A stretch of DNA of 64,000 bases from Pseudomonas sp. Os17 (GTDB taxonomy: Bacteria > Pseudomonadota > Gammaproteobacteria > Pseudomonadales > Pseudomonadaceae), in assembly GCF_001547895.1 (NCBI RefSeq), contig NZ_AP014627.1, forward strand, positions 871,501 to 935,500. Direction: 5' to 3'. Below, piece after piece: positions 1-64,000 of this stretch. Under the pieces are notes generated by a model that saw nothing but the letters and a program-made list of their open reading frames with translations, did not search any database and was not told the origin of the DNA. Positions within the stretch are counted from its first letter, which is position 1. Each line of letters starts with the position of its first letter. Made by a program: the position numbers and the translations under genes.

Positions 1-1
1 G

Positions 2-370
2 GTAGCCATCGGCGCGCGATTCGAGCAGTTGGGCCTGGAACGCACCGACCTCTACAACAGCCCCATGACCCGTACCGCGCAGACTGCGGGCTACATGTTC
101 AGCAAGGTCAGCAGTGGCGATGGCTGGCTGTACGACTGCAAGGGCAATCTGTTGCGCGACGTGCTGGCGCACAAGGTGGCCGGGCGCAATCTTGTGCTGG
201 TGACCCACAGTGAATGCATGGATGAACTGGAACAGGAACTGAAGCTGGCGACCCCGACCCTGGGCTATGGCGCTTCCCTGTTCATCACCACCGATACCCT
301 CAATGGCGCGCCGAAGATGCTTGGCATGATCGAGGCCAGCGACTGGCGTTCGGTGAACCTCAAGCCTTGA
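2..370 (+). CDS. Histidine phosphatase family protein (3' part only)
   Basis: The frame is open from the left edge of the window, so the N-terminal part with the expected RHG motif lies outside. About 122 residues are visible. The stretch LVLVTHSECMDE carries the second catalytic-type histidine of the phosphoglycerate-mutase-like fold, and DLYNSPMTRTAQTA resembles the SxxxRxxQTA motif of that family, whose members hydrolyse phosphate esters with a phosphohistidine intermediate. The substrate cannot be told. A perfect inverted repeat follows the stop. Assignment rests on these two motifs. Confidence 0.65.
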   Translation, partial: VAIGARFEQLGLERTDLYNSPMTRTAQTAGYMFSKVSSGDGWLYDCKGNLLRDVLAHKVAGRNLVLVTHSECMDELEQELKLATPTLGYGASLFITTDTLNGAPKMLGMIEASDWRSVNLKP

Positions 371-381
371 GGCGCCTCGGG

Positions 382-400
382 GCTGACCGCTGCGGTCAGC
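382..400. terminator. GC-rich hairpin after the phosphatase gene
   Basis: Nine-base arms GCTGACCGC and GCGGTCAGC pair perfectly around a one-base centre. It lies between two convergent genes (stops at 370 and 417). There is no T-tract, so it may be a weak terminator or only a structural repeat. Confidence 0.4.
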
Positions 401-416
401 CGGGCGCGCCCCGGGC

Positions 417-1001
417 TCAGGGGGCCAGCAGGTCCGGATCGGCTGGCGGGCTGCCGGCGGGCGCGATCGCCGTCGGCGCGGGGCCGTCCTCGATCCGTTG
501 CGGACTGATCAGGTTGGTGAACTCTTCGATCAGGCGCTGGATCGCTTCCGGCGGCTCGCAGTCGCGAAACTCCATGCTGATCTGCACTTCGTCCGGGTCG
601 CGTTCCTGGCCCTCGCGCTTGCCGCTGCCGAAGGTGACGAAGAACTTCTCGCTTTGCAGTTCGCCATTCTCCAGGTCGTGGCTAGCCTTCTGCAGTTCGG
701 TGCCATGCATGCGTACCGACAGGTCGACGGTCATCTTGTGCAGGGCCAGGCCCTTGGGCGAAACCAGGGCGATCAGCGGCACATTGATGATGTGCTGCTC
801 GTTGAGCGCCACCTCGACCATCTTGGCCTTCATCGGCGTGCCCAGGTCGTTGACGTTGTAATCGAAGAACTGGTCGAACAGCTTGATGTACTGCTGGGCG
901 ATCAGGTTGTGGGTGGCGGCGGCGGCCTGGTGCATGCCCCGGGTGATGTGGCTCAGGTCGCTGGCCGACATGGGCTCCTTGCGGCGGGAAAAGAATGCCA
1001 T
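417..1001 (-). CDS. DUF2589 domain protein, copy 1
   Basis: This 194-residue protein resembles the DUF2589 family, whose function is unknown. The start follows AAGGAG at good distance. There is no signal peptide or clear membrane segment. The middle (about residues 60-140) reads as a beta-rich domain and the last 25 residues are a Pro/Ala-rich tail. It lies downstream of a second DUF2589 gene (1082-1741) on the same strand, and both contain a PPEAxxRxIxF/E-x-T-type segment near the C-terminus, so the two are probably paralogues expressed together. Family assignment is from recall of sequence character, not a search. Confidence 0.65.
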   Translation of the reverse strand: MAFFSRRKEPMSASDLSHITRGMHQAAAATHNLIAQQYIKLFDQFFDYNVNDLGTPMKAKMVEVALNEQHIINVPLIALVSPKGLALHKMTVDLSVRMHGTELQKASHDLENGELQSEKFFVTFGSGKREGQERDPDEVQISMEFRDCEPPEAIQRLIEEFTNLISPQRIEDGPAPTAIAPAGSPPADPDLLAP

Positions 1002-1031
1002 GGATCACGCTCCTTGTTCGGTGGCTGGAGA

Positions 1032-1052
1032 GCCCCGCCGTGAAGGCGGGGC
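1032..1052. repeat. Hairpin between the two DUF2589 genes
   Basis: Arms GCCCCGCC and GGCGGGGC pair perfectly around a five-base loop in the 80-base gap between 1001 and 1082. No T-tract follows on the minus strand. It could reduce read-through from the upstream to the downstream copy, or protect mRNA ends. Confidence 0.4.
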
Positions 1053-1081
1053 GGGTTACTGGGTCGAAGGTGCCGCGTGGA

Positions 1082-1741
1082 TCAACCGCCGGTGCCGGTT
1101 TTCTTCTCGGCCGCAGCGCCCGGCATTGCCAGCGTATTAGCGGTTGGCAGCTTGTCCGGGTCGGTTGGTTGAGTGCTCGGCAGCCGCACCGGCTTGGTGG
1201 CGGCGTCGGTGAGGAAGTCGATGACGCGCATCAGGGCTTCCGGTGGGTCCTGGCGGACGATCTTGGTGCTGATGGCGTAGCGCGCGCGGGTGTCGGTCTT
1301 GCGGGTCTGGGTGGATTTGTGGCTTGCCGCACCCTTGACCGACACACTGAACGGGCCCCAGCCCAGCTTCGCCTCGAAGCTGCCGGAGGCTTCGGTGGAG
1401 CTGGTGTCCTCGGCCATCTGGCTGATGGTCAGCTCGAACTCGATGGAGCCTTCCTCGATGGTGATGTTGGGGTGACTGATGGCCGCCAGCAGCGGAATGC
1501 GCATCGACTTCTTCACCGTGCCCTTGTAGACGCCCTGTTCATCCACCAGGGTTTCGTCGTAGTCGAACTGCACCGATACCGCCTGGCCGTCCTTGATGCA
1601 CACGCCCATGAGGAAGTCCGCATAGGCTTTGCTCGCGGCGACCTGCGCCTGAATCATCGCCATCAGTGGGCCGGTGATCATCTTGTCCAGGGGCAGCGCG
1701 GCAATCACGCCGCCGATCAAGCCCTTATCAATATCTGCCAT
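1082..1741 (-). CDS. DUF2589 domain protein, copy 2
   Basis: A 219-residue protein of the DUF2589 type, starting with MADIDKGLIGG and preceded by AAGGAG. The N-terminal 60 residues contain a helical stretch (ALPLDKMITGPLMAMIQAQV), followed by a beta-rich core and a Pro/Thr-rich C-terminal tail. It shares the RQDPPEALMRVIDFLTD-like segment with copy 1 (CEPPEAIQRLIEEFTN there). DUF2589 proteins have no established role. The pair sits beside a muramidase and a metalloprotease gene, which is the only functional hint. Confidence 0.65.
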   Translation of the reverse strand: MADIDKGLIGGVIAALPLDKMITGPLMAMIQAQVAASKAYADFLMGVCIKDGQAVSVQFDYDETLVDEQGVYKGTVKKSMRIPLLAAISHPNITIEEGSIEFELTISQMAEDTSSTEASGSFEAKLGWGPFSVSVKGAASHKSTQTRKTDTRARYAISTKIVRQDPPEALMRVIDFLTDAATKPVRLPSTQPTDPDKLPTANTLAMPGAAAEKKTGTGG

Positions 1742-1823
1742 GGTCTAGCTCCTTGTTCTTCGTTGCGCGAAATGCGCCCCTGCACCTTAAGAAAGCCGTG
1801 ACGGCCGATTCAGCGGGAATCGA

Positions 1824-2207
1824 TTACCGGTGAGTGTTGGCTTCCAGGCGACGGATATTGCCGATCTGCCGCAGGCTCAGGCCGTACTTGTCCGCCAGCA
1901 CGCTGCGGGAGATGCCGCCCAGGCTTTCCAGCTGGATGTGCTGGTTGCGGATCTGCCGGCAGAAGTGATCGGCCTTGGGGATTTCCAGGGCCAGGCCGGC
2001 AAAGCGTTCGATCAGGGCGTTGAGGGCGTCGGGGGGCAGGATCAGGGCCAGCGAGGTGCGTTCGGCGTGCTTGGGAATGTACTTGGGACGGCCGCCGTAT
2101 TCCCGGGTCAGGCGGTAGGCGTTCTCCAGGCCGATGCAGTCGATGAGGGCCTGGAGCGAGTGGGGTAGTTGGCGAACATCAATGAGACTGAGGTCTTTCA
2201 CGTCCAT
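1824..2207 (-). CDS. Mor-like transcriptional activator family protein
   Basis: This 127-residue protein has the layout of the phage Mu Mor/C activator family: an N-terminal dimerisation-type helical region (PHSLQALIDCIGLENAYRLTREYGG) and a C-terminal helix-turn-helix (about residues 96-122, GISRSVLADKYGLSLRQIGNIRR). Such proteins activate middle or late phage promoters, but homologues occur outside prophages. No other phage genes adjoin it. Its ribosome-binding site AAGGAGG lies inside one arm of an inverted repeat, so translation could be controlled by RNA structure. It may control the neighbouring DUF2589 and muramidase genes; that is inference. Confidence 0.65.
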   Translation of the reverse strand: MDVKDLSLIDVRQLPHSLQALIDCIGLENAYRLTREYGGRPKYIPKHAERTSLALILPPDALNALIERFAGLALEIPKADHFCRQIRNQHIQLESLGGISRSVLADKYGLSLRQIGNIRRLEANTHR

Positions 2208-2209
2208 TT

Positions 2210-2260
2210 GGTACCTCCTTGGAATTATGGATAACGCTGGTTCGATCCTAAGGAGGTGCC
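2210..2260 (-). promoter_or_regulatory. Possible SD-sequestering hairpin in the leader of the Mor-like gene
   Basis: Reading the minus strand, GGCACCTCCTT (2260-2250) can pair with AAGGAGGTACC (2220-2210) with one mismatch across a 29-base loop. The second arm contains the AAGGAGG ribosome-binding site of the gene starting at 2207. If the transcript begins upstream of 2260, the site would be buried. Confidence 0.4.
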
Positions 2261-2375
2261 TCGTCCGTTGTTCAGTGGGAAATTTCCCCCCTATTAAAGG
2301 GAACTATTACATTCTGATGTTGTATCGGTCGCGGGTGGTGCACTGGATTTTCTTCAACCGTTGGAGGAAATATCC

Positions 2376-2933
2376 ATGTCACGTTATGCGATTGATTTCA
2401 GTTTTATCGCCGCCCTCGAAGGCGGTGCCATGACTCGCGGTTATGTGCCCGATGCGGCCAACAGCAAGAGCGGGGTGACGGTGGGCACCGGGTTCGACCT
2501 GGGGCAGCGCGGGGTCCAGGATCTGCAGGCGCTCAACCTGCCGGCGGATCTGGTGCGGCGGCTGACGCCCTACCTGGGGCTGACGGGACTCAAGGCCAAG
2601 CAGTTTCTGGTTGACCAGCCCCTGAGCATCAGCAGCGCCGAGGCCGAGCTGATCGATGAGGCGTACAAGGCGCCCTTCGTCGATCGCCTGGCCGCGGCCT
2701 ACACCCAGGCCAGCGGGGTGGATTTCGCCCAGCTGCCGGCGCCGATGCAGACCGTGATCGCCTCGGTGGCCTTTCAGTACGGCAGCCTGGCCAGCCGCAC
2801 GCCGAAGTTCTGGGCCCAGGTGGTGGCTCGCGACTGGAAGAGTGCCCTGGCCAACCTGCGCAATTTTGGCGACAGCTACGGCACTCGGCGGCGCAAGGAG
2901 GCCGATCTGCTGGGCTCGCAGCTCGGCTCATGA
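2376..2933 (+). CDS. Pesticin C-terminus-like muramidase
   Basis: The 185-residue product resembles the catalytic C-terminal domain of pesticin, a T4-lysozyme-like muramidase that cleaves the glycan strand of peptidoglycan. The segment FIAALEGG gives the catalytic Glu15, and GVTVGTGFDLGQ (33-44) supplies candidate Thr and Asp residues of the Glu-Asp-Thr set. The start at 2376 is chosen because GGAGG sits seven bases upstream. No receptor-binding or translocation domain and no signal peptide is present, so on its own it looks like an endolysin or a secretion-system cargo rather than a full bacteriocin. No immunity protein was recognised beside it. Confidence 0.75.
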   Translation: MSRYAIDFSFIAALEGGAMTRGYVPDAANSKSGVTVGTGFDLGQRGVQDLQALNLPADLVRRLTPYLGLTGLKAKQFLVDQPLSISSAEAELIDEAYKAPFVDRLAAAYTQASGVDFAQLPAPMQTVIASVAFQYGSLASRTPKFWAQVVARDWKSALANLRNFGDSYGTRRRKEADLLGSQLGS

Positions 2934-2975
2934 GCGGTTGCCGCCCAGGCCCCGGGCCTGGGCGGCTGGCCGGTT

Positions 2976-3434
2976 TCAAGGGCAGGGGTAGGTGTGCAGC
3001 AGGCTCACACTGCCCATGTAGTGGGTGTCATCAGGCTGGGTATTGCTGGGCAGCGTACGCCAGTCCACCAACAGGCACATGGCCCTGAGGGAAATGCCCT
3101 TGGCCTGGCCGATGGGGTTGGAAAACTCGTAGCGGTACAGTGCCTGAGTGGTGTTTTGCGGGGTGACGCTGCCGGCGTTGAGCAAGGTACTGCGGGCCAT
3201 GTCCGGCAGTTTGTCCTGGCTGACGGTAAAGCGCGGTTGCTCGCCCTGGTGGACGAACACGCCCTGGTCACGAGAGCGTTTCCACAGTTGCTGCCACTGG
3301 CTGCTGCCGGCGACGGAGCTCAGGGTGGCGGCGTAGGCCTTGAGGGTGGCGGGCGGCACCTGGGCGGTTTCCAGGGCGTGGGCAGCGCTGGCCAGCAGGC
3401 TCAGGCCGATGATCAGTGAACGCAGAATCAACAT
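2976..3434 (-). CDS. Small secreted protein of unknown function
   Basis: The start at 3434 follows AAGGAG and gives a 152-residue protein with a classical signal peptide (MLILRSLIIGLSLLASAAHA, cleavage after AHA). The mature part has two cysteines (AMCLLVDW and the C-terminal HTYPCP), which could form a disulphide in the periplasm. It lies between the muramidase gene, which it faces, and the HELGH protease gene, which is upstream on the same strand. Periplasmic proteins beside a muramidase may be lysozyme inhibitors, but no inhibitor family was recognised. Confidence 0.6.
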   Translation of the reverse strand: MLILRSLIIGLSLLASAAHALETAQVPPATLKAYAATLSSVAGSSQWQQLWKRSRDQGVFVHQGEQPRFTVSQDKLPDMARSTLLNAGSVTPQNTTQALYRYEFSNPIGQAKGISLRAMCLLVDWRTLPSNTQPDDTHYMGSVSLLHTYPCP

Positions 3435-3488
3435 GGGAATAACTCCTTTTCCAGGCCGCACGGCCCGACACGAACACGGGGGAAGTCC

Positions 3489-3513
3489 CCCCGGCGACAG
3501 GCTGTCGCCGGGG
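3489..3513. terminator. Strong hairpin after the metalloprotease gene
   Basis: Twelve-base arms CCCCGGCGACAG and CTGTCGCCGGGG pair perfectly around a single base, just past the stop of the 3522-4070 gene. No T-tract is present, so it is at best an imperfect terminator. Confidence 0.45.
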
Positions 3514-3521
3514 AGCAAGGC

Positions 3522-4070
3522 TCAGCGGGCGTCGAGGTAATCCCAGCGCAGGCCTTCCTTGTTGTTTTTAGCAGTCAATTCCTTGGCCACGGTGTTCTCG
3601 ATGGCGTTGACGTTGATGTTTTCCACTTCGAGGATGTTTTTGTTCGCCAGTTGCTGGCGGAACTCGGCCTTGTTGGTGAGGAACTGGCAGGCGTGTCCCA
3701 GCTCGTGCATCAGCACCAGGGCGGGGGACAGGCGCTCGACGCGGTCGCTGCTGAACAGCGCGAGGAATTTCTGGAAATTGCTCAGGTCCGGCTGCTTGTA
3801 TTTTTTCTCGATGGCGTACACCTGGGACTTGAGGTTCCACACCACGCGCCCGGCGGAAGTGGTGGAGTTGGCAGCCGGAGGAATCCAGCGGTCGGTCTTG
3901 TCCGCTGCCGACGAGTTGGTGACTTCCACGATCAGCTCTTCCTTGACGGCGATCAGTTCGTCGATCAGGAAGTTGGCCAGGTCGGATTGGCGCAGATAGT
4001 GGCAGGCATCGTCGAAACGCTTCTGGGCGACGGCCTGGTCCAGGGTCGTGGTGGTAACGGTAATGGTCAT
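3522..4070 (-). CDS. Putative M91-type zinc metallopeptidase (HELGH)
   Basis: The start at 4070 follows AAGGAG and gives 182 residues. The segment LVLMHELGHACQF holds the zincin motif HExxH at residues 122-126, and a conserved-looking Glu follows in a helix about 30 residues on (ILEVENINVNAIEN). The size and the lone HExxH resemble the M91 effector peptidases (NleD-like), which are injected into host cells, but this is a fold-level guess. No signal peptide is seen. It precedes the small secreted protein on the same strand and lies near a muramidase, suggesting a small locus of enzymatic toxins or effectors. Confidence 0.55.
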   Translation of the reverse strand: MTITVTTTTLDQAVAQKRFDDACHYLRQSDLANFLIDELIAVKEELIVEVTNSSAADKTDRWIPPAANSTTSAGRVVWNLKSQVYAIEKKYKQPDLSNFQKFLALFSSDRVERLSPALVLMHELGHACQFLTNKAEFRQQLANKNILEVENINVNAIENTVAKELTAKNNKEGLRWDYLDAR

Positions 4071-4284
4071 GACTGACTCCTTTGAGGAAATGCCCGTCAA
4101 TGGGCAGGAGTCATGGTTTCAAGGGCGGTGAGCGGGTATCAGCGGGAAAGGATTCAAGGGGTGGCGTTCAAGAGGTGGAGCTCAAGGGATGGCGGGGCGA
4201 ATGGGATGGGCATTTCAATGTCCCGCGAGTAAAGTGCCGCGCCCGGGAAATGAATCCCGGACGCTTTTTCCATGGAGTTACGTC

Positions 4285-4620
4285 GTGAAGCACATCAGCA
4301 AAGTCGTTGCCTCTGCCTGCCTCGGTCTGGTTCTTGCGGGCTGCACCGGCACCCCGATGAAAACCCAGCAGTTGGACAGCAGCCAGTACACCGTGATCGG
4401 TCACAGTGAAGCGACCGCCACCGGCATCATGTTGTTCGGGGTGATCCCGATCCAGCAGAACAGCCGTTTCGTCCGCGCGCAGACTGCGGCGATCAAGGCC
4501 AAGGGCGGCGACGCCCTGATCAACACCCAGGTCCAGGAAAACTGGTTCTGGGCCTGGGTCCTGAGCGGCTACACCACCAAGGTCTCCGGTGATGTGGTCA
4601 AGCTGAAGAACCCTCAGTAA
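4285..4620 (+). CDS. Small lipoprotein of unknown function
   Basis: The start is GTG at 4285, placed seven bases after GGAG; it gives 111 residues with a lipoprotein signal ending in the lipobox LAGC (Cys about residue 17). The mature part contains ATATGIMLFGVIPIQQNSRFVRA and a repeated hydrophobic stretch, typical of small outer-membrane lipoproteins of the TRL-like kind, whose role is unknown. A strong bidirectional terminator follows immediately. No operon partner is present. Confidence 0.7.
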   Translation: MKHISKVVASACLGLVLAGCTGTPMKTQQLDSSQYTVIGHSEATATGIMLFGVIPIQQNSRFVRAQTAAIKAKGGDALINTQVQENWFWAWVLSGYTTKVSGDVVKLKNPQ

Positions 4621-4639
4621 GCCTCGCCCGGATAGACAA

Positions 4640-4664
4640 ACGGCACCTGATTCAGGTGCCGTTT
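4640..4664. terminator. Bidirectional rho-independent terminator
   Basis: Arms ACGGCACCTGA and TCAGGTGCCGT pair perfectly with a one-base centre and are followed by TTTT on the plus strand, with AAA before the stem giving a short U-tract on the other strand. It separates the convergent genes ending at 4620 and 4676. Confidence 0.85.
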
Positions 4665-4675
4665 TCGTTGGCGGG

Positions 4676-6142
4676 TCAGTGGCCCGGCGCGAGGCTGACG
4701 AAGTGGTAGGCCTGGCGGCTGACCATGAGGGTCTTGAGGATCTGCAATGGCGGCTTGGGCGTCTGGTCGCCGCCGATGACGGCGACATGCTGCGGCGACT
4801 CGGCGAGAAAGGCCTGCAACTGCGCTTCGGTCTGCAGGTCCTTGAGCAGGCTCTGGGTGTAGAACACGCTGGCGCCGGCAATGCGCTCGTTGGCCTGATA
4901 CAGCGCCAACTGATGCCCGCTGGCCTGCAGCGCCATGATCTGGTCGGTCACCGGGACGAACGACAGCTCACGGTCGGCCCGGGGCGCGGCCCATTGGGCG
5001 TTCACCAGATAACCGCCGATGATCAGGCTCATGAGGGCGATCGCCAGGCCCTGGCGCCGACGCCCCACCGCACTCCAGAAACCGCTGCCCGCAGCCCGCT
5101 GCGCGAGACGCTGGTACAGCACCGCGCCATATTCCGCCGCCAGCACCGCCGCTGCCGGAGTCAGGGACATCAGGTACACCGTGCGTTTGCTGGAGGCCAG
5201 GCACAGCAGGGTGAACTGCGCCAGCAACCAGAGGCTGAAGAACAGCAGGTAGCGGTTTTGCACCAGGGTTTTGCGAAAGTGCCACAGGCCCAGGTAGACC
5301 AGGATGTTCCACGGCAGGAAGGCCTGGGGCAGCTTGGCCAGGTAGTAATAGAAGGGCTCGTAGTGCCCGGCCTCGACAAAGGAGCCGTCGAAGCGCCCGA
5401 CACTGTTGGTCCACAGCACTTCGCCCAGGGCTTGCAGGCCGCCGCGCTGATAGAGTATGTACAGCCAGATCATCAGCGGCACCAGGCCCAGCAGGGTCAG
5501 CAAGCCGGGGCGCAGCCACTGGCCGAAGCTGAAGCGTTTTTCGATCAGGCTGTCGGCCAGCAGGTAGGCGAAGATCACCACCCCCGGCATGGCCAGGCCC
5601 AGCACGCCCTTGCTCAGGGTGGCGATGGCGATGCCGCCGGCGAAGGCCAACCAGGCCAGCAACGCCGGTTGCTGTTCGGCCTGCCGGCGCTGGGCCTGAA
5701 AGAACGCCAGCAGGGCCAGGGTCACTCCGAGGCTGAGCAGGGCATCTTCACCCACGCCACGCACGTTGCTCCAGTAACTGGCCATGGTCGCCAGCATCAG
5801 CCCGGCCACTGCCGCCAGGGTGGCCGGGCGGCCAAAACGGCGCAGCATGGCGTACAGCAGCATCACGCTGAACAGCCCGGCAAAGGCCGAGGCCAGGCGC
5901 ACCGCCAGGGGCGTGCCGCCGAAGGCGCGGATGGCGCTGGCGTCGAGCCACAGGCTCAGCGGTGGTTTTTCCAGGAACGGCGTGCCGAACAGGCGCGGCG
6001 TGACCCAGTCATCGTCCAGGTGCATTTCCATGGCGATCCCGGCGACCCGGGCCTCGGTGGAGCCTTGCAACTGGTGATTGCCCAGGGCGAAGAAGAACAG
6101 CAGGCAGGCCAGCAGGAACAGCAGCGGAGCGGGTCGTGACAT
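4676..6142 (-). CDS. GT39/ArnT-like membrane glycosyltransferase
   Basis: A 488-residue polytopic protein with about ten or more membrane helices. The first extracytoplasmic loop reads STEARVAGIAMEM followed by PFLEKPPLSLW, the pattern of GT-C enzymes of the PMT/ArnT family, which transfer a sugar from a polyprenyl-phosphate donor on the periplasmic side. The C-terminal 90 residues form a soluble domain (VPVTDQIMALQASGHQ). The acceptor, lipid A or a protein, cannot be told. It is monocistronic, and a second GT39-like protein is encoded at 10193-11833. Confidence 0.75.
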   Translation of the reverse strand: MSRPAPLLFLLACLLFFFALGNHQLQGSTEARVAGIAMEMHLDDDWVTPRLFGTPFLEKPPLSLWLDASAIRAFGGTPLAVRLASAFAGLFSVMLLYAMLRRFGRPATLAAVAGLMLATMASYWSNVRGVGEDALLSLGVTLALLAFFQAQRRQAEQQPALLAWLAFAGGIAIATLSKGVLGLAMPGVVIFAYLLADSLIEKRFSFGQWLRPGLLTLLGLVPLMIWLYILYQRGGLQALGEVLWTNSVGRFDGSFVEAGHYEPFYYYLAKLPQAFLPWNILVYLGLWHFRKTLVQNRYLLFFSLWLLAQFTLLCLASSKRTVYLMSLTPAAAVLAAEYGAVLYQRLAQRAAGSGFWSAVGRRRQGLAIALMSLIIGGYLVNAQWAAPRADRELSFVPVTDQIMALQASGHQLALYQANERIAGASVFYTQSLLKDLQTEAQLQAFLAESPQHVAVIGGDQTPKPPLQILKTLMVSRQAYHFVSLAPGH

Positions 6143-6304
6143 GAGTTGTGCGCCGGCAGATCAAGAGGCGCAGCCGGGAGGCTGCGGGCAAGCGCCAAAG
6201 TATACGGAGGCAAGTCTTAACAAATTGTGAACAAGTAGGGGGAAAAGGTGCGGTTCGGTCTTGAGGGCTCAGTCGGACCGGATCGGGTGGTGTAGGGGCG
6301 TTGA

Positions 6305-6793
6305 TCAGCGCAGGTGACGGCCGCTGCGCCACCAGAAAACCAGCCCCAGAAAAGCCCCCGAGCAGCCGAACAATGGCGCCAGCGGCAGGTAGCGCGGCAA
6401 GCCCTCGGATAGCGGTTCATCCTCGTAGCGGTCGGTATAGAAGCTGGAGGGCGCCAGGCTCGCGACCACGGGAATGGTCGGCATGGCGGCCACAGCGCCG
6501 CTGAACAGGTAGATCAGCACGTTGCGCCAGGCAAAGCGCTGGGCCAGCCAGAAGAACAGGGCGCAGGGCAGGGCTGTGATAATGCCGGTCAGCACGCCAC
6601 TGACCACCAGGGTCAGCAGGCCCACGAACAGCGTCTGCAGAATGATGTCGCCGTTCAACGAGCCGGCGCTGGCCAGCATCGTCAGCATCAGCAGCAGGGC
6701 CAGCACCGTGGCCAGGGCCGTGACGCCGATGAAGTAGGCGGCGAACCAGTCTTCCGGCTGCACGCTGCGTGGGGGTGGAGTGGTTACGGACAT
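6305..6793 (-). CDS. Small membrane protein, tandem paralogue B
   Basis: The start MSVTTPPPRS at 6793 gives 162 residues with four predicted membrane helices. The central motif ALPCALFFWLAQRFAWRN and the C-terminal FWWRSGRHLR are almost identical to those of the gene at 6877-7347, showing a tandem duplication. No known domain was recognised. The ribosome-binding site is poor, and the gene may be translated from the upstream transcript. Function unknown. Confidence 0.6.
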   Translation of the reverse strand: MSVTTPPPRSVQPEDWFAAYFIGVTALATVLALLLMLTMLASAGSLNGDIILQTLFVGLLTLVVSGVLTGIITALPCALFFWLAQRFAWRNVLIYLFSGAVAAMPTIPVVASLAPSSFYTDRYEDEPLSEGLPRYLPLAPLFGCSGAFLGLVFWWRSGRHLR

Positions 6794-6876
6794 GGCAAAG
6801 ATCGCTGTATGGGTGGCTGCTCTGGCCCTGCTCAAGGGTGCCTTGGCGTCTGGCCGCTGGTGAATAAAGGCTCGGT

Positions 6877-7347
6877 TCAGCGCAAGTGACGCCCGCTGCG
6901 CCACCAGAACAGCCCCCCCATGAACACCCCACAGCCGCCGAACATCGATGCCAGCTGCAAATAGTGCAGCGCAGCGTTGACGCCGTGCGGGAGGTTGAAG
7001 AGTTCGGGGAGCAGTTGGGTCATCACGGGAATGGCGAGCTGCGCCGCCAGGGCTCCGCTCACCAGGTAGATCCACAGGCGGCGCCAGGTAAAGCGCTGGG
7101 CCAGCCAGAAGAACAGGATGCACGGCAAGGCGGCGATCAGGGTAATCAGCACCAGGCTCACCATCAGCACCGCCACGCTGAACGACAGGGAGTCGAGCAG
7201 CGCCCTCCACGGGTGCTGGCTGGTGGTCAGCAGTATCAGGTTGACCACCAGCACCAGGGCCAGGGCCAGCCCGGCGACGCCGATGAAATAGGTGGCGATC
7301 CAGTGACCGCGGTTCAGGGTGCGAACGGATTGGGGCGCTTGGGACAT
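6877..7347 (-). CDS. Small membrane protein, tandem paralogue A
   Basis: The start MSQAPQSVRT at 7347 gives 156 residues with four hydrophobic segments. It shares YFIGV near the N-terminus, ALPCILFFWLAQRFTWRR in the middle and FWWRSGRHLR at the end with its downstream neighbour. The frame is open upstream of 7347, but those residues are hydrophilic and have no counterpart in the paralogue. It is probably co-transcribed with copy B, 83 bases downstream. Confidence 0.6.
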   Translation of the reverse strand: MSQAPQSVRTLNRGHWIATYFIGVAGLALALVLVVNLILLTTSQHPWRALLDSLSFSVAVLMVSLVLITLIAALPCILFFWLAQRFTWRRLWIYLVSGALAAQLAIPVMTQLLPELFNLPHGVNAALHYLQLASMFGGCGVFMGGLFWWRSGRHLR

Positions 7348-7547
7348 GGTGGGCACGGGCTTCAGGCAGAGGATGACCGGACCCAGGCTATCGGCAAGCA
7401 GGCGGTTTGATTGTGGAGTTTGCGTGGTTTTTTTGCGGTCAATGTTCTTTGGTGGATGACGTCGGGGCAGAAAATCCCTTATACAGGCAGCGGCCCGTCG
7501 ACTGTTCACGGGCCCGGCTTGCGTCACCCACCCAGAAGGAGATGGAC

Positions 7548-7709
7548 ATGTTCAAGTTCCTGACGATTACCGAGTTGCCCCGTACCCCTGCGCATCGTGA
7601 TTCCGGCTCCATCAGCGGAGCGATCAATGCCTGGGAGCTGAAAAATCGGGCTCTCAATACCAAGGGGTTTGTTACATGTCCAAAGAATTACTCGGAGTTT
7701 CTGCTGTAG
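7548..7709 (+). CDS. 53-residue ORF of unknown function
   Basis: The sequence AAGGAG six bases before ATG 7548 (MFKFLTITELPRTPAHRD) is a good ribosome-binding site. The peptide is hydrophilic, with no signal or motif. Its last 34 bases overlap the next membrane-protein gene in another frame. It may be a real small protein or a leader whose translation couples to the next gene. Confidence 0.4.
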   Translation: MFKFLTITELPRTPAHRDSGSISGAINAWELKNRALNTKGFVTCPKNYSEFLL

Positions 7710-8032
7710 GGCTGATGGTGCTGGGCGAGTTTTGCGCCATCTACAGTGAAGTGGTGGTGGCGCGGCTGGCCCATTCCGGCAACACCTCTGGTGCCGAACT
7801 GGCGTTGCCGGTGCTGATCATGTGCCTGGGCGGTATCTGCCTGCTGGCGGCCTACTGGCTGGGTTACGTGGCGGTGGGCGATATCTGGATCATCACCGTG
7901 GTCTCGGTGACCTCGCTGCTGCTCCTGGAGCCGCTGGTGATCTGGGCGCTGTTCCAGCAGGCGCCCGGGCGCGGTGCCTTGATCGGCTTCTGCCTCGGTG
8001 CGTTGGGGATGTTGTCCGCCGTGTTCCTCTAG
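7676..8032 (+). CDS. Four-helix small membrane protein
   Basis: This 118-residue protein begins MSKELLGVSAVGLMVLGEF and has four hydrophobic helices (about residues 5-25, 40-62, 68-90, 98-117). Length and topology recall small multidrug-resistance or half-size drug/metabolite transporters, but the charged pocket residue is uncertain. AAGGGG lies eight bases before the start. It is followed by the convergent AraC gene. Substrate unknown. Confidence 0.55.
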   Translation: MSKELLGVSAVGLMVLGEFCAIYSEVVVARLAHSGNTSGAELALPVLIMCLGGICLLAAYWLGYVAVGDIWIITVVSVTSLLLLEPLVIWALFQQAPGRGALIGFCLGALGMLSAVFL

Positions 8033-8058
8033 CACGGCCTCGCTCTGGCTCGGGTCCT

Positions 8059-8841
8059 TCAGGCCCGGGCCCGGGCAAAGTAACGGCTGGGCGCCTCGCC
8101 CAGGACCTTGCGAAACACACTGCTGAAGGCGCTCGGGCTGCTGTAGCCCAGGTCGCTGGCGACCCGGGTCACGGCCTCGCCCTGGCCCAGGCGCACCACG
8201 GCCGCCAACAGGCAGGCCTGCTGGCGCCATTCGACGAAACTGATGCCGGTGTGCTGGCGAAACAGCCGGGTGAAGGTACGACGGCTCATGCCGGCGCGCT
8301 CGGCTATGGCATCGATCCCCAACTCCAGCGACGGCTGTTCCAGCAACGCGCGACAGACCCTGGCCAGCCGCGGCTCGTCCGGCAGCGGGGCGTTGAGGGT
8401 CAAGGCCGGCATGCTGGCGATTTCATGCAGCAGCAGGTTCATCAATTGCCCCTGCACGCCGTCCCGGGCGTAGAGCGCGGGGAGGTGCATGGCCCGCAGG
8501 AGCAGTTGGCGCAGCAACTCGGACACTTCCCGTACCTCGCATTGCGCCGGCAAGCCCAGGCGCAGTGCCGCCCGGGGGCGCACATAAGTGTTGAGCAGGG
8601 TCACCGGGCCGCGCATGTGCATGGCGTGGGTCACCCCGGCCGGCACCCAGATCGCCCGTTGCGGCGGCACCACCCAGTTGCCTTGCTCGGTGTAGACGCT
8701 GATCACCCCGGTGGCGGCGTAGGCGAATTGCCCGCGTCGATGCTGGTGTTCGGCGAAGTGCTGGCCGTCCGCATAGTCGACGGCCGTGACCCGCGCGTCT
8801 CGGGGGATGTTTTCGTAGGGATCGATAGCGATAGATTGCAT
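8059..8841 (-). CDS. AraC family transcriptional regulator
   Basis: The 260-residue protein has an N-terminal cupin-like sensor domain (HFAEHQHRRGQFAYAATG, PPQRAIWVPAGVTH) and a C-terminal AraC DNA-binding domain with two helix-turn-helices (IDAIAERAGMSRRTFTRLF, VTRVASDLGYSSPSAFSSVFR). It is divergent from the EamA transporter gene, with a 115-base shared regulatory region, so it probably controls that exporter in response to a small ligand. Full length. Confidence 0.85.
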   Translation of the reverse strand: MQSIAIDPYENIPRDARVTAVDYADGQHFAEHQHRRGQFAYAATGVISVYTEQGNWVVPPQRAIWVPAGVTHAMHMRGPVTLLNTYVRPRAALRLGLPAQCEVREVSELLRQLLLRAMHLPALYARDGVQGQLMNLLLHEIASMPALTLNAPLPDEPRLARVCRALLEQPSLELGIDAIAERAGMSRRTFTRLFRQHTGISFVEWRQQACLLAAVVRLGQGEAVTRVASDLGYSSPSAFSSVFRKVLGEAPSRYFARARA

Positions 8842-8956
8842 GGCCCGAATCTACCGATAGTTGACCTGATACTGCAAGCGGGCCATGACGTGCTGCGGCG
8901 ATAGTTCGGTCCCGGCCGGGGATTTGCTCGCGGCCGCCTTTCCTGGACCGTGCGAC

Positions 8957-9841
8957 ATGCAGAAAAAACACCTGTTCCTGGCCCTGCTGGTGACCGCCTT
9001 GTGGGGCCTGAACTTTCCCATCACCAAGCTTGGGCTGGCGAGCATCGATCCGTTGCTGCTCACCGCCTTGCGCTTCACCCTGGCGGCCTTGCCCTGGGTA
9101 TTTCTGGTGCCGCGCCCGCCGGTAGGGTTTGGCTGGCTGGCGGCCTACGGGCTGATATTCGGCGTGGCCATGTGGGCCCTGATCAACCTGGGGATCGATC
9201 AGGGCGTGGCGCCGGGCACGGCGTCGCTGTTGATCCAGTTCAGCGCCTTTTTCTCCCTCGGCTGGGGCGTGCTGCTGTTCGGCGAAAGCCTGCGCTGGCA
9301 ACAGGTTCTGGCCACGGCCATTGCCCTGTGGGGGCTGTTGCGGATCATCGACGACAGCCCTGGGCACGCCACCAGCCTGGGTTACGCCTTGCTGCTGGTG
9401 AGCGCCTTCAGCTGGAGTGTGGGCAACGTCATCATCAAGCGCTGCGGGGTTCGCGAGGTGTTCGCCTTCGTGGTCTGGGCCAGCCTGTTTGCGCCGTTGC
9501 CGCTGCTGGCGTTGACCTGGGCAAGCCACGGGAGTGCGCCGTTTCTGCAACTGGCCGGGCAGGTGTCCGTCAGTGCGCTGCTGTCGCTGATGTTCCAGGT
9601 CTATGCGGCAACGCACTTCTGTTACTGGGGCTGGAACCTGTTGCTGCGCGAGTATCCGGTCTCTCGGGTGGCGCCCTTGTCGTTGCTGATCCCGGTGTTC
9701 GGCATGGCCGGGTCGGTGCTGATCCTGGGGCAGCGGGTCGGGGTCGATGAGGCTGTATCCATGGGCCTGATCCTGCTGGCGCTGGCCGTGGGGCAGTTCG
9801 ACTGGCGCCGGTTTTCGGCCCTGGGGCGCCGGTCCCTGTAG
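8957..9841 (+). CDS. EamA (DMT) family transporter
   Basis: From MQKKHLFLAL the protein is 294 residues, with ten hydrophobic helices arranged as two EamA repeats of about 140 residues. ALWGLNFPITKLGL at the start is the typical first-helix signature of the drug/metabolite exporter family, whose members export amino acids, purines or xenobiotics. The divergent AraC regulator suggests inducible expression. The TAG stop codon is formed by the first bases of a 70-base repeat element. Confidence 0.85.
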   Translation: MQKKHLFLALLVTALWGLNFPITKLGLASIDPLLLTALRFTLAALPWVFLVPRPPVGFGWLAAYGLIFGVAMWALINLGIDQGVAPGTASLLIQFSAFFSLGWGVLLFGESLRWQQVLATAIALWGLLRIIDDSPGHATSLGYALLLVSAFSWSVGNVIIKRCGVREVFAFVVWASLFAPLPLLALTWASHGSAPFLQLAGQVSVSALLSLMFQVYAATHFCYWGWNLLLREYPVSRVAPLSLLIPVFGMAGSVLILGQRVGVDEAVSMGLILLALAVGQFDWRRFSALGRRSL

Positions 9842-9906
9842 CCGCTGCCGCAGGCTGCGAACGGCTCCGGAGGAGACGCAGTGATCTTGAAGGCGCCGGA
9901 GGTTCG
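9837..9906 (+). repeat. 70-base direct repeat, copy 1 (REP-like)
   Basis: The unit begins TGTAGCCGCTGCCGCAGG and ends GGCGCCGGAGGTTCG. It matches the unit at 9983-10052 along its full length with three differences. It overlaps the stop codon of the EamA gene. GC-rich palindromic character is typical of Pseudomonas extragenic repeats. Confidence 0.8.
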
Positions 9907-10192
9907 TCGGTCAATCGCCAAGCAAGGCCCTGCGGTCCTTTTCGCAGCTTCGCGGGCTCAGCAGCGGCTACAGGCGGCTTTGTGTAGCCGCTGCCGCAGG
10001 CTGCGAACGGCTCCGGAGGAGGCGCGGCGATCTTGAAGGCGCCGGAGGTTCGGCCGGCAATCACCCAGTCGCTGACAGTCGGTGGGGCAGGCGGGTTTTT
10101 TATCCTCGTTCAGTCACCGTTCAGGGGGGGCGCGCGCACCATGTTCAGCCTTACGCCGAGCTTATGGCACGGCACTTTCTGGTGGGGCGAAG
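9842..10192. other. Gene-free interval holding repeats
   Basis: These 351 bases separate the EamA and GT39 genes. They contain most of the two 70-base direct repeats and, between them, an inverted partial copy (about 9941-9972, ending GCAGCGGCTACA). The last 140 bases carry no clear gene; a short frame from 10082 is open into the GT39 gene but lacks a ribosome-binding site. Confidence 0.6.
9983..10052 (+). repeat. 70-base direct repeat, copy 2 (REP-like)
   Basis: Second copy of the unit at 9837-9906, in the same orientation, 76 bases further on. The inverted fragment between the copies gives a REP-doublet arrangement that could fold into a long hairpin. Confidence 0.8.
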
Positions 10193-11833
10193 ATGGTTCG
10201 AGAAACGCGTTTCGGGATTGAGTCCTGGGGTATCTACCTGGCGGCCCTGCTGCTGTTCACCTTTGGCATCTGGGACCAGCAGCCCCAGGGTTTCGATGGG
10301 CGCTGGGCGCTGTTTCTGCAGGAGATGTTCCGCCACGGGCCGAGCCTGTTCCCCACCACGTATGGCCAGCCGTATCCGGATTACCCGGGCACGGCGACCT
10401 ATTTCAGCTACCTGTGCGCCCAGCTGTTCGGCGCGCCCAACCACCTGGCCAATGTGCTGCCCACGGCCCTGGCCTCGGCGGGGGTTCTGGCGCTGCTGTA
10501 CCGCTTGCTGGCGCCCATGGGGCGCACCTGGGCGCTGCTCGCGGTACTGCTGACGGCGCTGACCAGCCAGCTGTTGGACAAGTCCCGTTCGGTGTGCCTG
10601 GACCAGATGATCTCGCTGCTGTGCCTGGGGGCGTTCTACCTGCTGCACAGCGGCGAGCAGCGCGGCTCGCGACTGCGGCCATGGCTGGTGCTGCCGCTGT
10701 TCGTGCTGGCCTTCGCCATTCGCGGGCCCCTGGGGCTGGTGGAAGTCTGCGGCGTGGTCTGCACTTACTGGCTGCTGGGAGACAGCCGCACCCAGGAGGC
10801 GCGCCGCACCTTGTTCAAGCGCGTGCTCGGCTACGGTTGCGGCGGCCTGCTGGTGCTGGCCGGCTGTTGGTGGCTGTTGATGCAGCTGGCCTATGTCAGC
10901 GGCGGCGAGGCCTTTGTCCATCAGGTCTACAACATGCAGGTGAGCGGGCGCCTGGATGAAAGTGGCGAGCCGTTCTACTTCTACTTCCAGCTGGCGCTGT
11001 ACCGCTATTTCCCGGTGGTGCCCCTGGCCCTGGTGACCCTATGGATGCTGCGCAGCCAAGTGTTCCGGCGCCATGCCGACCCGCAATTGCGCCTGGTGCT
11101 GCGGCTCGGCGCCTGCGGCCTGATGATCCTGCTGGGCTTGTCGGTGCCGCACTTCAAGCGCGCCTATTACATCCTGCCCATGGTGCCGATGTTCGCCGCG
11201 GTGGCCGCCTACGGCCTGCTCATGGTTCGGGGCCAAATGGGCAAGGTGCGCAGTGCCTACCTGTGGCTGGTGGGTGTGCTGCCGGGGTTGTGCATCCTGG
11301 TGCTGTTCGTGCTCAAACACAGCTGGCACAAGCACGGCTATTGGCCGCCGGTGTCGATGCCGTTGCTGATTGCGATCTTTGCCCTGCTGCAACTGCTGGC
11401 GCTGTACTGCTGGCGCCACACCCGGGGCAGCTTCGGGCGGCGCCTGGTGCTGCTCAGCGCCCTGGCCCTGGCGGCGCAATGGACCCTGCTGGTGGCGGTG
11501 GTGGACCCGGGCAAGGACCGACAATTCGACACCCAGGGCTTCGTCACCGACGTGGAGCAGTTGCGCGCGGCCGAACACGGTCCCCTGGTGTTCTTCAACC
11601 TGGGCCAGGACACCTGGGCGGTGCGCTACATGATGAACCTGGACCACGACGAACAGCCGCTGTTTGTCGCCGGCGACGCCCCCGGGCAACTGGACACGCT
11701 GCCCCACGGCTCCTGGGTGATCGTGGCGCGCAAGGATCGAGAGAAGCTGCAGGGCACCTCGCTGGAAAACCAGCAGCCGGTGTACGAGGGGCGCTTGAAT
11801 GACAATCCCTGTTTGGTGTTTCAGTTGCAGTAA
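10193..11833 (+). CDS. GT39-like membrane glycosyltransferase
   Basis: From MVRETRFGIES at 10193 the protein is 546 residues, with about eleven membrane helices and a C-terminal soluble domain from about residue 450. The loop after helix 1 contains GFDGRWALFLQEMF and PDYPGTATYFSYL, matching the acidic-residue loop of GT-C enzymes that use polyprenyl-phosphate sugars. It resembles the 4676-6142 protein in layout but not closely in sequence. GGGGCGA precedes the start. Likely modifies an envelope glycan; acceptor unknown. Confidence 0.7.
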   Translation: MVRETRFGIESWGIYLAALLLFTFGIWDQQPQGFDGRWALFLQEMFRHGPSLFPTTYGQPYPDYPGTATYFSYLCAQLFGAPNHLANVLPTALASAGVLALLYRLLAPMGRTWALLAVLLTALTSQLLDKSRSVCLDQMISLLCLGAFYLLHSGEQRGSRLRPWLVLPLFVLAFAIRGPLGLVEVCGVVCTYWLLGDSRTQEARRTLFKRVLGYGCGGLLVLAGCWWLLMQLAYVSGGEAFVHQVYNMQVSGRLDESGEPFYFYFQLALYRYFPVVPLALVTLWMLRSQVFRRHADPQLRLVLRLGACGLMILLGLSVPHFKRAYYILPMVPMFAAVAAYGLLMVRGQMGKVRSAYLWLVGVLPGLCILVLFVLKHSWHKHGYWPPVSMPLLIAIFALLQLLALYCWRHTRGSFGRRLVLLSALALAAQWTLLVAVVDPGKDRQFDTQGFVTDVEQLRAAEHGPLVFFNLGQDTWAVRYMMNLDHDEQPLFVAGDAPGQLDTLPHGSWVIVARKDREKLQGTSLENQQPVYEGRLNDNPCLVFQLQ

Positions 11834-11903
11834 GTCCTTTGCAGCGAGTGGTGCGGGTCGTATTTTTGGCCCCTGCGATCCGCGTTGAAACCAGGGAGTG
11901 GTC

Positions 11904-12365
11904 ATGGAATGCCAAGTTCGTCCGGCCCTAGAGGCCGATGCCGCGAGGGTCAGCCAGGTGATCCTGGCTGCCTTGCTCACCAGCAATGCCCAGGACTATC
12001 CCTCCCATGTGATCGAGCGGGTGCAAGACAGCTTTACCCCAGACGCCGTCCTGCAACTGATGCGGCGTCGGCAAATGTTCGTCGCCCTGGTGGACGGGAA
12101 ACTGCTGGGCACCGCCAGCCTTGACGGGCGCGCGGTGCGCTCGGTGTTTGTCGATCCGGCGTACCACGGCCATGGCCTGGGCCGGCAACTCATGGCCGCG
12201 GTGGAGCAGGCGGCGCTGGACTCGGGTTTGACCTCGCTGGTGGTGCCCTCGTCGGTCACCGCCGAAGGCTTTTATGCACGCCTGGGGTTTGTCCGGGTCC
12301 GCGAGCATTACGAGGGCGAGGAGTTGACGCTGATCATGGAGCGGGGCCTGTCCGGGCTGGCTTGA
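11904..12365 (+). CDS. GNAT family N-acetyltransferase
   Basis: The 153-residue protein has the acetyl-CoA binding motif A (SVFVDPAYHGHGLGRQLMAAVEQ) and the C-terminal beta-bulge segment FYARLGFVRV typical of GNAT enzymes. AGGGAG lies five bases before ATG 11904. It is probably a small-molecule or peptide N-acetyltransferase. It stands alone between the GT39 gene and a REP doublet. Confidence 0.85.
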   Translation: MECQVRPALEADAARVSQVILAALLTSNAQDYPSHVIERVQDSFTPDAVLQLMRRRQMFVALVDGKLLGTASLDGRAVRSVFVDPAYHGHGLGRQLMAAVEQAALDSGLTSLVVPSSVTAEGFYARLGFVRVREHYEGEELTLIMERGLSGLA

Positions 12366-12384
12366 CCTTTCCCGCCATGAGCCT

Positions 12385-12484
12385 TGTAGGAGCGCGCTTG
12401 CTCGCGGTGGACGTCAACGATAACGCGCGTTCGCTGGAGGAATGCGGCGCTCTTGGGAGCTTCGCGAGCAAGCTCGCTCCTACA
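12385..12484. repeat. REP doublet (REPIN-like)
   Basis: TGTAGGAGCGCGCTTGCTCG at the left and an inverted CGAGCAAGCTCGCTCCTACA at the right enclose about 60 bases. This is the common Pseudomonas REP core in head-to-head orientation, lying in the gap between two convergent genes, where such elements often occur. Confidence 0.85.
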
Positions 12485-12542
12485 GGGCTGGGTTGAGCTC
12501 AAGGCACCTGGATACCTCCCGGGTGCCGGAGCCATCAAGTGC

Positions 12543-13598
12543 TTATGCCACCGCCAGCCGCCGGGGCCGCAGCCAGCCGATCACCACCGCGGCAATCAGC
12601 AGGAACCCCAGGTAGCCGAAGAACGGATAGACCTGCCCCACCAGGCTGATAAAGCCCACCAGGCTGCCGACAAACGCCAGGGCACCGGCGGCAATGGAGC
12701 CGAGGCGGAACTGCCGGGTGCCGGCCGGCAACAGCCGCGCGGAGAAGGAGTACAGGGTGCCCACGGCGGTGTTGAGGATCATGCAGAAGATGATCAGCGC
12801 CATCAGCAGCCCCAGGGCCGGGGAGACTTCGCCGGCGATCGACAGCATGGGCATCGGCAGATCCGCCACGCTGTCCAGGCGCGACAGCAGGCCCAGGCTC
12901 ATCACCAGCATCAGCAGGCCCAGCAGCGCGCCGCCGAGAATGCCGCCCCACATCGCCTGTTTCTCGCCCTTGGCCGCGCCGCCCATGATCGCCAGGATCG
13001 GCACCCCGGCCACGATGTTGTAGGACACATAGAGCAAGGCGCCCAGCAGCCAGTGGCTGGCGCCAGCTTCTTGCTTGGCCGCCAGTTGATTGAGTTCACC
13101 GAAGCTCAGGTCGCGGGTGGCGGCGCCATACAGGGCCACGCCCACCGCGGTGACGATCAGGAAGGGCGTCACCGCGCCGATCATGCCGATGACCTTGTGC
13201 ACGTCCAGGCACACGATGGCGACCACGATCAGGGTCACCAGCACGCTGCCGGCGATGGCTGGAATGCCGAACTGCTGCTCCAGCAGGGCACCGCCGCCGG
13301 CCAGCATCACCACGGTCACGGCGAACATGAAGAAGGTGATCATCAGGTCCACCAGCGTGCCCAGGTGTTTGCCGCACAGGGCCTGCACCACGTCCTTGTG
13401 CGACGCTGCCCGCAGGCGGCTGCCCAGGCTCGCCAGGGCCATGCCGAGGAAGGTGAACAGCGCTGCGCTGACCACCGCGCCCGCCAGGCCCCAGGCGCCG
13501 AAGTCGACGAACATCAACAGCAATTCACGACCGGAGGCGAACCCCGCACCGACAATCACACCGACGAAGGCGCCGGCGATCTTCAGACTTTCTTTCAT
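12543..13598 (-). CDS. YkvI-like membrane permease
   Basis: From MKESLKIAGAFVGVIVGAGF at 13598 the protein is 351 residues, with about ten helices. The first helix with GVIVGAGFASGRE is like the unwound helix 1 of APC-superfamily transporters, and the overall size fits the YkvI family. It is downstream of the RidA and FAD-oxidase genes on the same strand, which suggests import of the amine or amino acid oxidised by that operon. Confidence 0.75.
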   Translation of the reverse strand: MKESLKIAGAFVGVIVGAGFASGRELLLMFVDFGAWGLAGAVVSAALFTFLGMALASLGSRLRAASHKDVVQALCGKHLGTLVDLMITFFMFAVTVVMLAGGGALLEQQFGIPAIAGSVLVTLIVVAIVCLDVHKVIGMIGAVTPFLIVTAVGVALYGAATRDLSFGELNQLAAKQEAGASHWLLGALLYVSYNIVAGVPILAIMGGAAKGEKQAMWGGILGGALLGLLMLVMSLGLLSRLDSVADLPMPMLSIAGEVSPALGLLMALIIFCMILNTAVGTLYSFSARLLPAGTRQFRLGSIAAGALAFVGSLVGFISLVGQVYPFFGYLGFLLIAAVVIGWLRPRRLAVA

Positions 13599-13697
13599 GA
13601 CGATTAGCCTCGATTTGTTGTTGTTATGTGGGGTGGACGGCCGCGTCATCTGGCGTGGCGGTCCTGGGCATCGCACTTGAGGGCTGGGGCGGGTGAC

Positions 13698-14075
13698 TCA
13701 GTTTTCGCCGACCCAGGCCTGGACTTCGATCTCGACATCGACCCCCAGTGCCAGTTGGGCGCTGACGGTGGAGCGCACCGGGAAACCGTTCTTGAAGTGA
13801 CGCTGGTAGACCTCGTTGAAGCCGGCGAAGTGCTGCATGTCGGTGAGCCAGACGGTGCTCTTCACCACCTGGTCGAAGCTGGCGCCGCACGCGGCCAGGG
13901 TTTCGCCGATGCGCGCCATGGCGGCCTCGGTCTGCACGCGGATGTCGCCGTGCACCACTTCGCCTTCGGCGCTCATCGGCACCTGGCCGGAGAGGAACAG
14001 GAAGCCGCCGACGCGGATCGCCCGGGAGAAGGGGTAGGGCAGGTGGCTGGGGTAACGCTGGATATCAGTGGACAT
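13698..14075 (-). CDS. RidA family reactive-intermediate deaminase
   Basis: This 125-residue protein matches the RidA/YjgF family: GGFLFLSGQVPM, the central VVKSTVWLTDMQHFAGFNEVY, and PVRSTVSAQLALGVDVEIE with the conserved Arg that binds the substrate carboxylate. RidA proteins hydrolyse the reactive imines released by flavin- or PLP-dependent enzymes. It begins 26 bases after the FAD-oxidase gene, so it probably removes the imine made by that oxidase. Confidence 0.9.
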   Translation of the reverse strand: MSTDIQRYPSHLPYPFSRAIRVGGFLFLSGQVPMSAEGEVVHGDIRVQTEAAMARIGETLAACGASFDQVVKSTVWLTDMQHFAGFNEVYQRHFKNGFPVRSTVSAQLALGVDVEIEVQAWVGEN

Positions 14076-14101
14076 GGCAAGGGCCTCGTGGGCTGGGTGG
14101 G

Positions 14102-15238
14102 TTAACGCAAGCGAGCGGGGGCCAGGGCCTGGGCATCGACGCCCTGGCTCAGCAGTTCTTCGGGGACCGGGTGGCCCAGCAGCAGGGCGCAGGCCAGTTG
14201 CGAGACGCCGGCCGCCGACTGGATGCCGTAGCCACCCTGGGCGGCGAGCCAGAAAAAGCCTTCGCGGCTGTCATCCCAGCCCACCACCAGATCGCCGTCG
14301 GCGACGAAGGAGCGCAGGCCGGCCCAGCTGTGGCGCGGGCGGCGGATGCTCAGGGAAGTGACGTTCTCGATGTGGTAGATGCCGGTGGCGATGTCCAGCT
14401 CTTCGGGCATCACGTCCTGGGGCGGCACCGGGTCGGCATTGGCCGGGGAGCCGAGCAACTGGCCGGCGTCGGGCTTGAAGTAGAAGCTTTCGTCGATGCC
14501 GATCACCGCCGGCCAGCGGCTGAAGTCTTCATCCGGTGGGCCGTCGAAAGTGAAGGCGCTGCGCCGGCAGGGTTGCAGGCCGATGGGGGCCACGCCGCAC
14601 AGCTGGGCCACGTCATCGACCCAGGCGCCGGCAGCGTTCACCAGATTGCGCGCCTGCAGTGCGCGGCCATCACTGAGTGTGAGGTTCCAGTGGCGGTCTT
14701 CGCGGCTGGCTTCGACGATCTGTATGTCGCACTCCAGCAGCCCACCGGCGCGCCGCATGGCCCGCAGGAAGCCCTGGTGCAGGGCGTGCACGTCCAGGTC
14801 CTGGGCGGCGGTTTCCAGCATCGCCCCGGCGACGGCGTCGGGGCGCAGGCAGGGCACCAGGGCCCGGGCCTGCTCGGCCGTGATCAGGCGCACATTGGCG
14901 GAGCGGGCGCGGGTTTCGTCGTAGGTCTGCTGCAACTGTTCCAGCTGTTCCTCGCTGGCCACGTACAGGCAGCCACGGGGTTCCATCAGCGGGTGCTCGC
15001 AGAAGCCCTGCGGCGGCCGCTGGTAGAAAGCCCGGCTGGCGCGAGTCAGGGCCTGGATCTGCGGGGTGCCGTAGGCCTCCATGAACATCGCCGCCGAGCG
15101 CCCGGTGGCGTGATAGCCCGGCTGCGATTCACGCTCCAGCACCAGCACGCTGGCCTGCCCGGCCAACCGATAGGCCAGGGAAGCACCGGCAATACCGGCG
15201 CCGATGATGACGAAGTCGAAGCATTGGTTCGCGTGCAT
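14102..15238 (-). CDS. FAD-dependent amine/D-amino-acid oxidase (DAO family)
   Basis: From MHANQCFDFVIIGAGIAG at 15238 the protein is 378 residues, starting with the Rossmann GxGxxG FAD motif. It has the DAO-family core (ATGRSAAMFMEAYG; C-terminal GLRSFVADGDLVVGWD and GYGIQSAAGVSQL). The class oxidises amines or amino acids to imines. AGGAA lies seven bases before the start. It is the first gene of an operon with RidA and a permease. A palindrome 38 bases upstream, shared with the divergent XRE-cupin gene, is the likely control site. Confidence 0.85.
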   Translation of the reverse strand: MHANQCFDFVIIGAGIAGASLAYRLAGQASVLVLERESQPGYHATGRSAAMFMEAYGTPQIQALTRASRAFYQRPPQGFCEHPLMEPRGCLYVASEEQLEQLQQTYDETRARSANVRLITAEQARALVPCLRPDAVAGAMLETAAQDLDVHALHQGFLRAMRRAGGLLECDIQIVEASREDRHWNLTLSDGRALQARNLVNAAGAWVDDVAQLCGVAPIGLQPCRRSAFTFDGPPDEDFSRWPAVIGIDESFYFKPDAGQLLGSPANADPVPPQDVMPEELDIATGIYHIENVTSLSIRRPRHSWAGLRSFVADGDLVVGWDDSREGFFWLAAQGGYGIQSAAGVSQLACALLLGHPVPEELLSQGVDAQALAPARLR

Positions 15239-15275
15239 GCCGGGGTTCCTGAATCGCTGGAAAATGACAGGGGTT

Positions 15276-15315
15276 AAAATTCTCACATACGAGAAATGTA
15301 AGATATGAGAATTTT
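15276..15315. promoter_or_regulatory. Palindromic operator between FAD oxidase and XRE-cupin genes
   Basis: Ten-base arms AAAATTCTCA and TGAGAATTTT are perfectly inverted around a 20-base AT-rich spacer. The site lies in the intergenic region between the two divergent genes, 38 bases from the oxidase start, which is the position expected for the operator of the XRE-cupin regulator. Confidence 0.65.
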
Positions 15316-15403
15316 CCAGTCAACCCGGGGTCCTGGGTTAATATTTCGCCACGTGCCCCGGCCAGCGTCGCGGTTGCCCTTATTTGCCTGACAGAGAGCC
15401 CCA

Positions 15404-16033
15404 ATGAGTTCCGACCGAGCCCAGCCCGCCTCGAGCTCCCACGTCCATCCACTGATCGACCGAACCCAGGTCGGCGCACGCCTGCGGACCATCCGCAAAA
15501 ACCAGAAGCTGACCCTCAAGCAGCTCTCGGAACGCTCCGGCGTAGCCCTGTCGACCCTGTCGAAAATGGAGCTGGCCCAAGTCTCGGTCAGCTACGAAAA
15601 ACTCGCCGCGGCGGCCCGCGCCCTGGGCGTCGACATCGCCCAACTGTTCACCCCCGCGCCGAACCTGACCCAGACCCGCAGCGCCCAGGTGCAACCGACC
15701 GTGGTCAGCACCACCATCGCCGACGCCCCCGGCTACAGCACCGGCAACTACGACTACCACCCCATGGCCGGCGACTTTCCCGGGCGCAGCATGACCCCCA
15801 TGTACGCGCGGATCTTTGCCCGCGAGCTGCAGCAGTTCGAGGACTACATCCGCCACCCCGGGCAGGAATTCGCCCTGGTGCTGTCGGGGCGGGTGCGGAT
15901 TCAGTTCGAGACGGGGGAAGCCGTGAGCATCGGCCCGCAGGAGACCGCCTACTTCAACAGCAGCGTCGGCCATATTTATTTGGCGGAAGGGGAGGAGGAT
16001 GCGGAGGTGATGGTGGTGATGTCGGAGCGCTGA
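15404..16033 (+). CDS. XRE family regulator with C-terminal cupin domain
   Basis: The 209-residue protein has an HTH_XRE domain (about residues 22-76, RLRTIRKNQKLTLKQLSERS then STLSKMELAQ) and a cupin domain (about 130-205, HPGQEFALVLSGRVRIQFE, NSSVGHIYLAEGEE). Proteins of this build (PuuR-like) usually repress amine or amino-acid catabolism and sense the substrate through the cupin. It is divergent from the FAD-oxidase/RidA/permease operon, which is its likely target. Confidence 0.85.
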   Translation: MSSDRAQPASSSHVHPLIDRTQVGARLRTIRKNQKLTLKQLSERSGVALSTLSKMELAQVSVSYEKLAAAARALGVDIAQLFTPAPNLTQTRSAQVQPTVVSTTIADAPGYSTGNYDYHPMAGDFPGRSMTPMYARIFARELQQFEDYIRHPGQEFALVLSGRVRIQFETGEAVSIGPQETAYFNSSVGHIYLAEGEEDAEVMVVMSER

Positions 16034-16452
16034 AGCCCTTCATCATCAAGCAACAGCGCGACAGGTCCAGCTGCCGCGCCGTGCTTTCGTGGGGTGTTCT
16101 ACTTCAGCGTTGGCCTGTGGTGACTGCCATCGAGCAAGGCATCCACCACGGCCCGGGCCATCTTCACTGAGTGCACCTGATACCGGGGGAGTGATTATTG
16201 CTGGGCCATCTGCCTTGGCAATTTGGGCTTGCATGCATGTGGATGTATGCCCCTGGATAGCACCTAATCCCGGAATTTGTTCCCTCTGTTTATGGGCAAG
16301 ATCGACACCGCGGCATAGCGCTCTTGTCCGCTGATCTTGAGACGTACTCTGGCCAGCGTTAACAGACCCTGGCTCGGCCAGTCTGCGGGCTTGTAGATAC
16401 ATGGAAGGCTCGGCATTATGAGCTGCGTTTGACTGGGGCGACGGAGCCAAGA
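16034..16452. other. Gene-free interval at the left edge of the biosynthetic island
   Basis: About 420 bases with no convincing gene. A minus-strand frame (16046-16450) is open but has no domain. Part of another minus-strand frame near 16100-16180 (VHSVKMARAVVDALL) reads like protein but is bounded by stops, so it may be a decayed gene end. The promoter for the lasso genes starting at 16453 should lie in the right half. It is a plausible island boundary. Confidence 0.5.
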
Positions 16453-16737
16453 ATGAGCGATATCACGGGAGAGGCGACTGTCATCAGGAATGCCAGCGTG
16501 CTGGCAGCCGAAATCGGTGGAGAACTGGTGCTAATGAGCGTGTCCCAGTGGCATTACTTCGGCCTTAACTCCGTGGCCAGCGATATTTGGGAGCGACTCG
16601 CATCGCCTGTGCGTGTAGATACCTTGTGTGAGGCACTGGTAGCCGAGTATGACGCAGACATCCAGGTGATTCGCCAGGATGTCATGGAGTTGCTGAGCAA
16701 GCTGGTGAGTCGTGAGCTCATTGAGGTCCAGGCTTGA
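16453..16737 (+). CDS. PqqD family RRE protein (lasso peptide B1)
   Basis: This 94-residue protein is a stand-alone RiPP recognition element of the PqqD fold. The stretch GELVLMSVSQWHYFGLNSVASDIWERL is the typical core, followed by an alpha-helical C-terminus (YDADIQVIRQDVMELLSKLV). In lasso systems this protein binds the precursor leader through the conserved Tyr/Pro/Leu positions and hands it to the B2 protease. It is the first gene of a four-gene plus-strand operon; the next gene overlaps its stop by four bases. Confidence 0.85.
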   Translation: MSDITGEATVIRNASVLAAEIGGELVLMSVSQWHYFGLNSVASDIWERLASPVRVDTLCEALVAEYDADIQVIRQDVMELLSKLVSRELIEVQA

Positions 16738-17147
16738 TCAGCGCTCACCGTCTTCGTGTCATTGAAGCCGCCCTCTTTTTTTCGCTCACGCCTATCTTCT
16801 GCCGACTGTTTTCGTGGCGCCTTTTGCTGAGTTTGAGTGGCGCCCGCATTGAGCCGGCATCGTCTGATTTGAATCCCGCCTTGTCGCCCATGGCTCGTGC
16901 AGTGGGAGATGCGGTAGCCGTCGCGGCCAGGCGCCTTCCCTGGAAACCTCTTTGTCTGCGCCAAGCGTTGGTGGCGGCCTGCATGTTGCGCCTGCGGGGG
17001 AAGCGTTCCGTACTATGCCTGGGTGTACGCAGAGAAGGTGAATCTATAGGCGCACATGCATGGCTGGTGTTACCGGGGCAAGACGGTGGGATCGTTTGCG
17101 GGGCGGAGAATATTGGCAACGTTCGCGCTTTGCGGCGGCAAGACTAG
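16734..17147 (+). CDS. Lasso peptide biosynthesis B2 protein (leader peptidase)
   Basis: Starting at TTG 16734, which overlaps the TGA of the B1 gene, the protein is 137 residues. The C-terminal half has the transglutaminase-like protease signature: Cys in LCLRQALVAACML, His in IGAHAWLVLPGQ, with an acidic residue after it. In characterised lasso pathways this enzyme uses ATP-independent cysteine-protease chemistry to remove the leader once B1 delivers the precursor. The hydrophobic N-terminus (ALFFSLTPIFCRLFSW) is common in the family. Slightly short but apparently complete. Confidence 0.85.
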   Translation: MISAHRLRVIEAALFFSLTPIFCRLFSWRLLLSLSGARIEPASSDLNPALSPMARAVGDAVAVAARRLPWKPLCLRQALVAACMLRLRGKRSVLCLGVRREGESIGAHAWLVLPGQDGGIVCGAENIGNVRALRRQD

Positions 17148-17157
17148 GTGTCACACC

Positions 17158-18114
17158 ATGTATGACGATTACTCTCTTTGCGGCTGGCGTGTGCGCAGTG
17201 ATTTGCCGTTGCCGGAGCTACTGCCCTGGACAGGGGACCTACAGGCTCCGATAGACCTGAATATCGAACTTGGAGCAGTTGAGGCGCGACTGCTGGACCC
17301 TCAATACGAAGGTCCGGTTCTGCAAATGAGCACTGATGGAACCTGTCGTTTCACTATCGAGTCAGTTGCGACTTACCGAATAGCACACGATGGCCGTACG
17401 ATTCGGGTACAGCCCAGCCTCTCTGTGGATCTCCCCGCAGTAAGGACATTTTTGTTCGGTACCGTGTTTGCAATTGTTTGCCAGCGCCGTACCGTCTTAC
17501 CTTTGCATGCCTGTTGCGTGAAACTGCCTTCTCCCCAGGGGGATATTGCAGTTGCCTTCACGGCGCCTTCGGGAACAGGTAAATCGACCCTGGCATCTGC
17601 CTTCATGCGGCGGGGTTACCCGATTCTGGCAGACGATGTCACGGTGGTCAGCCTCGACCAGGAGCGAGGTGCCGTTGCGTTGCCCACCTTCCCCAGGGTC
17701 AAGCTCTGGCGGGATGCAATGAGCCAGTTTGGCCATGGCATGGGTGACGCAGAGCGTGTACGCCAGGATATGGACAAATTCTCCGTTGGCTTAGGGGCCG
17801 AGCACTTCGCCGTAGGCGCTCCTCTGAAGCTGGCAGCGTTGTACCACCTTGAGCGAGTCGAAGATGCCAGGCATGCAGGTCTGGAAGAGGTCGGCGGTTT
17901 ACCCGCTTCGGTTCGGTTCTCCAAGGCCCTGTATCAGGAGCGGATTCTCATGACGGTTGCCTCTGGTAAGGGCGCCCACTTCTCACTGGCAATGCGATTG
18001 GCGGCTGGCGTTGCGCGACATGTTCTGGTTCGACAGCTTTCTGGCTTTGAACATTTGGATGAACTTGTCCAGCGCATCGTCGCGTTTCACGCCGGGACGG
18101 CCCATCAGGCATGA
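17158..18114 (+). CDS. HPr-kinase-like lasso tailoring kinase
   Basis: The 318-residue protein has the HPr kinase C-terminal fold: LPLHACC (His117), Walker A APSGTGKST at 136-144, and ILADDVTVV with Asp159-160. Homologues encoded in lasso clusters, such as that of paeninodin, phosphorylate the hydroxyl of the C-terminal Ser of the precursor. The precursor here ends in Ser, which fits. The N-terminal 110 residues form a beta-rich region of unknown role. It starts ten bases after B2 and overlaps the sulfotransferase start by four bases (ATGA). Confidence 0.85.
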   Translation: MYDDYSLCGWRVRSDLPLPELLPWTGDLQAPIDLNIELGAVEARLLDPQYEGPVLQMSTDGTCRFTIESVATYRIAHDGRTIRVQPSLSVDLPAVRTFLFGTVFAIVCQRRTVLPLHACCVKLPSPQGDIAVAFTAPSGTGKSTLASAFMRRGYPILADDVTVVSLDQERGAVALPTFPRVKLWRDAMSQFGHGMGDAERVRQDMDKFSVGLGAEHFAVGAPLKLAALYHLERVEDARHAGLEEVGGLPASVRFSKALYQERILMTVASGKGAHFSLAMRLAAGVARHVLVRQLSGFEHLDELVQRIVAFHAGTAHQA

Positions 18115-18950
18115 GTGGCTTTTACTGGCTGGCGTCCTACCCCAAGTCTGGCAACACTTGGCTGCGCTTGGTCCTCAACAGTTATCGCCTCGGCGGATCG
18201 AAGCCAGACTTCTCGCAGAAGCAGAACTTCGCTCCTATCGCCAGCAGTCGTCGCCGCTTCGACGAGCTTCTGGGCGTCGCCTCGTCTGACTTGTTGCCTG
18301 ATGAGTTGTTGAGATTGCGTCCGCGCATGTATGAGCTGCAGGTGACAGAGGCCCGCGAACCTTTGTTCAACAAGGTGCATGACGCCTGGCAATTGACCCC
18401 TGGGGGGGAGCCACTGTTCCCGGCCACCAATACCCTGGGAGTGGTCTATATCGTGCGTGATCCTCGAGATGTGGTGTTGTCGCTGGCCGGGCACATCGGT
18501 TTCAGTGTGGATAGGGCGATCGACCTTCTCCTGGACGAGACAGCTATCCTGTGTGACCAAAAGCTCGGACTCATGGATCAGCTGCCGCAACGACTGGGGA
18601 GTTGGAGTCAGCATGTACTGAGCTGGATCGATCTGCCCGCGCCTTGGAGTCCTTTGCTCATTCGCTATGAAGACATGTTGGAGAAGCCCTGGGAAAGCTT
18701 TGCCTGTGTCATCAAATATTGTGGTTGGCCGTTAGATGACGAGCGCCTGGAGCAAGCCTTGGATGCCACTCGCTTCGACCGGCTGCAGGCTGCGGAGGCC
18801 AGCCATGGTTTCAGTGAGCGGCCGCAACGCGCCTCTCGCTTCTTCCGAGAGGGGCGTGCTGGAGGGTGGCGTGAGCGATTGAACGATGCGCAGCTACGCC
18901 GTATTGAAGAGGCCACCGAGTCGGTCAGAGCGCGCCTTGCTTATTGTTAG
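18111..18950 (+). CDS. PAPS-dependent sulfotransferase
   Basis: This 279-residue protein has the two PAPS-binding motifs of sulfotransferases: YPKSGNTW (residues 10-17, 5'-phosphosulfate loop) and VRDPRDVVLS (from 115, 3'-phosphate site). These enzymes move sulfate from PAPS to hydroxyl or amino groups. Its four-base overlap with the kinase gene places it in the lasso operon, making the peptide (Ser, Thr) a candidate acceptor, but an acceptor on the neighbouring polysaccharide is equally possible. Its end converges on the cyclase gene with a 31-base gap. Confidence 0.85.
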   Translation: MSGFYWLASYPKSGNTWLRLVLNSYRLGGSKPDFSQKQNFAPIASSRRRFDELLGVASSDLLPDELLRLRPRMYELQVTEAREPLFNKVHDAWQLTPGGEPLFPATNTLGVVYIVRDPRDVVLSLAGHIGFSVDRAIDLLLDETAILCDQKLGLMDQLPQRLGSWSQHVLSWIDLPAPWSPLLIRYEDMLEKPWESFACVIKYCGWPLDDERLEQALDATRFDRLQAAEASHGFSERPQRASRFFREGRAGGWRERLNDAQLRRIEEATESVRARLAYC

Positions 18951-18981
18951 GCAAGGGCCTGGGCGCTTGAGTCGATGAAGG

Positions 18982-20907
18982 TCAACCCTGGAACTGGCGG
19001 CCAGTTTCGATCCAACGCAGGAATGCGCCAAAATGAAGACCTCGGTGTAGAACGATCAGATGCTCAGGACTCGCTGGTCGGTTCGGCCAGTTCGAAAGGA
19101 GGGCCTTCATTCGTTTAAGGTCCAGCAGGCGTTGGGCCAGCGGGGAAGCCTCCAGCTCTTCGAGTCGTTCGCCGAGGAAAGGGCGCACCATACTCATTCG
19201 ATGAAGGTATTCAGGACATTGCATGCCGCGTTTGCGGTTGTTGACCACCTCGCCAGGCAGGCGATCCGCTGTGACTCGACGGGCGAGTAGACGAGTTACG
19301 CCACCTTGCAGGTAGAGGCTGTCGGGAAGTGAAAAGCAGAATTCCAGCAAGCGCCGATCAGCCATCGGATCGCGAACCTCGAAGCCATGCAGGGCACGTA
19401 CAAGTCCCGTTGCCTGTAACGCTGACTGGCGCTCCCGGAACCACGCCTGGCGTAGCTGCCAGCTAGCCATAGAAGCCATTTGCTTGCGCCGCTTGGCCCC
19501 CTCTTCGGTTCGAATGCGCGCCTTTATCATCGGGTCAATTGGATAGAGATGCCCCCACTCGGAAGCGCTCGACCTGGCTTGCAGTTTTGCTATTGACTGC
19601 TGAATGATCTCTGGCGCGAACGGGGCCAGGGTGGAGCGCCATATCTGGCGCGCAATGGCCGCGTTTTGTCCGCTCGTGCGGGCCAGGGCGAGTGATTCCT
19701 GAAAGGCCTTCAGCCAGCGGCCATCCCTCATCAAGCCAGTAAGGGTGCCCTGTCCATCCCAAGACAAAGTCACATTGCCGAGCGCTCCGGTCAGCAGTAC
19801 ACGCCCACCTTGCCGCCTTATGTGATCCCGGGCGGAGCCCATCCAGGCCAGGTTCATCACATTTCGCCAAGGGACGCCTGTCAGCTGGAACATCTGTAGC
19901 CAGTCGGTATCCCATCGATGCTGCACTGGCCCATTGAAAAACAGAGGCTGCAATCCGGGGGTCTGTTCGCAGATGCTCTCTACATAACGTCGCTCACTCA
20001 TGTAGTGCTGATTTGAATCCAGCAGCTCGGTGTTGGCGGCGGGCAGGCAGGTGATGGTGGTCAATGAGTTGCCTGGCAGGTGTTTCACGGCCGTCACCGA
20101 CACGGCGGAGGAGTCCAATCCTCCTGTGAGCGAGGAAAATGCCGGGCCTTCGATCCTCAGGCAGTCTTTGACCGCACGCTCGAACAATTCGCGTGCTGCC
20201 TCGACGTATTCCTCTTCTCTGGGCAAGCGGAGCTCGGTTCGTTGCTCAGGCGTCCAGTAGAAATGTTGCTTGAGTTGGCCCGAGCGCAGTATTGCCACCG
20301 AGCCTGCAGGTAGAAGTCGCAGATGCTTGTAAGGTGTGCCGTTGTCGGCCACGGGCAAGTCCGAGAGCAGGGCGACGAAGTGCTCTTCGTTTAGCTCGCG
20401 ATCGATGCCGGGAACGGCCAGTAGGGCTGCCGGGTTCGTGGCGAAAGCAAAGAGCCCGTCCTTCTGGTGATAGTACAAGGGGCGCTGACCAACTGCGTCA
20501 CGTGCGAGCAGTAGACTACGATCAGCAACATTCCACACCACTAGCGCAAAATCTCCGAGCATGCGCTCGGGACCGCGCGCTCCCCAGCGCGCCATTGCTT
20601 CAAAGGCAATGGCGCTGTCGGCCCAGCCATGTGCTTCCCTGGGTAGCGCCAGAGCGTCTATCAGCTCGATGCGATTAATCAGGTAACCGTCAAATACCAA
20701 CACCAGAGGGGCATCATGCCGAAGTGCGGGCTGATGATCCTGATGATCCTCCGGGGCTGTTATACGTAGACGATGGGTAAAGTGAAGGCCCGGGTGAGAC
20801 CAGTGACGGGGTTGCTCGAGCCCTGGCGCATCCAGTGCTGCTGCAAAATGCTCAGGTAGTTCCGTAGGGATGGCCTGAGCGGAAAGCAGACCGGCAAATG
20901 CGCTCAT
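18982..20907 (-). CDS. Lasso peptide macrolactam synthetase (asparagine-synthetase-like, C)
   Basis: The 641-residue protein has an N-terminal class II amidotransferase-like domain (FDGYLINRIELIDAL, LGDFALVVWN, LLLARDAVGQRPLYY) and a C-terminal synthetase domain with the PP-loop SSLTGGLDSS at 258-267. The amidotransferase lacks the catalytic N-terminal Cys: the protein begins MSAFAGLL, not MCG. It should therefore not hydrolyse glutamine, as in known lasso cyclases, which adenylate an Asp/Glu side chain and close the ring with the core N-terminus. The precursor gene lies 37 bases upstream on the same strand. A second AsnB at 35892 keeps Cys2. Confidence 0.88.
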   Translation of the reverse strand: MSAFAGLLSAQAIPTELPEHFAAALDAPGLEQPRHWSHPGLHFTHRLRITAPEDHQDHQPALRHDAPLVLVFDGYLINRIELIDALALPREAHGWADSAIAFEAMARWGARGPERMLGDFALVVWNVADRSLLLARDAVGQRPLYYHQKDGLFAFATNPAALLAVPGIDRELNEEHFVALLSDLPVADNGTPYKHLRLLPAGSVAILRSGQLKQHFYWTPEQRTELRLPREEEYVEAARELFERAVKDCLRIEGPAFSSLTGGLDSSAVSVTAVKHLPGNSLTTITCLPAANTELLDSNQHYMSERRYVESICEQTPGLQPLFFNGPVQHRWDTDWLQMFQLTGVPWRNVMNLAWMGSARDHIRRQGGRVLLTGALGNVTLSWDGQGTLTGLMRDGRWLKAFQESLALARTSGQNAAIARQIWRSTLAPFAPEIIQQSIAKLQARSSASEWGHLYPIDPMIKARIRTEEGAKRRKQMASMASWQLRQAWFRERQSALQATGLVRALHGFEVRDPMADRRLLEFCFSLPDSLYLQGGVTRLLARRVTADRLPGEVVNNRKRGMQCPEYLHRMSMVRPFLGERLEELEASPLAQRLLDLKRMKALLSNWPNRPASPEHLIVLHRGLHFGAFLRWIETGRQFQG

Positions 20908-20944
20908 CGATGAGCCAGGGATTTACAGTGACGGAGCATGCCGG

Positions 20945-21103
20945 TCAGGAGACGTTCGAAAAGCCAACCGTGCCGTCATTGCCGCTTGTGGCGAAAATAG
21001 AGGTGGTCACATCCGATATGGAGACTTCAACGATTTCTGGCTTCTCCCAGGCTTTACGTTGGGACTCGGTTTCGTTGGATTCATTAGTGTCTTGTTCGGC
21101 CAT
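20945..21103 (-). CDS. Lasso peptide precursor (52 residues)
   Basis: A small gene on the minus strand, with AGGAG eight bases before ATG 21103. The leader has Trp19, Pro22, Ile24, Ser28 and Thr34, matching the lasso leader spacing Y-x2-P-x-L-x3-G-x5-T with conservative changes. Cutting two residues after Thr34 gives the core IFATSGNDGTVGFSNVS (17 residues); Asp43 is then core position 8, suitable for an Ile1-Asp8 ring, leaving a nine-residue tail. The last residue is Ser, fitting the HPr-kinase-like enzyme. Ile at position 1 is unusual; a Ser35 start with a nine-residue ring is the alternative. It precedes the cyclase gene by 37 bases. Confidence 0.8.
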   Translation of the reverse strand: MAEQDTNESNETESQRKAWEKPEIVEVSISDVTTSIFATSGNDGTVGFSNVS

Positions 21104-21171
21104 CTTCTTGCTCCTGTAAGTCCGGTGATCAAGCTATATCAACTGCTCGCATTTTGGCAATTGGGGATTGG

Positions 21172-21921
21172 CTAAGGTTTTGCCGAGTAACAGACAGGCT
21201 CAGGGTACAAAGGTCTGCCCTGGGTGAATTTCTTGTAGCTTTCGTCACCCAACTGATAGGCAACCTGCATCCAGTTCATCATCGTCAGCGTGTGCTGCTT
21301 CGGCTTTGGCGGAGCAGGCTGACGCAGTCGCTTCAGCAACTCCAACTCGGCGGCGGCGAGATCATCGCTGAAGGTGAATTCGCTTGAAGGGCCGCAATGG
21401 ACCTCATATTCGGAGCAGCCACGCTTTATGCTGACCGAGACGCTGGCGCCAAGCTCAGGTGTATCGAGTACTTTCTCAAGTACCTGCTGGTAAGCTTCGC
21501 GGGCATTCTGCAGTCCATCCAGATGGAACAGGACTCGGTAGGGACCGGCCTGGTAGCGTGCATTCAGGCTGGCGCCGGCCTTGTAGGCATAGGGTAGGTC
21601 ATGCGCGATCTTCTGGGTCGCAATCAGCTGTTCCAAGTTGGCTGGGCGTATCTGGACCTTGAAGCAGTGGCGGCAGCCTACCGGGACGGCCGCTCGACCG
21701 TAGGCCTGACGGAACAGGAAGCCCAGGAGCTTCCCGCAGGGGAATGGTGTGCGGATGGGACCAACTACCCAGGTTTCATTCAATTGGACAGGACGCGACA
21801 GTTCCCAGGTGTCATCTTCATGCAGAACTACATCGCCTCTTTCGCGTGCGATCAGGAGATTTTGCCCAATAGTGGACTTACCCAATTTGAGGTTCAGAAA
21901 GTCCGTGCTGGTGGTGGTCAA
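21172..21921 (-). CDS. Unknown protein with Cys-rich centre, upstream of the lasso precursor
   Basis: The best start is TTG 21921, nine bases after GGAG, giving 249 residues. No family was recognised. It has Cys in TPFPCGKLLG, a CxxC-type VGCRHCFKVQIRP, and two more Cys in IKRGCSEYEVHCG, a set that could bind zinc or an Fe-S cluster. No signal peptide or membrane segment is present. It is the first gene of the minus-strand run that continues with the precursor (69-base gap) and the cyclase, so a role in making or modifying the lasso peptide is possible. Confidence 0.65.
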   Translation of the reverse strand: MTTTSTDFLNLKLGKSTIGQNLLIARERGDVVLHEDDTWELSRPVQLNETWVVGPIRTPFPCGKLLGFLFRQAYGRAAVPVGCRHCFKVQIRPANLEQLIATQKIAHDLPYAYKAGASLNARYQAGPYRVLFHLDGLQNAREAYQQVLEKVLDTPELGASVSVSIKRGCSEYEVHCGPSSEFTFSDDLAAAELELLKRLRQPAPPKPKQHTLTMMNWMQVAYQLGDESYKKFTQGRPLYPEPVCYSAKP

Positions 21922-21987
21922 GGTAACCCGCTCCGCATCGTTTGTTGGTGGACAGTTTCCTTGTCGTGGAGATTACGGTAAAGCGAA

Positions 21988-22719
21988 ATGAGGAGTCTTT
22001 GGTTGTTTCACGAATGGGTGCGTTTCTTGGTGCAGGTTTTGCGCGGCGGTGAACGACGGAGTTCTGCACTCCTGATGCGACGGCGTCCACAAGGCTTGTT
22101 TCAGCCATACGGCACGACGCGAGAAGATCGCTACCCCGAGTTGTTCCAGTCAATTCGCCAGGTACTGGCAGACACTCCGCAAACGCGCCTCCTATCGTTC
22201 GGCTGCTCTACCGGCGAGGAAGTGTTCAGCCTGGCCCGCTATTTTCGACAGGCCCATATCCGTGGCGTGGATATCGATGCGGGCCGTATTAGCCGGTGCC
22301 GGGCGCGATGGCAGCGTGAGGGGCGAGAGCCCCGCCTGAGCTTCTTATGTGCAGGTGACGTTGCGCTGGAAACGACCGCCAGCTATGACCTGGTGATGGC
22401 GATGGCCGTCTTCCGCCATGGCGCGTTGGGCGAGAGCCCCACCGACTGTTCTGCCTGGATTCGCTTCGCTGACTTTGATCGCGTGCTTGGCGACCTGGCC
22501 AGGGTGCTCAAGCCGGGTGGTTTGCTGGTGATCCGCCACGCCAACTTCCGTCTCGGCGACACGGGCGCGGCGGGTCTGTTCGAGTGCCTGCACGGCGAGG
22601 CGGCGCAGGCTTCGCCGATCTATGGACGGGACGACCGCTTGCTGCCCGGCGTACCGGGGGACGACGGCATCTACCGCAAGCGACCAGCGCCCCTTGCCTC
22701 ATCGAACATGACGCGCTAG
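21988..22719 (+). CDS. Class I SAM-dependent methyltransferase
   Basis: This 243-residue protein has motif I LLSFGCSTGEEVFSLA, as in CheR-like enzymes, an acidic VDIDAG after beta-2, and VLKPGGLLVIRHAN at motif III. It is divergent from the cysteine-rich protein gene with 66 bases between them, and convergent with wecB. The substrate may be the peptide or a sugar of the adjacent glycan. The N-terminal 35 residues are basic and may be a membrane-near helix. Confidence 0.75.
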   Translation: MRSLWLFHEWVRFLVQVLRGGERRSSALLMRRRPQGLFQPYGTTREDRYPELFQSIRQVLADTPQTRLLSFGCSTGEEVFSLARYFRQAHIRGVDIDAGRISRCRARWQREGREPRLSFLCAGDVALETTASYDLVMAMAVFRHGALGESPTDCSAWIRFADFDRVLGDLARVLKPGGLLVIRHANFRLGDTGAAGLFECLHGEAAQASPIYGRDDRLLPGVPGDDGIYRKRPAPLASSNMTR

Positions 22720-22770
22720 CGCTTATCTGCAGTCTGGACCCGCGGGGATTGCTGCGGGCCTTCACTGGCG

Positions 22771-23865
22771 TTATGCCCGGCGTGTGCCGAAGTCATCTCG
22801 CAACACCTGCAAAATCCGTTGCCAGGCCTGACCGTCGCCAAATGGATTGCTCCAGGTAACGCTTGAATGACGCAGTTCATCTGCAGCATCGATCAAACTG
22901 TTTTGCGTCACCACGGGCGCCAGTCTGGAGCCCCCGCTGTCCAGGCTTTCCGGGCGCTCGGTATTGGCTCGCAGCACCAGGCAGCGGCGCTGCAGCACGC
23001 AGGCCTCCTCCTGCAGGCCGCCACTGTCGGTCAGTACCAGATCGGCGCCTTGTAGCAAGGCCAGCATGTCGATATAGCCAAGGGGATCTGTGGTCTTTAC
23101 AGGCGACGAGCTGTCGATGATTTTCCAGTGCTCCCGGCCCAGCCGTGGGTGGACGGGGAAAATCACTGGCCTGTTGCGCGCTTCAGCCAAGCGCTGAACG
23201 GCTTCGATCAGTCTGGCGAAATGCGCGATGTCGTCGGTATTGGAAGGCCGGTGACAGGTCAGCAGCAGGTAGTCTTCGGCTTGCACCCCCAGCCTTTCCA
23301 GGATTCCCGAGCGTGCCCGGGAGCTGTGCACATAGCGCAGGGTGGCATCGATGCCGGTGTTGCCCGTGATATGCACATTGGCGCCGTGGATGCCCTCATT
23401 GGCCAGTAGCTCGACCTGCAATGCCGAGGGGCAGAACCAGAAGTCGGACATGTGGTCCAGCTGGATTCGATTGGTTTCTTCCGGCATAGATTTGTCGAAA
23501 CTGCGTAAACCAGCCTCGACATGGGCAATCGGGATATCAGCCTGGCGCGCAGCGAGCCCTCCGGCCAACGAGCTGTTGGTGTCGCCCTGGACAATCACAT
23601 AGTCCGGCCTAACGGCCTGCAGTACCGGTTCGATTCCCATGACCATGCGCGCCACTTGCGAGCCCGCGACATCAGACCCCACCCCTAGATTGAAATGCGC
23701 GAGAGGCAGCTCGAGTTCGTCGAAGAACAGCTTGTCCATGGCCGCGGCGTAGTGCTGGTTGGTGTGGATCAACGTATAGCGGATACCTTGCCGAATGCAG
23801 GCACTAATCAGCGAGGAAAGCTTGATGATTTCGGGGCGCGTGCCCAGTACAAAGGCTAGATGCAT
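22771..23865 (-). CDS. wecB: UDP-N-acetylglucosamine 2-epimerase (non-hydrolysing)
   Basis: From MHLAFVLGTRPEIIKLSSLI at 23865 the protein is 364 residues. It has the family signatures LGTRPEIIK, PIAHVEAGLRSFD, MPEETNRIQLDHMSD, the HRPSNTDD segment and DSGGLQEEAC. The enzyme interconverts UDP-GlcNAc and UDP-ManNAc. It is the last gene of a four-gene minus-strand operon and overlaps the ABC exporter gene by ten bases. A WecG-type transferase at 39997 could use the UDP-ManNAc. Confidence 0.92.
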   Translation of the reverse strand: MHLAFVLGTRPEIIKLSSLISACIRQGIRYTLIHTNQHYAAAMDKLFFDELELPLAHFNLGVGSDVAGSQVARMVMGIEPVLQAVRPDYVIVQGDTNSSLAGGLAARQADIPIAHVEAGLRSFDKSMPEETNRIQLDHMSDFWFCPSALQVELLANEGIHGANVHITGNTGIDATLRYVHSSRARSGILERLGVQAEDYLLLTCHRPSNTDDIAHFARLIEAVQRLAEARNRPVIFPVHPRLGREHWKIIDSSSPVKTTDPLGYIDMLALLQGADLVLTDSGGLQEEACVLQRRCLVLRANTERPESLDSGGSRLAPVVTQNSLIDAADELRHSSVTWSNPFGDGQAWQRILQVLRDDFGTRRA

Positions 23866-25640
23866 GAGTGGGAACGCCCTGCAAAATCGATAGTCGGCTC
23901 CGGCTCGGGCGGACAAATGAAGTCCTTGAGCGCGCCGTCGACCATCAGCACGTTACGGTCGGTATGGCGCAAAGCGGTGAGGCGATGGGTGATCAGCACC
24001 ACGGCAAGCTCGGGCCTTGCGGCGCGCAGGGCTTGCAGAAAGCGGCTCTCGCTCAGTTGGTCCAGGGCTGCCGTGGCCTCGTCCAGAACCACCAGCACCT
24101 GGGCGTGGGCAACCGCGCGAGCAAGCCCGATGCGTTGCCGCTCGCCGCTCGATAGCTGTTGCTCGAAGGCCTCCACCGGAGTGTCCAGGCCTTGGGGAAG
24201 GCGGTTCAGCAGGGCGTCGACACCGGTGATGGCCAGTGCGTCGTTGAGCGTCTGCTCTGCACCGGAACCCAGAAAGGCCACGTTGTCGCGCAGCGTGCCT
24301 GGAATCAGCGTGGTGCCGGAGGAGGCGTAACCGATGGCCCGGTGCTCCGCTGGCAGGTCGAGCCATTGCAGCGTGCCCTGGTTTGGCTGCAGCTCACCAA
24401 TCAGAACATCCACCAATGTCGATTTGCCCACGCCCGACTCGCCGACCAGACCCAGCCACTCCCCTTGGCCGATGCTCAGGTTCAGGTTGTGGATCACTGC
24501 CTGGCTGGCCTGGGGGTACCGGTACTCCAGTGCCTCGCACAGCAGCACTGGCTGGAGTGGGGTGCGAGCAGGTGCCATGTGCTGCTGGACGGCCTCCGGG
24601 GCTGTTCGGGAGGGCGAGTCGGGCGAGGTCAACTCCTCAAAATACGGGCGGGACAAGCGCAGCGTCTGCAGGCTGAACAGCACCCGCCGAAAACCTGGCA
24701 GCAAACGCAAGCCCACGGCTGAAAACAAGGCCATTGCATGCAGGTCCGTTTGCCCGCTTCCCTTGCTGGCTACCAGTACGCACAGCACCAGCATCATCAG
24801 GAAAAACAGCTCCATGACGGGGGACTGGACCTCCATCAGCGTGCGTTCCCGGGCCGTGGCTTTGGCGAAGCGTTTGGCCACTGGGTAATAGCGCTCCAGT
24901 ACCGCCTGCACGCGGCCATACAGGTGTATCTCGCGCAGGCAGGCAATGCTGTCTGTGACCCAGCGCTGCATCAGCACCTGGCTTTCGCCCCTGCGCGTTT
25001 CCCTGATGTCGTTGAGCACCACAGACAAGGCGCCGCCAGCGCCGGCGGCCAGCAGCAACGCACCGAGCAGCATCGCCGTCGCCAGGGGCTCCAGAGCCAA
25101 CAACACACAGAGCAGCAGAGCGACCACCAATACTTCGGTGAGCAGCTCCAGGCTGGGCAGGAGGGTGCCTATGACGATTCTGGGCGCCATGTAGTTGACA
25201 ACCACATTGCTGCCCTGCGCGGTTGTGTTTGAGAGCTGGGCAACGGGGCGGTCCAGTTCGTGCTGGAAAATGCTCAACGAGATCATCAGTGTCCAGGCGT
25301 CGATCAGCCGGCTGCGCGCGGCAGACAGCAGCGGCGCCAGCACGCCCTTGCCCAGCACCAGGGCCACCACCAGCAGGGGCAGCGCGGATACGCCGCTACC
25401 GGCGAACGCTGACCACTGCATTTCGAGCTGCGCATACCAACCGGAGGAGGTACGCACCGTCGGTAGCAGCGAGCCCAACAGGATCGCCACCAGCAGCGCA
25501 CAGAGCGTATCGATGGCGGCCTTGCCCAGCAGCAGCGCCAGCATCGACACAATGCTGGACGTGCTGGCGCCACAGCGTCTGACGAAGGCCAGTGCCCGCG
25601 GTGGAAGGTCGAACAGTGCAAAGGGTTTCACAAGTTTCAT
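23856..25640 (-). CDS. ABC exporter, fused membrane and ATPase domains (lasso D candidate)
   Basis: The 594-residue protein has a six-helix membrane domain (about 25-330) and an ATPase domain with Walker A GESGVGKST (400-408), signature LSSGERQR and Walker B VLVVLDEATAALD. There is no N-terminal C39 peptidase domain, as in McjD-type lasso exporters, where the leader is removed by B2. It is a half-transporter expected to dimerise. It sits between a glycosyltransferase fusion (four-base ATGA overlap) and wecB (ten-base overlap), so it could export a peptide, a glycan or a conjugate. Confidence 0.85.
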   Translation of the reverse strand: MKLVKPFALFDLPPRALAFVRRCGASTSSIVSMLALLLGKAAIDTLCALLVAILLGSLLPTVRTSSGWYAQLEMQWSAFAGSGVSALPLLVVALVLGKGVLAPLLSAARSRLIDAWTLMISLSIFQHELDRPVAQLSNTTAQGSNVVVNYMAPRIVIGTLLPSLELLTEVLVVALLLCVLLALEPLATAMLLGALLLAAGAGGALSVVLNDIRETRRGESQVLMQRWVTDSIACLREIHLYGRVQAVLERYYPVAKRFAKATARERTLMEVQSPVMELFFLMMLVLCVLVASKGSGQTDLHAMALFSAVGLRLLPGFRRVLFSLQTLRLSRPYFEELTSPDSPSRTAPEAVQQHMAPARTPLQPVLLCEALEYRYPQASQAVIHNLNLSIGQGEWLGLVGESGVGKSTLVDVLIGELQPNQGTLQWLDLPAEHRAIGYASSGTTLIPGTLRDNVAFLGSGAEQTLNDALAITGVDALLNRLPQGLDTPVEAFEQQLSSGERQRIGLARAVAHAQVLVVLDEATAALDQLSESRFLQALRAARPELAVVLITHRLTALRHTDRNVLMVDGALKDFICPPEPEPTIDFAGRSHSCI

Positions 25641-27388
25641 GGGCCTACGGCGATCAAGGATTTGGGCAAGCCCAGGATTCGTTCGCGGATGATACGGGCA
25701 GTGGGAAACAAAACCTGCATCTGCCGACGGGTCAGCAGGCGGACGCTATCGACGAGAAACTCGGCCTGTTCGTGGTTCGCGGCGCGTTGCCAGTGCCCCA
25801 GTGCCACTTGGCGTACCAGTCCGACCCTGAGGCGACGCGGCAGCCAGTGAAAAAAAGGCGTCATGCAGTGCGGTTCGAGTGGAAACCAGAAATCCGGTGT
25901 CTGGATAAAGTAGCGTTCGGCGACGCGCACAAGCTCCCGGGCAAAACGTTCGACACGCTCCGGACTGCCCACATGCTCGATCACGGAGTTGGAATGCACG
26001 ATATGGAAGGCACCGTTCTCGAACTGGCTCAGGTCACAGCCATCAGCGCACAGTGCACTGAAGGGGGACAGGGGGGGCTGATGTACGGGCTGAGTGTTGA
26101 GCAGCGTGATGGATACACGGCGTGAGGCCAGGTAGGTCGCCGGCAAAATTTTCCAGTATTTTTGTGTCCCTCCCACATCCAGCAAATTGACATGGCCATG
26201 CCGGGCGTATGCCTGCTCGATCATGTCCCGCAGTGGCCCGATACGCCGGCTGCGCAGCCGCGTAGCGAGCGCGCGCGGGTTGTCGTAGTTGGTCAAATAG
26301 CGCGCCAGCCTTTTCATCCAACCGGTAGGCCGCGATCGCTGCATGGCCTGCTGGTAGAAGGTCACCAGCTCGGCGGCTTTGCGCTGCCAGGTGAAGCCTT
26401 GGCGAACGGCCTCTACCACACTGGCCGGTACTTGGCTTTGTGCGCATTGTGCGGCACACGCGCCCAGGGCCGGGATGTCGCCCAGGGCGAACACGCCGTT
26501 CCAGCCGACGGCGTCGGTGATGGCACGGCACCCCTCGATATCCGAGCAGACAATGGGCACACCGGCCAGCAACGCCTCGAGGATGACCGTCGGCATGCCT
26601 TCGCGTTCGGAAGCCAGCACCATTGTCTTGCAGCTGGCCATCATCTGTTGGGTAACGGCATCGTCCTGCCAGCCATGAAAGCGCACCCGCGAGGACAGAC
26701 CCCACTGTGCCGTCAGGGCTTCCAGGCGTGGGCGGTCACTGCCCTGACCGACGATGTGCAGAATGGCCTGGGCCAGGGGGGGCGTCTTCAGCGCAGCAAT
26801 CACATCGTCGAGGCGTTTGACCGGATCTAGACGCCCGATGGACAGCAAGGCGGGCGCCCCCTCCAGCGGCACCGAACTGGCGACGGCAGGTTGACGGTGA
26901 TCATCAATACAGTTGGGAATGATCAGGATCCGCGTGGGCTGCAAGCCGCGCCGGTCAAGGTCGGCCTCCCAGCCCTTGTGCAGCAGCACCACGGCGCTGG
27001 CGGCGCGCACCATCAGGCGCTCGACGGTGCAGTCCCACAGGCGCTTGAGCAGTCGTCGCCACCTGGAGCCCGTGTCGTAGTAACAGTGCGGGGTGTACAC
27101 CAGGGGCCGGCCACGGACGACGGCCAGCAGTGCGGCGAATGCGGCAATTGGGGTCCGGGCGCCATGCACATGCACGAGGTCATGCTCGGCCATGGCGGAC
27201 CAGAGGCTTCGATGCCCCCCCTGGCGTACGTCGAGCCCGTCGCCGGCCACATTGACCTGCGGGGCAAGGATGGTGATGCGGGTGCTGTCATCGGCCTGTA
27301 TGGCCGTGGCCAGCCCCTGGATATGACGGGCCACGCCACTGGACAGGGGGTCGAACTCCTTGCTGACATGCAGTACCCGTATCTTCAT
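25637..27388 (-). CDS. Fused GT4 glycosyltransferase and SAM methyltransferase
   Basis: From MKIRVLHVSKEFDPLSSGVA at 27388 the protein is 583 residues. Residues 1-360 form a GT-B family 4 glycosyltransferase (VHVHGARTPIAAF, SIGRLDPVKRLDDVI, LASEREGMPTVILEALLAGV with the E-x7-E motif). From about 395 a methyltransferase-like domain follows (NLLDVGGTQKYWKIL, FHIVHSNSVIEHVG). No stop separates the two and the linker is short, so it is a genuine fusion in this sequence. Each end overlaps a neighbour by four bases (ATGA). Confidence 0.8.
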   Translation of the reverse strand: MKIRVLHVSKEFDPLSSGVARHIQGLATAIQADDSTRITILAPQVNVAGDGLDVRQGGHRSLWSAMAEHDLVHVHGARTPIAAFAALLAVVRGRPLVYTPHCYYDTGSRWRRLLKRLWDCTVERLMVRAASAVVLLHKGWEADLDRRGLQPTRILIIPNCIDDHRQPAVASSVPLEGAPALLSIGRLDPVKRLDDVIAALKTPPLAQAILHIVGQGSDRPRLEALTAQWGLSSRVRFHGWQDDAVTQQMMASCKTMVLASEREGMPTVILEALLAGVPIVCSDIEGCRAITDAVGWNGVFALGDIPALGACAAQCAQSQVPASVVEAVRQGFTWQRKAAELVTFYQQAMQRSRPTGWMKRLARYLTNYDNPRALATRLRSRRIGPLRDMIEQAYARHGHVNLLDVGGTQKYWKILPATYLASRRVSITLLNTQPVHQPPLSPFSALCADGCDLSQFENGAFHIVHSNSVIEHVGSPERVERFARELVRVAERYFIQTPDFWFPLEPHCMTPFFHWLPRRLRVGLVRQVALGHWQRAANHEQAEFLVDSVRLLTRRQMQVLFPTARIIRERILGLPKSLIAVGP

Positions 27389-28683
27389 GCCACGGACTCC
27401 AGCGTTGCCGGCTGCTGGAGCTGTTGCAGCAAGCCGGCGAGCCCGCTGGTTTGCCTGGCAAAGTGGCTGCGCAACCATTGGGCCTGGGCCTGTCCGGTGG
27501 CCTGGCGAAAGGCCGGGTCATCGCGCAGACGCTGATAGAGGCCGGCCACTTGCTTGGCTGTCGCGGCCTGTAAAGGCGCCGCCATTGCCTGGCGTACCGC
27601 CCGGTTTCCAGGCAAGGCCAACTGCAACGCCACCACCCAATGCCCGGCCAGCGCCGCCTCCAGCATGGCGGTGGAGCAGTAGCCCACCACCAGCTGCGGT
27701 ATGGCGGCCCGGGGTTGTAGCTCCGGGTGCGGTGGACGGCGAGTGGCGCATGCGGCCGCACCGCTGTAGGGCTGGTCTTCCTGAGGGTGCAGCAGAATGC
27801 GTGTATCCGGGGCGATTTGCAGCAGCGCGTGGGCAAAGGTCGCCAGGGTTTCGCCAATGCCCTCGCCCAGTATCCGGGCATGGGTCTGCGAGAGCAGGGC
27901 AATGCCCTCAGGGGCACGCGCAGCCTGCTCCGGCTGCTGACCCCGGCCCAATGCGTCCTCTACCAGTTGCGTGCTCGGGGTGCCATTGGCCTCGAACACC
28001 TGACGGCTGGCGTTTCCCCATACCAAGTAGCAGTCGGCCCGGGTCGGGAAGAACTCATCCGTGGCAATGCCGTGTTGCACGCAGATGCTGGGCAGCCCCT
28101 GGCCAATCGCGGCGCGGCTCATTAGATCGAAATCGTTGTGCAACAGCACGACGCCTCGGCTGCCTGTCAGGGTCCGCCGCAGGCTGGCGGTCCAGAGCGC
28201 GCGGCGGGCCAGGCAACTGGCGAGCAGCAGCGGCTGCTGTTGCCTCAGCGTGGCGATGAACACGTACAAGGCCGAGCGCCACGCCTGCAGGCCTGGTCGC
28301 GCGGGGCGGATGCAGGTCAGACCTGGGGAGATATCATCGATGGCCAGGCGCGGGTGCAACAGCACCAGCGGCGCATAGCCCGCCGCTGCCAGGGCGGGCA
28401 GTGCCCGCTCCAGGGTGCTCCAGCCACTCACGCCAGCCAGGGTGGTCAACAAGATGGCTTGCTTGTGCCCTTGCACGTTGAGGCCAGGGTTCTTGTGCCT
28501 GAGCAATAGCCAGGAATCACGCAGCAGGGCCCCCAGGGCGCGGACTCCGGCCGCGACCTGGCTTCTTCCTGCGTGTAGATAGAACAGCTCATGGCGAACA
28601 TCTGCCGCATCCGGGCCGAACTGCTGGCGTATGTATTCGACGTGCTCCGAGAAAGATTCTCGTAGCCAGGCGGATGACTTCAT
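27385..28683 (-). CDS. Probable GT-B glycosyltransferase (capsule/polysialyl type)
   Basis: From MKSSAWLRESFSEHVEYIRQ at 28683 the product is 432 residues. GVVLLHNDFDLMSRAAIGQG, then SICVQHGIATDEFFP (the QHG motif of polysaccharide-type GT-B enzymes), VWGNASRQVFEANG and VVGYCSTAMLEAALAG support a GT-B fold, but the sugar is unknown. It is the first gene of the minus-strand operon GT, GT-MT, ABC exporter, wecB. The ribosome-binding site is weak. Confidence 0.6.
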   Translation of the reverse strand: MKSSAWLRESFSEHVEYIRQQFGPDAADVRHELFYLHAGRSQVAAGVRALGALLRDSWLLLRHKNPGLNVQGHKQAILLTTLAGVSGWSTLERALPALAAAGYAPLVLLHPRLAIDDISPGLTCIRPARPGLQAWRSALYVFIATLRQQQPLLLASCLARRALWTASLRRTLTGSRGVVLLHNDFDLMSRAAIGQGLPSICVQHGIATDEFFPTRADCYLVWGNASRQVFEANGTPSTQLVEDALGRGQQPEQAARAPEGIALLSQTHARILGEGIGETLATFAHALLQIAPDTRILLHPQEDQPYSGAAACATRRPPHPELQPRAAIPQLVVGYCSTAMLEAALAGHWVVALQLALPGNRAVRQAMAAPLQAATAKQVAGLYQRLRDDPAFRQATGQAQAQWLRSHFARQTSGLAGLLQQLQQPATLESVA

Positions 28684-28787
28684 GGGGTAAGATCCGATTT
28701 CTCTTATGCCAGCCACGCTACAGCTAGGCAGTTGAGTTGCCAACCACCATCAGCCGCTTGTCTAGTGCATAGGATGCACGCCCCGTT

Positions 28788-29948
28788 ATGGCCATATCCC
28801 ATTCTCAATGTACCGCCAGCGCTTCCGGGCAGAACGCCGATGACTTCCATGGAGATCATGTCGAACTGCTGCAGGCAACCTTGTGGTTGATGGGTTTTGA
28901 GCAGCCGTTCAGCGCTCCCGCCGTGCCCGCCCTTTGCCAGTTCATCCGTCACCATGGGGTGGCGGGCCTGATGCAGCCCGACAGGGTAAAAAGCCAAGCC
29001 CCCGTTTGCTTGGCAGCGCTGAATGCCGAACGCCAGCGCATTGCCATTCGGGCCCTGGCACTGGGGGCCGGGCTCAAGCGCCTGGTCACGGGATTTGCCG
29101 CGCGAGGTCTGCAGCCGTTGGCGCTCAAAGGGCCGGCGCTGGCCGTGCAGGCCTACGGCAATCTCGGCGCACGGGGTGGTGTGGACCTGGATGTACTGCT
29201 GCCGACGGAACAGTGGCCCGAGGCCCTGGCCGTATTGCAGGACATGGGCTATCACGTGGCTCCTGGCCAACAGTGGCCCCTGCCCGATGCCACCCATGAA
29301 CTGGTGCTCGCTCACGGGCAGCTGCCGCGGATCGAGCTGCACCGCCGCCTTCTGCGTCACCAGCATTTGCTCCACGCCCCGCAGCGAATGACCCAGGTGC
29401 TCGACCTGCAAGGTACCGAGGTGACCTGCCTGGCGCCGGCCTATGCGCTGCCGTATTTGATTGCCCACGCCAACCAGCACTGCTTCCGCCGCTTGATCTG
29501 GCTGATGGATATACACGCGCTGTTGCAGTGCCCCGACCTGGACCTTGAGCTGCTCGCCAGCCAGGTAAAGCGCAGCGGCACCTGCGCGATGCTGGATACC
29601 TGCCTCAGCCTGCTGACCCTGCTGTTCGGCCTGCAGGTTCCGGCGCCTCTGCAGCAGGTGCGCCGACCTTGCCGGGCAAGTCGGGAGATGGTCGAGCTGG
29701 CACTGGATGCGCTGCGCAGGTCTCTTAGCGATGACCAGGTGGCGATGGGCCAAGGTCTGTTCAAACGCGTGAGCCTGGACATTGCCTTGCAGGACACGCT
29801 GGCGGCCCGTTGGCAGGCGCTGGTGGGCTGGCTGAGCCCCACGGCAAAGGACCTCCAGTGGCTGGCACTGCCGCGCGGGCTGAGCTTTCTCTATCCGTTC
29901 GTGCGCCTTTTGCGGCTGGCGCTGCGCCAGCGGGGGCACGAAGTTTGA
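28788..29948 (+). CDS. Nucleotidyltransferase family protein (NTP_transf_5)
   Basis: The 386-residue protein has the pol-beta-like motif LKGPALAVQAYGNLGARGGVDLDVLLP, with the paired acidic residues DLD that bind metal. Proteins of this family recur beside HPr-kinase-like and lasso biosynthesis genes and beside exopolysaccharide genes. Their reaction is not established; transfer of a nucleotide to a peptide or glycan is assumed. It is divergent from the 28683 glycosyltransferase gene (104-base gap). Its TGA overlaps the TTG start of the next gene. Confidence 0.8.
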   Translation: MAISHSQCTASASGQNADDFHGDHVELLQATLWLMGFEQPFSAPAVPALCQFIRHHGVAGLMQPDRVKSQAPVCLAALNAERQRIAIRALALGAGLKRLVTGFAARGLQPLALKGPALAVQAYGNLGARGGVDLDVLLPTEQWPEALAVLQDMGYHVAPGQQWPLPDATHELVLAHGQLPRIELHRRLLRHQHLLHAPQRMTQVLDLQGTEVTCLAPAYALPYLIAHANQHCFRRLIWLMDIHALLQCPDLDLELLASQVKRSGTCAMLDTCLSLLTLLFGLQVPAPLQQVRRPCRASREMVELALDALRRSLSDDQVAMGQGLFKRVSLDIALQDTLAARWQALVGWLSPTAKDLQWLALPRGLSFLYPFVRLLRLALRQRGHEV

Positions 29949-31249
29949 CTCTTGCCATTCCGCTCTCTCGTTTATTGGTTCGTGGCCTGGGCGTTGCCGC
30001 CAGTGCCTTGTCGGCAGGTTGGGTCGTCGAGTCCGGGGTTCCCTGGCCTGGCACCTGGGGCCTGGCATTGGCGGCCGCGCTGCAGTTCATGGGGCTGGAC
30101 TGGGCACTGATACGTCCCCGCCATCGCCTGGCCGAACGCCTGGCTACCGGGATCGGGCAACTGCTTCTGGGATTGGGCGTGCTGGCCTGTCTGGCGGGGC
30201 TGTTCGGCTATTCGTTATCGGTGTCGTGGTCGCTGGGCTGGCTGCTGTTGGCCAGTGTCACGCTTGCCCTGCTCGAGGTGGGCAATGATCGGGTCGCAGC
30301 CTGGCGTCCCGGCGTGCCCAGGGTCGTGCTGGCGGGCGCTTGTCCACATGTCAGTCAGTTCACGGAACAGCTTGGGCAGTCCGCCGTTCGCTTGTCGCAT
30401 GAAGAGGCCCTGGGCCTGCTGACGCAGCAGCCAAGCCGGCAGCTGTCAGAACAGGTGGTGATTTTCGATACCTGCCTGCACGCAACGCCGCCCCAGCATC
30501 TGGAAGGCGGGTGCCCCACGCTGCCCATACAGGATGTGCATGCTTTTTCGCCTGGAGCTGCGGCGGCCAAGCGCTTGTTCGATCTACTCGTCGCGGCCGT
30601 ACTGCTCTGCGGCTGTGCGCCGCTGCTGGTGGTCATCGGGCTGATCGTTCGCCTGCAGGACGGCGGGCCGGCGCTGTTTCGTCAGCAGCGCCTGGGTTTG
30701 CAGGGCTCGATCATTACCGTGCTGAAGTTTCGCAGCATGCGGGTGGCCGCTGGTAGTGACCTGCTGGCGCCCCAGGCGCGCCTCGATGACCCGCGTGTCA
30801 CGCCGCTCGGCAAGTGGATGCGTTACTGGGGCATTGATGAGCTACCACAGCTGATCAACGTGTTGCGCGGTGATATGTCCCTGGTCGGCCCACGGCCCCA
30901 TGCGGTCGCTCATGACCTGCATTATGGCGCCAAGGTCTGTGGTTACACCGCGCGGCAAGCCGCCAGGCCCGGTATCACCGGGCTTGCCCAGATCCGTGGT
31001 CGGCGTGGGGAAACCCGCGCCGTATCCGATATGGCCTCACGGGTGCGCGATGACCTCGAATACATTGCGCGCCAGTCGCTGTGGCTGGACCTGTTTATTC
31101 TGCTGGCCACACCGATGGCGCTGTTGCGCAGCGGCCATGGGCGCTGTGAGCCTGAGCGTGTAGCGGTCTCGGCCCCCTCTAGAGACGAGCAAGCCGCCAC
31201 GCCATCCGCGGATAGCCGTTACGCAGACTCAGAGGCCGAATCTGTTTGA
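29945..31249 (+). CDS. Initiating polyprenyl-phosphate sugar transferase (WcaJ/WbaP type)
   Basis: A TTG start at 29945 overlaps the upstream stop and gives 434 residues; no other start fits the gap. About five hydrophobic helices precede the catalytic domain from about residue 215: KRLFDLLVAAVLLC, LKFRSMRV, GIDELPQLINVLRGDMSLVGPRP, and ARPGITGLAQIRGRRGET. These enzymes move sugar-1-phosphate to undecaprenyl phosphate and start repeat-unit assembly. Its last 71 bases overlap the convergent methyltransferase gene, an unusual arrangement. Confidence 0.9.
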   Translation: MTLAIPLSRLLVRGLGVAASALSAGWVVESGVPWPGTWGLALAAALQFMGLDWALIRPRHRLAERLATGIGQLLLGLGVLACLAGLFGYSLSVSWSLGWLLLASVTLALLEVGNDRVAAWRPGVPRVVLAGACPHVSQFTEQLGQSAVRLSHEEALGLLTQQPSRQLSEQVVIFDTCLHATPPQHLEGGCPTLPIQDVHAFSPGAAAAKRLFDLLVAAVLLCGCAPLLVVIGLIVRLQDGGPALFRQQRLGLQGSIITVLKFRSMRVAAGSDLLAPQARLDDPRVTPLGKWMRYWGIDELPQLINVLRGDMSLVGPRPHAVAHDLHYGAKVCGYTARQAARPGITGLAQIRGRRGETRAVSDMASRVRDDLEYIARQSLWLDLFILLATPMALLRSGHGRCEPERVAVSAPSRDEQAATPSADSRYADSEAESV

Positions 31250-32111
31250 GGATGTGAGCTCGGATGTCGTTCGCCTGCGGTGGTAGTGGCGCGACGGTAG
31301 GTGTCGCCGGTGCGTTGAGCCGCGCATACACGCGCAGATTGCCTTCGTAGATTCCGTGGGCTTCCCGGCGCCAGTGCTGGGCATGAAACCCATTGGCGCT
31401 CAACAATGCCTCAAGGGTTTGCGCCGAGAAATAGCTGCGGTGCGAAACATGCACCTGCAACAGGCCAAGCTCGGGCCAGTCAGCCTCGATATCCGGGACC
31501 TCGATCACCAGCCAGCCCTGCGGATCCATCAGCTTGGCTATCCGAGCCAGTGCTTTGCCCGGCTCCTGAAGATGCTCCAAGACATGGAACAATGTCACCA
31601 GCCGAGGTGCGAAAGGCAGTTGCGTGTGTTCGTCGAGCTCTTCAGGGCGAACGTGTTCGCCCAAGCCCAGCACCTGTACCGCATGATCGCGCTGAGGGCC
31701 GCCTGGCTCCAGGCCCATATAGTGTTCATAGTTTTGGGCGCGACAGGCATCCAGGAAAAACCCCAGGCCGGCACCGATATCCAGCACCGATTGGCATTGA
31801 CCTACAACGGCGCTGATCTCGCTAAAGCGATAGCCTGCGAGCAGCCGATAGTTCCACATCGCTTTGCTGGCTGGTGGTTGTCGCATGAGGCGGGGGTATA
31901 GCTGGCTGTAGAAGCGTGCCTGGGTGTCGCCCTTCAGGCCACGCGCCAGATAAACCAGGCTGCAATGGCGGCAGGTCGACAGATTGACTCGCAGAAAATA
32001 ACGGTCATATCGCCAGATAAGCTGTGGATCGTTTTGCCCGCAGCCAGGGCAGGGAAGCTCGACCAGATGTCGATTGATCTGGCGAAGCTGATTGAGCAGA
32101 GAAAATGCCAT
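31179..32111 (-). CDS. SAM methyltransferase with N-terminal zinc-ribbon-like Cys pairs
   Basis: The 310-residue protein has CPGC (residues 21-24) and CRHC (about 47-50) pairs, then a methyltransferase core (SVLDIGAGLGFFLDAC, LVTLFHVLEHLQEPGKAL, DPQGWLVIEVPDIE). Proteins with this layout commonly methylate sugars of surface glycans. The C-terminal 24 residues are encoded opposite the end of the sugar transferase gene. A similar two-part methyltransferase lies at 37726. Confidence 0.8.
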   Translation of the reverse strand: MAFSLLNQLRQINRHLVELPCPGCGQNDPQLIWRYDRYFLRVNLSTCRHCSLVYLARGLKGDTQARFYSQLYPRLMRQPPASKAMWNYRLLAGYRFSEISAVVGQCQSVLDIGAGLGFFLDACRAQNYEHYMGLEPGGPQRDHAVQVLGLGEHVRPEELDEHTQLPFAPRLVTLFHVLEHLQEPGKALARIAKLMDPQGWLVIEVPDIEADWPELGLLQVHVSHRSYFSAQTLEALLSANGFHAQHWRREAHGIYEGNLRVYARLNAPATPTVAPLPPQANDIRAHILKQIRPLSLRNGYPRMAWRLARL

Positions 32112-32326
32112 CTATGCCTGTTCCCGCATTGAATCGAAGGAGTCCGTAAAAGAGGCAGCACTCTAGCAGTCCGCAAGACGATGGTAACGACCTGTCTCTA
32201 TTCATTGGCCGTTCCAAACACGGTCAGCGCATTGCAGCAGCCTGGTCGCTGTGTCAAATTCTCGCACTTTGCCCCGTGACTAGCAGACCACCTTCACGTT
32301 TGTGCAGGCAGGCCCATCAGGTTGGA

Positions 32327-33553
32327 ATGATGCATACAACGCCTACAGCAAGACCTATTGGGCCTTACGATGAAATTTCGCTGGCGGAGCTGGCGCTGCG
32401 AGCCCTGCAGTTCTATCAGCGGTTTGGCCGCTTGCTGCTGCTCTTGGCGCTGCTGGCGGCGTGTACTGTGGCTGCCTGGGTAGCCAGTCGCCCGCTGTAT
32501 AGCGTGTCCGCGCTGCTCGAAGTGCCGAAGGTAACGCTTGAAGAATGGCGGCAGGCGCAGTCGTTTCTCTGGGACAAACGCTGGGTCGATCACGCCTTCG
32601 GCGACGACCGGCAAGAAGTCGGCCCTGGACACCTGCAGTTGCGCAACCGCGCGCTCAATCCCCAGTACTGGATCCAGAGCGTGCGCTATCGCTCCTCCCT
32701 CAATCGGGACGACGCCCGGGATATTCCTGTCGCGCAAATCCAGAGCAGCACGGGGCTTGGCTTGGAGTTCGCCCTGCGGGTGTCCGACGAGGAACAGGCC
32801 AACCTGACCATCAATACCCTTGCCCGGCAAGTACGCGAAGCCTTTCTGGCCAATAGCCTGATCGACTTGGTGAGGACCAGCCAGGCGGCCCTCGATCATC
32901 GTCCGCAACTCAAGCTGGATGTGCTCAAGGCCGAGTTCGAGATTGAACAGAACCGCCAGCGCATCGCCGACATGCGCCAGTTGCTGGAGCGCTACCCTGA
33001 TCTGCGCCATCTGGAAACCAGCACCCTGTTTTCGGTCAGCGATGGTGGTGGCAAATACCTGTCGCCCTTGCCGCAGATCGTGGCTCTGGAAAGCACGGTT
33101 TCCGAACTGCAGGCCAAGGCGCGAGCGGCCCAGCGTGAACTTGACAAGCTCGACTGGACCGAGCGCCTGCTGGCTGGCATGGACGAAACGATCCGCAACG
33201 CAACCTCGGGACAGGTCATTCTCGACAAGCTCAAGAGCAACCGCGAAAAGCTGCTTGCCAACGCGGCACAACTGGACGCCAGCGCTCGGGAAGCAGCCGA
33301 GGACATCAACCTCAAACTCACCCAGGCCGAGTCCCGGCAGCAAGCCATCGGTATCAAGACACGCTCGGCGATTTCCACGGCGCCGGTACCGCTGCGCAAC
33401 CCGTTGATAATGGGCGTCGCGGCCTTCGTGCTGGTGTTCGTGGCGTTGTCCATTGTGCTTGCGCTGTACGTGGCGCTGCATAAAGGGCGCGATGTGCTGC
33501 TGTGGCTGCCACGCCCGATCCGCAGCAGGCTGATTGTGGAGCCAAGGCCGTGA
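32327..33553 (+). CDS. Wzz/GumC-like chain-length determinant protein
   Basis: The start at 32327 (MMHTTPTARP; the next ATG follows directly) gives about 408 residues. There is one membrane helix near residues 35-60 (LLLLLALLAACTVAAWVAS) and one near the C-terminus (LIMGVAAFVLVFVALSIVLALYV). In between lies a long periplasmic part with coiled coil (about 190-330). This two-helix layout is that of Wzz/PCP proteins that set glycan chain length; no tyrosine-kinase domain is fused. It begins a nine-gene plus-strand run to 42011. Its TGA overlaps the next ATG. Confidence 0.8.
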   Translation: MMHTTPTARPIGPYDEISLAELALRALQFYQRFGRLLLLLALLAACTVAAWVASRPLYSVSALLEVPKVTLEEWRQAQSFLWDKRWVDHAFGDDRQEVGPGHLQLRNRALNPQYWIQSVRYRSSLNRDDARDIPVAQIQSSTGLGLEFALRVSDEEQANLTINTLARQVREAFLANSLIDLVRTSQAALDHRPQLKLDVLKAEFEIEQNRQRIADMRQLLERYPDLRHLETSTLFSVSDGGGKYLSPLPQIVALESTVSELQAKARAAQRELDKLDWTERLLAGMDETIRNATSGQVILDKLKSNREKLLANAAQLDASAREAAEDINLKLTQAESRQQAIGIKTRSAISTAPVPLRNPLIMGVAAFVLVFVALSIVLALYVALHKGRDVLLWLPRPIRSRLIVEPRP

Positions 33554-34479
33554 TGCGCCTGTTGGTGACCGGCGGCGCCGGTATGTTGGGGCGCCGTGTC
33601 GTTCGGCAGTGGCGTGCTGCCGGCGGTGAAGTGGCGGTGCTGGATAATCTCTCCAGCGGCCTTGCGATGCCGCCCGAGGCCAGTTGGACGGTCCAGGGTG
33701 ATCTTCGCGATGCCCAGGGACTGGCCGAGTTGCTGGCATCCTGGCGCCCCGATGCCATCCTGCATCTGGCGGCGGTGCACCACATTCCCACCTGCGAGTA
33801 TCAGCGCGCCCATTGCCTGGACGTCAACGTGGTGGGTACCGAAAGGCTGCTGGCTGCGGCTGAGGCGGCGCAGGTAGACCGCGTGGTGATTGCCTCGAGC
33901 GGCGCGGTCTACGCTTGGCAGGAAGGGCCGCTGTCGGAGCTGTCCAGCCCCTTGGCAGCCTGTGACAACTATGCATTGTCCAAGCACTGCAACGAGCAGC
34001 AATTGCAGTTCTGGAGCGGACGCGGCGGGCGAATCGGTCGGGTGGCGCGGATTTTCAACGCGGTGGGCCATGATGACCCTAACGCCCATCTGATCCCCGA
34101 TGTGCTCAAGCAATTGCGCCAATCGAGCGATGGCTGCATACGCCTGGGCAACCTGACGCCCCGGCGCGACTACCTGCATGCCGATGACATCGCCCGCGGC
34201 CTGATCGCCATGCTGCACGACCCGCGTACAGATGTGCCATTCGACGTGTTCAATCTGTGTTCCGGGGTGGAGCACTCCGTGGAACAACTGGTGCAGCAAC
34301 TCGGAGACATCGTCGGCGTGCAGGTCAAGGTAGAAGTTGACCCGGCCCGGCAACGGCGGGTCGACCGCCCCAGTCAGTTGGGCGATCCCCGCCGTACCCT
34401 GCAGTTACTGGGCTGGCAGCCCCGCCTGGCGTTTGCCGAGGCCCTGCGCCTGGTCGTGTTTCCGGACCAGGTGCGGTAA
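33553..34479 (+). CDS. NAD-dependent epimerase/dehydratase (SDR)
   Basis: From MRLLVTGGAGMLGRRVVRQW at 33553 the protein is 308 residues. It has the extended-SDR TGGxGxxG motif, an acidic residue after beta-2 (VAVLDNLSSG), LHLAAVHH, and the catalytic pair Tyr-x3-Lys in DNYALSKH. It probably makes a nucleotide sugar for the locus by C4 epimerisation; the exact sugar is unknown. The start codon shares one base with the previous stop. Confidence 0.85.
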   Translation: MRLLVTGGAGMLGRRVVRQWRAAGGEVAVLDNLSSGLAMPPEASWTVQGDLRDAQGLAELLASWRPDAILHLAAVHHIPTCEYQRAHCLDVNVVGTERLLAAAEAAQVDRVVIASSGAVYAWQEGPLSELSSPLAACDNYALSKHCNEQQLQFWSGRGGRIGRVARIFNAVGHDDPNAHLIPDVLKQLRQSSDGCIRLGNLTPRRDYLHADDIARGLIAMLHDPRTDVPFDVFNLCSGVEHSVEQLVQQLGDIVGVQVKVEVDPARQRRVDRPSQLGDPRRTLQLLGWQPRLAFAEALRLVVFPDQVR

Positions 34480-34481
34480 GC

Positions 34482-35876
34482 GTGGGTCCGACGCGACCAC
34501 GCTCGTCCGTTTCTCCAGAGCGACAGGGACTCGCAGCTAACGGCGGGTCCCTCAGCCAATCGTTTGTGCTGGCGGCCGTGACCTTCGCCATCGGTCAACT
34601 GGCCAACCTGACGTTCCAGATCGTTCTCTTGAAGTCGCTGGGGGCGACCACCTACGCAGTGGTCGGCCTGGCGCACCTGCTGTTGCTGACCCTGATCTTC
34701 CTGGCCGACCTGGGCTACGCCTCGTTGTTCCTGCGAGAAGACCGCCATGCCAGCCACTGGCTGGTGACCTGGCGTTGCGCGCTCGGGCAGCGGTTGCTCG
34801 CGACCCTGGTGTTGATGGGCCTTGCCTTGACTGGCTGGGTGTTCTACAGCGATGACCAGGCCGGGCGGCAGTACCTGTTCAGCGCCGCCCCCGCCAGCCT
34901 GTTTGCGCTGTTCAATTTTTCCGCCCCGCTGATCGCGGCCGGCCAGCGTCTGCGCGGGCTGATGGCGGCGCAGATCGCCTGGCCGGCCGGGTTGCTGCTG
35001 TGGTGGCCGGTCAGCGTCAGCCTGCCCCTGTCAGCGGCTGCCAGCGCAGGGCTGGCGGTAAGCCTGGGGTATCTCACCCAGGCCATCGTCAATTTCGCCA
35101 TGAGCGGTCAGCGGCTGTTGTGGTTGCCGTTATTGGGCAAAGGCCAGTTGAGGGCGGCGCTGCACCTGTGTGCATTAAGCGTGTCCGGCACCTTGCATGA
35201 CCGGCTCACGCCCTTTCTGCTGGCGCCCCTGGTACCAGGGTTCATGCCGGTCTTTCTGCTGCTGAACCATGTCTTGAGTGGCCTTTCTGGCGTACAGGGC
35301 CAGTTATCCCGCCTGTTGCTGGGCCAGGCCAGCAGCGCGGGTGGTCGCCAGCGGATCGTGGCGGTGGCTTCGTTGCTGGCTTGGGCGACCGCCAACATGC
35401 TGTTGCTGGGCACACTGGCGCAAAGCCTGGAACTGCCGATCGAGTCGCGTCAGTGGCTGGCGTTGGCAGGGCTGGTGGTGTTGGCCTGGGGCCTGTCCGC
35501 CTCCAGCGGTTTTCTCGTGCTGCTGCTTATTGGCGAGCGTCGCGAAGGGCAGTTTGTGCGGCCGTTCCTTCTGGGGCTAGGTGCCAGTGCGGTGCTGCAG
35601 CTCATGGCCGCCTGGAGCGACGCGCCAGCGTCCGTGTTGTGGGCCAGGGTCGTGGGGATGTTGTTGGTGATGAGCGTATTGCTGGTCATGCTCAGGCTGC
35701 GCCCTGGGCGTTGGGGCATGCTCGCCTTGGCGGGGGCGTTGGCAACCTGCGCGGCGGCGCAAACGAGCTGGGCCACCGGCCTGGCCATCATGCTGGCGGT
35801 CCCGGCCATGATCGGTTTGCTGGGCCGGCGTCCTTGCTATATCGAACCACGTTGCACAGGGGGGATGGATGAATAG
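34482..35876 (+). CDS. Wzx-like oligosaccharide flippase
   Basis: Starting at GTG 34482, two bases after the previous stop, the 464-residue protein has about twelve membrane helices (SFVLAAVTFAIGQLANLTFQ, AHLLLLTLIFLADLGYASLF and so on). Position and topology suit the polysaccharide transporter/MOP family that flips lipid-linked repeat units across the inner membrane. No sequence motif is decisive. Confidence 0.7.
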   Translation: MGPTRPRSSVSPERQGLAANGGSLSQSFVLAAVTFAIGQLANLTFQIVLLKSLGATTYAVVGLAHLLLLTLIFLADLGYASLFLREDRHASHWLVTWRCALGQRLLATLVLMGLALTGWVFYSDDQAGRQYLFSAAPASLFALFNFSAPLIAAGQRLRGLMAAQIAWPAGLLLWWPVSVSLPLSAAASAGLAVSLGYLTQAIVNFAMSGQRLLWLPLLGKGQLRAALHLCALSVSGTLHDRLTPFLLAPLVPGFMPVFLLLNHVLSGLSGVQGQLSRLLLGQASSAGGRQRIVAVASLLAWATANMLLLGTLAQSLELPIESRQWLALAGLVVLAWGLSASSGFLVLLLIGERREGQFVRPFLLGLGASAVLQLMAAWSDAPASVLWARVVGMLLVMSVLLVMLRLRPGRWGMLALAGALATCAAAQTSWATGLAIMLAVPAMIGLLGRRPCYIEPRCTGGMDE

Positions 35877-35891
35877 GCAGGAGTACCGGTC

Positions 35892-37733
35892 ATGTGCGGG
35901 CTGATCGCCGTACGCGCCCTGAGCGCGGCAGCCGACCTGCAGCAACGGGCCAGCCGGGCATTGGCCAGCCTGGCCCGTCGCGGCCCCGATGCCGAGGGCC
36001 TGCTGATGGTCGAGACGGCGCCACCGACACTGCTCGGGCATCGCCGCCTGGCTATCCTCGATACCAGCCGCGCCGCCGAGCAGCCCATGCGATGCCCGAT
36101 CACTGGCACGGCGCTGGTGTTCAACGGCGCCATCTACAACTTTGTCGAGCTGCGTAGTGAGCTGCGTACGCTTGGCTGTGTCTTCGTGACCGATGGTGAT
36201 ACCGAGGTGCTGCTGCACGGCTGGCGTGTCTGGGGCGAGGGGCTTTTCTCCCGCTGCAACGGCATGTGGGCCGTGGTGATCTGGGATGCGCCCAGTGGCG
36301 ACCTGGTGTATAGCCGTGACCGGCTGGGGGTAAAACCCCTGTATCTGCATCACGACGGTCAGCAGATGGTGCTGGCCAGTGAAATCGGCGCCATTGCCCA
36401 GATGCTTGGCGGTTATCCGGCCCCGAATCCTGAAAAGTTGTTCGACTTCCTGATCACGGGCTTTTCCGAACAGGGTTCGGCCACCTTTTTCCAGGGGGTG
36501 CGGGCCGTCCCACCTGGCGTGGTCGGGCGCATGAGCCGGACCGGCCGATTCAGTCAGGCTCCTTATCACCAATGGCCCGCACCCGGCAGTGCCGAGCCGC
36601 TGTCCAGCCTGGAACTGCGGGGACTGGTGGAGGACGCGGTGCACCTGCGTCTGCAGGCGGATGTGCCGGTGGCCAGCCTGCTGTCCGGCGGTCTGGACAG
36701 CTCCATCATCACCCGGGTGGCGCTCAACGCCAGCCAGCAGCCCCGGCAGCGGCTCGACGCGGCGTTCACCTACGGCTACCGCGATGCCCAACAGCGCGGG
36801 TTCGATGAGTCGGCACGGGCCGCGCTGTTCATGGCCGAAAGTGGCCATGACGACCGGCACCACGTGCTGCGCTTTACCCCCATCCCATCGGCGGACGAGC
36901 TGATGAACCTGATCTCGGTACAGGGCGAGCCCTTCAGTACGCCCTCGGTGCTGGCCAGTTTCAGGACTTACCGGGCCATCGCCGAACAGGGATTCAAGGT
37001 GGTGCTCTCCGGCGAAGGGGCCGATGAGCTGTTCGGCGGCTATTCGGCCCGTTATCACTCGGTGGCGGCCCGAGATGCGCTCTGGTCCGGGCACCTGATG
37101 CAGGTGGTCCAGCGCTTGAGGCTGCGTACCTTTCCTGTCAGCTTGCTGTTCAACCGCCTGGTCTGGGACCTGCCTCCAGCGCTGATAGGGCCGCTATTGC
37201 GTCGTCATCGTCCGAGTGTCGGGGTGATGAGCGCCGGGTTGTGGGAGTCTCAGCAGCAGCGCCTCGCGCTGATACGCCAGCGGATGTCCAGTCCCCTGGA
37301 GCAGCGCATGCGCGAGGACCAGCTGGATAATCTGTTGCCCATGGCACTGCGTATGGCCGATCGCAACAGCATGAGTGCCGGCATCGAACTGCGTAGCCCA
37401 TTCATGGACCATCGCCTGGTCGAGCGGGCGTTCCGTACGCCGGCCCTGGAGCGGATAGGGGCCGGTCTCTCCAAGTCCCTGCTGCGCGATGCATTCAAGG
37501 GGGTGTTGCCGGATCGGCTGGTGACCACGCCGAAAAGTACCGGATTCGGCCATGCCGAACAGTTCCTGGTGGCGCAGTTGCCCTGGCGTGAGCTGCTGGA
37601 GGATCTGCCTGCGCAACTGAACGACTTTGTCGACCTGAGCGCACTGCGCCGGCACCTGGCCAGGCCGCAATGTCACAGCACCCTGTGGCTGGCACTGTCA
37701 GTCGCGCTCTGGTACCGGAGCATCTATGCCTGA
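35892..37733 (+). CDS. Glutamine-hydrolysing asparagine synthase-like protein (AsnB type)
   Basis: The 613-residue protein starts MCGLIAVRALS, so the catalytic Cys2 of the amidotransferase domain is present. RRGPDAEG and NGAIYNFVELRSEL follow. The synthetase domain has the PP-loop LLSGGLDSS (about residue 265) and LSGEGADELFGGYSAR. Polysaccharide loci often hold such enzymes, which amidate uronic acids or other carboxylates. It contrasts with the Cys-less lasso cyclase at 18982 and is more likely a glycan amidase than a second cyclase. Confidence 0.85.
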   Translation: MCGLIAVRALSAAADLQQRASRALASLARRGPDAEGLLMVETAPPTLLGHRRLAILDTSRAAEQPMRCPITGTALVFNGAIYNFVELRSELRTLGCVFVTDGDTEVLLHGWRVWGEGLFSRCNGMWAVVIWDAPSGDLVYSRDRLGVKPLYLHHDGQQMVLASEIGAIAQMLGGYPAPNPEKLFDFLITGFSEQGSATFFQGVRAVPPGVVGRMSRTGRFSQAPYHQWPAPGSAEPLSSLELRGLVEDAVHLRLQADVPVASLLSGGLDSSIITRVALNASQQPRQRLDAAFTYGYRDAQQRGFDESARAALFMAESGHDDRHHVLRFTPIPSADELMNLISVQGEPFSTPSVLASFRTYRAIAEQGFKVVLSGEGADELFGGYSARYHSVAARDALWSGHLMQVVQRLRLRTFPVSLLFNRLVWDLPPALIGPLLRRHRPSVGVMSAGLWESQQQRLALIRQRMSSPLEQRMREDQLDNLLPMALRMADRNSMSAGIELRSPFMDHRLVERAFRTPALERIGAGLSKSLLRDAFKGVLPDRLVTTPKSTGFGHAEQFLVAQLPWRELLEDLPAQLNDFVDLSALRRHLARPQCHSTLWLALSVALWYRSIYA

Positions 37734-38727
37734 ACGGTTCCACGACTGGGGCCTGGCGGCGGATGCCGGTCAGTGCCGTGTGTGCGGCAGCAGCGCCGCA
37801 CAGCGCTACTTCTGGCCGGAGGTCTATGCCCACTCCGGGCAGGCCCTCATGCGTTGTGGCTATTGCGCCACGGTGTATCTGGCCCCCGGTTTCAGTGCAG
37901 CCGGGCTGCTGCGTTTTTATAGCGGCCCGTATCGCCGCCTGTTTCCTGCCGAAATACCTTGGCGCAGCACGGTGCGTTTTTTTGCCTGGCGTGGCGATGC
38001 CGACGTGGCGCGCAAACGGTTTGCCCTGATTGACGCGAACCTGCCGCCGCAAGGGCAACTGTTCGAAATGGGCGCAGGTTTCGGTGCCTTTCTCGGGCAG
38101 GCCGCGCAGCAACGGCCCGATCTGCAACTGAGCGCCAGCGAGCCGGACACCGCGCAACGCCAGGCCTTGCTCGGGCAGGCATCGGTGCGCTTTGTCGAGA
38201 GCCTGGCAACCCTGCCGGAACAGAGCCTGGATGCAGTGGTGGCCTTCCATGTACTCGAACACCTGATCGACCCACGCGGTTTTCTTGAACAGGCCGCGCA
38301 AAGACTGCGGGACGGGGGCCGCCTGTGGCTGGAGGTGCCAGACTTGATGAGCGACTGGCAGACCCGGCTGTTCGTCCATCCGGCACATTTGAGTTACTTC
38401 TGTGCCGACAGCCTGCGGCGCCTTGCCGAAGCGGCCGGCCTGCATGTGCTGTACTGCGGCGCCCATCCCGTCTCCGCGCTGGCGGGGACGCTGTGGCTGG
38501 AGGCGCTGCGCCCGACGACGCCGATCCGCCAGCCTGTGGCGTCGGCAGCGCAACAGCAGGTGGACGCTGTCGATCAGTGGATCTCACGGGTCGGCTGGGG
38601 GTACCGGGACCGGATCAAGGCGCTGCTCAAAGCCATGGCCATGCGTGTGCTGGGGGCGGGCTTGCTAGGCGAGTGGCAGCGCTGGCGCCAGCATCGCCGT
38701 CACTGTGCAGAGCAGGCGCGGCGATGA
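37726..38727 (+). CDS. SAM methyltransferase with N-terminal Cys pairs
   Basis: The 333-residue protein carries CRVCG near residue 17 and CGYC near 44, then a methyltransferase core (LFEMGAGFGAFLGQAA, VVAFHVLEHLIDPRGFL, LWLEVPDLMSDW). Its layout parallels the 31179-32111 protein. It overlaps the AsnB-like gene by eight bases and the next gene by four (ATGA), so it is translationally coupled. Likely sugar methyltransferase. Confidence 0.8.
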   Translation: MPERFHDWGLAADAGQCRVCGSSAAQRYFWPEVYAHSGQALMRCGYCATVYLAPGFSAAGLLRFYSGPYRRLFPAEIPWRSTVRFFAWRGDADVARKRFALIDANLPPQGQLFEMGAGFGAFLGQAAQQRPDLQLSASEPDTAQRQALLGQASVRFVESLATLPEQSLDAVVAFHVLEHLIDPRGFLEQAAQRLRDGGRLWLEVPDLMSDWQTRLFVHPAHLSYFCADSLRRLAEAAGLHVLYCGAHPVSALAGTLWLEALRPTTPIRQPVASAAQQQVDAVDQWISRVGWGYRDRIKALLKAMAMRVLGAGLLGEWQRWRQHRRHCAEQARR

Positions 38728-40016
38728 GGTTCAGGATCGTGTTGCTGATCATCCTCTGGGTGCACCTGGGGGATCTGGGCAGCGCCTGGCTGTATGGCGA
38801 CGGTGCCTGGCCAGGCGTGGGGTTGCTGCGCAACCTGCGTGATGGATTGGTGGTGGTGCTCGCCGCGTGCTGTCTACTCAGCACCCGTCTGCCAAGCCGC
38901 CTGTTGCTGCCGCTGGTGGCCTACAGCGCCCTGGCGCTGTGCTACCTGCTGGTCAACAGGGCAAGCATGACGCCGAGCATCTTACTGGGCTCCTACGGCA
39001 CGCTGATGATTCCCGTGCTGTTTTTTCTGCTGGGTTTCTACTGCGTGCGCCGCCCTGAGCAGTTGCGCAGCTGCGTCGCCTTGCTGGTGCTGCTGGGCAT
39101 TGCCAGCACAGTGTTTGGCGCCTGGGAGCAGCAGCACACAACGTTTTGGACCGAGACCATTGGCTATCCGCGTTATATGCGCGATATCAAGGGCATGATG
39201 TTGGGCGCCGATTGGGAAAGCGGCTTGCCATGGAACTTCTACGGCGGCGTCGACCTGCAACGGCGGGCGGCGGGCCTGCTGGCGTCCCCCCTGGCGCAGG
39301 GCATGTTCCTGGCAGTCGTGGCTGTGGCTGCCATCGCATGGTCGGAGCGACGTGCTGGCTACCTCAGCCTGCTGCTCAGTGGTTTGCTGTTCGTGGGAAT
39401 CTGGATGTCGGGAACGCGCGGCGCCATGCTCGCCGGCAGCCTGGCCCTGATCGGTTACCTGGCCACGGGGACCTCGCTGTTCCGTTACCGCGCCATACGC
39501 TGGTTGGTGGCCGCTGGCGTCTGCGGGGGGATTGCGATGTTCTCCTATGGCATCGTGCAGATGAGCATCAATTTTCTGGATGGCTCAACCATCGGCCACT
39601 GGCAGGCGTTGCAGAAAAACCTGCTGGATCTGCCCAAGGTGCTGTTGCTGGGTGCCGGCCTCGGCGCCCAGGGCGCGCAGGCGGCCCAGCAGCAACAGAC
39701 GCTGATCGGCGGTGGCGAAGGGGCAATCTTCAGCATTGCGTTCCAGCTCGGCCTGCCTGCCGCCCTGCTGTTTCTCTGGTTCTACCTGAACATGGCCCTG
39801 GCCTTGTTGAACCGTTATCGTAGGCACCCTGAGCCGATGCTGCTGGCGATGTTCTGGTTGACGCTGGGCCTGTCCACCACCTTGATCAGCTCCGAGCACC
39901 TGCTCACCGTCTCCGGCACGGGCGCCTTCTGGCTGCTTTGCGGAGCCACGCTACGCAGCACCTCGTCCACTCGCTACCAAACTGAGCCCATCATCGATGA
40001 ACAGCACTCCGGATAG
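38724..40016 (+). CDS. O-antigen polymerase/ligase-like membrane protein (1)
   Basis: From MRFRIVLLIILWVHLG at 38724 the protein is 430 residues, with about eleven helices and a large periplasmic loop (about 135-190, containing NFYGGVDLQRRAAGL). FVGIWMSGTRGAMLAG and GGGEGAIFSIAFQLGL match the Wzy_C/O-antigen ligase pattern. It probably polymerises repeat units; a second protein of the class lies at 40794. It overlaps the next gene by 20 bases. Confidence 0.75.
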   Translation: MRFRIVLLIILWVHLGDLGSAWLYGDGAWPGVGLLRNLRDGLVVVLAACCLLSTRLPSRLLLPLVAYSALALCYLLVNRASMTPSILLGSYGTLMIPVLFFLLGFYCVRRPEQLRSCVALLVLLGIASTVFGAWEQQHTTFWTETIGYPRYMRDIKGMMLGADWESGLPWNFYGGVDLQRRAAGLLASPLAQGMFLAVVAVAAIAWSERRAGYLSLLLSGLLFVGIWMSGTRGAMLAGSLALIGYLATGTSLFRYRAIRWLVAAGVCGGIAMFSYGIVQMSINFLDGSTIGHWQALQKNLLDLPKVLLLGAGLGAQGAQAAQQQQTLIGGGEGAIFSIAFQLGLPAALLFLWFYLNMALALLNRYRRHPEPMLLAMFWLTLGLSTTLISSEHLLTVSGTGAFWLLCGATLRSTSSTRYQTEPIIDEQHSG

Positions 40017-40779
40017 CCGCCGCATTGAGTTTCTGGGTTGTCCTCTGGACCTGCTCAGCCCGCAGGAGATGATCGAACAGGCCCGGCACGCTCTCACGGA
40101 TGGCTGTCGACTGCGCCTGGAAGGGCTCAATGTCGCCAAGCTGGTCGACGCGCGCACTACCCCGTTCCTGATGCAGGCGCTGCATGAGGCGGAGCGTGTC
40201 CATATCGATGGTGCGGGTATTTCCCTGGGACTCAAGGCGCTGGGAATCAAGACGCCACCGCGCTGCGCGGGTATCGACCTGATGGGCCTGCTGTGTGAAA
40301 TGGCGGCCGCGACCGGTGCTTCGGTGTACCTGCTCGGAGCCCGCCAGGAGGTGGTTGAGTTGACGGCAGAGCGTTTGCAGGCCCGTTATCCCGGCCTGCG
40401 CATTGCCGGCCTGCGCAACGGTTACTTCACGGCCGGCGAAGAGGCGAAAGTAATTCAAGATGTCCGCGCCAGCGGTGCGGATATCCTGTTTGTCGGCATC
40501 AGCTCACCCAAAAAGGAATTGCTGCTGCACACCCACTGGTCGAACTTGGGCGTCCGGGTAGGCATGGGGGTCGGCGGCTCGTTCGACGTGCTCTCCGGCC
40601 AGTTACCTCGAGCGCCGCGCTGGGTTCAGAGGATTGCCATGGAGTGGTTGTTTCGCTTGTTGCTCGAACCTCGTCGCCTGCTCTGGCGCTACGTGCGTAG
40701 TAACAGCCTCTACTTACTGTTGCTGGTCGTTACCCGTATAAGGCTTGCGACGCGGGCCAAGGTCAGAGCCCAGTGCTGA
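39997..40779 (+). CDS. WecG/TagA/CpsF family glycosyltransferase
   Basis: The 260-residue protein matches the GT26 family: FLGCPLDLLSPQEM, VHIDGAGISLGLKALG, RCAGIDLMGLL, VYLLGARQEVVE, LFVGISSPKKELLLH and GVGGSFDVLSGQLPRAPRW. Members transfer ManNAc or ManNAcA (or glucose) to a lipid-linked acceptor. The non-hydrolysing WecB at 22771 makes UDP-ManNAc, and no WecC dehydrogenase is in the window, so ManNAc itself is the simplest donor. Confidence 0.9.
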   Translation: MNSTPDSRRIEFLGCPLDLLSPQEMIEQARHALTDGCRLRLEGLNVAKLVDARTTPFLMQALHEAERVHIDGAGISLGLKALGIKTPPRCAGIDLMGLLCEMAAATGASVYLLGARQEVVELTAERLQARYPGLRIAGLRNGYFTAGEEAKVIQDVRASGADILFVGISSPKKELLLHTHWSNLGVRVGMGVGGSFDVLSGQLPRAPRWVQRIAMEWLFRLLLEPRRLLWRYVRSNSLYLLLLVVTRIRLATRAKVRAQC

Positions 40780-40793
40780 AAGCAGGAGCAGTC

Positions 40794-42011
40794 ATGTCTT
40801 ATGAACCCTTGCGGACTTTGCTGTCCCGACCCGGCCAGGCTTTGTTGGCCCTGGGCCTGTTCGTGCAACTGAGCGGGTTTCTGTTCAATAACGACGGCAG
40901 TCGCCAGGCCACACAGGTTTACCTGTTGCTGTTCGTACCGGCGCTGATTCTGCTTATTGCCGAACGTTTTGCGCTCTCCTGGTGGCGCCAACCCAGCGCG
41001 CTGATACTGCTGGCCCTGCTTGGCTGGGTGGTGCTACGGAGCTGCTTTGACGATTCCTGGAAGGCGCCGGGCTACTTGCTGAAGGTGGCTCTGCTGATCT
41101 TGCTCTATGTGTTCGTCGTCGGCCAGCTGGTGCGCAAAGGCGTGATCGAAATTCCCCTGGCTCTCGCGGTGCTGCTCGCCTGCTGTTTTGCCTGGCTGAC
41201 ACTGATCGTTCAGTTCGTTGTTCTGGATAAGCCACTGGCATACGAGGTACTCAGAAGCACTGGTCGGCTGCGAGAGTTGGGCTGGCATGGTTTCGCAGAT
41301 TTCTCGCATCCCATCCCGGCGGGCCTTTACTACGGGATCTTCGCCGTTCTGCTGCTCAGCGTCCTGGTGGAGCGTGAACTCAAGGCGTGGGCCTGGTTGC
41401 CTGTACTGGTCGGTCTGGCAGGCTTGTTGGTGTATGTGCTGTTGACCTTCTCGCGTGGTGCCTGGTTCTCAACCCTGGCGGGCAGCTTGACCCTGTTGGT
41501 GCTCAGCCCGCAACGGCGTGCGCGTGTCCTGCTGCTGATCGGTGCACTGTTGATACTGCTGATGATGGCGGTGTTCTGGTCGCGGGTTGAGCACGAATGG
41601 TTTTTGGGCACCAGTCAGCGCGGTCCTATCTGGCTGAACTGGCTGGCCCGTCTGCCCGAGTTCTGGGCCCTAGGAAAGGGTGCTGGAGTCAATTTGGTCT
41701 ACCGCTATCCCTGGGGCGATGTGGTGTATTACGCCCACAGTCTGTACCTGCAACTGTGGTTCGAGTACGGGATCGTCGGCTTTGCCTTGTTCGTGCTGTT
41801 GCTCGGTTCTGTGCTGCGCAAGGCGTGGCGGTTGCGTGCCGATCCTGCCGCCCGTGTGGCCCTGGCGACCTTGGTGTTCGCCTTGGTGGCGATGGTGTCA
41901 GAGGTCTCGACCGTGTTCAGTCGGCCCAATCTCAGTTGGATTGTCTTGTGGCTGCCGATCGGGTTGATCATGGGGTTGAGGTCACCGGTAGAGGAGTCCT
42001 CGACCACATAG
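40794..42011 (+). CDS. O-antigen polymerase/ligase-like membrane protein (2)
   Basis: ATG 40794 follows AGGAG by five bases and gives 405 residues with about twelve helices. FSHPIPAGLYYGIFAVLLL, YVLLTFSRGAWFSTLAG and the periplasmic YYAHSLYLQLWFEYGIVG match the O-antigen ligase (WaaL/Wzy) pattern, with the conserved Arg and His positions. With the 38724 protein there are two members of this class, possibly one polymerase and one ligase. It ends the plus-strand run of the island. Confidence 0.78.
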   Translation: MSYEPLRTLLSRPGQALLALGLFVQLSGFLFNNDGSRQATQVYLLLFVPALILLIAERFALSWWRQPSALILLALLGWVVLRSCFDDSWKAPGYLLKVALLILLYVFVVGQLVRKGVIEIPLALAVLLACCFAWLTLIVQFVVLDKPLAYEVLRSTGRLRELGWHGFADFSHPIPAGLYYGIFAVLLLSVLVERELKAWAWLPVLVGLAGLLVYVLLTFSRGAWFSTLAGSLTLLVLSPQRRARVLLLIGALLILLMMAVFWSRVEHEWFLGTSQRGPIWLNWLARLPEFWALGKGAGVNLVYRYPWGDVVYYAHSLYLQLWFEYGIVGFALFVLLLGSVLRKAWRLRADPAARVALATLVFALVAMVSEVSTVFSRPNLSWIVLWLPIGLIMGLRSPVEESSTT

Positions 42012-42182
42012 TAATCAAGACTGAGTCCGCCGGTCGCGGGCATCCCCATCTATTTGTTCATCGATGAACTCCAGTTCGAGCATGACTTCAACAAACTGGC
42101 CTATGACGTCTTCAACTTCGAAGCACTGCTCGGCGAGGCCGACCGGCACCGCATACGCCCACGACTTCCCGCCCGCTTTCAG

Positions 42183-42770
42183 TCAGCTCAAATAGAAGGG
42201 CCAAACCAGCAATGCTTTTCGGCATTTTCGGTAATGGAATTGCAACGTGGGGTGAAGATGTTCGCTCCGACTTTTTTGCATGTAACAGGTATACCTGGCG
42301 ATAAAATTTGCCTGGGCTTCCGGGGTAAACCTGATTGCACAGTGAGGCTTGCCAGGTCTTTGGTCGAGTTGCTCGATAACCTTGGCAAAACGTTCAACTG
42401 CGATTTTGTTCGGCCAACGGTCGATATAGCGCAACTCTCGGACATCGTCGGGATATACCGCCAGTTGCAGGCGCTGAGTCCGGTCCTCGCTCCAAGAGCG
42501 AAAGTATCTGCCCATGTGAGGCCACTGGGCTTCCCGCCCTGCGAGATCCAGGGCGCTGCCGTTACCCTCACTGATCTTACTCTCCAGCCAGGCCTCCACC
42601 TCTGCAACGACGAAGTAAAGTTCTGCCTGTTTGTTTGAGCCTAATTTGATGGGGCGGGGGAAGCAGGGATCGGTTCCGCGTAGCGTTTCAAGGCCGGAAC
42701 GGATCTTGTCAAAGCAGTGCTGCACAGAGGTGTGACTGATCAGGGATTTCTTTGGGGTAGGTGTCGGCAT
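42183..42770 (-). pseudogene. AlpA-like regulator joined to a frameshifted DUF3987 fragment
   Basis: From MPTPTPKKSLISHTSVQH at 42770 the first ~70 residues look like a small AlpA-type regulator of integrative elements (PRPIKLGSNKQAELYFVVAEVEAWLE). It then runs in frame into the C-terminal part of a DUF3987-type primase-like protein (MGRYFRSW, YPDDVRELRYIDRWPN, RFTPEAQANFI). Near 42225-42228 the frame is lost: after HYRK the other frame reads KMPKSIAGLALLFEL, the expected continuation, so one A of a short A-run seems deleted. Decay product of a mobile element beside ssrA. Confidence 0.7.
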
Positions 42771-42956
42771 GTGTGGGGATCTGTGTATCAGTCCATACAG
42801 ATTTGATACCCCTGACAGACCGCTGTAGCGTGTTTTCAAACCGGAAAAGCGCCGGAAAACGTGTTGTCGGTTGTTGAGGCAAAGGCGACAGCCAAGGATA
42901 GGTTTCGCGGGCAGGCTGTAGTTGGCATAACCGAGCCAAAACCACCCCTTTAGGCA

Positions 42957-42996
42957 CAAAAAAGGCACTTGCGATAATCGCCAAGTGCCTTTTTTG
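42957..42996 (-). terminator. Rho-independent terminator of ssrA
   Basis: On the minus strand GGCACTT and AAGTGCC form the stem around GGCGATTATCGC, which itself can pair further, followed by TTTTTT. It lies 13 bases after the tmRNA 3' CCA. Confidence 0.85.
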
Positions 42997-43008
42997 TACT
43001 GCTTCATT

Positions 43009-43402
43009 TGGTGGAGCCGGGGGGATTTGAACCCCCGTCCGCCAGTACTCCGCTGTCGGTCCTACATGCTTAGCCGTGTCTATTGAGTTAACCCTCAGCG
43101 ACCCGACGGGCAGGGTGCTTTGGGCGAGTTGTGTAAGTTTTAGCCGCTTCGTCCACAACGTACTGCACGGCGATTCTGTTCTATATGACAATCATTTTGG
43201 GTTTACAGACATCCCCTGATGATTGCTGGACCCGAAGGTACCAGGGGGGAAGGGCTAAGGCTGCTTACGCAGCGAGAGCGTAATCCCCGTAGGTTTCGTC
43301 ATTGGCAACTATAGGAAGTTGCAACAGTGGATTTACGAGTTCTGTTACCAACTCGGCATGCACCTAAAGTTTCGCAACCGGCGTCGAATCCTAAACGGCC
43401 CC
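43009..43402 (-). ncRNA. ssrA: tmRNA
   Basis: The 394-base RNA begins GGGGCCGTTTAGGATTCGAC and ends with GGTTCAAATCCCCCCGGCTC followed by CACCA, the tRNA-like T-arm and acceptor end. The resume frame at 43306-43265 encodes ANDETYGDYALAA and a stop, a Pseudomonas-type degradation tag. tmRNA with SmpB (gene at 52688) rescues stalled ribosomes. Its 3' end is a frequent integration site for phages and islands, and a mobile-element remnant lies just downstream. Confidence 0.97.
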
Positions 43403-43489
43403 GAACCTGTTGTGCATTACCAACAGGTGGACGGATTCTACGCTAAGCGAGCGCAGAAGGCCAACCCGAAGGTTGGCCAATGCGTCGGC

Positions 43490-43777
43490 CTACTGATCGC
43501 CCTTGGTGTTGTTCTGCAAGCGCTGGAGCGCTTGGGTGGTCAGGGAGATGCAGTTCTTGGTGCCTTGCTCGGTGCCTTTGGCGTGCTCGGCGGTGGCTTG
43601 CTGCACCGTGGCGTCGATGTCGCTGCTCAGGTCCGAGCTCATGGCCTCGGTGCTGACCTTGGCGTCTCTGATCTTTTGCAGGTTGATCTGGCACAGGTCC
43701 TCTTGCCCGGCGGCAAACACCGGGGAGGCCAGCATCGCGGCGGTAATGAACAGTCCAGCCAGTGCGGAACGCTTCAT
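43490..43777 (-). CDS. Small secreted protein of unknown function
   Basis: ATG 43777 follows AAGGAG and gives 95 residues, beginning MKRSALAGLFITAAMLASPVFA (signal peptide, cleavage after VFA). The mature part is helical and has two cysteines (EDLCQINLQKIRD and GTKNCISL) that may pair in the periplasm. No family was recognised. It lies between ssrA and the D-lactate dehydrogenase gene. Confidence 0.7.
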   Translation of the reverse strand: MKRSALAGLFITAAMLASPVFAAGQEDLCQINLQKIRDAKVSTEAMSSDLSSDIDATVQQATAEHAKGTEQGTKNCISLTTQALQRLQNNTKGDQ

Positions 43778-43944
43778 GGTGATCTCCTTGATTGCAGGGG
43801 CTCGGTGCTGCCGGTCAACAGGACAGGCGGCCGAGTGGGGCGAAGCCCTTTTTGTGCGGGCCTGGAAAGTGGACCCTGGCCGGGTGCCGGGGTTCGGTTT
43901 TTTTTGCGATGAAACGCTGCCGCCCTTATCGCGTTCGAGCAGGT

Positions 43945-43970
43945 ACAAAAAAGGGGCGAAACCGCCCCTT
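43945..43970 (-). terminator. Rho-independent terminator after dld
   Basis: On the minus strand, AAGGGGCG and CGCCCCTT form an eight-base stem with a four-base loop followed by TTTTTT. It lies 18 bases past the dld stop at 43988. Confidence 0.85.
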
Positions 43971-43987
43971 GTGTATCGCCCCTTAGG

Positions 43988-46794
<2,807 letters not shown>

Positions 46795-46798
<4 letters not shown>

Positions 46799-47466
46799 TG
46801 GTCCTCCAGGATCAGCACCACCAGGTCTTTCGGGCCGTGGGCGCCGTAAGCCAGGACTTGTTCGATATCAGCGGTCTTCGACGGGCCGGACACCAGCAGC
46901 GCGTTGGTCGGCATGCCGGCGGCCCAGTTCATCTGTTGCTGCACCTGATAGAAGTTGTCGCGGATCTCGCTGGCCTTGAGCAGGGCGAAATGCACCGGCG
47001 GCACCAGGCTCATCAGCCGCGGTTCTTCCCGGGTCGGCCAGAGGATCAGGCTGCCGGTGGCGGCGATCGCGCCCAGGGTGCCGGTGAGGCTGGCGGGGGT
47101 GTCGTTGAACAGCTCGGCCTTCCATTCTTCCACTGGCCGGTCGTAGGCCTTGAGCGCCGGCAGGTGCGGGTGCTCGGCCCAGTGCTGGGTGACCCGCTGG
47201 CCATGGGGCGTGCTCGGGGCGATCAGCAGGCTGGGCAACTGGCGCTCCTGCAGCAGCTTTGCCAGCAGTTCCGGCCAGCCGGCGGCGGTGCTCAGGTGGA
47301 TCTCGGTGTGCACCGCTTCCATCTGTTTGCGCAGCTGCGGAATGCGTTGCTCCGCCGTGTAGCTGTAAGGCTCGGTGACCAGCGCCTCGTCGAAGTTATC
47401 CACAATCGGCGTGGTGCCGGTCAGGCTGTTGCGCAATTTGGCGAGGATGTTGTGTTTCGCGCTCAT
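46795..47466 (-). CDS. lutC: Lactate utilisation protein C (LUD domain)
   Basis: The 223-residue protein is a LUD-domain protein (TGTLGAIAATGSLILWP, SLVPPVHFALLKASEI, VSGPSKTADIEQVLAYGAHGP). With LutA and LutB it forms the LutABC complex that oxidises L-lactate to pyruvate. Its stop overlaps the dld start by four bases, and its own start overlaps the end of lutB by a base. Confidence 0.9.
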
Positions 47467-48920
47467 CAGCGATCTCCCTGCTTGTCCAGGTGCTCACGGG
47501 CCAGGTCATGCAGCGACCGGGCGGCGGGTTTGGGCGCGCTGTGGTTCTGCGTCCAGGGGCCGACGTTGCTCGGGGTGAGGGCGCGCAGCCGGGTGGCGGC
47601 CAGGGTGAACAGGCGATACAGGGTCGGCGAGCTGTTGAGACGGGCCCAGGCGTTCCAGATGAAACGTTCCTTGCGCGAGTACTTGCTGCCCTGGCCGCGC
47701 ATCACTTGATGTGGACTGTCCGGGGCCTTGACGTTCTCTTCCCGCAGGCGCCGCAGCAGTGCCGGGATCGGGATCTTCACCGGGCACACTTCGCCACAGG
47801 CGCCGCACAGCGAGGAGGCGCTGGGGTGATCCGGCACCTTGGCCAGGCCCACCATGTGCGGGGTGATGATCTTGCCGATCGGCCCCGGGTAGACCTCGCC
47901 GTAGGTGTGGCCGCCGACCCGGGTGTAGACCGGGCAGTGGTTCATGCAGGCGCCGCAGCGGATGCAGTTCAGGGTCTGGCGCAGTTCGCTGTCGGCAAAG
48001 GCCTGGCTGCGGCCGTTGTCCAGCAGCACCAGGTGCACTTCCTGAGGGCCGTCCAGCTCATGCTCCTTGCGCGGGCCGGAGATCATGTTGACGTAGGTGG
48101 TGATGGGCTGGCCGAGGGCCGAGCGGGTCAGCAGCGATAGCAGCGGAACGACATCGCGCAGGTTCTCGACGACTTTCTCGATCCCGGTGACGGCGATGTG
48201 CACCGGCGGCACGGTGGTGGACATGCGCCCGTTGCCTTCGTTTTCCACCAGCAGCAGGGTGCCGGTCTCGGCCACGGCGAAGTTGACGCCGGAGACGCCG
48301 ATATCGGCTTCGAAGAATTTCTGCCGCAGGACCTTGCGACCGATCTGAATGAGTTGGTCAACGTCCTTGGTGTACTCCACGCCGAGTTTGTCGTGGAACA
48401 AGGACGCGACCTGACCGGCATTCTTGTGGATCGCCGGCATAATGATGTGTGAAGGCTTCTCGTGGTCGAGCTGGACGATGAACTCGCCCATGTCCGACTC
48501 AAGGCATTCAATGCCTTGTTCAGCGAGGACATGGTTCATTTCCATCTCTTCGCTGACCATCGATTTGCCCTTGATCACTTGCCGCGCCTCGTGAGCGCGG
48601 ATGATCGAGAGGACGATGCCATTGGCTTCGTCCACCGTTTCCGCCCAGTGCACTGTCACACCGTTGCGGGTCAGGTTCTGTTCCAGGCGCTCGAGCAGGT
48701 CGGGCAGCTTGGATAACGCCCGGGCGCGAATCGCATTGCCCAGGGCGCGCAGGTGTTCTCTTTCGTGGGCATCGCTGAACGAGGCCGCACGCTTGGCCAT
48801 GAGTGAATCCATGGCGCTGCGAAAGTTGTTTCGCAGTTGTTTATCACCCAGGGCTTGGTGGGCCCGGGTGCGAAAATCGTCCGCCACGGTGGTGGTCGGA
48901 ATCAGCTCGGGGGTGCTCAT
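47466..48920 (-). CDS. lutB: Lactate utilisation Fe-S protein B
   Basis: From MSTPELIPTTTVADDFRTRA at 48920 the protein is 484 residues. It combines a LUD domain (ETGTLLLVENEGNGRMSTT) with a two-cluster 4Fe-4S domain (CIRCGACMNHCP and CGACGEVCPVK) and a C-terminal DUF3390-like tail. It carries electrons for L-lactate oxidation. The start overlaps the lutA stop (ATGA). The open frame extends upstream inside lutA but that part is a shadow. Confidence 0.92.
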   Translation of the reverse strand: MSTPELIPTTTVADDFRTRAHQALGDKQLRNNFRSAMDSLMAKRAASFSDAHEREHLRALGNAIRARALSKLPDLLERLEQNLTRNGVTVHWAETVDEANGIVLSIIRAHEARQVIKGKSMVSEEMEMNHVLAEQGIECLESDMGEFIVQLDHEKPSHIIMPAIHKNAGQVASLFHDKLGVEYTKDVDQLIQIGRKVLRQKFFEADIGVSGVNFAVAETGTLLLVENEGNGRMSTTVPPVHIAVTGIEKVVENLRDVVPLLSLLTRSALGQPITTYVNMISGPRKEHELDGPQEVHLVLLDNGRSQAFADSELRQTLNCIRCGACMNHCPVYTRVGGHTYGEVYPGPIGKIITPHMVGLAKVPDHPSASSLCGACGEVCPVKIPIPALLRRLREENVKAPDSPHQVMRGQGSKYSRKERFIWNAWARLNSSPTLYRLFTLAATRLRALTPSNVGPWTQNHSAPKPAARSLHDLAREHLDKQGDR

Positions 48921-49741
48921 TGCGCACCTCCGGTACGTTGCCAGAGGAAGCTCGCCAGGTGCTGGCCGCGCAAGGCCTCTTGCTGTTTCTCCAGCGCGCC
49001 GTTGATGTTCATCAGGCAGCCGCAATCGGCACTCAGTACCTGATGCGCGCCGGATTCCTTCAGCGCGCGGGTCTTGTCCGCGACCATGGCGCCGGAGATG
49101 TCCGGCATTCGGACGCTGAAAGTCCCGCCAAAGCCACAGCATTCGCTTTCGTGGCTGTGTTCTACCCGTTCCACATTGCTCAGCTGTGACAGCAGCTCAC
49201 GGCCGTGCAGGTGGGTGTTCATTTCCCGACGGGCCGAGCAGGAGGTGTGCAGGGCCACCTTGACCGGCGCGCCGCTGTCCTTGAGCTGCACCTTGCACAC
49301 GTGCAGCAGGAACTCGGCCAGCTCATAGGTGCGGGCAGCCAGGGCCTGCACCTGTTTCAGGGTTTCGGGCTCGTCTTTGAACAAGTCCGCGTAATGCTCG
49401 CGCAGCATGCCTGCGCAGGAACCCGAGGGCACCACCACCGGATAGTCACCGGCAAACAGCGCCAGTTGCGAGCGGGCCACGGTGCGCGCCTGCTCGGTGT
49501 AACCCGAGGTGTAGGCCGGTTGGCCGCAGCAGCTTTGCCCTTGCGGGTAGTCCACGCGAATGCCTTCGCGTTCCAGCAGGTGAATCGCATCCATCCCGGC
49601 TTCGGGATAGAACAGGTCGACCACGCAGGTGCCGAACAGGTAGACCCGCGCAGGTTTCGCGCTGGGGTACTGCCGGGGTTCGGCCAGCGGCGGTGCGACG
49701 CGGGTCGCATTGGGCACGGCGTTGTAGAAAAGCTCGCTCAT
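48917..49741 (-). CDS. lutA: Lactate utilisation protein A (CCG domain)
   Basis: The 274-residue protein has two CCG domains (QSCCGQPAYTSG and SECCGFGGTFSV) that bind an Fe-S cluster in the LutABC L-lactate oxidase. It is the first lut gene after the permease, with a 141-base gap that holds no gene. Confidence 0.92.
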   Translation of the reverse strand: MSELFYNAVPNATRVAPPLAEPRQYPSAKPARVYLFGTCVVDLFYPEAGMDAIHLLEREGIRVDYPQGQSCCGQPAYTSGYTEQARTVARSQLALFAGDYPVVVPSGSCAGMLREHYADLFKDEPETLKQVQALAARTYELAEFLLHVCKVQLKDSGAPVKVALHTSCSARREMNTHLHGRELLSQLSNVERVEHSHESECCGFGGTFSVRMPDISGAMVADKTRALKESGAHQVLSADCGCLMNINGALEKQQEALRGQHLASFLWQRTGGAQ

Positions 49742-49882
49742 CAGGCGTGTCTCCGGGTGGTCCCGGTTATTCGTCCGTTGCGGCGGCTGAAAGATAAACC
49801 AGCAAGCTTTCAGCAGCCTTGCAGACCGGGTGGTGAATGCGGACGCCGCGGGTGAAGGCGGCGTCGGTTCTTTCGGTGTTGC

Positions 49883-51577
49883 TTAGTGCACCAGCATGCC
49901 GGTGAACCAGTAGGCCTGGGCCAGGGTGATCAGGCCGACAATAGTGGCAAAGAACAAGCTGTGCTTGAGGGTGAAGCGGAACAGGTCCGACTCCTTGCCT
50001 ACCAGGCCGGTGGCGGCGCAGGCCACGGCGATCGATTGCGGCGAGATCATCTTGCCGGTCACGCCGCCGCTGGTGTTGGCCGCCACCAGCAGGGTGTCAT
50101 TGACTCCGATCTGGTGCGCGGTGGTGGCCTGCAGCGAACTGAACAGGGCATTGGACGAGGTATCGGAACCGGTGAGGAACACCCCGAGCCAGCCGAGGAA
50201 CGGCGAGAAGAACGGGAACGCCGCGCCGGTGGCCGCCAGGACCAGGGCCATGGTCGAGGACATGCCCGAGTAGTTGGTGACGAAGGCGAACGCCAGCACC
50301 ATGCCGATGGACAGGATCGGCCAGCGCAGCTCGTAGAAGGTCTCTTTTAAAGTGGTCAGACCAGTTTTGACGTTGATCTTCAGCACCAGCATGGAGATCA
50401 GCGCCGAGAAGAAGATCGCTGTGCCAGTGGCGGAGATCGGGTCGAGCTTGAACACCGCCGGGATAGCGGTCGGCGTGGTCACGATCGGCGCCATCTTGAT
50501 CACCATCTGATCCAGATGCGGGATGGCGAAGTTGAACACCCAGCTGTACATCGAGCCGCCGGCGGCGAACATCGCCTTGAAGGGCTTGAGGGTCCAGATG
50601 GTCACCAGCACAGTGAGGATCAGGAACGGCGACCAGGCCTTGAAGATCTGCCCCAGGCTGTAGGGCGAAGCGACGGTGCTGCGTGGCTGGCCGAAGCCGC
50701 CGGCGCTGGCGGTCACGGCCGCGCTGGAGGTGGCACCGGCGATCTGTGCGCCGGCGGTGCGCTTGGGCTGCCAGATCTTCAGGAACAGGGTCAGGGAGAT
50801 CAGGCTGGCCAGGGCCGAGGTGATGTCCGGCAGTTCCGGGCCGATGAAGTTCGAGGTGAAGTACTGGGTCACGGCAAAGCTCAGGCCGGCCACCAGCGCG
50901 GCAGGCCAGGTTTCCTTGACGCCGCGCAGGCCGTCCATCATGAACACCAGCCAGAACGGCACGAACAGCGACAGCAGCGGCAGTTGGCGGCCGGTCATGG
51001 CGCCGATCTTGAAGGCGTCGATGCCGGTCACCTGGCCGGCAACGATGATCGGAATCCCCAGGGCGCCGAAGGCTACGGGCGCGGTGTTGGCGATCAGGCA
51101 CAGGCCGGCGGCGTACAGCGGGTTGAAGCCCAGGCCCACCAGAAGGGCGGCGGTGATCGCCACCGGTGCGCCAAAACCTGCCGCACCTTCGAGGAAGGCA
51201 CCGAAGCAGAAACCGATCAGCAGCACCTGCAGGCGCTGGTCGTCGGTGATTGACAGCACCGAGCTGCGGATGATTTCGAACTGGCCGCTCTTCACGGTCA
51301 GTTTGTAGAGGAACACGGCGGCGACGATGATCCAGGCGATGGGCCACAGACCGTAGGCAAATCCATAGCCAGCGGCAGCGAAGGCCATGTCGGCGGGCAT
51401 CTTGAAGGCGAAGATCGCCACCAGGATCGACAAGGCCAGGGTGATACTCCCGGCGACGTGTCCTTTGAGACGGAACACGGCCAGAGCCAGGAAGAAGAAC
51501 ACGATCGGGATGACGGCGGCGAGGGCGGACAGGCCGAGGCTGCCAAGCGGGCTATAGAGCTGTTGCCAGGTTTGCAT
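49883..51577 (-). CDS. lldP: L-lactate permease
   Basis: The 564-residue protein has about thirteen membrane helices and the LctP-family segments [20 protein letters not shown] and [19 protein letters not shown]. It imports lactate (and glycolate) with protons. It is the first gene of the lactate operon and is divergent from lldR; a PdhR/LldR-like palindrome lies 52 bases upstream of its start. Confidence 0.93.
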
Positions 51578-51628
51578 AATGGGGTGGCCCCTAATTGTTG
51601 TTGGTCAGGCACTGCTAGCGTCTTGGTT

Positions 51629-51645
51629 AATTGGTAAGACCAATT
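51629..51645. promoter_or_regulatory. LldR operator candidate
   Basis: AATTGGT and ACCAATT are perfectly inverted around AAG. This matches the FadR-family (PdhR/LldR-type) operator pattern ATTGGTnnnACCAAT. It lies in the 261-base region between lldP and the divergent lldR. Confidence 0.8.
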
Positions 51646-51838
51646 TACAATCGCTGTTGGCTAGGGTAAAAGCCTTGTGCTCGGTGTGTCAATTTGCCGC
51701 CCTAAAACTTTTGTCGAATGCGCTATGGCGCGGCCATCTGATCGGTGCAAATGGCTGCCTTCTGCCAGGTGTTGGCGCGCCGTGAATAGGCCAGAATAGA
51801 GCCCCCCGGCGAAGGGTCGGGAGGGTGGAGAGTGAGTT

Positions 51839-52606
51839 ATGGGGTTTGATCAGATACGCCAGCGCCGTTTGTCCGACGATATTGTCGAGCGCCTGGAAGG
51901 GATGATTCTCGAAGGCACCTTGAAGGCCGGTGAGCGGCTGCCGGCCGAACGCGCCCTGGCCGAGCAGTTTGGGGTGTCACGTCCTTCATTGCGCGAGGCG
52001 ATCCAGAAACTGACGGCCAAGGGCTTGCTGATCAGTCGTCAGGGCGGCGGCAACTATGTGGTGGAATCCCTGGGCTCGACCTTCAGCGATCCGCTGCTGC
52101 ACCTGTTGGAAAACAACACCGATGCCCAGCGCGATCTGCTGGAGTTCCGCCATACCCTGGAAGCGTCTTGCGCTTATTACGCGGCGCTGCGGGCGACGGC
52201 GGTGGATCGTGAGCGGCTGACTCAAGCCTTCGAGGAGCTGCAGGATTGTTATTCCCGCTCCGACGATGTCAGCCGTATCGAGGAGGGCGCGGCGGATGCC
52301 AAGTTCCACCTGGCGATTGCCGAGGCCAGTCATAACGCGGTGTTGCTGCACACCATCCGCGGCTTGTTCGATCTGCTCAAGCGCAACGTGGTGACCAACA
52401 TCGGTGGCATGTACAAGCAGCGTACGGAAACCCGCGACATGCTGATCAGCCAGCACCGCGACCTGTACCAGGCGATTATCGAGGGGCGTGCGGAAGAAGC
52501 GCGGGAAGTTTCCAGCCGGCACATTCTCTATGTGCAGGAGGTGCTCGAAGAAGTACGCCAGGAAGTGCAGCGAGTAGCCCGGGCCGAACGGCGCAAGGGC
52601 ATGTAA
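51839..52606 (+). CDS. lldR: FadR-family lactate regulator
   Basis: The 255-residue protein has a winged-helix GntR domain (SDDIVERLEGMILEGTLKAG, PAERALAEQFGVSRPSLREAI) and a FadR-type all-helical FCD ligand domain (LLEFRHTLEASCAYYAALRA, FHLAIAEASHN). Homologues repress lactate genes until lactate binds. It is divergent from the lldP-lutABC-dld operon. Confidence 0.9.
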   Translation: MGFDQIRQRRLSDDIVERLEGMILEGTLKAGERLPAERALAEQFGVSRPSLREAIQKLTAKGLLISRQGGGNYVVESLGSTFSDPLLHLLENNTDAQRDLLEFRHTLEASCAYYAALRATAVDRERLTQAFEELQDCYSRSDDVSRIEEGAADAKFHLAIAEASHNAVLLHTIRGLFDLLKRNVVTNIGGMYKQRTETRDMLISQHRDLYQAIIEGRAEEAREVSSRHILYVQEVLEEVRQEVQRVARAERRKGM

Positions 52607-52612
52607 TGCAAA

Positions 52613-52665
52613 TCGCCGGCAAGCTGGCTCCTACCTGGGTGTTGTAGGAGCCGGCTTGCCGGCGA
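52613..52665. repeat. Long inverted repeat between lldR and smpB
   Basis: TCGCCGGCAAGCTGGCTCCTAC and an inverted GTAGGAGCCGGCTTGCCGGCGA (one mismatch) enclose nine bases. This is the common Pseudomonas palindrome, here placed between convergent genes, where it can act as a bidirectional terminator. Confidence 0.85.
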
Positions 52666-52687
52666 AAGCGACCTCAAGGCAGGAAGA

Positions 52688-53170
52688 TCAGTCTTCCTTG
52701 CCCTTGGTCCGCACCGCACGCTGCAGCTCGCGATCGGAATCGCGCTCGCGTTCGGTGTGACGCTTGTCGTATTCCTTCTTGCCCTTGCCCAGTGCAATTT
52801 CACACTTGACCAGGTGCTTGCTCCAGTAGAGCGAAAGGCACACGCAGGCGTAACCCTTCTGCTGCACGGCAGCGAACAGCTTTTCCAGCTCGCGCTGGTT
52901 AAGCAGCAGCTTGCGCGTGCGCGTTGGGTCGGCGATGACGTGGGTGCTGGCGGTGGTCAGCGGGGTGAAATGGCTGCCGAACAGCCAGGCCTCGCCATCC
53001 TTGAGCAGCACGTAACTGTCCACCAGTTGTGCCTTGCCCGCCCGCAGACTCTTTACTTCCCAGCCGGCCAGGACCAGTCCAGCCTCGAACCGATGTTCGA
53101 TGAAGTAATCGTGACGCGCCTTTTTGTTTTGCGCGATGGTCCCTGTTGGGTGTTTCTTCTGTTTAGCCAT
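52688..53170 (-). CDS. smpB: SsrA-binding protein
   Basis: The 160-residue protein has the SmpB core ([39 protein letters not shown]) and a basic C-terminal tail ([16 protein letters not shown]) that enters the empty mRNA channel. It binds tmRNA, whose gene is at 43009, for trans-translation. Confidence 0.97.
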
Positions 53171-53287
53171 AGGGGCGGCATTATAGGGAGTTGCGCGCGC
53201 GTCGGCTACGGTGACGCAGCGTGCTTGAGCAGGTTGATTGAATCCCGGACAATGCGGCCTCTTTTTTTTCGGTTGGGCGCGTTAACG

Positions 53288-54691
53288 ATGTCGACAGACA
53301 GGGTCTCTGTCCACGGCGGCTGGGCAAGCCGCTGGGTCTTTATACTCGCTGCAACTGGTTCGGCCGTGGGCCTGGGGAGCATCTGGAAATTCCCCTACAT
53401 GGTCGGCGTCTATGGTGGTGGTGCCTTTGTCCTGGTGTTTCTGGCGTGTATTGCGCTGATCGGGTTGCCGGTGATGCTGGCAGAGACCCTGATCGGCCGT
53501 CGTGCGCGGCAAAGTCCGGCGAATGCCCTGAAGGCGCTGGCCCTGGAGGCCGGGCATTCGGCCAAGTGGTCCTGGGGCGCCTTTGCCGGAATGATCACGG
53601 CGCTATTGATCCTTTCCTTTTATAGCGTGGTGGGTGGTTGGTCCCTGGACTACATCATCGATATGGGGCGAGGGGATTTTCAGGGTGTGACCGCGGACCA
53701 GGTCGGGGCTTATTTCTCTACCGTGACGTCCGACCCTTGGCGCCTGACCTTATGGCACACGCTGTTCATGCTGCTATCGGCCTGGGTGATTGCCAAGGGG
53801 GTGGTGGCAGGGCTGGAGCGCAGTTTGCGGGTCATGATGCCCCTGCTGTTTGTGATGTTGCTGGTGCTGCTGGGTTACAGCATGACCACCGGGCATTTCA
53901 TGCAGGGCCTGCATTTCATGTTCGATTTCAGCCTGGACCGCTTGTTGGATGGGCTGCTGCCGGCCATGGGGCATGCATTCTTTTCCCTCAGCGTCGGTGT
54001 CGGTTCGATCATGATCTACGGCGCCTATATGCCGAAGCATTCGTCCCTGTCCGGCACTGTGGTAGGGGTGGCGCTGCTGGACACCTTTGTTTCCCTGGTG
54101 GCGGGAATGGCCTTGTTTCCCATTGTGTTCGCTGCCGGGCTGAACCCCAGCGAAGGGCCTGGTTTGATGTTTATCAGTCTGCCGTTCGCCTTCGGTAATG
54201 TGGCGTTCGGCCAGCTTATGGGCGTAGTGTTCTTTATCCTGGTGGCGATTGCTGCCTGGAGCTCGGCCATTTCCTTGTTGGAGCCGATGGTGGCTTATCT
54301 CGTCGAGAGGACTAAAATCCGCCGCGGCTGGGTGACATTCTGGCTGGCGTTCAGCTGCTGGTTCGTGGGATTGGGGACGGTGTTTTCCTTCAATATCTGG
54401 CAGCAAGCCAAGTTTTTCGTGAACGAAGGCGGCGTTTTTCATCTCTACCGATGGGGCGCGGCCGGCGGTCTGGACTTCTTTGGTGTGATCGACTTTTTCA
54501 CCTCGCGGATCATGTTGCCTCTTGGCGGTTTGTGCTTCGTGGTGTTTGCAGGTTGGGTGATGGGCCGTGAGGCTGTTCGTGATGAGTTGTCGTTGCGCAG
54601 TCCGTTGTTGTTCACCCTGGCCTTGTTTTTGATGCGCTATGTGGCGCCCGTCGGCATTCTTGTGGTGTTTGCCGCCCAGTTGTGGAAATGA
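53288..54691 (+). CDS. Sodium-dependent transporter (SNF family)
   Basis: From MSTDRVSVHGGWASRWVF at 53288 the protein is 467 residues, with about eleven or twelve helices. The signature GSIWKFPYMVGVYGGGAFVL of neurotransmitter:sodium symporters is present near residue 35. Bacterial members import amino acids with sodium. The substrate is unknown. As I recall, P. aeruginosa lacks this gene between smpB and ratA. Confidence 0.88.
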   Translation: MSTDRVSVHGGWASRWVFILAATGSAVGLGSIWKFPYMVGVYGGGAFVLVFLACIALIGLPVMLAETLIGRRARQSPANALKALALEAGHSAKWSWGAFAGMITALLILSFYSVVGGWSLDYIIDMGRGDFQGVTADQVGAYFSTVTSDPWRLTLWHTLFMLLSAWVIAKGVVAGLERSLRVMMPLLFVMLLVLLGYSMTTGHFMQGLHFMFDFSLDRLLDGLLPAMGHAFFSLSVGVGSIMIYGAYMPKHSSLSGTVVGVALLDTFVSLVAGMALFPIVFAAGLNPSEGPGLMFISLPFAFGNVAFGQLMGVVFFILVAIAAWSSAISLLEPMVAYLVERTKIRRGWVTFWLAFSCWFVGLGTVFSFNIWQQAKFFVNEGGVFHLYRWGAAGGLDFFGVIDFFTSRIMLPLGGLCFVVFAGWVMGREAVRDELSLRSPLLFTLALFLMRYVAPVGILVVFAAQLWK

Positions 54692-54698
54692 AGCTCAC

Positions 54699-55133
54699 AT
54701 GACGACCCATATTCAACGTTCGGCCCTTTTGCCCTATCCGGCGCAGTTTCTGTATGACCTGGTCAATGATGTGGCCCGTTACCCGGAGTTTCTTCCCTGG
54801 TGCTCTTCGGCCGAGGTGCTGGAAAACAGCGAGGAACGGATGCGTGCCAGTCTGGCGGTGGCCAAGGGCGGCATGAGTCAGCGTTTTGTGACCTGTAATA
54901 CCCTGGTACCCGGCCAGTCGATCGAGATGAACCTGGAAGAGGGGCCGTTCAATCAATTGCATGGCCTGTGGGTGTTCAAGCCGTTGGGAGAGAAGGCCTG
55001 CAAGATCAGTCTTGATCTGTCTTTTGATTATGCGGGGCCTTTGGTGCGGGCCACGTTAGGGCCGCTGTTCAATCAGGCGGCCAATACCCTGGTGGATGCA
55101 TTCTGTCAGCGGGCCAAGCAACTGCATGGCTGA
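54699..55133 (+). CDS. ratA: RatA / Coq10-like START domain protein
   Basis: The 144-residue protein matches the ubiquinone-binding START-like family: FLYDLVNDVARYPEFLPWCSSA at the start and NTLVDAFCQRAKQLHG at the end. It is called RatA (ribosome-association toxin) in E. coli; a role in ubiquinone handling is also proposed. It overlaps the RnfH-like gene by eight bases, as in other gammaproteobacteria. Confidence 0.9.
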   Translation: MTTHIQRSALLPYPAQFLYDLVNDVARYPEFLPWCSSAEVLENSEERMRASLAVAKGGMSQRFVTCNTLVPGQSIEMNLEEGPFNQLHGLWVFKPLGEKACKISLDLSFDYAGPLVRATLGPLFNQAANTLVDAFCQRAKQLHG

Positions 55134-55440
55134 GTCCCTGATCTCGATCGAGGTGGTTTACGCCGCAGTCGATCGACAGTTGCTGATCACTGTATGGGTG
55201 CCCCAGGGCTCGACTCTGCGCGGTGCGCTGCTGGCTTCTTCCATAGGTGAGCATTTTGCCGAGTTGGATCTGGCGAACTGTCCGGTGGGTATTTTCGGCA
55301 AGCAGGTCATGAATCCTGAGCAGCATTTGGTTCAGGCAGGGGATCGAATCGAAATTTATCGTCCGCTGCTGGCGGATCCGAAAGAGGTTCGGCGTTTGCG
55401 TGCTGCCAAGGCCGCTCAGGTGCGTAAGCGCGGACAGTGA
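55126..55440 (+). CDS. RnfH family ubiquitin-like protein
   Basis: The 104-residue protein (UPF0125/RnfH family) begins MAESLISIEVVYAAVDRQLL and has the ubiquitin-like ending GDRIEIYRPLLADPKEVRRLRA. It is the usual partner of ratA, and the two form a conserved pair with no firm function. A strong terminator follows. Confidence 0.9.
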   Translation: MAESLISIEVVYAAVDRQLLITVWVPQGSTLRGALLASSIGEHFAELDLANCPVGIFGKQVMNPEQHLVQAGDRIEIYRPLLADPKEVRRLRAAKAAQVRKRGQ

Positions 55441-55458
55441 TAGCCAGTGACAGGCAAT

Positions 55459-55487
55459 AAAAAGCCCGGGAATGCCCGGGCTTTTTT
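55459..55487. terminator. Bidirectional rho-independent terminator
   Basis: GCCCGGG and CCCGGGC form the stem around AATG, flanked by AAAAA and TTTTTT. It serves the convergent rnfH-like and bamE genes. Confidence 0.92.
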
Positions 55488-55499
55488 ATTCGCCACAAA

Positions 55500-56027
55500 T
55501 TATTGCGGAGAGGTATCCAGTGGTTCAGGAATAGGCACTGGTACGGTTTTGACGCCATCCACATCTTTCTGGATCTGGTCCAGCAGCGAGCCCGGTTTGA
55601 CCGGCTTCTCGGCTTTTGGCTTCTCGGCGTTCTCGGCAGGAGCGGTGACGGTGTTTCCGCTCTCTTTGCCAAGCAGGGCTTCGTCGCGGCTCACGCCAGG
55701 CATGAAGTCGCCGGCCAAGCTGACCAGTTGGTCGTTGCCATTGAAGATCAGGCTGACGCGTTCCTGTTGGCGTTCACCGCCGCCAGGTTGCAGGCTGTAG
55801 AGATAATCCCAGCGATCGGCATGGAACGTGTCGGTCAACAGAGGGTTGCCCATGATAAACCTTACTTGCCGTCGGGTCATTCCCGGGCGCAACTGGTCTA
55901 TCATGTCCTGCGTCACGACATTGCCCTGCTGGATGTCGATTTTGTAAACCCCGGGGAATGAACAACCGGCGAGTGCGAGCAGTCCCACGAATGTGAAACT
56001 GGTTAGCAAGAGCTTGGTGTTTTGCAT
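55500..56027 (-). CDS. bamE: Outer-membrane assembly lipoprotein BamE (OmlA)
   Basis: The 175-residue lipoprotein has the lipobox LAGC (Cys about 22) and the SmpA/OmlA domain ([37 protein letters not shown]). It belongs to the Bam complex that inserts outer-membrane barrels. The C-terminal 60 residues are a Lys/Pro-rich extension found in Pseudomonas. It is divergent from fur. Confidence 0.93.
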
Positions 56028-56125
56028 CGGTGGGCGACTTCCACTATCTTGGCTGGGACAACGTAAACCCCGATCATACCCGCATTAAGAGAAGCTGCGA
56101 AGCAGCATCGGCGAGAAAGCTGACC

Positions 56126-56530
56126 ATGGTTGAAAATAGCGAACTACGTAAAGCCGGCCTTAAAGTGACTCTGCCACGGGTCAAAATTCTACAAATGCTC
56201 GATTCTACTGAGCAGCGGCACATGAGCGCTGAGGATGTCTACAAGGCGCTGATGGAAGCTGGTGAGGATGTCGGTCTGGCCACGGTTTACCGTGTACTGA
56301 CTCAATTCGAAGCAGCCGGACTGGTGGTGCGCCATAACTTTGATGGCGGTCACGCTGTATTCGAGCTGGCGGATGGCGGTCACCACGACCATATGGTCAA
56401 CGTGGAGTCTGGTGAAGTGATCGAATTCTTCGACGAGGAAATCGAAAAGCTTCAGAAGGCGATTGTCGAAAAGCACGGTTTCGAGTTGGTGGATCACAAT
56501 CTTGTGCTGTATGTGCGCAAGAAGAAGTAA
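56126..56530 (+). CDS. fur: Ferric uptake regulator
   Basis: The 134-residue protein is near-typical Pseudomonas Fur: winged helix (SAEDVYKALMEAGEDVGLATVYRVLTQF) and metal-binding region (HAVFELADGGHHDHMVNVES). It represses iron acquisition when bound to Fe(II). As in other Pseudomonas Fur proteins, the C-terminal CxxC pairs of E. coli Fur are missing. It shares a 98-base divergent promoter region with bamE. Confidence 0.96.
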   Translation: MVENSELRKAGLKVTLPRVKILQMLDSTEQRHMSAEDVYKALMEAGEDVGLATVYRVLTQFEAAGLVVRHNFDGGHAVFELADGGHHDHMVNVESGEVIEFFDEEIEKLQKAIVEKHGFELVDHNLVLYVRKKK

Positions 56531-56564
56531 GCCTCTCACGCGACTGGCATAGTCGTGAAACGAT

Positions 56565-56590
56565 CGAAGGCGACCTCAGGGTCGCCTTCG
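56565..56590. terminator. Hairpin between fur and recN
   Basis: CGAAGGCGACC and GGTCGCCTTCG pair perfectly around a four-base loop between convergent genes. There is no clear T-tract; it may still act as a terminator. Confidence 0.65.
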
Positions 56591-56624
56591 TGCTTTGTGC
56601 CTATATAAAAGAAGCGCTAAAACC

Positions 56625-58298
56625 TCAGGCCTTGGTGGTTACCACCATTTTCTTGGCATGGGCCAGGGACTCCTTGGTCAAATCGATACCGCCCAGCATG
56701 CGGGCAATTTCCTCGATTCTTTCGTTCTTGCCCAGTTTGGAAACGGCGGTATGGGTCGCGTTGTTGCCACGGACCTTGTGCACGAACAGATGTTGATGCC
56801 CCTGGGCGGCAACTTGTGGCAGGTGAGTAACCGTCAGCACCTGGCCGCGCTCGCCGAGACGCCGCAGCAATTGGCCGACGATCTCGGCAGTCGGGCCGCC
56901 GATCCCTACGTCGACTTCGTCGAACACCAGGGTAGGCACTCGTGAGGTTTGTGCCGTGATGACCTGGATCGCCAGGCTGATGCGTGACAACTCGCCACCC
57001 GAGGCGACCTTGGCCAGCGCCTTGAGCGGTTGTCCCGGGTTGGCGCTGACCAGGAGTTCGACCTGCTCCAGGCCGTTGGGCAGCAGCTCATCGCTGGTGT
57101 TAGCTCGCAGCTCGATCGTGAAGCGTCCGCCGGGCATGCCCAGGCGCTGAATTTCAAGTTCTACCGCGCTGGCCAGTCCGGTGGCCGCCTGCTCCCGCAA
57201 GCGACTCAGTTCCTGGGCTTTCTCCTGATAGTGGCGGGCGAAGGACTGCAGCTCTTCGCCGAGGCGCTCGATGCTCTCGTCGTTGGCGTCCAGGGCTTCG
57301 ATTTCATCCAGCAGGGTTTGCTGCATGGCCGCCAGTTCGAAGGGCTGGATGCGATGCTTGCGTGCCAGGGTATAGATGGAGTCCAGGCGTTCCTCCAGCT
57401 GTTGCAGGCGTGCCGGGTCGGCATCGAAGTGATCGAGGAAGCGATTCAATTCGCCCACGGCTTCTTCCACCTGGATCTGGGCGCTGGCCAGCAGGTTGGT
57501 GGCCTCGCCTAATGCTCCTGTCGAGTTGCCGATGCTGGACAGGCGGTTGAGGCTGACGGTCAAGGCGTTGAGGACATTGCCGGAGTCACTTTCGCTGCAC
57601 TGTTCGACCACCTGGCGGCAGATGCCCAGCAGGGTTTCGGCGTTGGTCAGGTTCTTGTGTTCCTGCTCCAACTCTTCGAGTTCGTTTTCTCCCAGGCCGA
57701 GATTCTCCAGCTCTTCAAGCTGATAGCTCAGCAGTTGATGGCGGGCGCGCTGCTCATCGCCGGAATTGGACAGGCGCTCCAGCTCCTGGCGGGTCTGGCG
57801 CCAGCGTTGGGCTGCCAGTTGTACCTGGCGGGCAAGATCGGTAGCGCCGGCATATTCATCCAGCAGGCGGCGATGGGTATCGGTTTTGAGCAGCGACTGG
57901 TGTTCGTGCTGACTGTGAATGTCGATCAAGAGCTCGCCCAGGGCCTTGAGGTCGCCAAGCGGGCAGGGCGTGCCATTGATATAGCCGCGTGAGCGCCCTT
58001 CGGCGGTGATGACCCGGCGCAGGATGCAGGGGCCGTCGTTGTCCAGGTCGCGCTCGGCCAGCCAGGTGCGGGCCTCGGGAATGTCCGCCAGGTCGAAGGT
58101 GGCGAGGATGTCGGCCTTGTCGGCTCCTGGTCGTACCACACCGCTGTCGGCCCGGTCGCCCAGGGTCAGGCCGAGTGCGTCGAGCATGATCGACTTGCCG
58201 GCGCCGGTTTCGCCTGTGATGACGCTCATCCCGCGATCCAGTTCCAGATCCAGGTGTTCGACGATGGCGTAATTGTGTACGGACAGGTGCACCAGCAT
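56625..58298 (-). CDS. recN: DNA repair protein RecN
   Basis: The 557-residue SMC-like protein begins MLVHLSVHNYAIVEHLDLEL, with Walker A TGETGAGKS, a long central coiled coil (about 170-360) and Walker B TLVFDEVDVGIGG. It acts in double-strand-break repair. A LexA box overlaps its promoter, indicating SOS induction. Confidence 0.96.
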   Translation of the reverse strand: MLVHLSVHNYAIVEHLDLELDRGMSVITGETGAGKSIMLDALGLTLGDRADSGVVRPGADKADILATFDLADIPEARTWLAERDLDNDGPCILRRVITAEGRSRGYINGTPCPLGDLKALGELLIDIHSQHEHQSLLKTDTHRRLLDEYAGATDLARQVQLAAQRWRQTRQELERLSNSGDEQRARHQLLSYQLEELENLGLGENELEELEQEHKNLTNAETLLGICRQVVEQCSESDSGNVLNALTVSLNRLSSIGNSTGALGEATNLLASAQIQVEEAVGELNRFLDHFDADPARLQQLEERLDSIYTLARKHRIQPFELAAMQQTLLDEIEALDANDESIERLGEELQSFARHYQEKAQELSRLREQAATGLASAVELEIQRLGMPGGRFTIELRANTSDELLPNGLEQVELLVSANPGQPLKALAKVASGGELSRISLAIQVITAQTSRVPTLVFDEVDVGIGGPTAEIVGQLLRRLGERGQVLTVTHLPQVAAQGHQHLFVHKVRGNNATHTAVSKLGKNERIEEIARMLGGIDLTKESLAHAKKMVVTTKA

Positions 58299-58322
58299 GA
58301 AGGCCGCTCCCAAACTAAATGT

Positions 58323-58338
58323 CTGGTTATTTATACAG
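58323..58338 (-). promoter_or_regulatory. LexA box of recN
   Basis: CTGGTTATTTATACAG differs from the ideal CTGT-N8-ACAG pattern at one base. It lies 25 bases upstream of the recN start codon, as expected for SOS control. Confidence 0.8.
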
Positions 58339-58467
58339 TGTTTTGTTTTGGGCTGACAATGCTTTCCCTTAGCTCGATTCGCTTGATTGATGCGTCTTTT
58401 TAGCGCGTTCGGTAATCACTGTTGTCTGGATTTACTGAAGGCTGATGACTTTTGCTGTGGTGGCGGG

Positions 58468-58495
58468 CTTGAACCCTGAAAATGCGACCCCATAT
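58468..58495 (+). promoter_or_regulatory. Sigma-32 heat-shock promoter of grpE
   Basis: CTTGAAC (-35) and CCCCATAT (-10) with a 13-base spacer match the sigma-32 consensus CTTGAAA-N11-16-CCCCATNT at all but one base. It lies about 55 bases upstream of grpE and should drive grpE and probably dnaK. Confidence 0.9.
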
Positions 58496-58548
58496 AGCAG
58501 GGCAGAAGAGTGGGCCTGGCTCACTGACGATATTGAAAGGAGAATTTC

Positions 58549-59115
58549 ATGGCTGACGAACAGACTCTGGATACGCAAAATCTAGACGCCAATCAGGCTC
58601 CCGAGGCTTCGGGTGAAGACCTGGCGGCTCGTGTACAAGTGCTCGAAGAGCAACTGGCTGGTGCGCAAGATCAGGCTTTGCGTGTTGCAGCTGATCTGCA
58701 GAACGTCCGCCGCCGCGCCGAGCAGGACGTGGAGAAAGCTCACAAATTCGCTCTGGAAAAGTTTGCCGGCGACTTGCTGCCGGTGATCGACAGCCTGGAG
58801 CGCGGCCTGGAGCTGTCCAACCCGGACGACGAGAGCATCCGTCCGATGCGTGAAGGCATCGAGCTGACCTTGAAGATGTTCCACGACACCCTCAAGCGTT
58901 ATCAGTTGGAAGCCATCGATCCGCATGGCGAGCCGTTCAACGCTGAACAGCACCAGGCCATGGCCATGCAGGAAAGCGCAGACGTCGAGCCCAACAGTGT
59001 TCTCAAGGTGTTCCAGAAGGGCTATCAGCTCAATGGTCGCCTGCTGCGCCCGGCCATGGTCGTGGTCAGCAAGGTTCCTGCACCCGTTTCGCCTTCGATT
59101 GACGAAAAGGCTTGA
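58549..59115 (+). CDS. grpE: Nucleotide exchange factor GrpE
   Basis: The 188-residue protein has an N-terminal coiled coil ([20 protein letters not shown]) and the GrpE signature region ([32 protein letters not shown]). It releases ADP from DnaK. AAAGGAG precedes the start, and a sigma-32 promoter lies upstream. Confidence 0.97.
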
Positions 59116-59217
59116 AAACGGCTGTAGAGCCCCCATTTATCAGTCAAGCGTTTAAGTGCTACCGCAGTTTGCCACCACGGCTGCGGCATCCAAATCCAAA
59201 GTTTCGGGAGAGTTAAC

Positions 59218-61134
59218 ATGGGCAAAATTATCGGAATTGACTTGGGGACCACCAACTCGTGCGTCTCCATTCTTGAAAACGGCAACGTAAAAGTTATCGA
59301 AAACGCCGAAGGCGCGCGGACCACCCCGTCGATCATTGCGTACGCCAACGATGGCGAGATCCTGGTAGGTCAGTCGGCCAAGCGCCAGGCAGTCACCAAC
59401 CCGCACAACACCCTGTACGCCGTAAAGCGTCTGATCGGTCGTCGTTTTGACGAAGAAGTTGTGCAGAAAGACATTCAGATGGTCCCTTACAAGATCGTCA
59501 AGGCTGACAACAGCGACGCCTGGGTTGAAGTGAACGGCCAGAAAATGGCCCCGCCACAGATCTCGGCTGAAATTCTCAAGAAAATGAAGAAGACCGCCGA
59601 AGATTACCTCGGTGAAGCGGTGACCGAAGCGGTCATCACTGTTCCGGCCTACTTCAACGACAGCCAGCGTCAGGCCACCAAAGATGCTGGCCGCATCGCC
59701 GGTCTGGACGTCAAGCGCATCATCAACGAACCAACCGCAGCCGCGCTGGCCTACGGTATGGACAAGGCCAAGGGCGATCACACCGTGATCGTTTACGACC
59801 TGGGTGGCGGTACTTTCGACGTTTCCGTGATCGAGATCGCTGAAGTCGATGGCGAGCACCAGTTCGAAGTGCTGGCTACCAACGGTGACACCTTCCTCGG
59901 TGGTGAAGACTTCGACATCCGTCTGATCGACTACCTGGTTGACGAGTTCAAGAAAGAAAGCGGCATGAACCTCAAGGGTGACCCGCTGGCCATGCAGCGT
60001 CTGAAAGAAGCTGCTGAAAAAGCCAAGATCGAGCTGTCCTCGAGCCAGCAGACCGACGTGAACCTGCCTTACATCACTGCAGACGCCACCGGTCCTAAGC
60101 ACCTGAACGTGAAGATTTCCCGCGCCAAGCTGGAATCGCTGGTTGAAGACCTGGTTCAGCGCACCATCGAGCCTTGCCGTATCGCTCTGAAGGACGCTGG
60201 TATCGACGTTGGCTCGATCAACGATGTGATCCTGGTCGGCGGCCAGACCCGTATGCCTCTGGTGCAGAAAGCTGTAACCGATTTCTTCGGCAAGGAAGCT
60301 CGCAAGGACGTTAACCCGGACGAAGCGGTTGCCATGGGTGCTGCCATCCAGGGTGCGGTATTGGCCGGTGACGTGAAGGACGTACTGCTGCTGGACGTTA
60401 GCCCGCTGACCCTGGGTATCGAAACCATGGGTGGCGTGATGACCGCGCTGATCGAGAAAAACACCACGATTCCAACCAAGAAATCGCAAGTGTTCTCGAC
60501 TGCCGATGACAACCAGGGCGCAGTGACCATTCACGTACTGCAGGGCGAGCGTAAGCAAGCCGCGCAGAACAAGTCCCTGGGCAAGTTCGACCTGACCGAC
60601 ATTCCACCTGCTCCACGTGGCGTGCCGCAGATCGAAGTGACCTTCGACATCGACGCCAACGGCATTCTGCACGTAGGTGCGAAGGACAAGGCTACCGGCA
60701 AGACTCAGTCGATCGTGATCAAGGCCAACTCCGGCCTGTCGGATGAAGAAATCCAGCAGATGATCCGTGATGCTGAAGCCAACTCGGAAGAGGATCGCAA
60801 GTTCGAAGAGCTGGCCACTGCCCGTAACCAGGGTGATGCGCTGGTGCACTCGACTCGCAAGATGGTGGCTGACGCCGGTGACAAAGTCACCGCAGAAGAA
60901 AAGGCCGCCATCGAAGCTGCTGTGGTCGCCCTGGAGGTCGCTGTCAAAGGCGACGACAAGGCTGCCATCGAAGCCAAGGTCGAAGAGCTGTCGAAAGTCT
61001 CGGCTCCGGTTGCTCAGAAGATGTACGCCGAACAGGCTCAGCCTGCAGAGGGCGCGGCACCACACGCCGAGTCCGCTGAAAAAGCCGATGACGTTGTCGA
61101 CGCCGAGTTCGAAGAAGTTAAAGACCACAAGTAA
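59218..61134 (+). CDS. dnaK: Chaperone DnaK
   Basis: The 638-residue Hsp70 begins [18 protein letters not shown], with [16 protein letters not shown] and the substrate-domain [17 protein letters not shown]; the C-terminus ends in an acidic [15 protein letters not shown]. It folds and holds proteins with DnaJ and GrpE. Codon use is strongly biased to C/G-ending preferred codons, as expected for high expression. A long antisense frame is a by-product of that bias. Confidence 0.98.
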
Positions 61135-61456
61135 TAGCTTGTTGGTCGGCCGGTTGACTGCCTTTGGGCGGTGACTGGTAGGATGTCGCCGCGCGGGAGC
61201 TTGCTCCCGCGTTGGCGTGTCTGGAGTCAGTGAATTTTTGACGGCGTGCAACCTCCGTTTGTGCGCTGGCGGTCGGGCCGGAGAAGCTCCTGCTTTCCGG
61301 TTGCGACGACCGCAGTCGTCGACCTGCAATCGGGTCGTCTATCCAAGACCAGGATCGTTGAATTGACGTGAGTTGGGTCCGGGCCTGTATTGGGGCTCAG
61401 CGAGTTTGGCAGAGCTCAGGAGGGTTTGCCGGACGTCCTTAAGAGTGCAAAGACTT
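61135..61456. other. Intergenic region between dnaK and dnaJ with a hairpin
   Basis: These 322 bases hold no gene. A perfect hairpin (CGCGGGAGC / GCTCCCGCG, 61192-61211) lies 58 bases after dnaK without a T-tract and may act as an RNA stability element. Read-through into dnaJ is assumed, since no clear sigma-32 site is seen here. Confidence 0.6.
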
Positions 61457-62581
61457 ATGGCAAAGCGTGACTATTACGAAGTGTTGGGTGTGGAGCGCGG
61501 CTCCAGCGAAGCGGAGCTGAAAAAGGCTTACCGCCGCCTGGCGATGAAGCATCACCCTGATCGTAATCCCGGCGACAAAGCGTCGGAGGATATGTTCAAG
61601 GAGGCCAACGAGGCCTACGAAGTGCTGTCCGATTCCAGTAAGCGTGCAGCGTATGACCAGTACGGTCATGCCGGTGTCGACCCGAGCATGGGTGGCGGCG
61701 GTGCCGGTTTCGGTGGTCAGAATTTCTCCGATATCTTCGGTGATGTGTTCAGTGATTTCTTCGGTGGTGGTCGCGGTGGTTCCCGCGGCGGCGCGCAGCG
61801 CGGCAGCGATCTGCGTTACACCCTGGAACTGAATCTGGAAGAGGCGGTGCGTGGCACCACGGTAAATATCCGTGTGCCGACGCTGGTCAATTGCAAGCCG
61901 TGCGATGGTTCGGGCGCCAAGAAAGGCTCGTCACCTGTGACTTGCCCGACTTGCGGCGGCATTGGTCAGGTGCGCATGCAGCAGGGCTTCTTCTCGGTGC
62001 AGCAGACCTGCCCGCGTTGCCATGGCCAGGGCAAGATCATTTCCGATCCGTGCGATTCGTGCCGCGGCGAAGGTCGTGTCGAAGAGTACAAGACGCTGTC
62101 GGTCAAGGTGCCGGCCGGTGTCGATACCGGGGATCGTATTCGTCTTTCCGGTGAAGGTGAGGCGGGGGCCCAGGGTGGTCCGACCGGCGACCTCTATGTG
62201 GTGATCAATGTGCGTGAGCACGCGATCTTCCAGCGCGACGGCAAGCATCTGTTCTGCGAAGTGCCTATCAGTTTCGTCGATGCGGCGTTGGGCGGCGAGC
62301 TGGAGATTCCGACCCTGGATGGTCGGGTCAAGCTGAAGATTCCCGAGGGGACTCAGACTGGCAAGCAGTTCCGGATTCGCGGCAAGGGTGTTGCTCCTGT
62401 GCGTGGTGGCGGTGCTGGCGACCTGATGTGTCGGGTTGCGGTAGAGACGCCGGTGAATCTGAGTCGTCGCCAGCGGGAATTGCTGGAAGAGCTGCGTGGT
62501 TCGCTGGATGGCGATAACTCTCACTCGCCGAAAACCACTGGCTGGTTCGAGGGCGTCAAGCGCTTCTTCGGCGACCTGTAA
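61457..62581 (+). CDS. dnaJ: Chaperone DnaJ
   Basis: The 374-residue protein starts [20 protein letters not shown] with the HPD motif in [10 protein letters not shown], a Gly/Phe-rich linker (about 75-110), and four CxxCxGxG zinc motifs ([32 protein letters not shown]). It stimulates DnaK ATPase and presents substrates. Start fixed by the conserved N-terminus. Confidence 0.98.
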
Positions 62582-62588
62582 GGAGTAG

Positions 62589-63398
<810 letters not shown>

Positions 63399-63571
63399 GA
63401 AGCATCTGAAGTGGGGTTGAGGTTGTCTTTCAACCTCGCTTCGCACCGCTAGGCGATGTTCTGTCGCATTCCTCTGCCTTTAGGGCTCATTAGCGGTGGA
63501 CCGAAAAAGCCTTTTTCTGTAAGCTACAGCTTTAGTGTGTCCACTAAAAGCGCGCAGATAATTCGACGAAG

Positions 63572-63609
63572 AAGCGGGGTGACGTGTCTATACGTCATTC
63601 CGCTTTTTT
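63572..63609 (+). terminator. Hairpin with T-tract in the carA leader
   Basis: AAGCGGGGTGACGT and ACGTCATTCCGCTT form a 14-base stem (two G-U pairs) around a six-base loop, followed by TTTTTT. It ends 46 bases before carA. It could end dapB transcription or act as an attenuator for carA. Confidence 0.7.
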
Positions 63610-63654
63610 GCAACCTGCGATCGCCCTTTCAGGCTCTATTTACGGGAGGTCTTC

Positions 63655-64000
63655 TTGACTAAGCCAGCCATACTCGCCCTTGCTGATGGCAGCATTTTTC
63701 GTGGCGAAGCCATTGGAGCCGACGGTCAAACCGTTGGTGAGGTGGTGTTCAACACCGCAATGACCGGCTATCAGGAAATCCTTACCGATCCTTCCTACGC
63801 CCAGCAAATCGTTACCCTGACTTATCCCCACATTGGCAACACCGGCACCACGCCGGAAGATGCCGAGTCCGATCGCGTCTGGTCGGCCGGCCTGGTCATT
63901 CGTGATCTGCCGCTGGTGGCCAGCAACTGGCGTAACACCCTGTCCCTGTCCGATTACCTGAAAGCCAACAATGTGGTGGCGATCGCCGGTATCGACACCC
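63655..64000 (+). CDS. carA: Carbamoyl-phosphate synthase small subunit (5' part only)
   Basis: The open frame runs off the right edge after 115 codons. It starts at TTG 63655, six bases after GGGAGG. Residues [40 protein letters not shown] and [15 protein letters not shown] are typical of the CarA N-terminal domain. With CarB it makes carbamoyl phosphate for arginine and pyrimidines. The glutaminase Cys lies beyond the window. Confidence 0.95.

Follow-up and report, generated by a model that had tools for sequence, protein, structure and literature searches.

A Pseudomonas lasso peptide precursor with a probable nine-residue ring and the association of its kinase/sulfotransferase cluster with an exopolysaccharide locus

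We analysed a stretch of 64,000 nucleotides from Pseudomonas sp. Os17 (hereafter the window) and found that the minus-strand gene at 20945-21103 encodes, judging by its sequence and its relatives, a genuine lasso precursor that is ordinary in kind. The gene belongs to a lasso-type set A-B1-B2-C-kinase-sulfotransferase, and a lasso cluster having both a kinase and a sulfotransferase is uncommon. The proposal taken as a whole, namely a lasso precursor with a core starting at Ser35, a nine-residue ring, a phosphate on Ser52 and a further sulfotransferase step, seems to us reasonably probable from the sequences compared. Within the genus, clusters of this type lie near one particular exopolysaccharide locus. 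The lasso genes of the window are the following.

16429..16737, plus strand: B1, the RiPP recognition element, of the PqqD family (102 aa; PF05402, E 2.8e-18).
16734..17147, plus strand: B2 leader protease, transglutaminase-like (NF033537, 65 bits, over the cut-off of 33).
17056..18114, plus strand: HprK-like kinase with His151, Lys176 and Asp193-Asp194 (HprK models sub-threshold).
18111..18950, plus strand: PAPS-type sulfotransferase (PF00685, E 1.2e-24) with the phosphosulfate loop YPKSGNTW.
18982..20907, minus strand: putative lasso cyclase C (641 aa), of the Asn synthase family and without Cys2.
20945..21103, minus strand: lasso precursor A (52 aa), with putative leader 1-34, putative core 35-52 SIFATSGNDGTVGFSNVS, a predicted isopeptide Ser35-Asp43 and the C-terminal Ser52.

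The 52 codons of the precursor gene translate to MAEQDTNESNETESQRKAWEKPEIVEVSISDVTTSIFATSGNDGTVGFSNVS, in which Trp19, Pro22, Ile24, Ser28, Thr34 and Asp43 are all present. Between its stop codon and the cyclase ATG (at 20907) there is a gap of 37 bases (20908-20944). The coordinates and the MSAF start of the cyclase agree with the first-pass annotation, which described a 52-residue minus-strand gene 37 bases ahead of a Cys-less cyclase, and its call of a lasso precursor was borne out by homologues, conserved residues and a lasso-type gene neighbourhood. A search of a large protein set returned 12 homologous small proteins, all of them 52 aa long and 71-90% identical to the window precursor (best E 1.2e-22); the two that are named come from Pseudomonas. 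In the alignment of these 12 with the window precursor, Trp19, Pro22, Ser28, Thr33, Ser35, Asp43 and Ser52 are invariant (13 of 13 rows), position 24 is occupied by Ile, Leu or Val, position 36 by Ile (12 rows) or Thr (one row), and residue 34 is Thr in the window only and Ser in the other 12 rows. Homologous precursors had been proposed as a check, and we found that they recur beside the related cyclases of three loci (L numbers denote loci and G numbers genomes): L011 (cyclase 92% identical; precursor ...DVTSSIYATSGND), L017 (Pseudomonas sp. HMWF032, 63-64%; ...DVTASIFATSGND) and L018 (Rhizobiales, 46-47%; ...DVTASIYATSGND). Trp19, Pro22, Thr33, Ser35, Asp43 and Ser52 are also kept in these three precursors. 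The 12 homologues and the recurrence beside the three cyclases place the open reading frame far above chance. Among the residues named at first, Trp19, Pro22, Ser28 and Asp43 proved to be invariant and position 24 stayed hydrophobic, but Thr34 was not kept, as it is Ser or Ala in the relatives. Over the 16 distinct precursors (the 13 aligned and those of L011, L017 and L018), residue 34 is Thr in 1, Ser in 13 and Ala in 2, whereas Thr33 and Ser35 are found in 16 of 16.

The last leader residue (-1) of lasso precursors is free to vary. At the penultimate position of the leader, Thr is almost universal according to PMC10368454 (like the other papers cited here, available in extract). Since Thr33 and Ser35 are unvarying and residue 34 is variable in the 16 precursors, we place Thr33 at -2, the free residue 34 at -1 and Ser35 first in the core. 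Based on this comparison, we are fairly confident that the core runs from Ser35 to Ser52 with a nine-residue ring; Asp43 would close a ring of 9 from Ser35 and of 8 from Ile36. The Ser35 start with a nine-residue ring had been offered by the first-pass annotation as an alternative, and it is now preferred because Thr33 and Ser35 do not vary and the spacing between the leader Pro and Thr33 is 11. The assignment put first in that annotation, with Thr34 at -2 and Ile at position 1, is the less likely of the two given that residue 34 is Ser or Ala in homologues, and the placing of Ile at the start of the core probably reflects a misjudged boundary.

The spacing was surveyed in 31 precursors typed by hand from the loci, 27 of which lie outside the window's own family. 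Among the 27, the spacing from Pro to Thr(-2) is 10 in 8, 11 in 5 and 12 in 14; in the window precursor it is 11 if counted to Thr33 and 12 if counted to Thr34. The 12 listed precursors from clusters having both kinase and sulfotransferase show a spacing of 10 (8 precursors) or 11 (4 precursors) and never 12. Among listed precursors, a spacing of 12 is confined to Halomonas-type loci and to L024 and L050, none of them with a sulfotransferase match. The possible ring size is only eight in 24 of the 27 and eight or nine in the other 3. By hand count, the G051 precursor has a spacing of 11 and a nine-residue ring to Glu, and the possible L040 precursor, which lies beside a partial sulfotransferase and outside the survey, has a spacing of 11. 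Since the survey accepted Thr alone at -2 and used a hand-picked list, it should be taken as support and not as proof. Further precursors of L021, L022, L023, L025, L027, L033 and L034 were omitted from the list, and so were actual or possible precursors of L011, L029, L035, L038, L039, L040, L042, L045, L046, L053 and L057. The search behind the L013 precursors retained only open reading frames with a terminal Ser or Thr, and L026, L036, L043 and L051, which bear a sulfotransferase, yielded no convincing precursor.

A core that begins at Ile36, with an eight-residue ring Ile36-Asp43 and Thr, Ser or Ala at -2, has to be weighed against the Ser35 start. With Ile36 first, the spacing from Trp19 fits the placing of the YxxPxL motif at -17 to -12 given in extracts of PMC10368454, and rings of eight residues prevail among the listed relatives. 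A Pseudomonas precursor of L013 (15468-15686) is a cleaner case of Ile1, as it has Thr-Arg and then INASTGNDG, a core similar to that of the window; its INASTGND aligns with IFATSGND of the window as though Ile were position 1. However, with an Ile36 start 15 of the 16 precursors would have to carry Ser or Ala instead of Thr at -2, right beside a Thr33 that never varies, and the spacing would be 12, a value missing from all 12 listed precursors of kinase and sulfotransferase clusters. We consider the Ile36 start rather unlikely and keep Ser35 as the preferred first residue. It is very unlikely that the small open reading frame is a PqqA-like or other non-lasso RiPP precursor: it passes no Pfam or NCBIfam model and has one sub-threshold PqqA match (E 0.03), but a lasso-type cyclase and a B2 protease adjoin it and recur with the precursor, and an Asp is present at ring distance.

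The first-pass annotation had pointed out that Ile at position 1 would be uncommon. A rare first residue is not special: metanodin reportedly has Asn1 (PMC12670498, in extract), and relatives are predicted to start with Ile, Asn, Phe, Thr, Gln, His, Ala, Ser or Gly. The Pseudomonas genome G013 has two cyclases and four lasso precursors (L013, 10467-15686), with predicted starts at Ile, Asn, Ser and Ala. Halomonas-type precursors of L020 (10021-10179) and L022 (10019-10177) have Gln and His as predicted first residues. The position-1 residues Ile, Phe, His, Gln and Thr in relatives would be worth testing, and the preferred core alters which product mass to look for: the calculated [M+H]+ is 1741.80 with Ser35 first and 1654.77 with Ile36 first. 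A phosphate would add 79.9663 to this and a sulfate 79.9568, values about 9.5 mDa apart.

The best NCBIfam match of the cyclase is the lasso-cyclase model NF033535 (E 1.9e-79), at 268 bits against a curated cut-off of 525. This shortfall, like that of the HprK models for the kinase, counts against the proposed mechanism; the gene neighbourhood favours a lasso cyclase. The protein starts with MSAF and thus has no Cys2, which is a feature of its glutaminase-active relatives. B1 scores below the cut-off of the lasso PqqD models. In B2, Cys74 and His108 are near-invariant over 8 rows, near-invariant meaning here that at most one of the rows with a letter differs. The kinase open reading frame overlaps B2, so its true start may be later. 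His151, Lys176, Asp193 and Asp194 of the kinase are near-invariant in a 14-row alignment, as is the SGxGKS loop, and the kinase residues match the ones that extracts of PMC10368454 give for BsfK. The loop [Y/F]PKSGNTW is kept across 12 sulfotransferase rows. When 46 loci were searched with the window proteins, 17 had a sulfotransferase match; L012 and L017 refer to one and the same site, and the match in L040 is partial.

In the mechanism that we propose, B1 would bind the WxxPxI motif of the leader, and B2 would cleave after residue 34, leaving Thr33 as the penultimate leader residue. The cyclase would then link the Ser35 amine to the Asp43 side chain, giving a nine-residue ring with the tail GTVGFSNVS threaded. 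The HprK-like kinase would phosphorylate the C-terminal Ser52, probably on the linear precursor, and the sulfotransferase would attach another group, either to the peptide itself or to a substituent that it carries; the window core is without Tyr. According to PMC8498205 and PMC9266682 (in extract), the target of paeninodin-type kinases is the C-terminal Ser of the still linear precursor. Since BsfK phosphorylates Ser3 and not the last residue (PMC10368454, in extract), Ser52 is not certain as the phosphate site. The earlier suggestion of a phosphate or sulfate on the core thus holds at the level of gene content, namely the kinase and sulfotransferase motifs and the invariant Ser52.

Upstream of the precursor, the window continues with the following features.

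21172..21921, minus strand: U249, uncharacterised, upstream of the precursor and with five invariant Cys.
21988..22719, plus strand: methyltransferase adjoining the lasso genes, kept in L011 and L017 and, more weakly and elsewhere, in L018.
22771..42011 (.): exopolysaccharide locus with epimerases (UDP-GlcNAc 2-epimerase, NAD-epimerase), an ABC protein, glycosyltransferases, a sugar transferase, AsnB, WecG, Wzy_C and several unknowns.
23856..25640, minus strand: ABC exporter-like protein, a candidate exporter of the lasso peptide or of a glycan.

U249 passes no family model of Pfam or NCBIfam and is found in 8 of the 46 loci mentioned above. Its Cys61, Cys82, Cys85, Cys168 and Cys175 are invariant in a family of 26 aligned sequences. 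The AlphaFold model of U249 is confident and has no confident match among solved structures. In the Rhizobiales locus L018 (5637-7402) there are two U249 copies with a recognised precursor between them. At the right edge of the sugar locus, the window at 42183-43402 has a tmRNA gene and a low-G+C open reading frame matching part of DUF3987, an arrangement like that of an island boundary.

In a set of 298 genomes of the genus, the cyclase and the Wzy protein (both at E 1e-60) were found in the same six genomes (G000, G013, G054, G138, G153 and G193). The chance of this overlap would be 1e-12 if the genomes were independent and 5e-11 with G000 and G138 merged, and the genomes are not independent. 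Exopolysaccharide genes are mostly 50-79% identical, gene by gene, in G013, G054, G153 and G193, with lower identities (28-45%) for ABC, unk454, unk481 and unk464; for the lasso genes, identity to the window is 26-44% in G013, G054 and G193. We used unk563 (38325-40016) as the marker for the exopolysaccharide locus and found it in 7 of 224 genus genomes, which are the six above and G051. A kinase/sulfotransferase lasso cyclase lies 3-22 kb from unk563 in all seven (distances here and to the sugar transferases below were computed by hand from coordinates), with lasso genes as low as 26-45% identical, and the relative order of lasso and sugar genes varies among the seven genomes. In G051, an assembly with 9% contamination, matches to B2, the kinase, the sulfotransferase, B1 and the cyclase (26%) lie near the exopolysaccharide locus; unk563 and the sulfotransferase are both split into two matches there, and these two genes may be decayed. 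B2 above the cut-off was found in 9 genus genomes. The remaining two are G036 and G073, in which unk563 is absent and the 19 kb fetched have no kinase or sulfotransferase match. Weaker Asn-synthase matches near sugar transferases elsewhere (e.g. G312, G322 and G323) were not counted as lasso loci, and they indicate that enzymes of this type are common in sugar loci.

Beyond Pseudomonas, 14 of 40 genomes, among them those of the 9 Halomonas-type loci (L019-L023, L025, L027, L033 and L034), have a PF02397 sugar transferase and a lasso cyclase within 13 kb of each other on one contig. In the remaining 26, some with short contigs, no such proximity was observed; G013, G054, G193 and G332 (the genome of L017) belong to this group. 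A related cyclase (50%) is also present in Lacibacterium aquatile. In the Halomonas locus L023, an epimerase, a UDP-sugar dehydrogenase and an ATP-grasp protein of sugar transfer are among the neighbours. The same cluster has a PF14907 nucleotidyltransferase (3693-4892) beside an ABC transporter, which recalls pseudomycoidin-type clusters. We looked for unk563 in 15 genomes and found it in the Rhizobiales genome G298 alone, whose lasso core differs from that of the window at two residues. Its sugar locus (NAD-epimerase 59%, AsnB 57%, WecG 60%, unk563 44%) occupies 134-153 kb of a 236-kb contig, and its lasso genes are on a separate 35-kb contig. With a G+C of 0.66-0.69 on both contigs there is no sign of contamination, and as this is one genome, the co-occurrence on separate contigs is suggestive only. 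The marker is absent from the alphaproteobacterial genomes G308, G310, G316 and G331, all with kinase/sulfotransferase lasso clusters, so the link between lasso and sugar genes is not general. It is also absent from the Halomonas-type genomes G303, G305 and G313 (Halomonadaceae). In an order-level sample of 390 genomes, a Wzy match without the cyclase (E 1e-50) was found in G666 (same genus, 51%), G339 and G493 (32-33%), and four genomes had the cyclase and no such Wzy. In G666, the Wzy gene is not surrounded by the other genes of the sugar locus.

The lasso cluster may well be cargo, sharing islands with the exopolysaccharide locus with no common function, in which case the peptide would be a free antimicrobial; we give this something close to an even chance. 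Co-transfer of this kind is a serious rival because of tmRNA and tRNA neighbours as for genomic islands and the lower G+C of the lasso genes: a tmRNA gene flanks the locus in the window, G013 and G153 each have a tRNA gene no more than about 10 kb from the lasso locus, and G+C is 0.50-0.59 in lasso genes and 0.59-0.66 in sugar genes. The absence of unk563 from 4 of 5 alphaproteobacterial genomes with such lasso clusters and from the three Halomonadaceae genomes points in the same direction, and few of the genomes are independent. On the other hand, gene order changes between genomes and yet lasso and sugar genes stay together, and G298, with a near-identical core, has both gene sets on separate contigs. 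More tentatively, it is possible that a surface-polysaccharide system includes the kinase/sulfotransferase lasso peptide as a functional component. The phosphorylated C-terminal Ser, perhaps further sulfated or glycosylated, would then tie the peptide to a specific exopolysaccharide or let it control that exopolysaccharide.

Clusters of the paeninodin type (PadeK, ThcoK, SyanK and PsmK), as described in extracts of the literature, have in common with the window the cyclase, B2, an HprK-like kinase and a C-terminal Ser as the expected phosphate site. The window adds the sulfotransferase and U249, has its own core sequence, and shows no nucleotidyltransferase match among its proteins scanned with Pfam. 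That lasso clusters can contain kinase and sulfotransferase genes has been on record since 2014 (PMC4289311), and a later review describes this for Firmicutes (PMC8498205), both in extract. These Firmicute clusters with HPr kinase and sulfotransferase have the same two extra enzymes as the window, whereas the window belongs to Pseudomonadota, U249 is present in a subset of the clusters, and the association with one exopolysaccharide locus could be counted. Paeninodin-like clusters of Bacilli in capsule loci (PMC13381572, in extract) are, like that of the window, kinase-bearing lasso clusters amid polysaccharide genes; here the phylum is another, no SpI/LPP partner system was seen, and one genome has both gene sets on separate contigs. 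BsfA of Bradymonas (PMC10368454, in extract) is a kinase-type precursor whose leader/core boundary had to be worked out, as in the window, and unlike the window precursor it has Ile(-2), Gly1 and a phosphorylated Ser3. In the available part of a halotolerance study (PMC10040529), lasso B2, PqqD, AsnB, sulfotransferases and a glycosyltransferase are among the clusters co-occurring with salt tolerance. Among the matches listed there were neither sulfated lasso peptides nor a link between lasso peptides and polysaccharide in Pseudomonas, most subscription journals being outside the scope of the search. The 2026 Bacilli paper (PMC13381572, in extract) describes the role of paeninodin-like lasso peptides as unknown, with biofilm only speculated.

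The Pseudomonas association extends the published Bacilli pattern of lasso clusters in capsule loci. If true, a polysaccharide role would explain both the divergent lasso cassettes at the same Pseudomonas sugar locus and the finding, in G298, of a near-identical core along with these sugar genes on separate contigs. With a second phylum, a countable association and a genome having the two gene sets apart, such a role can be put to a direct test by deleting genes. What merits follow-up is the association with a single polysaccharide locus, which may hint at the role of phosphate-tagged lasso peptides.
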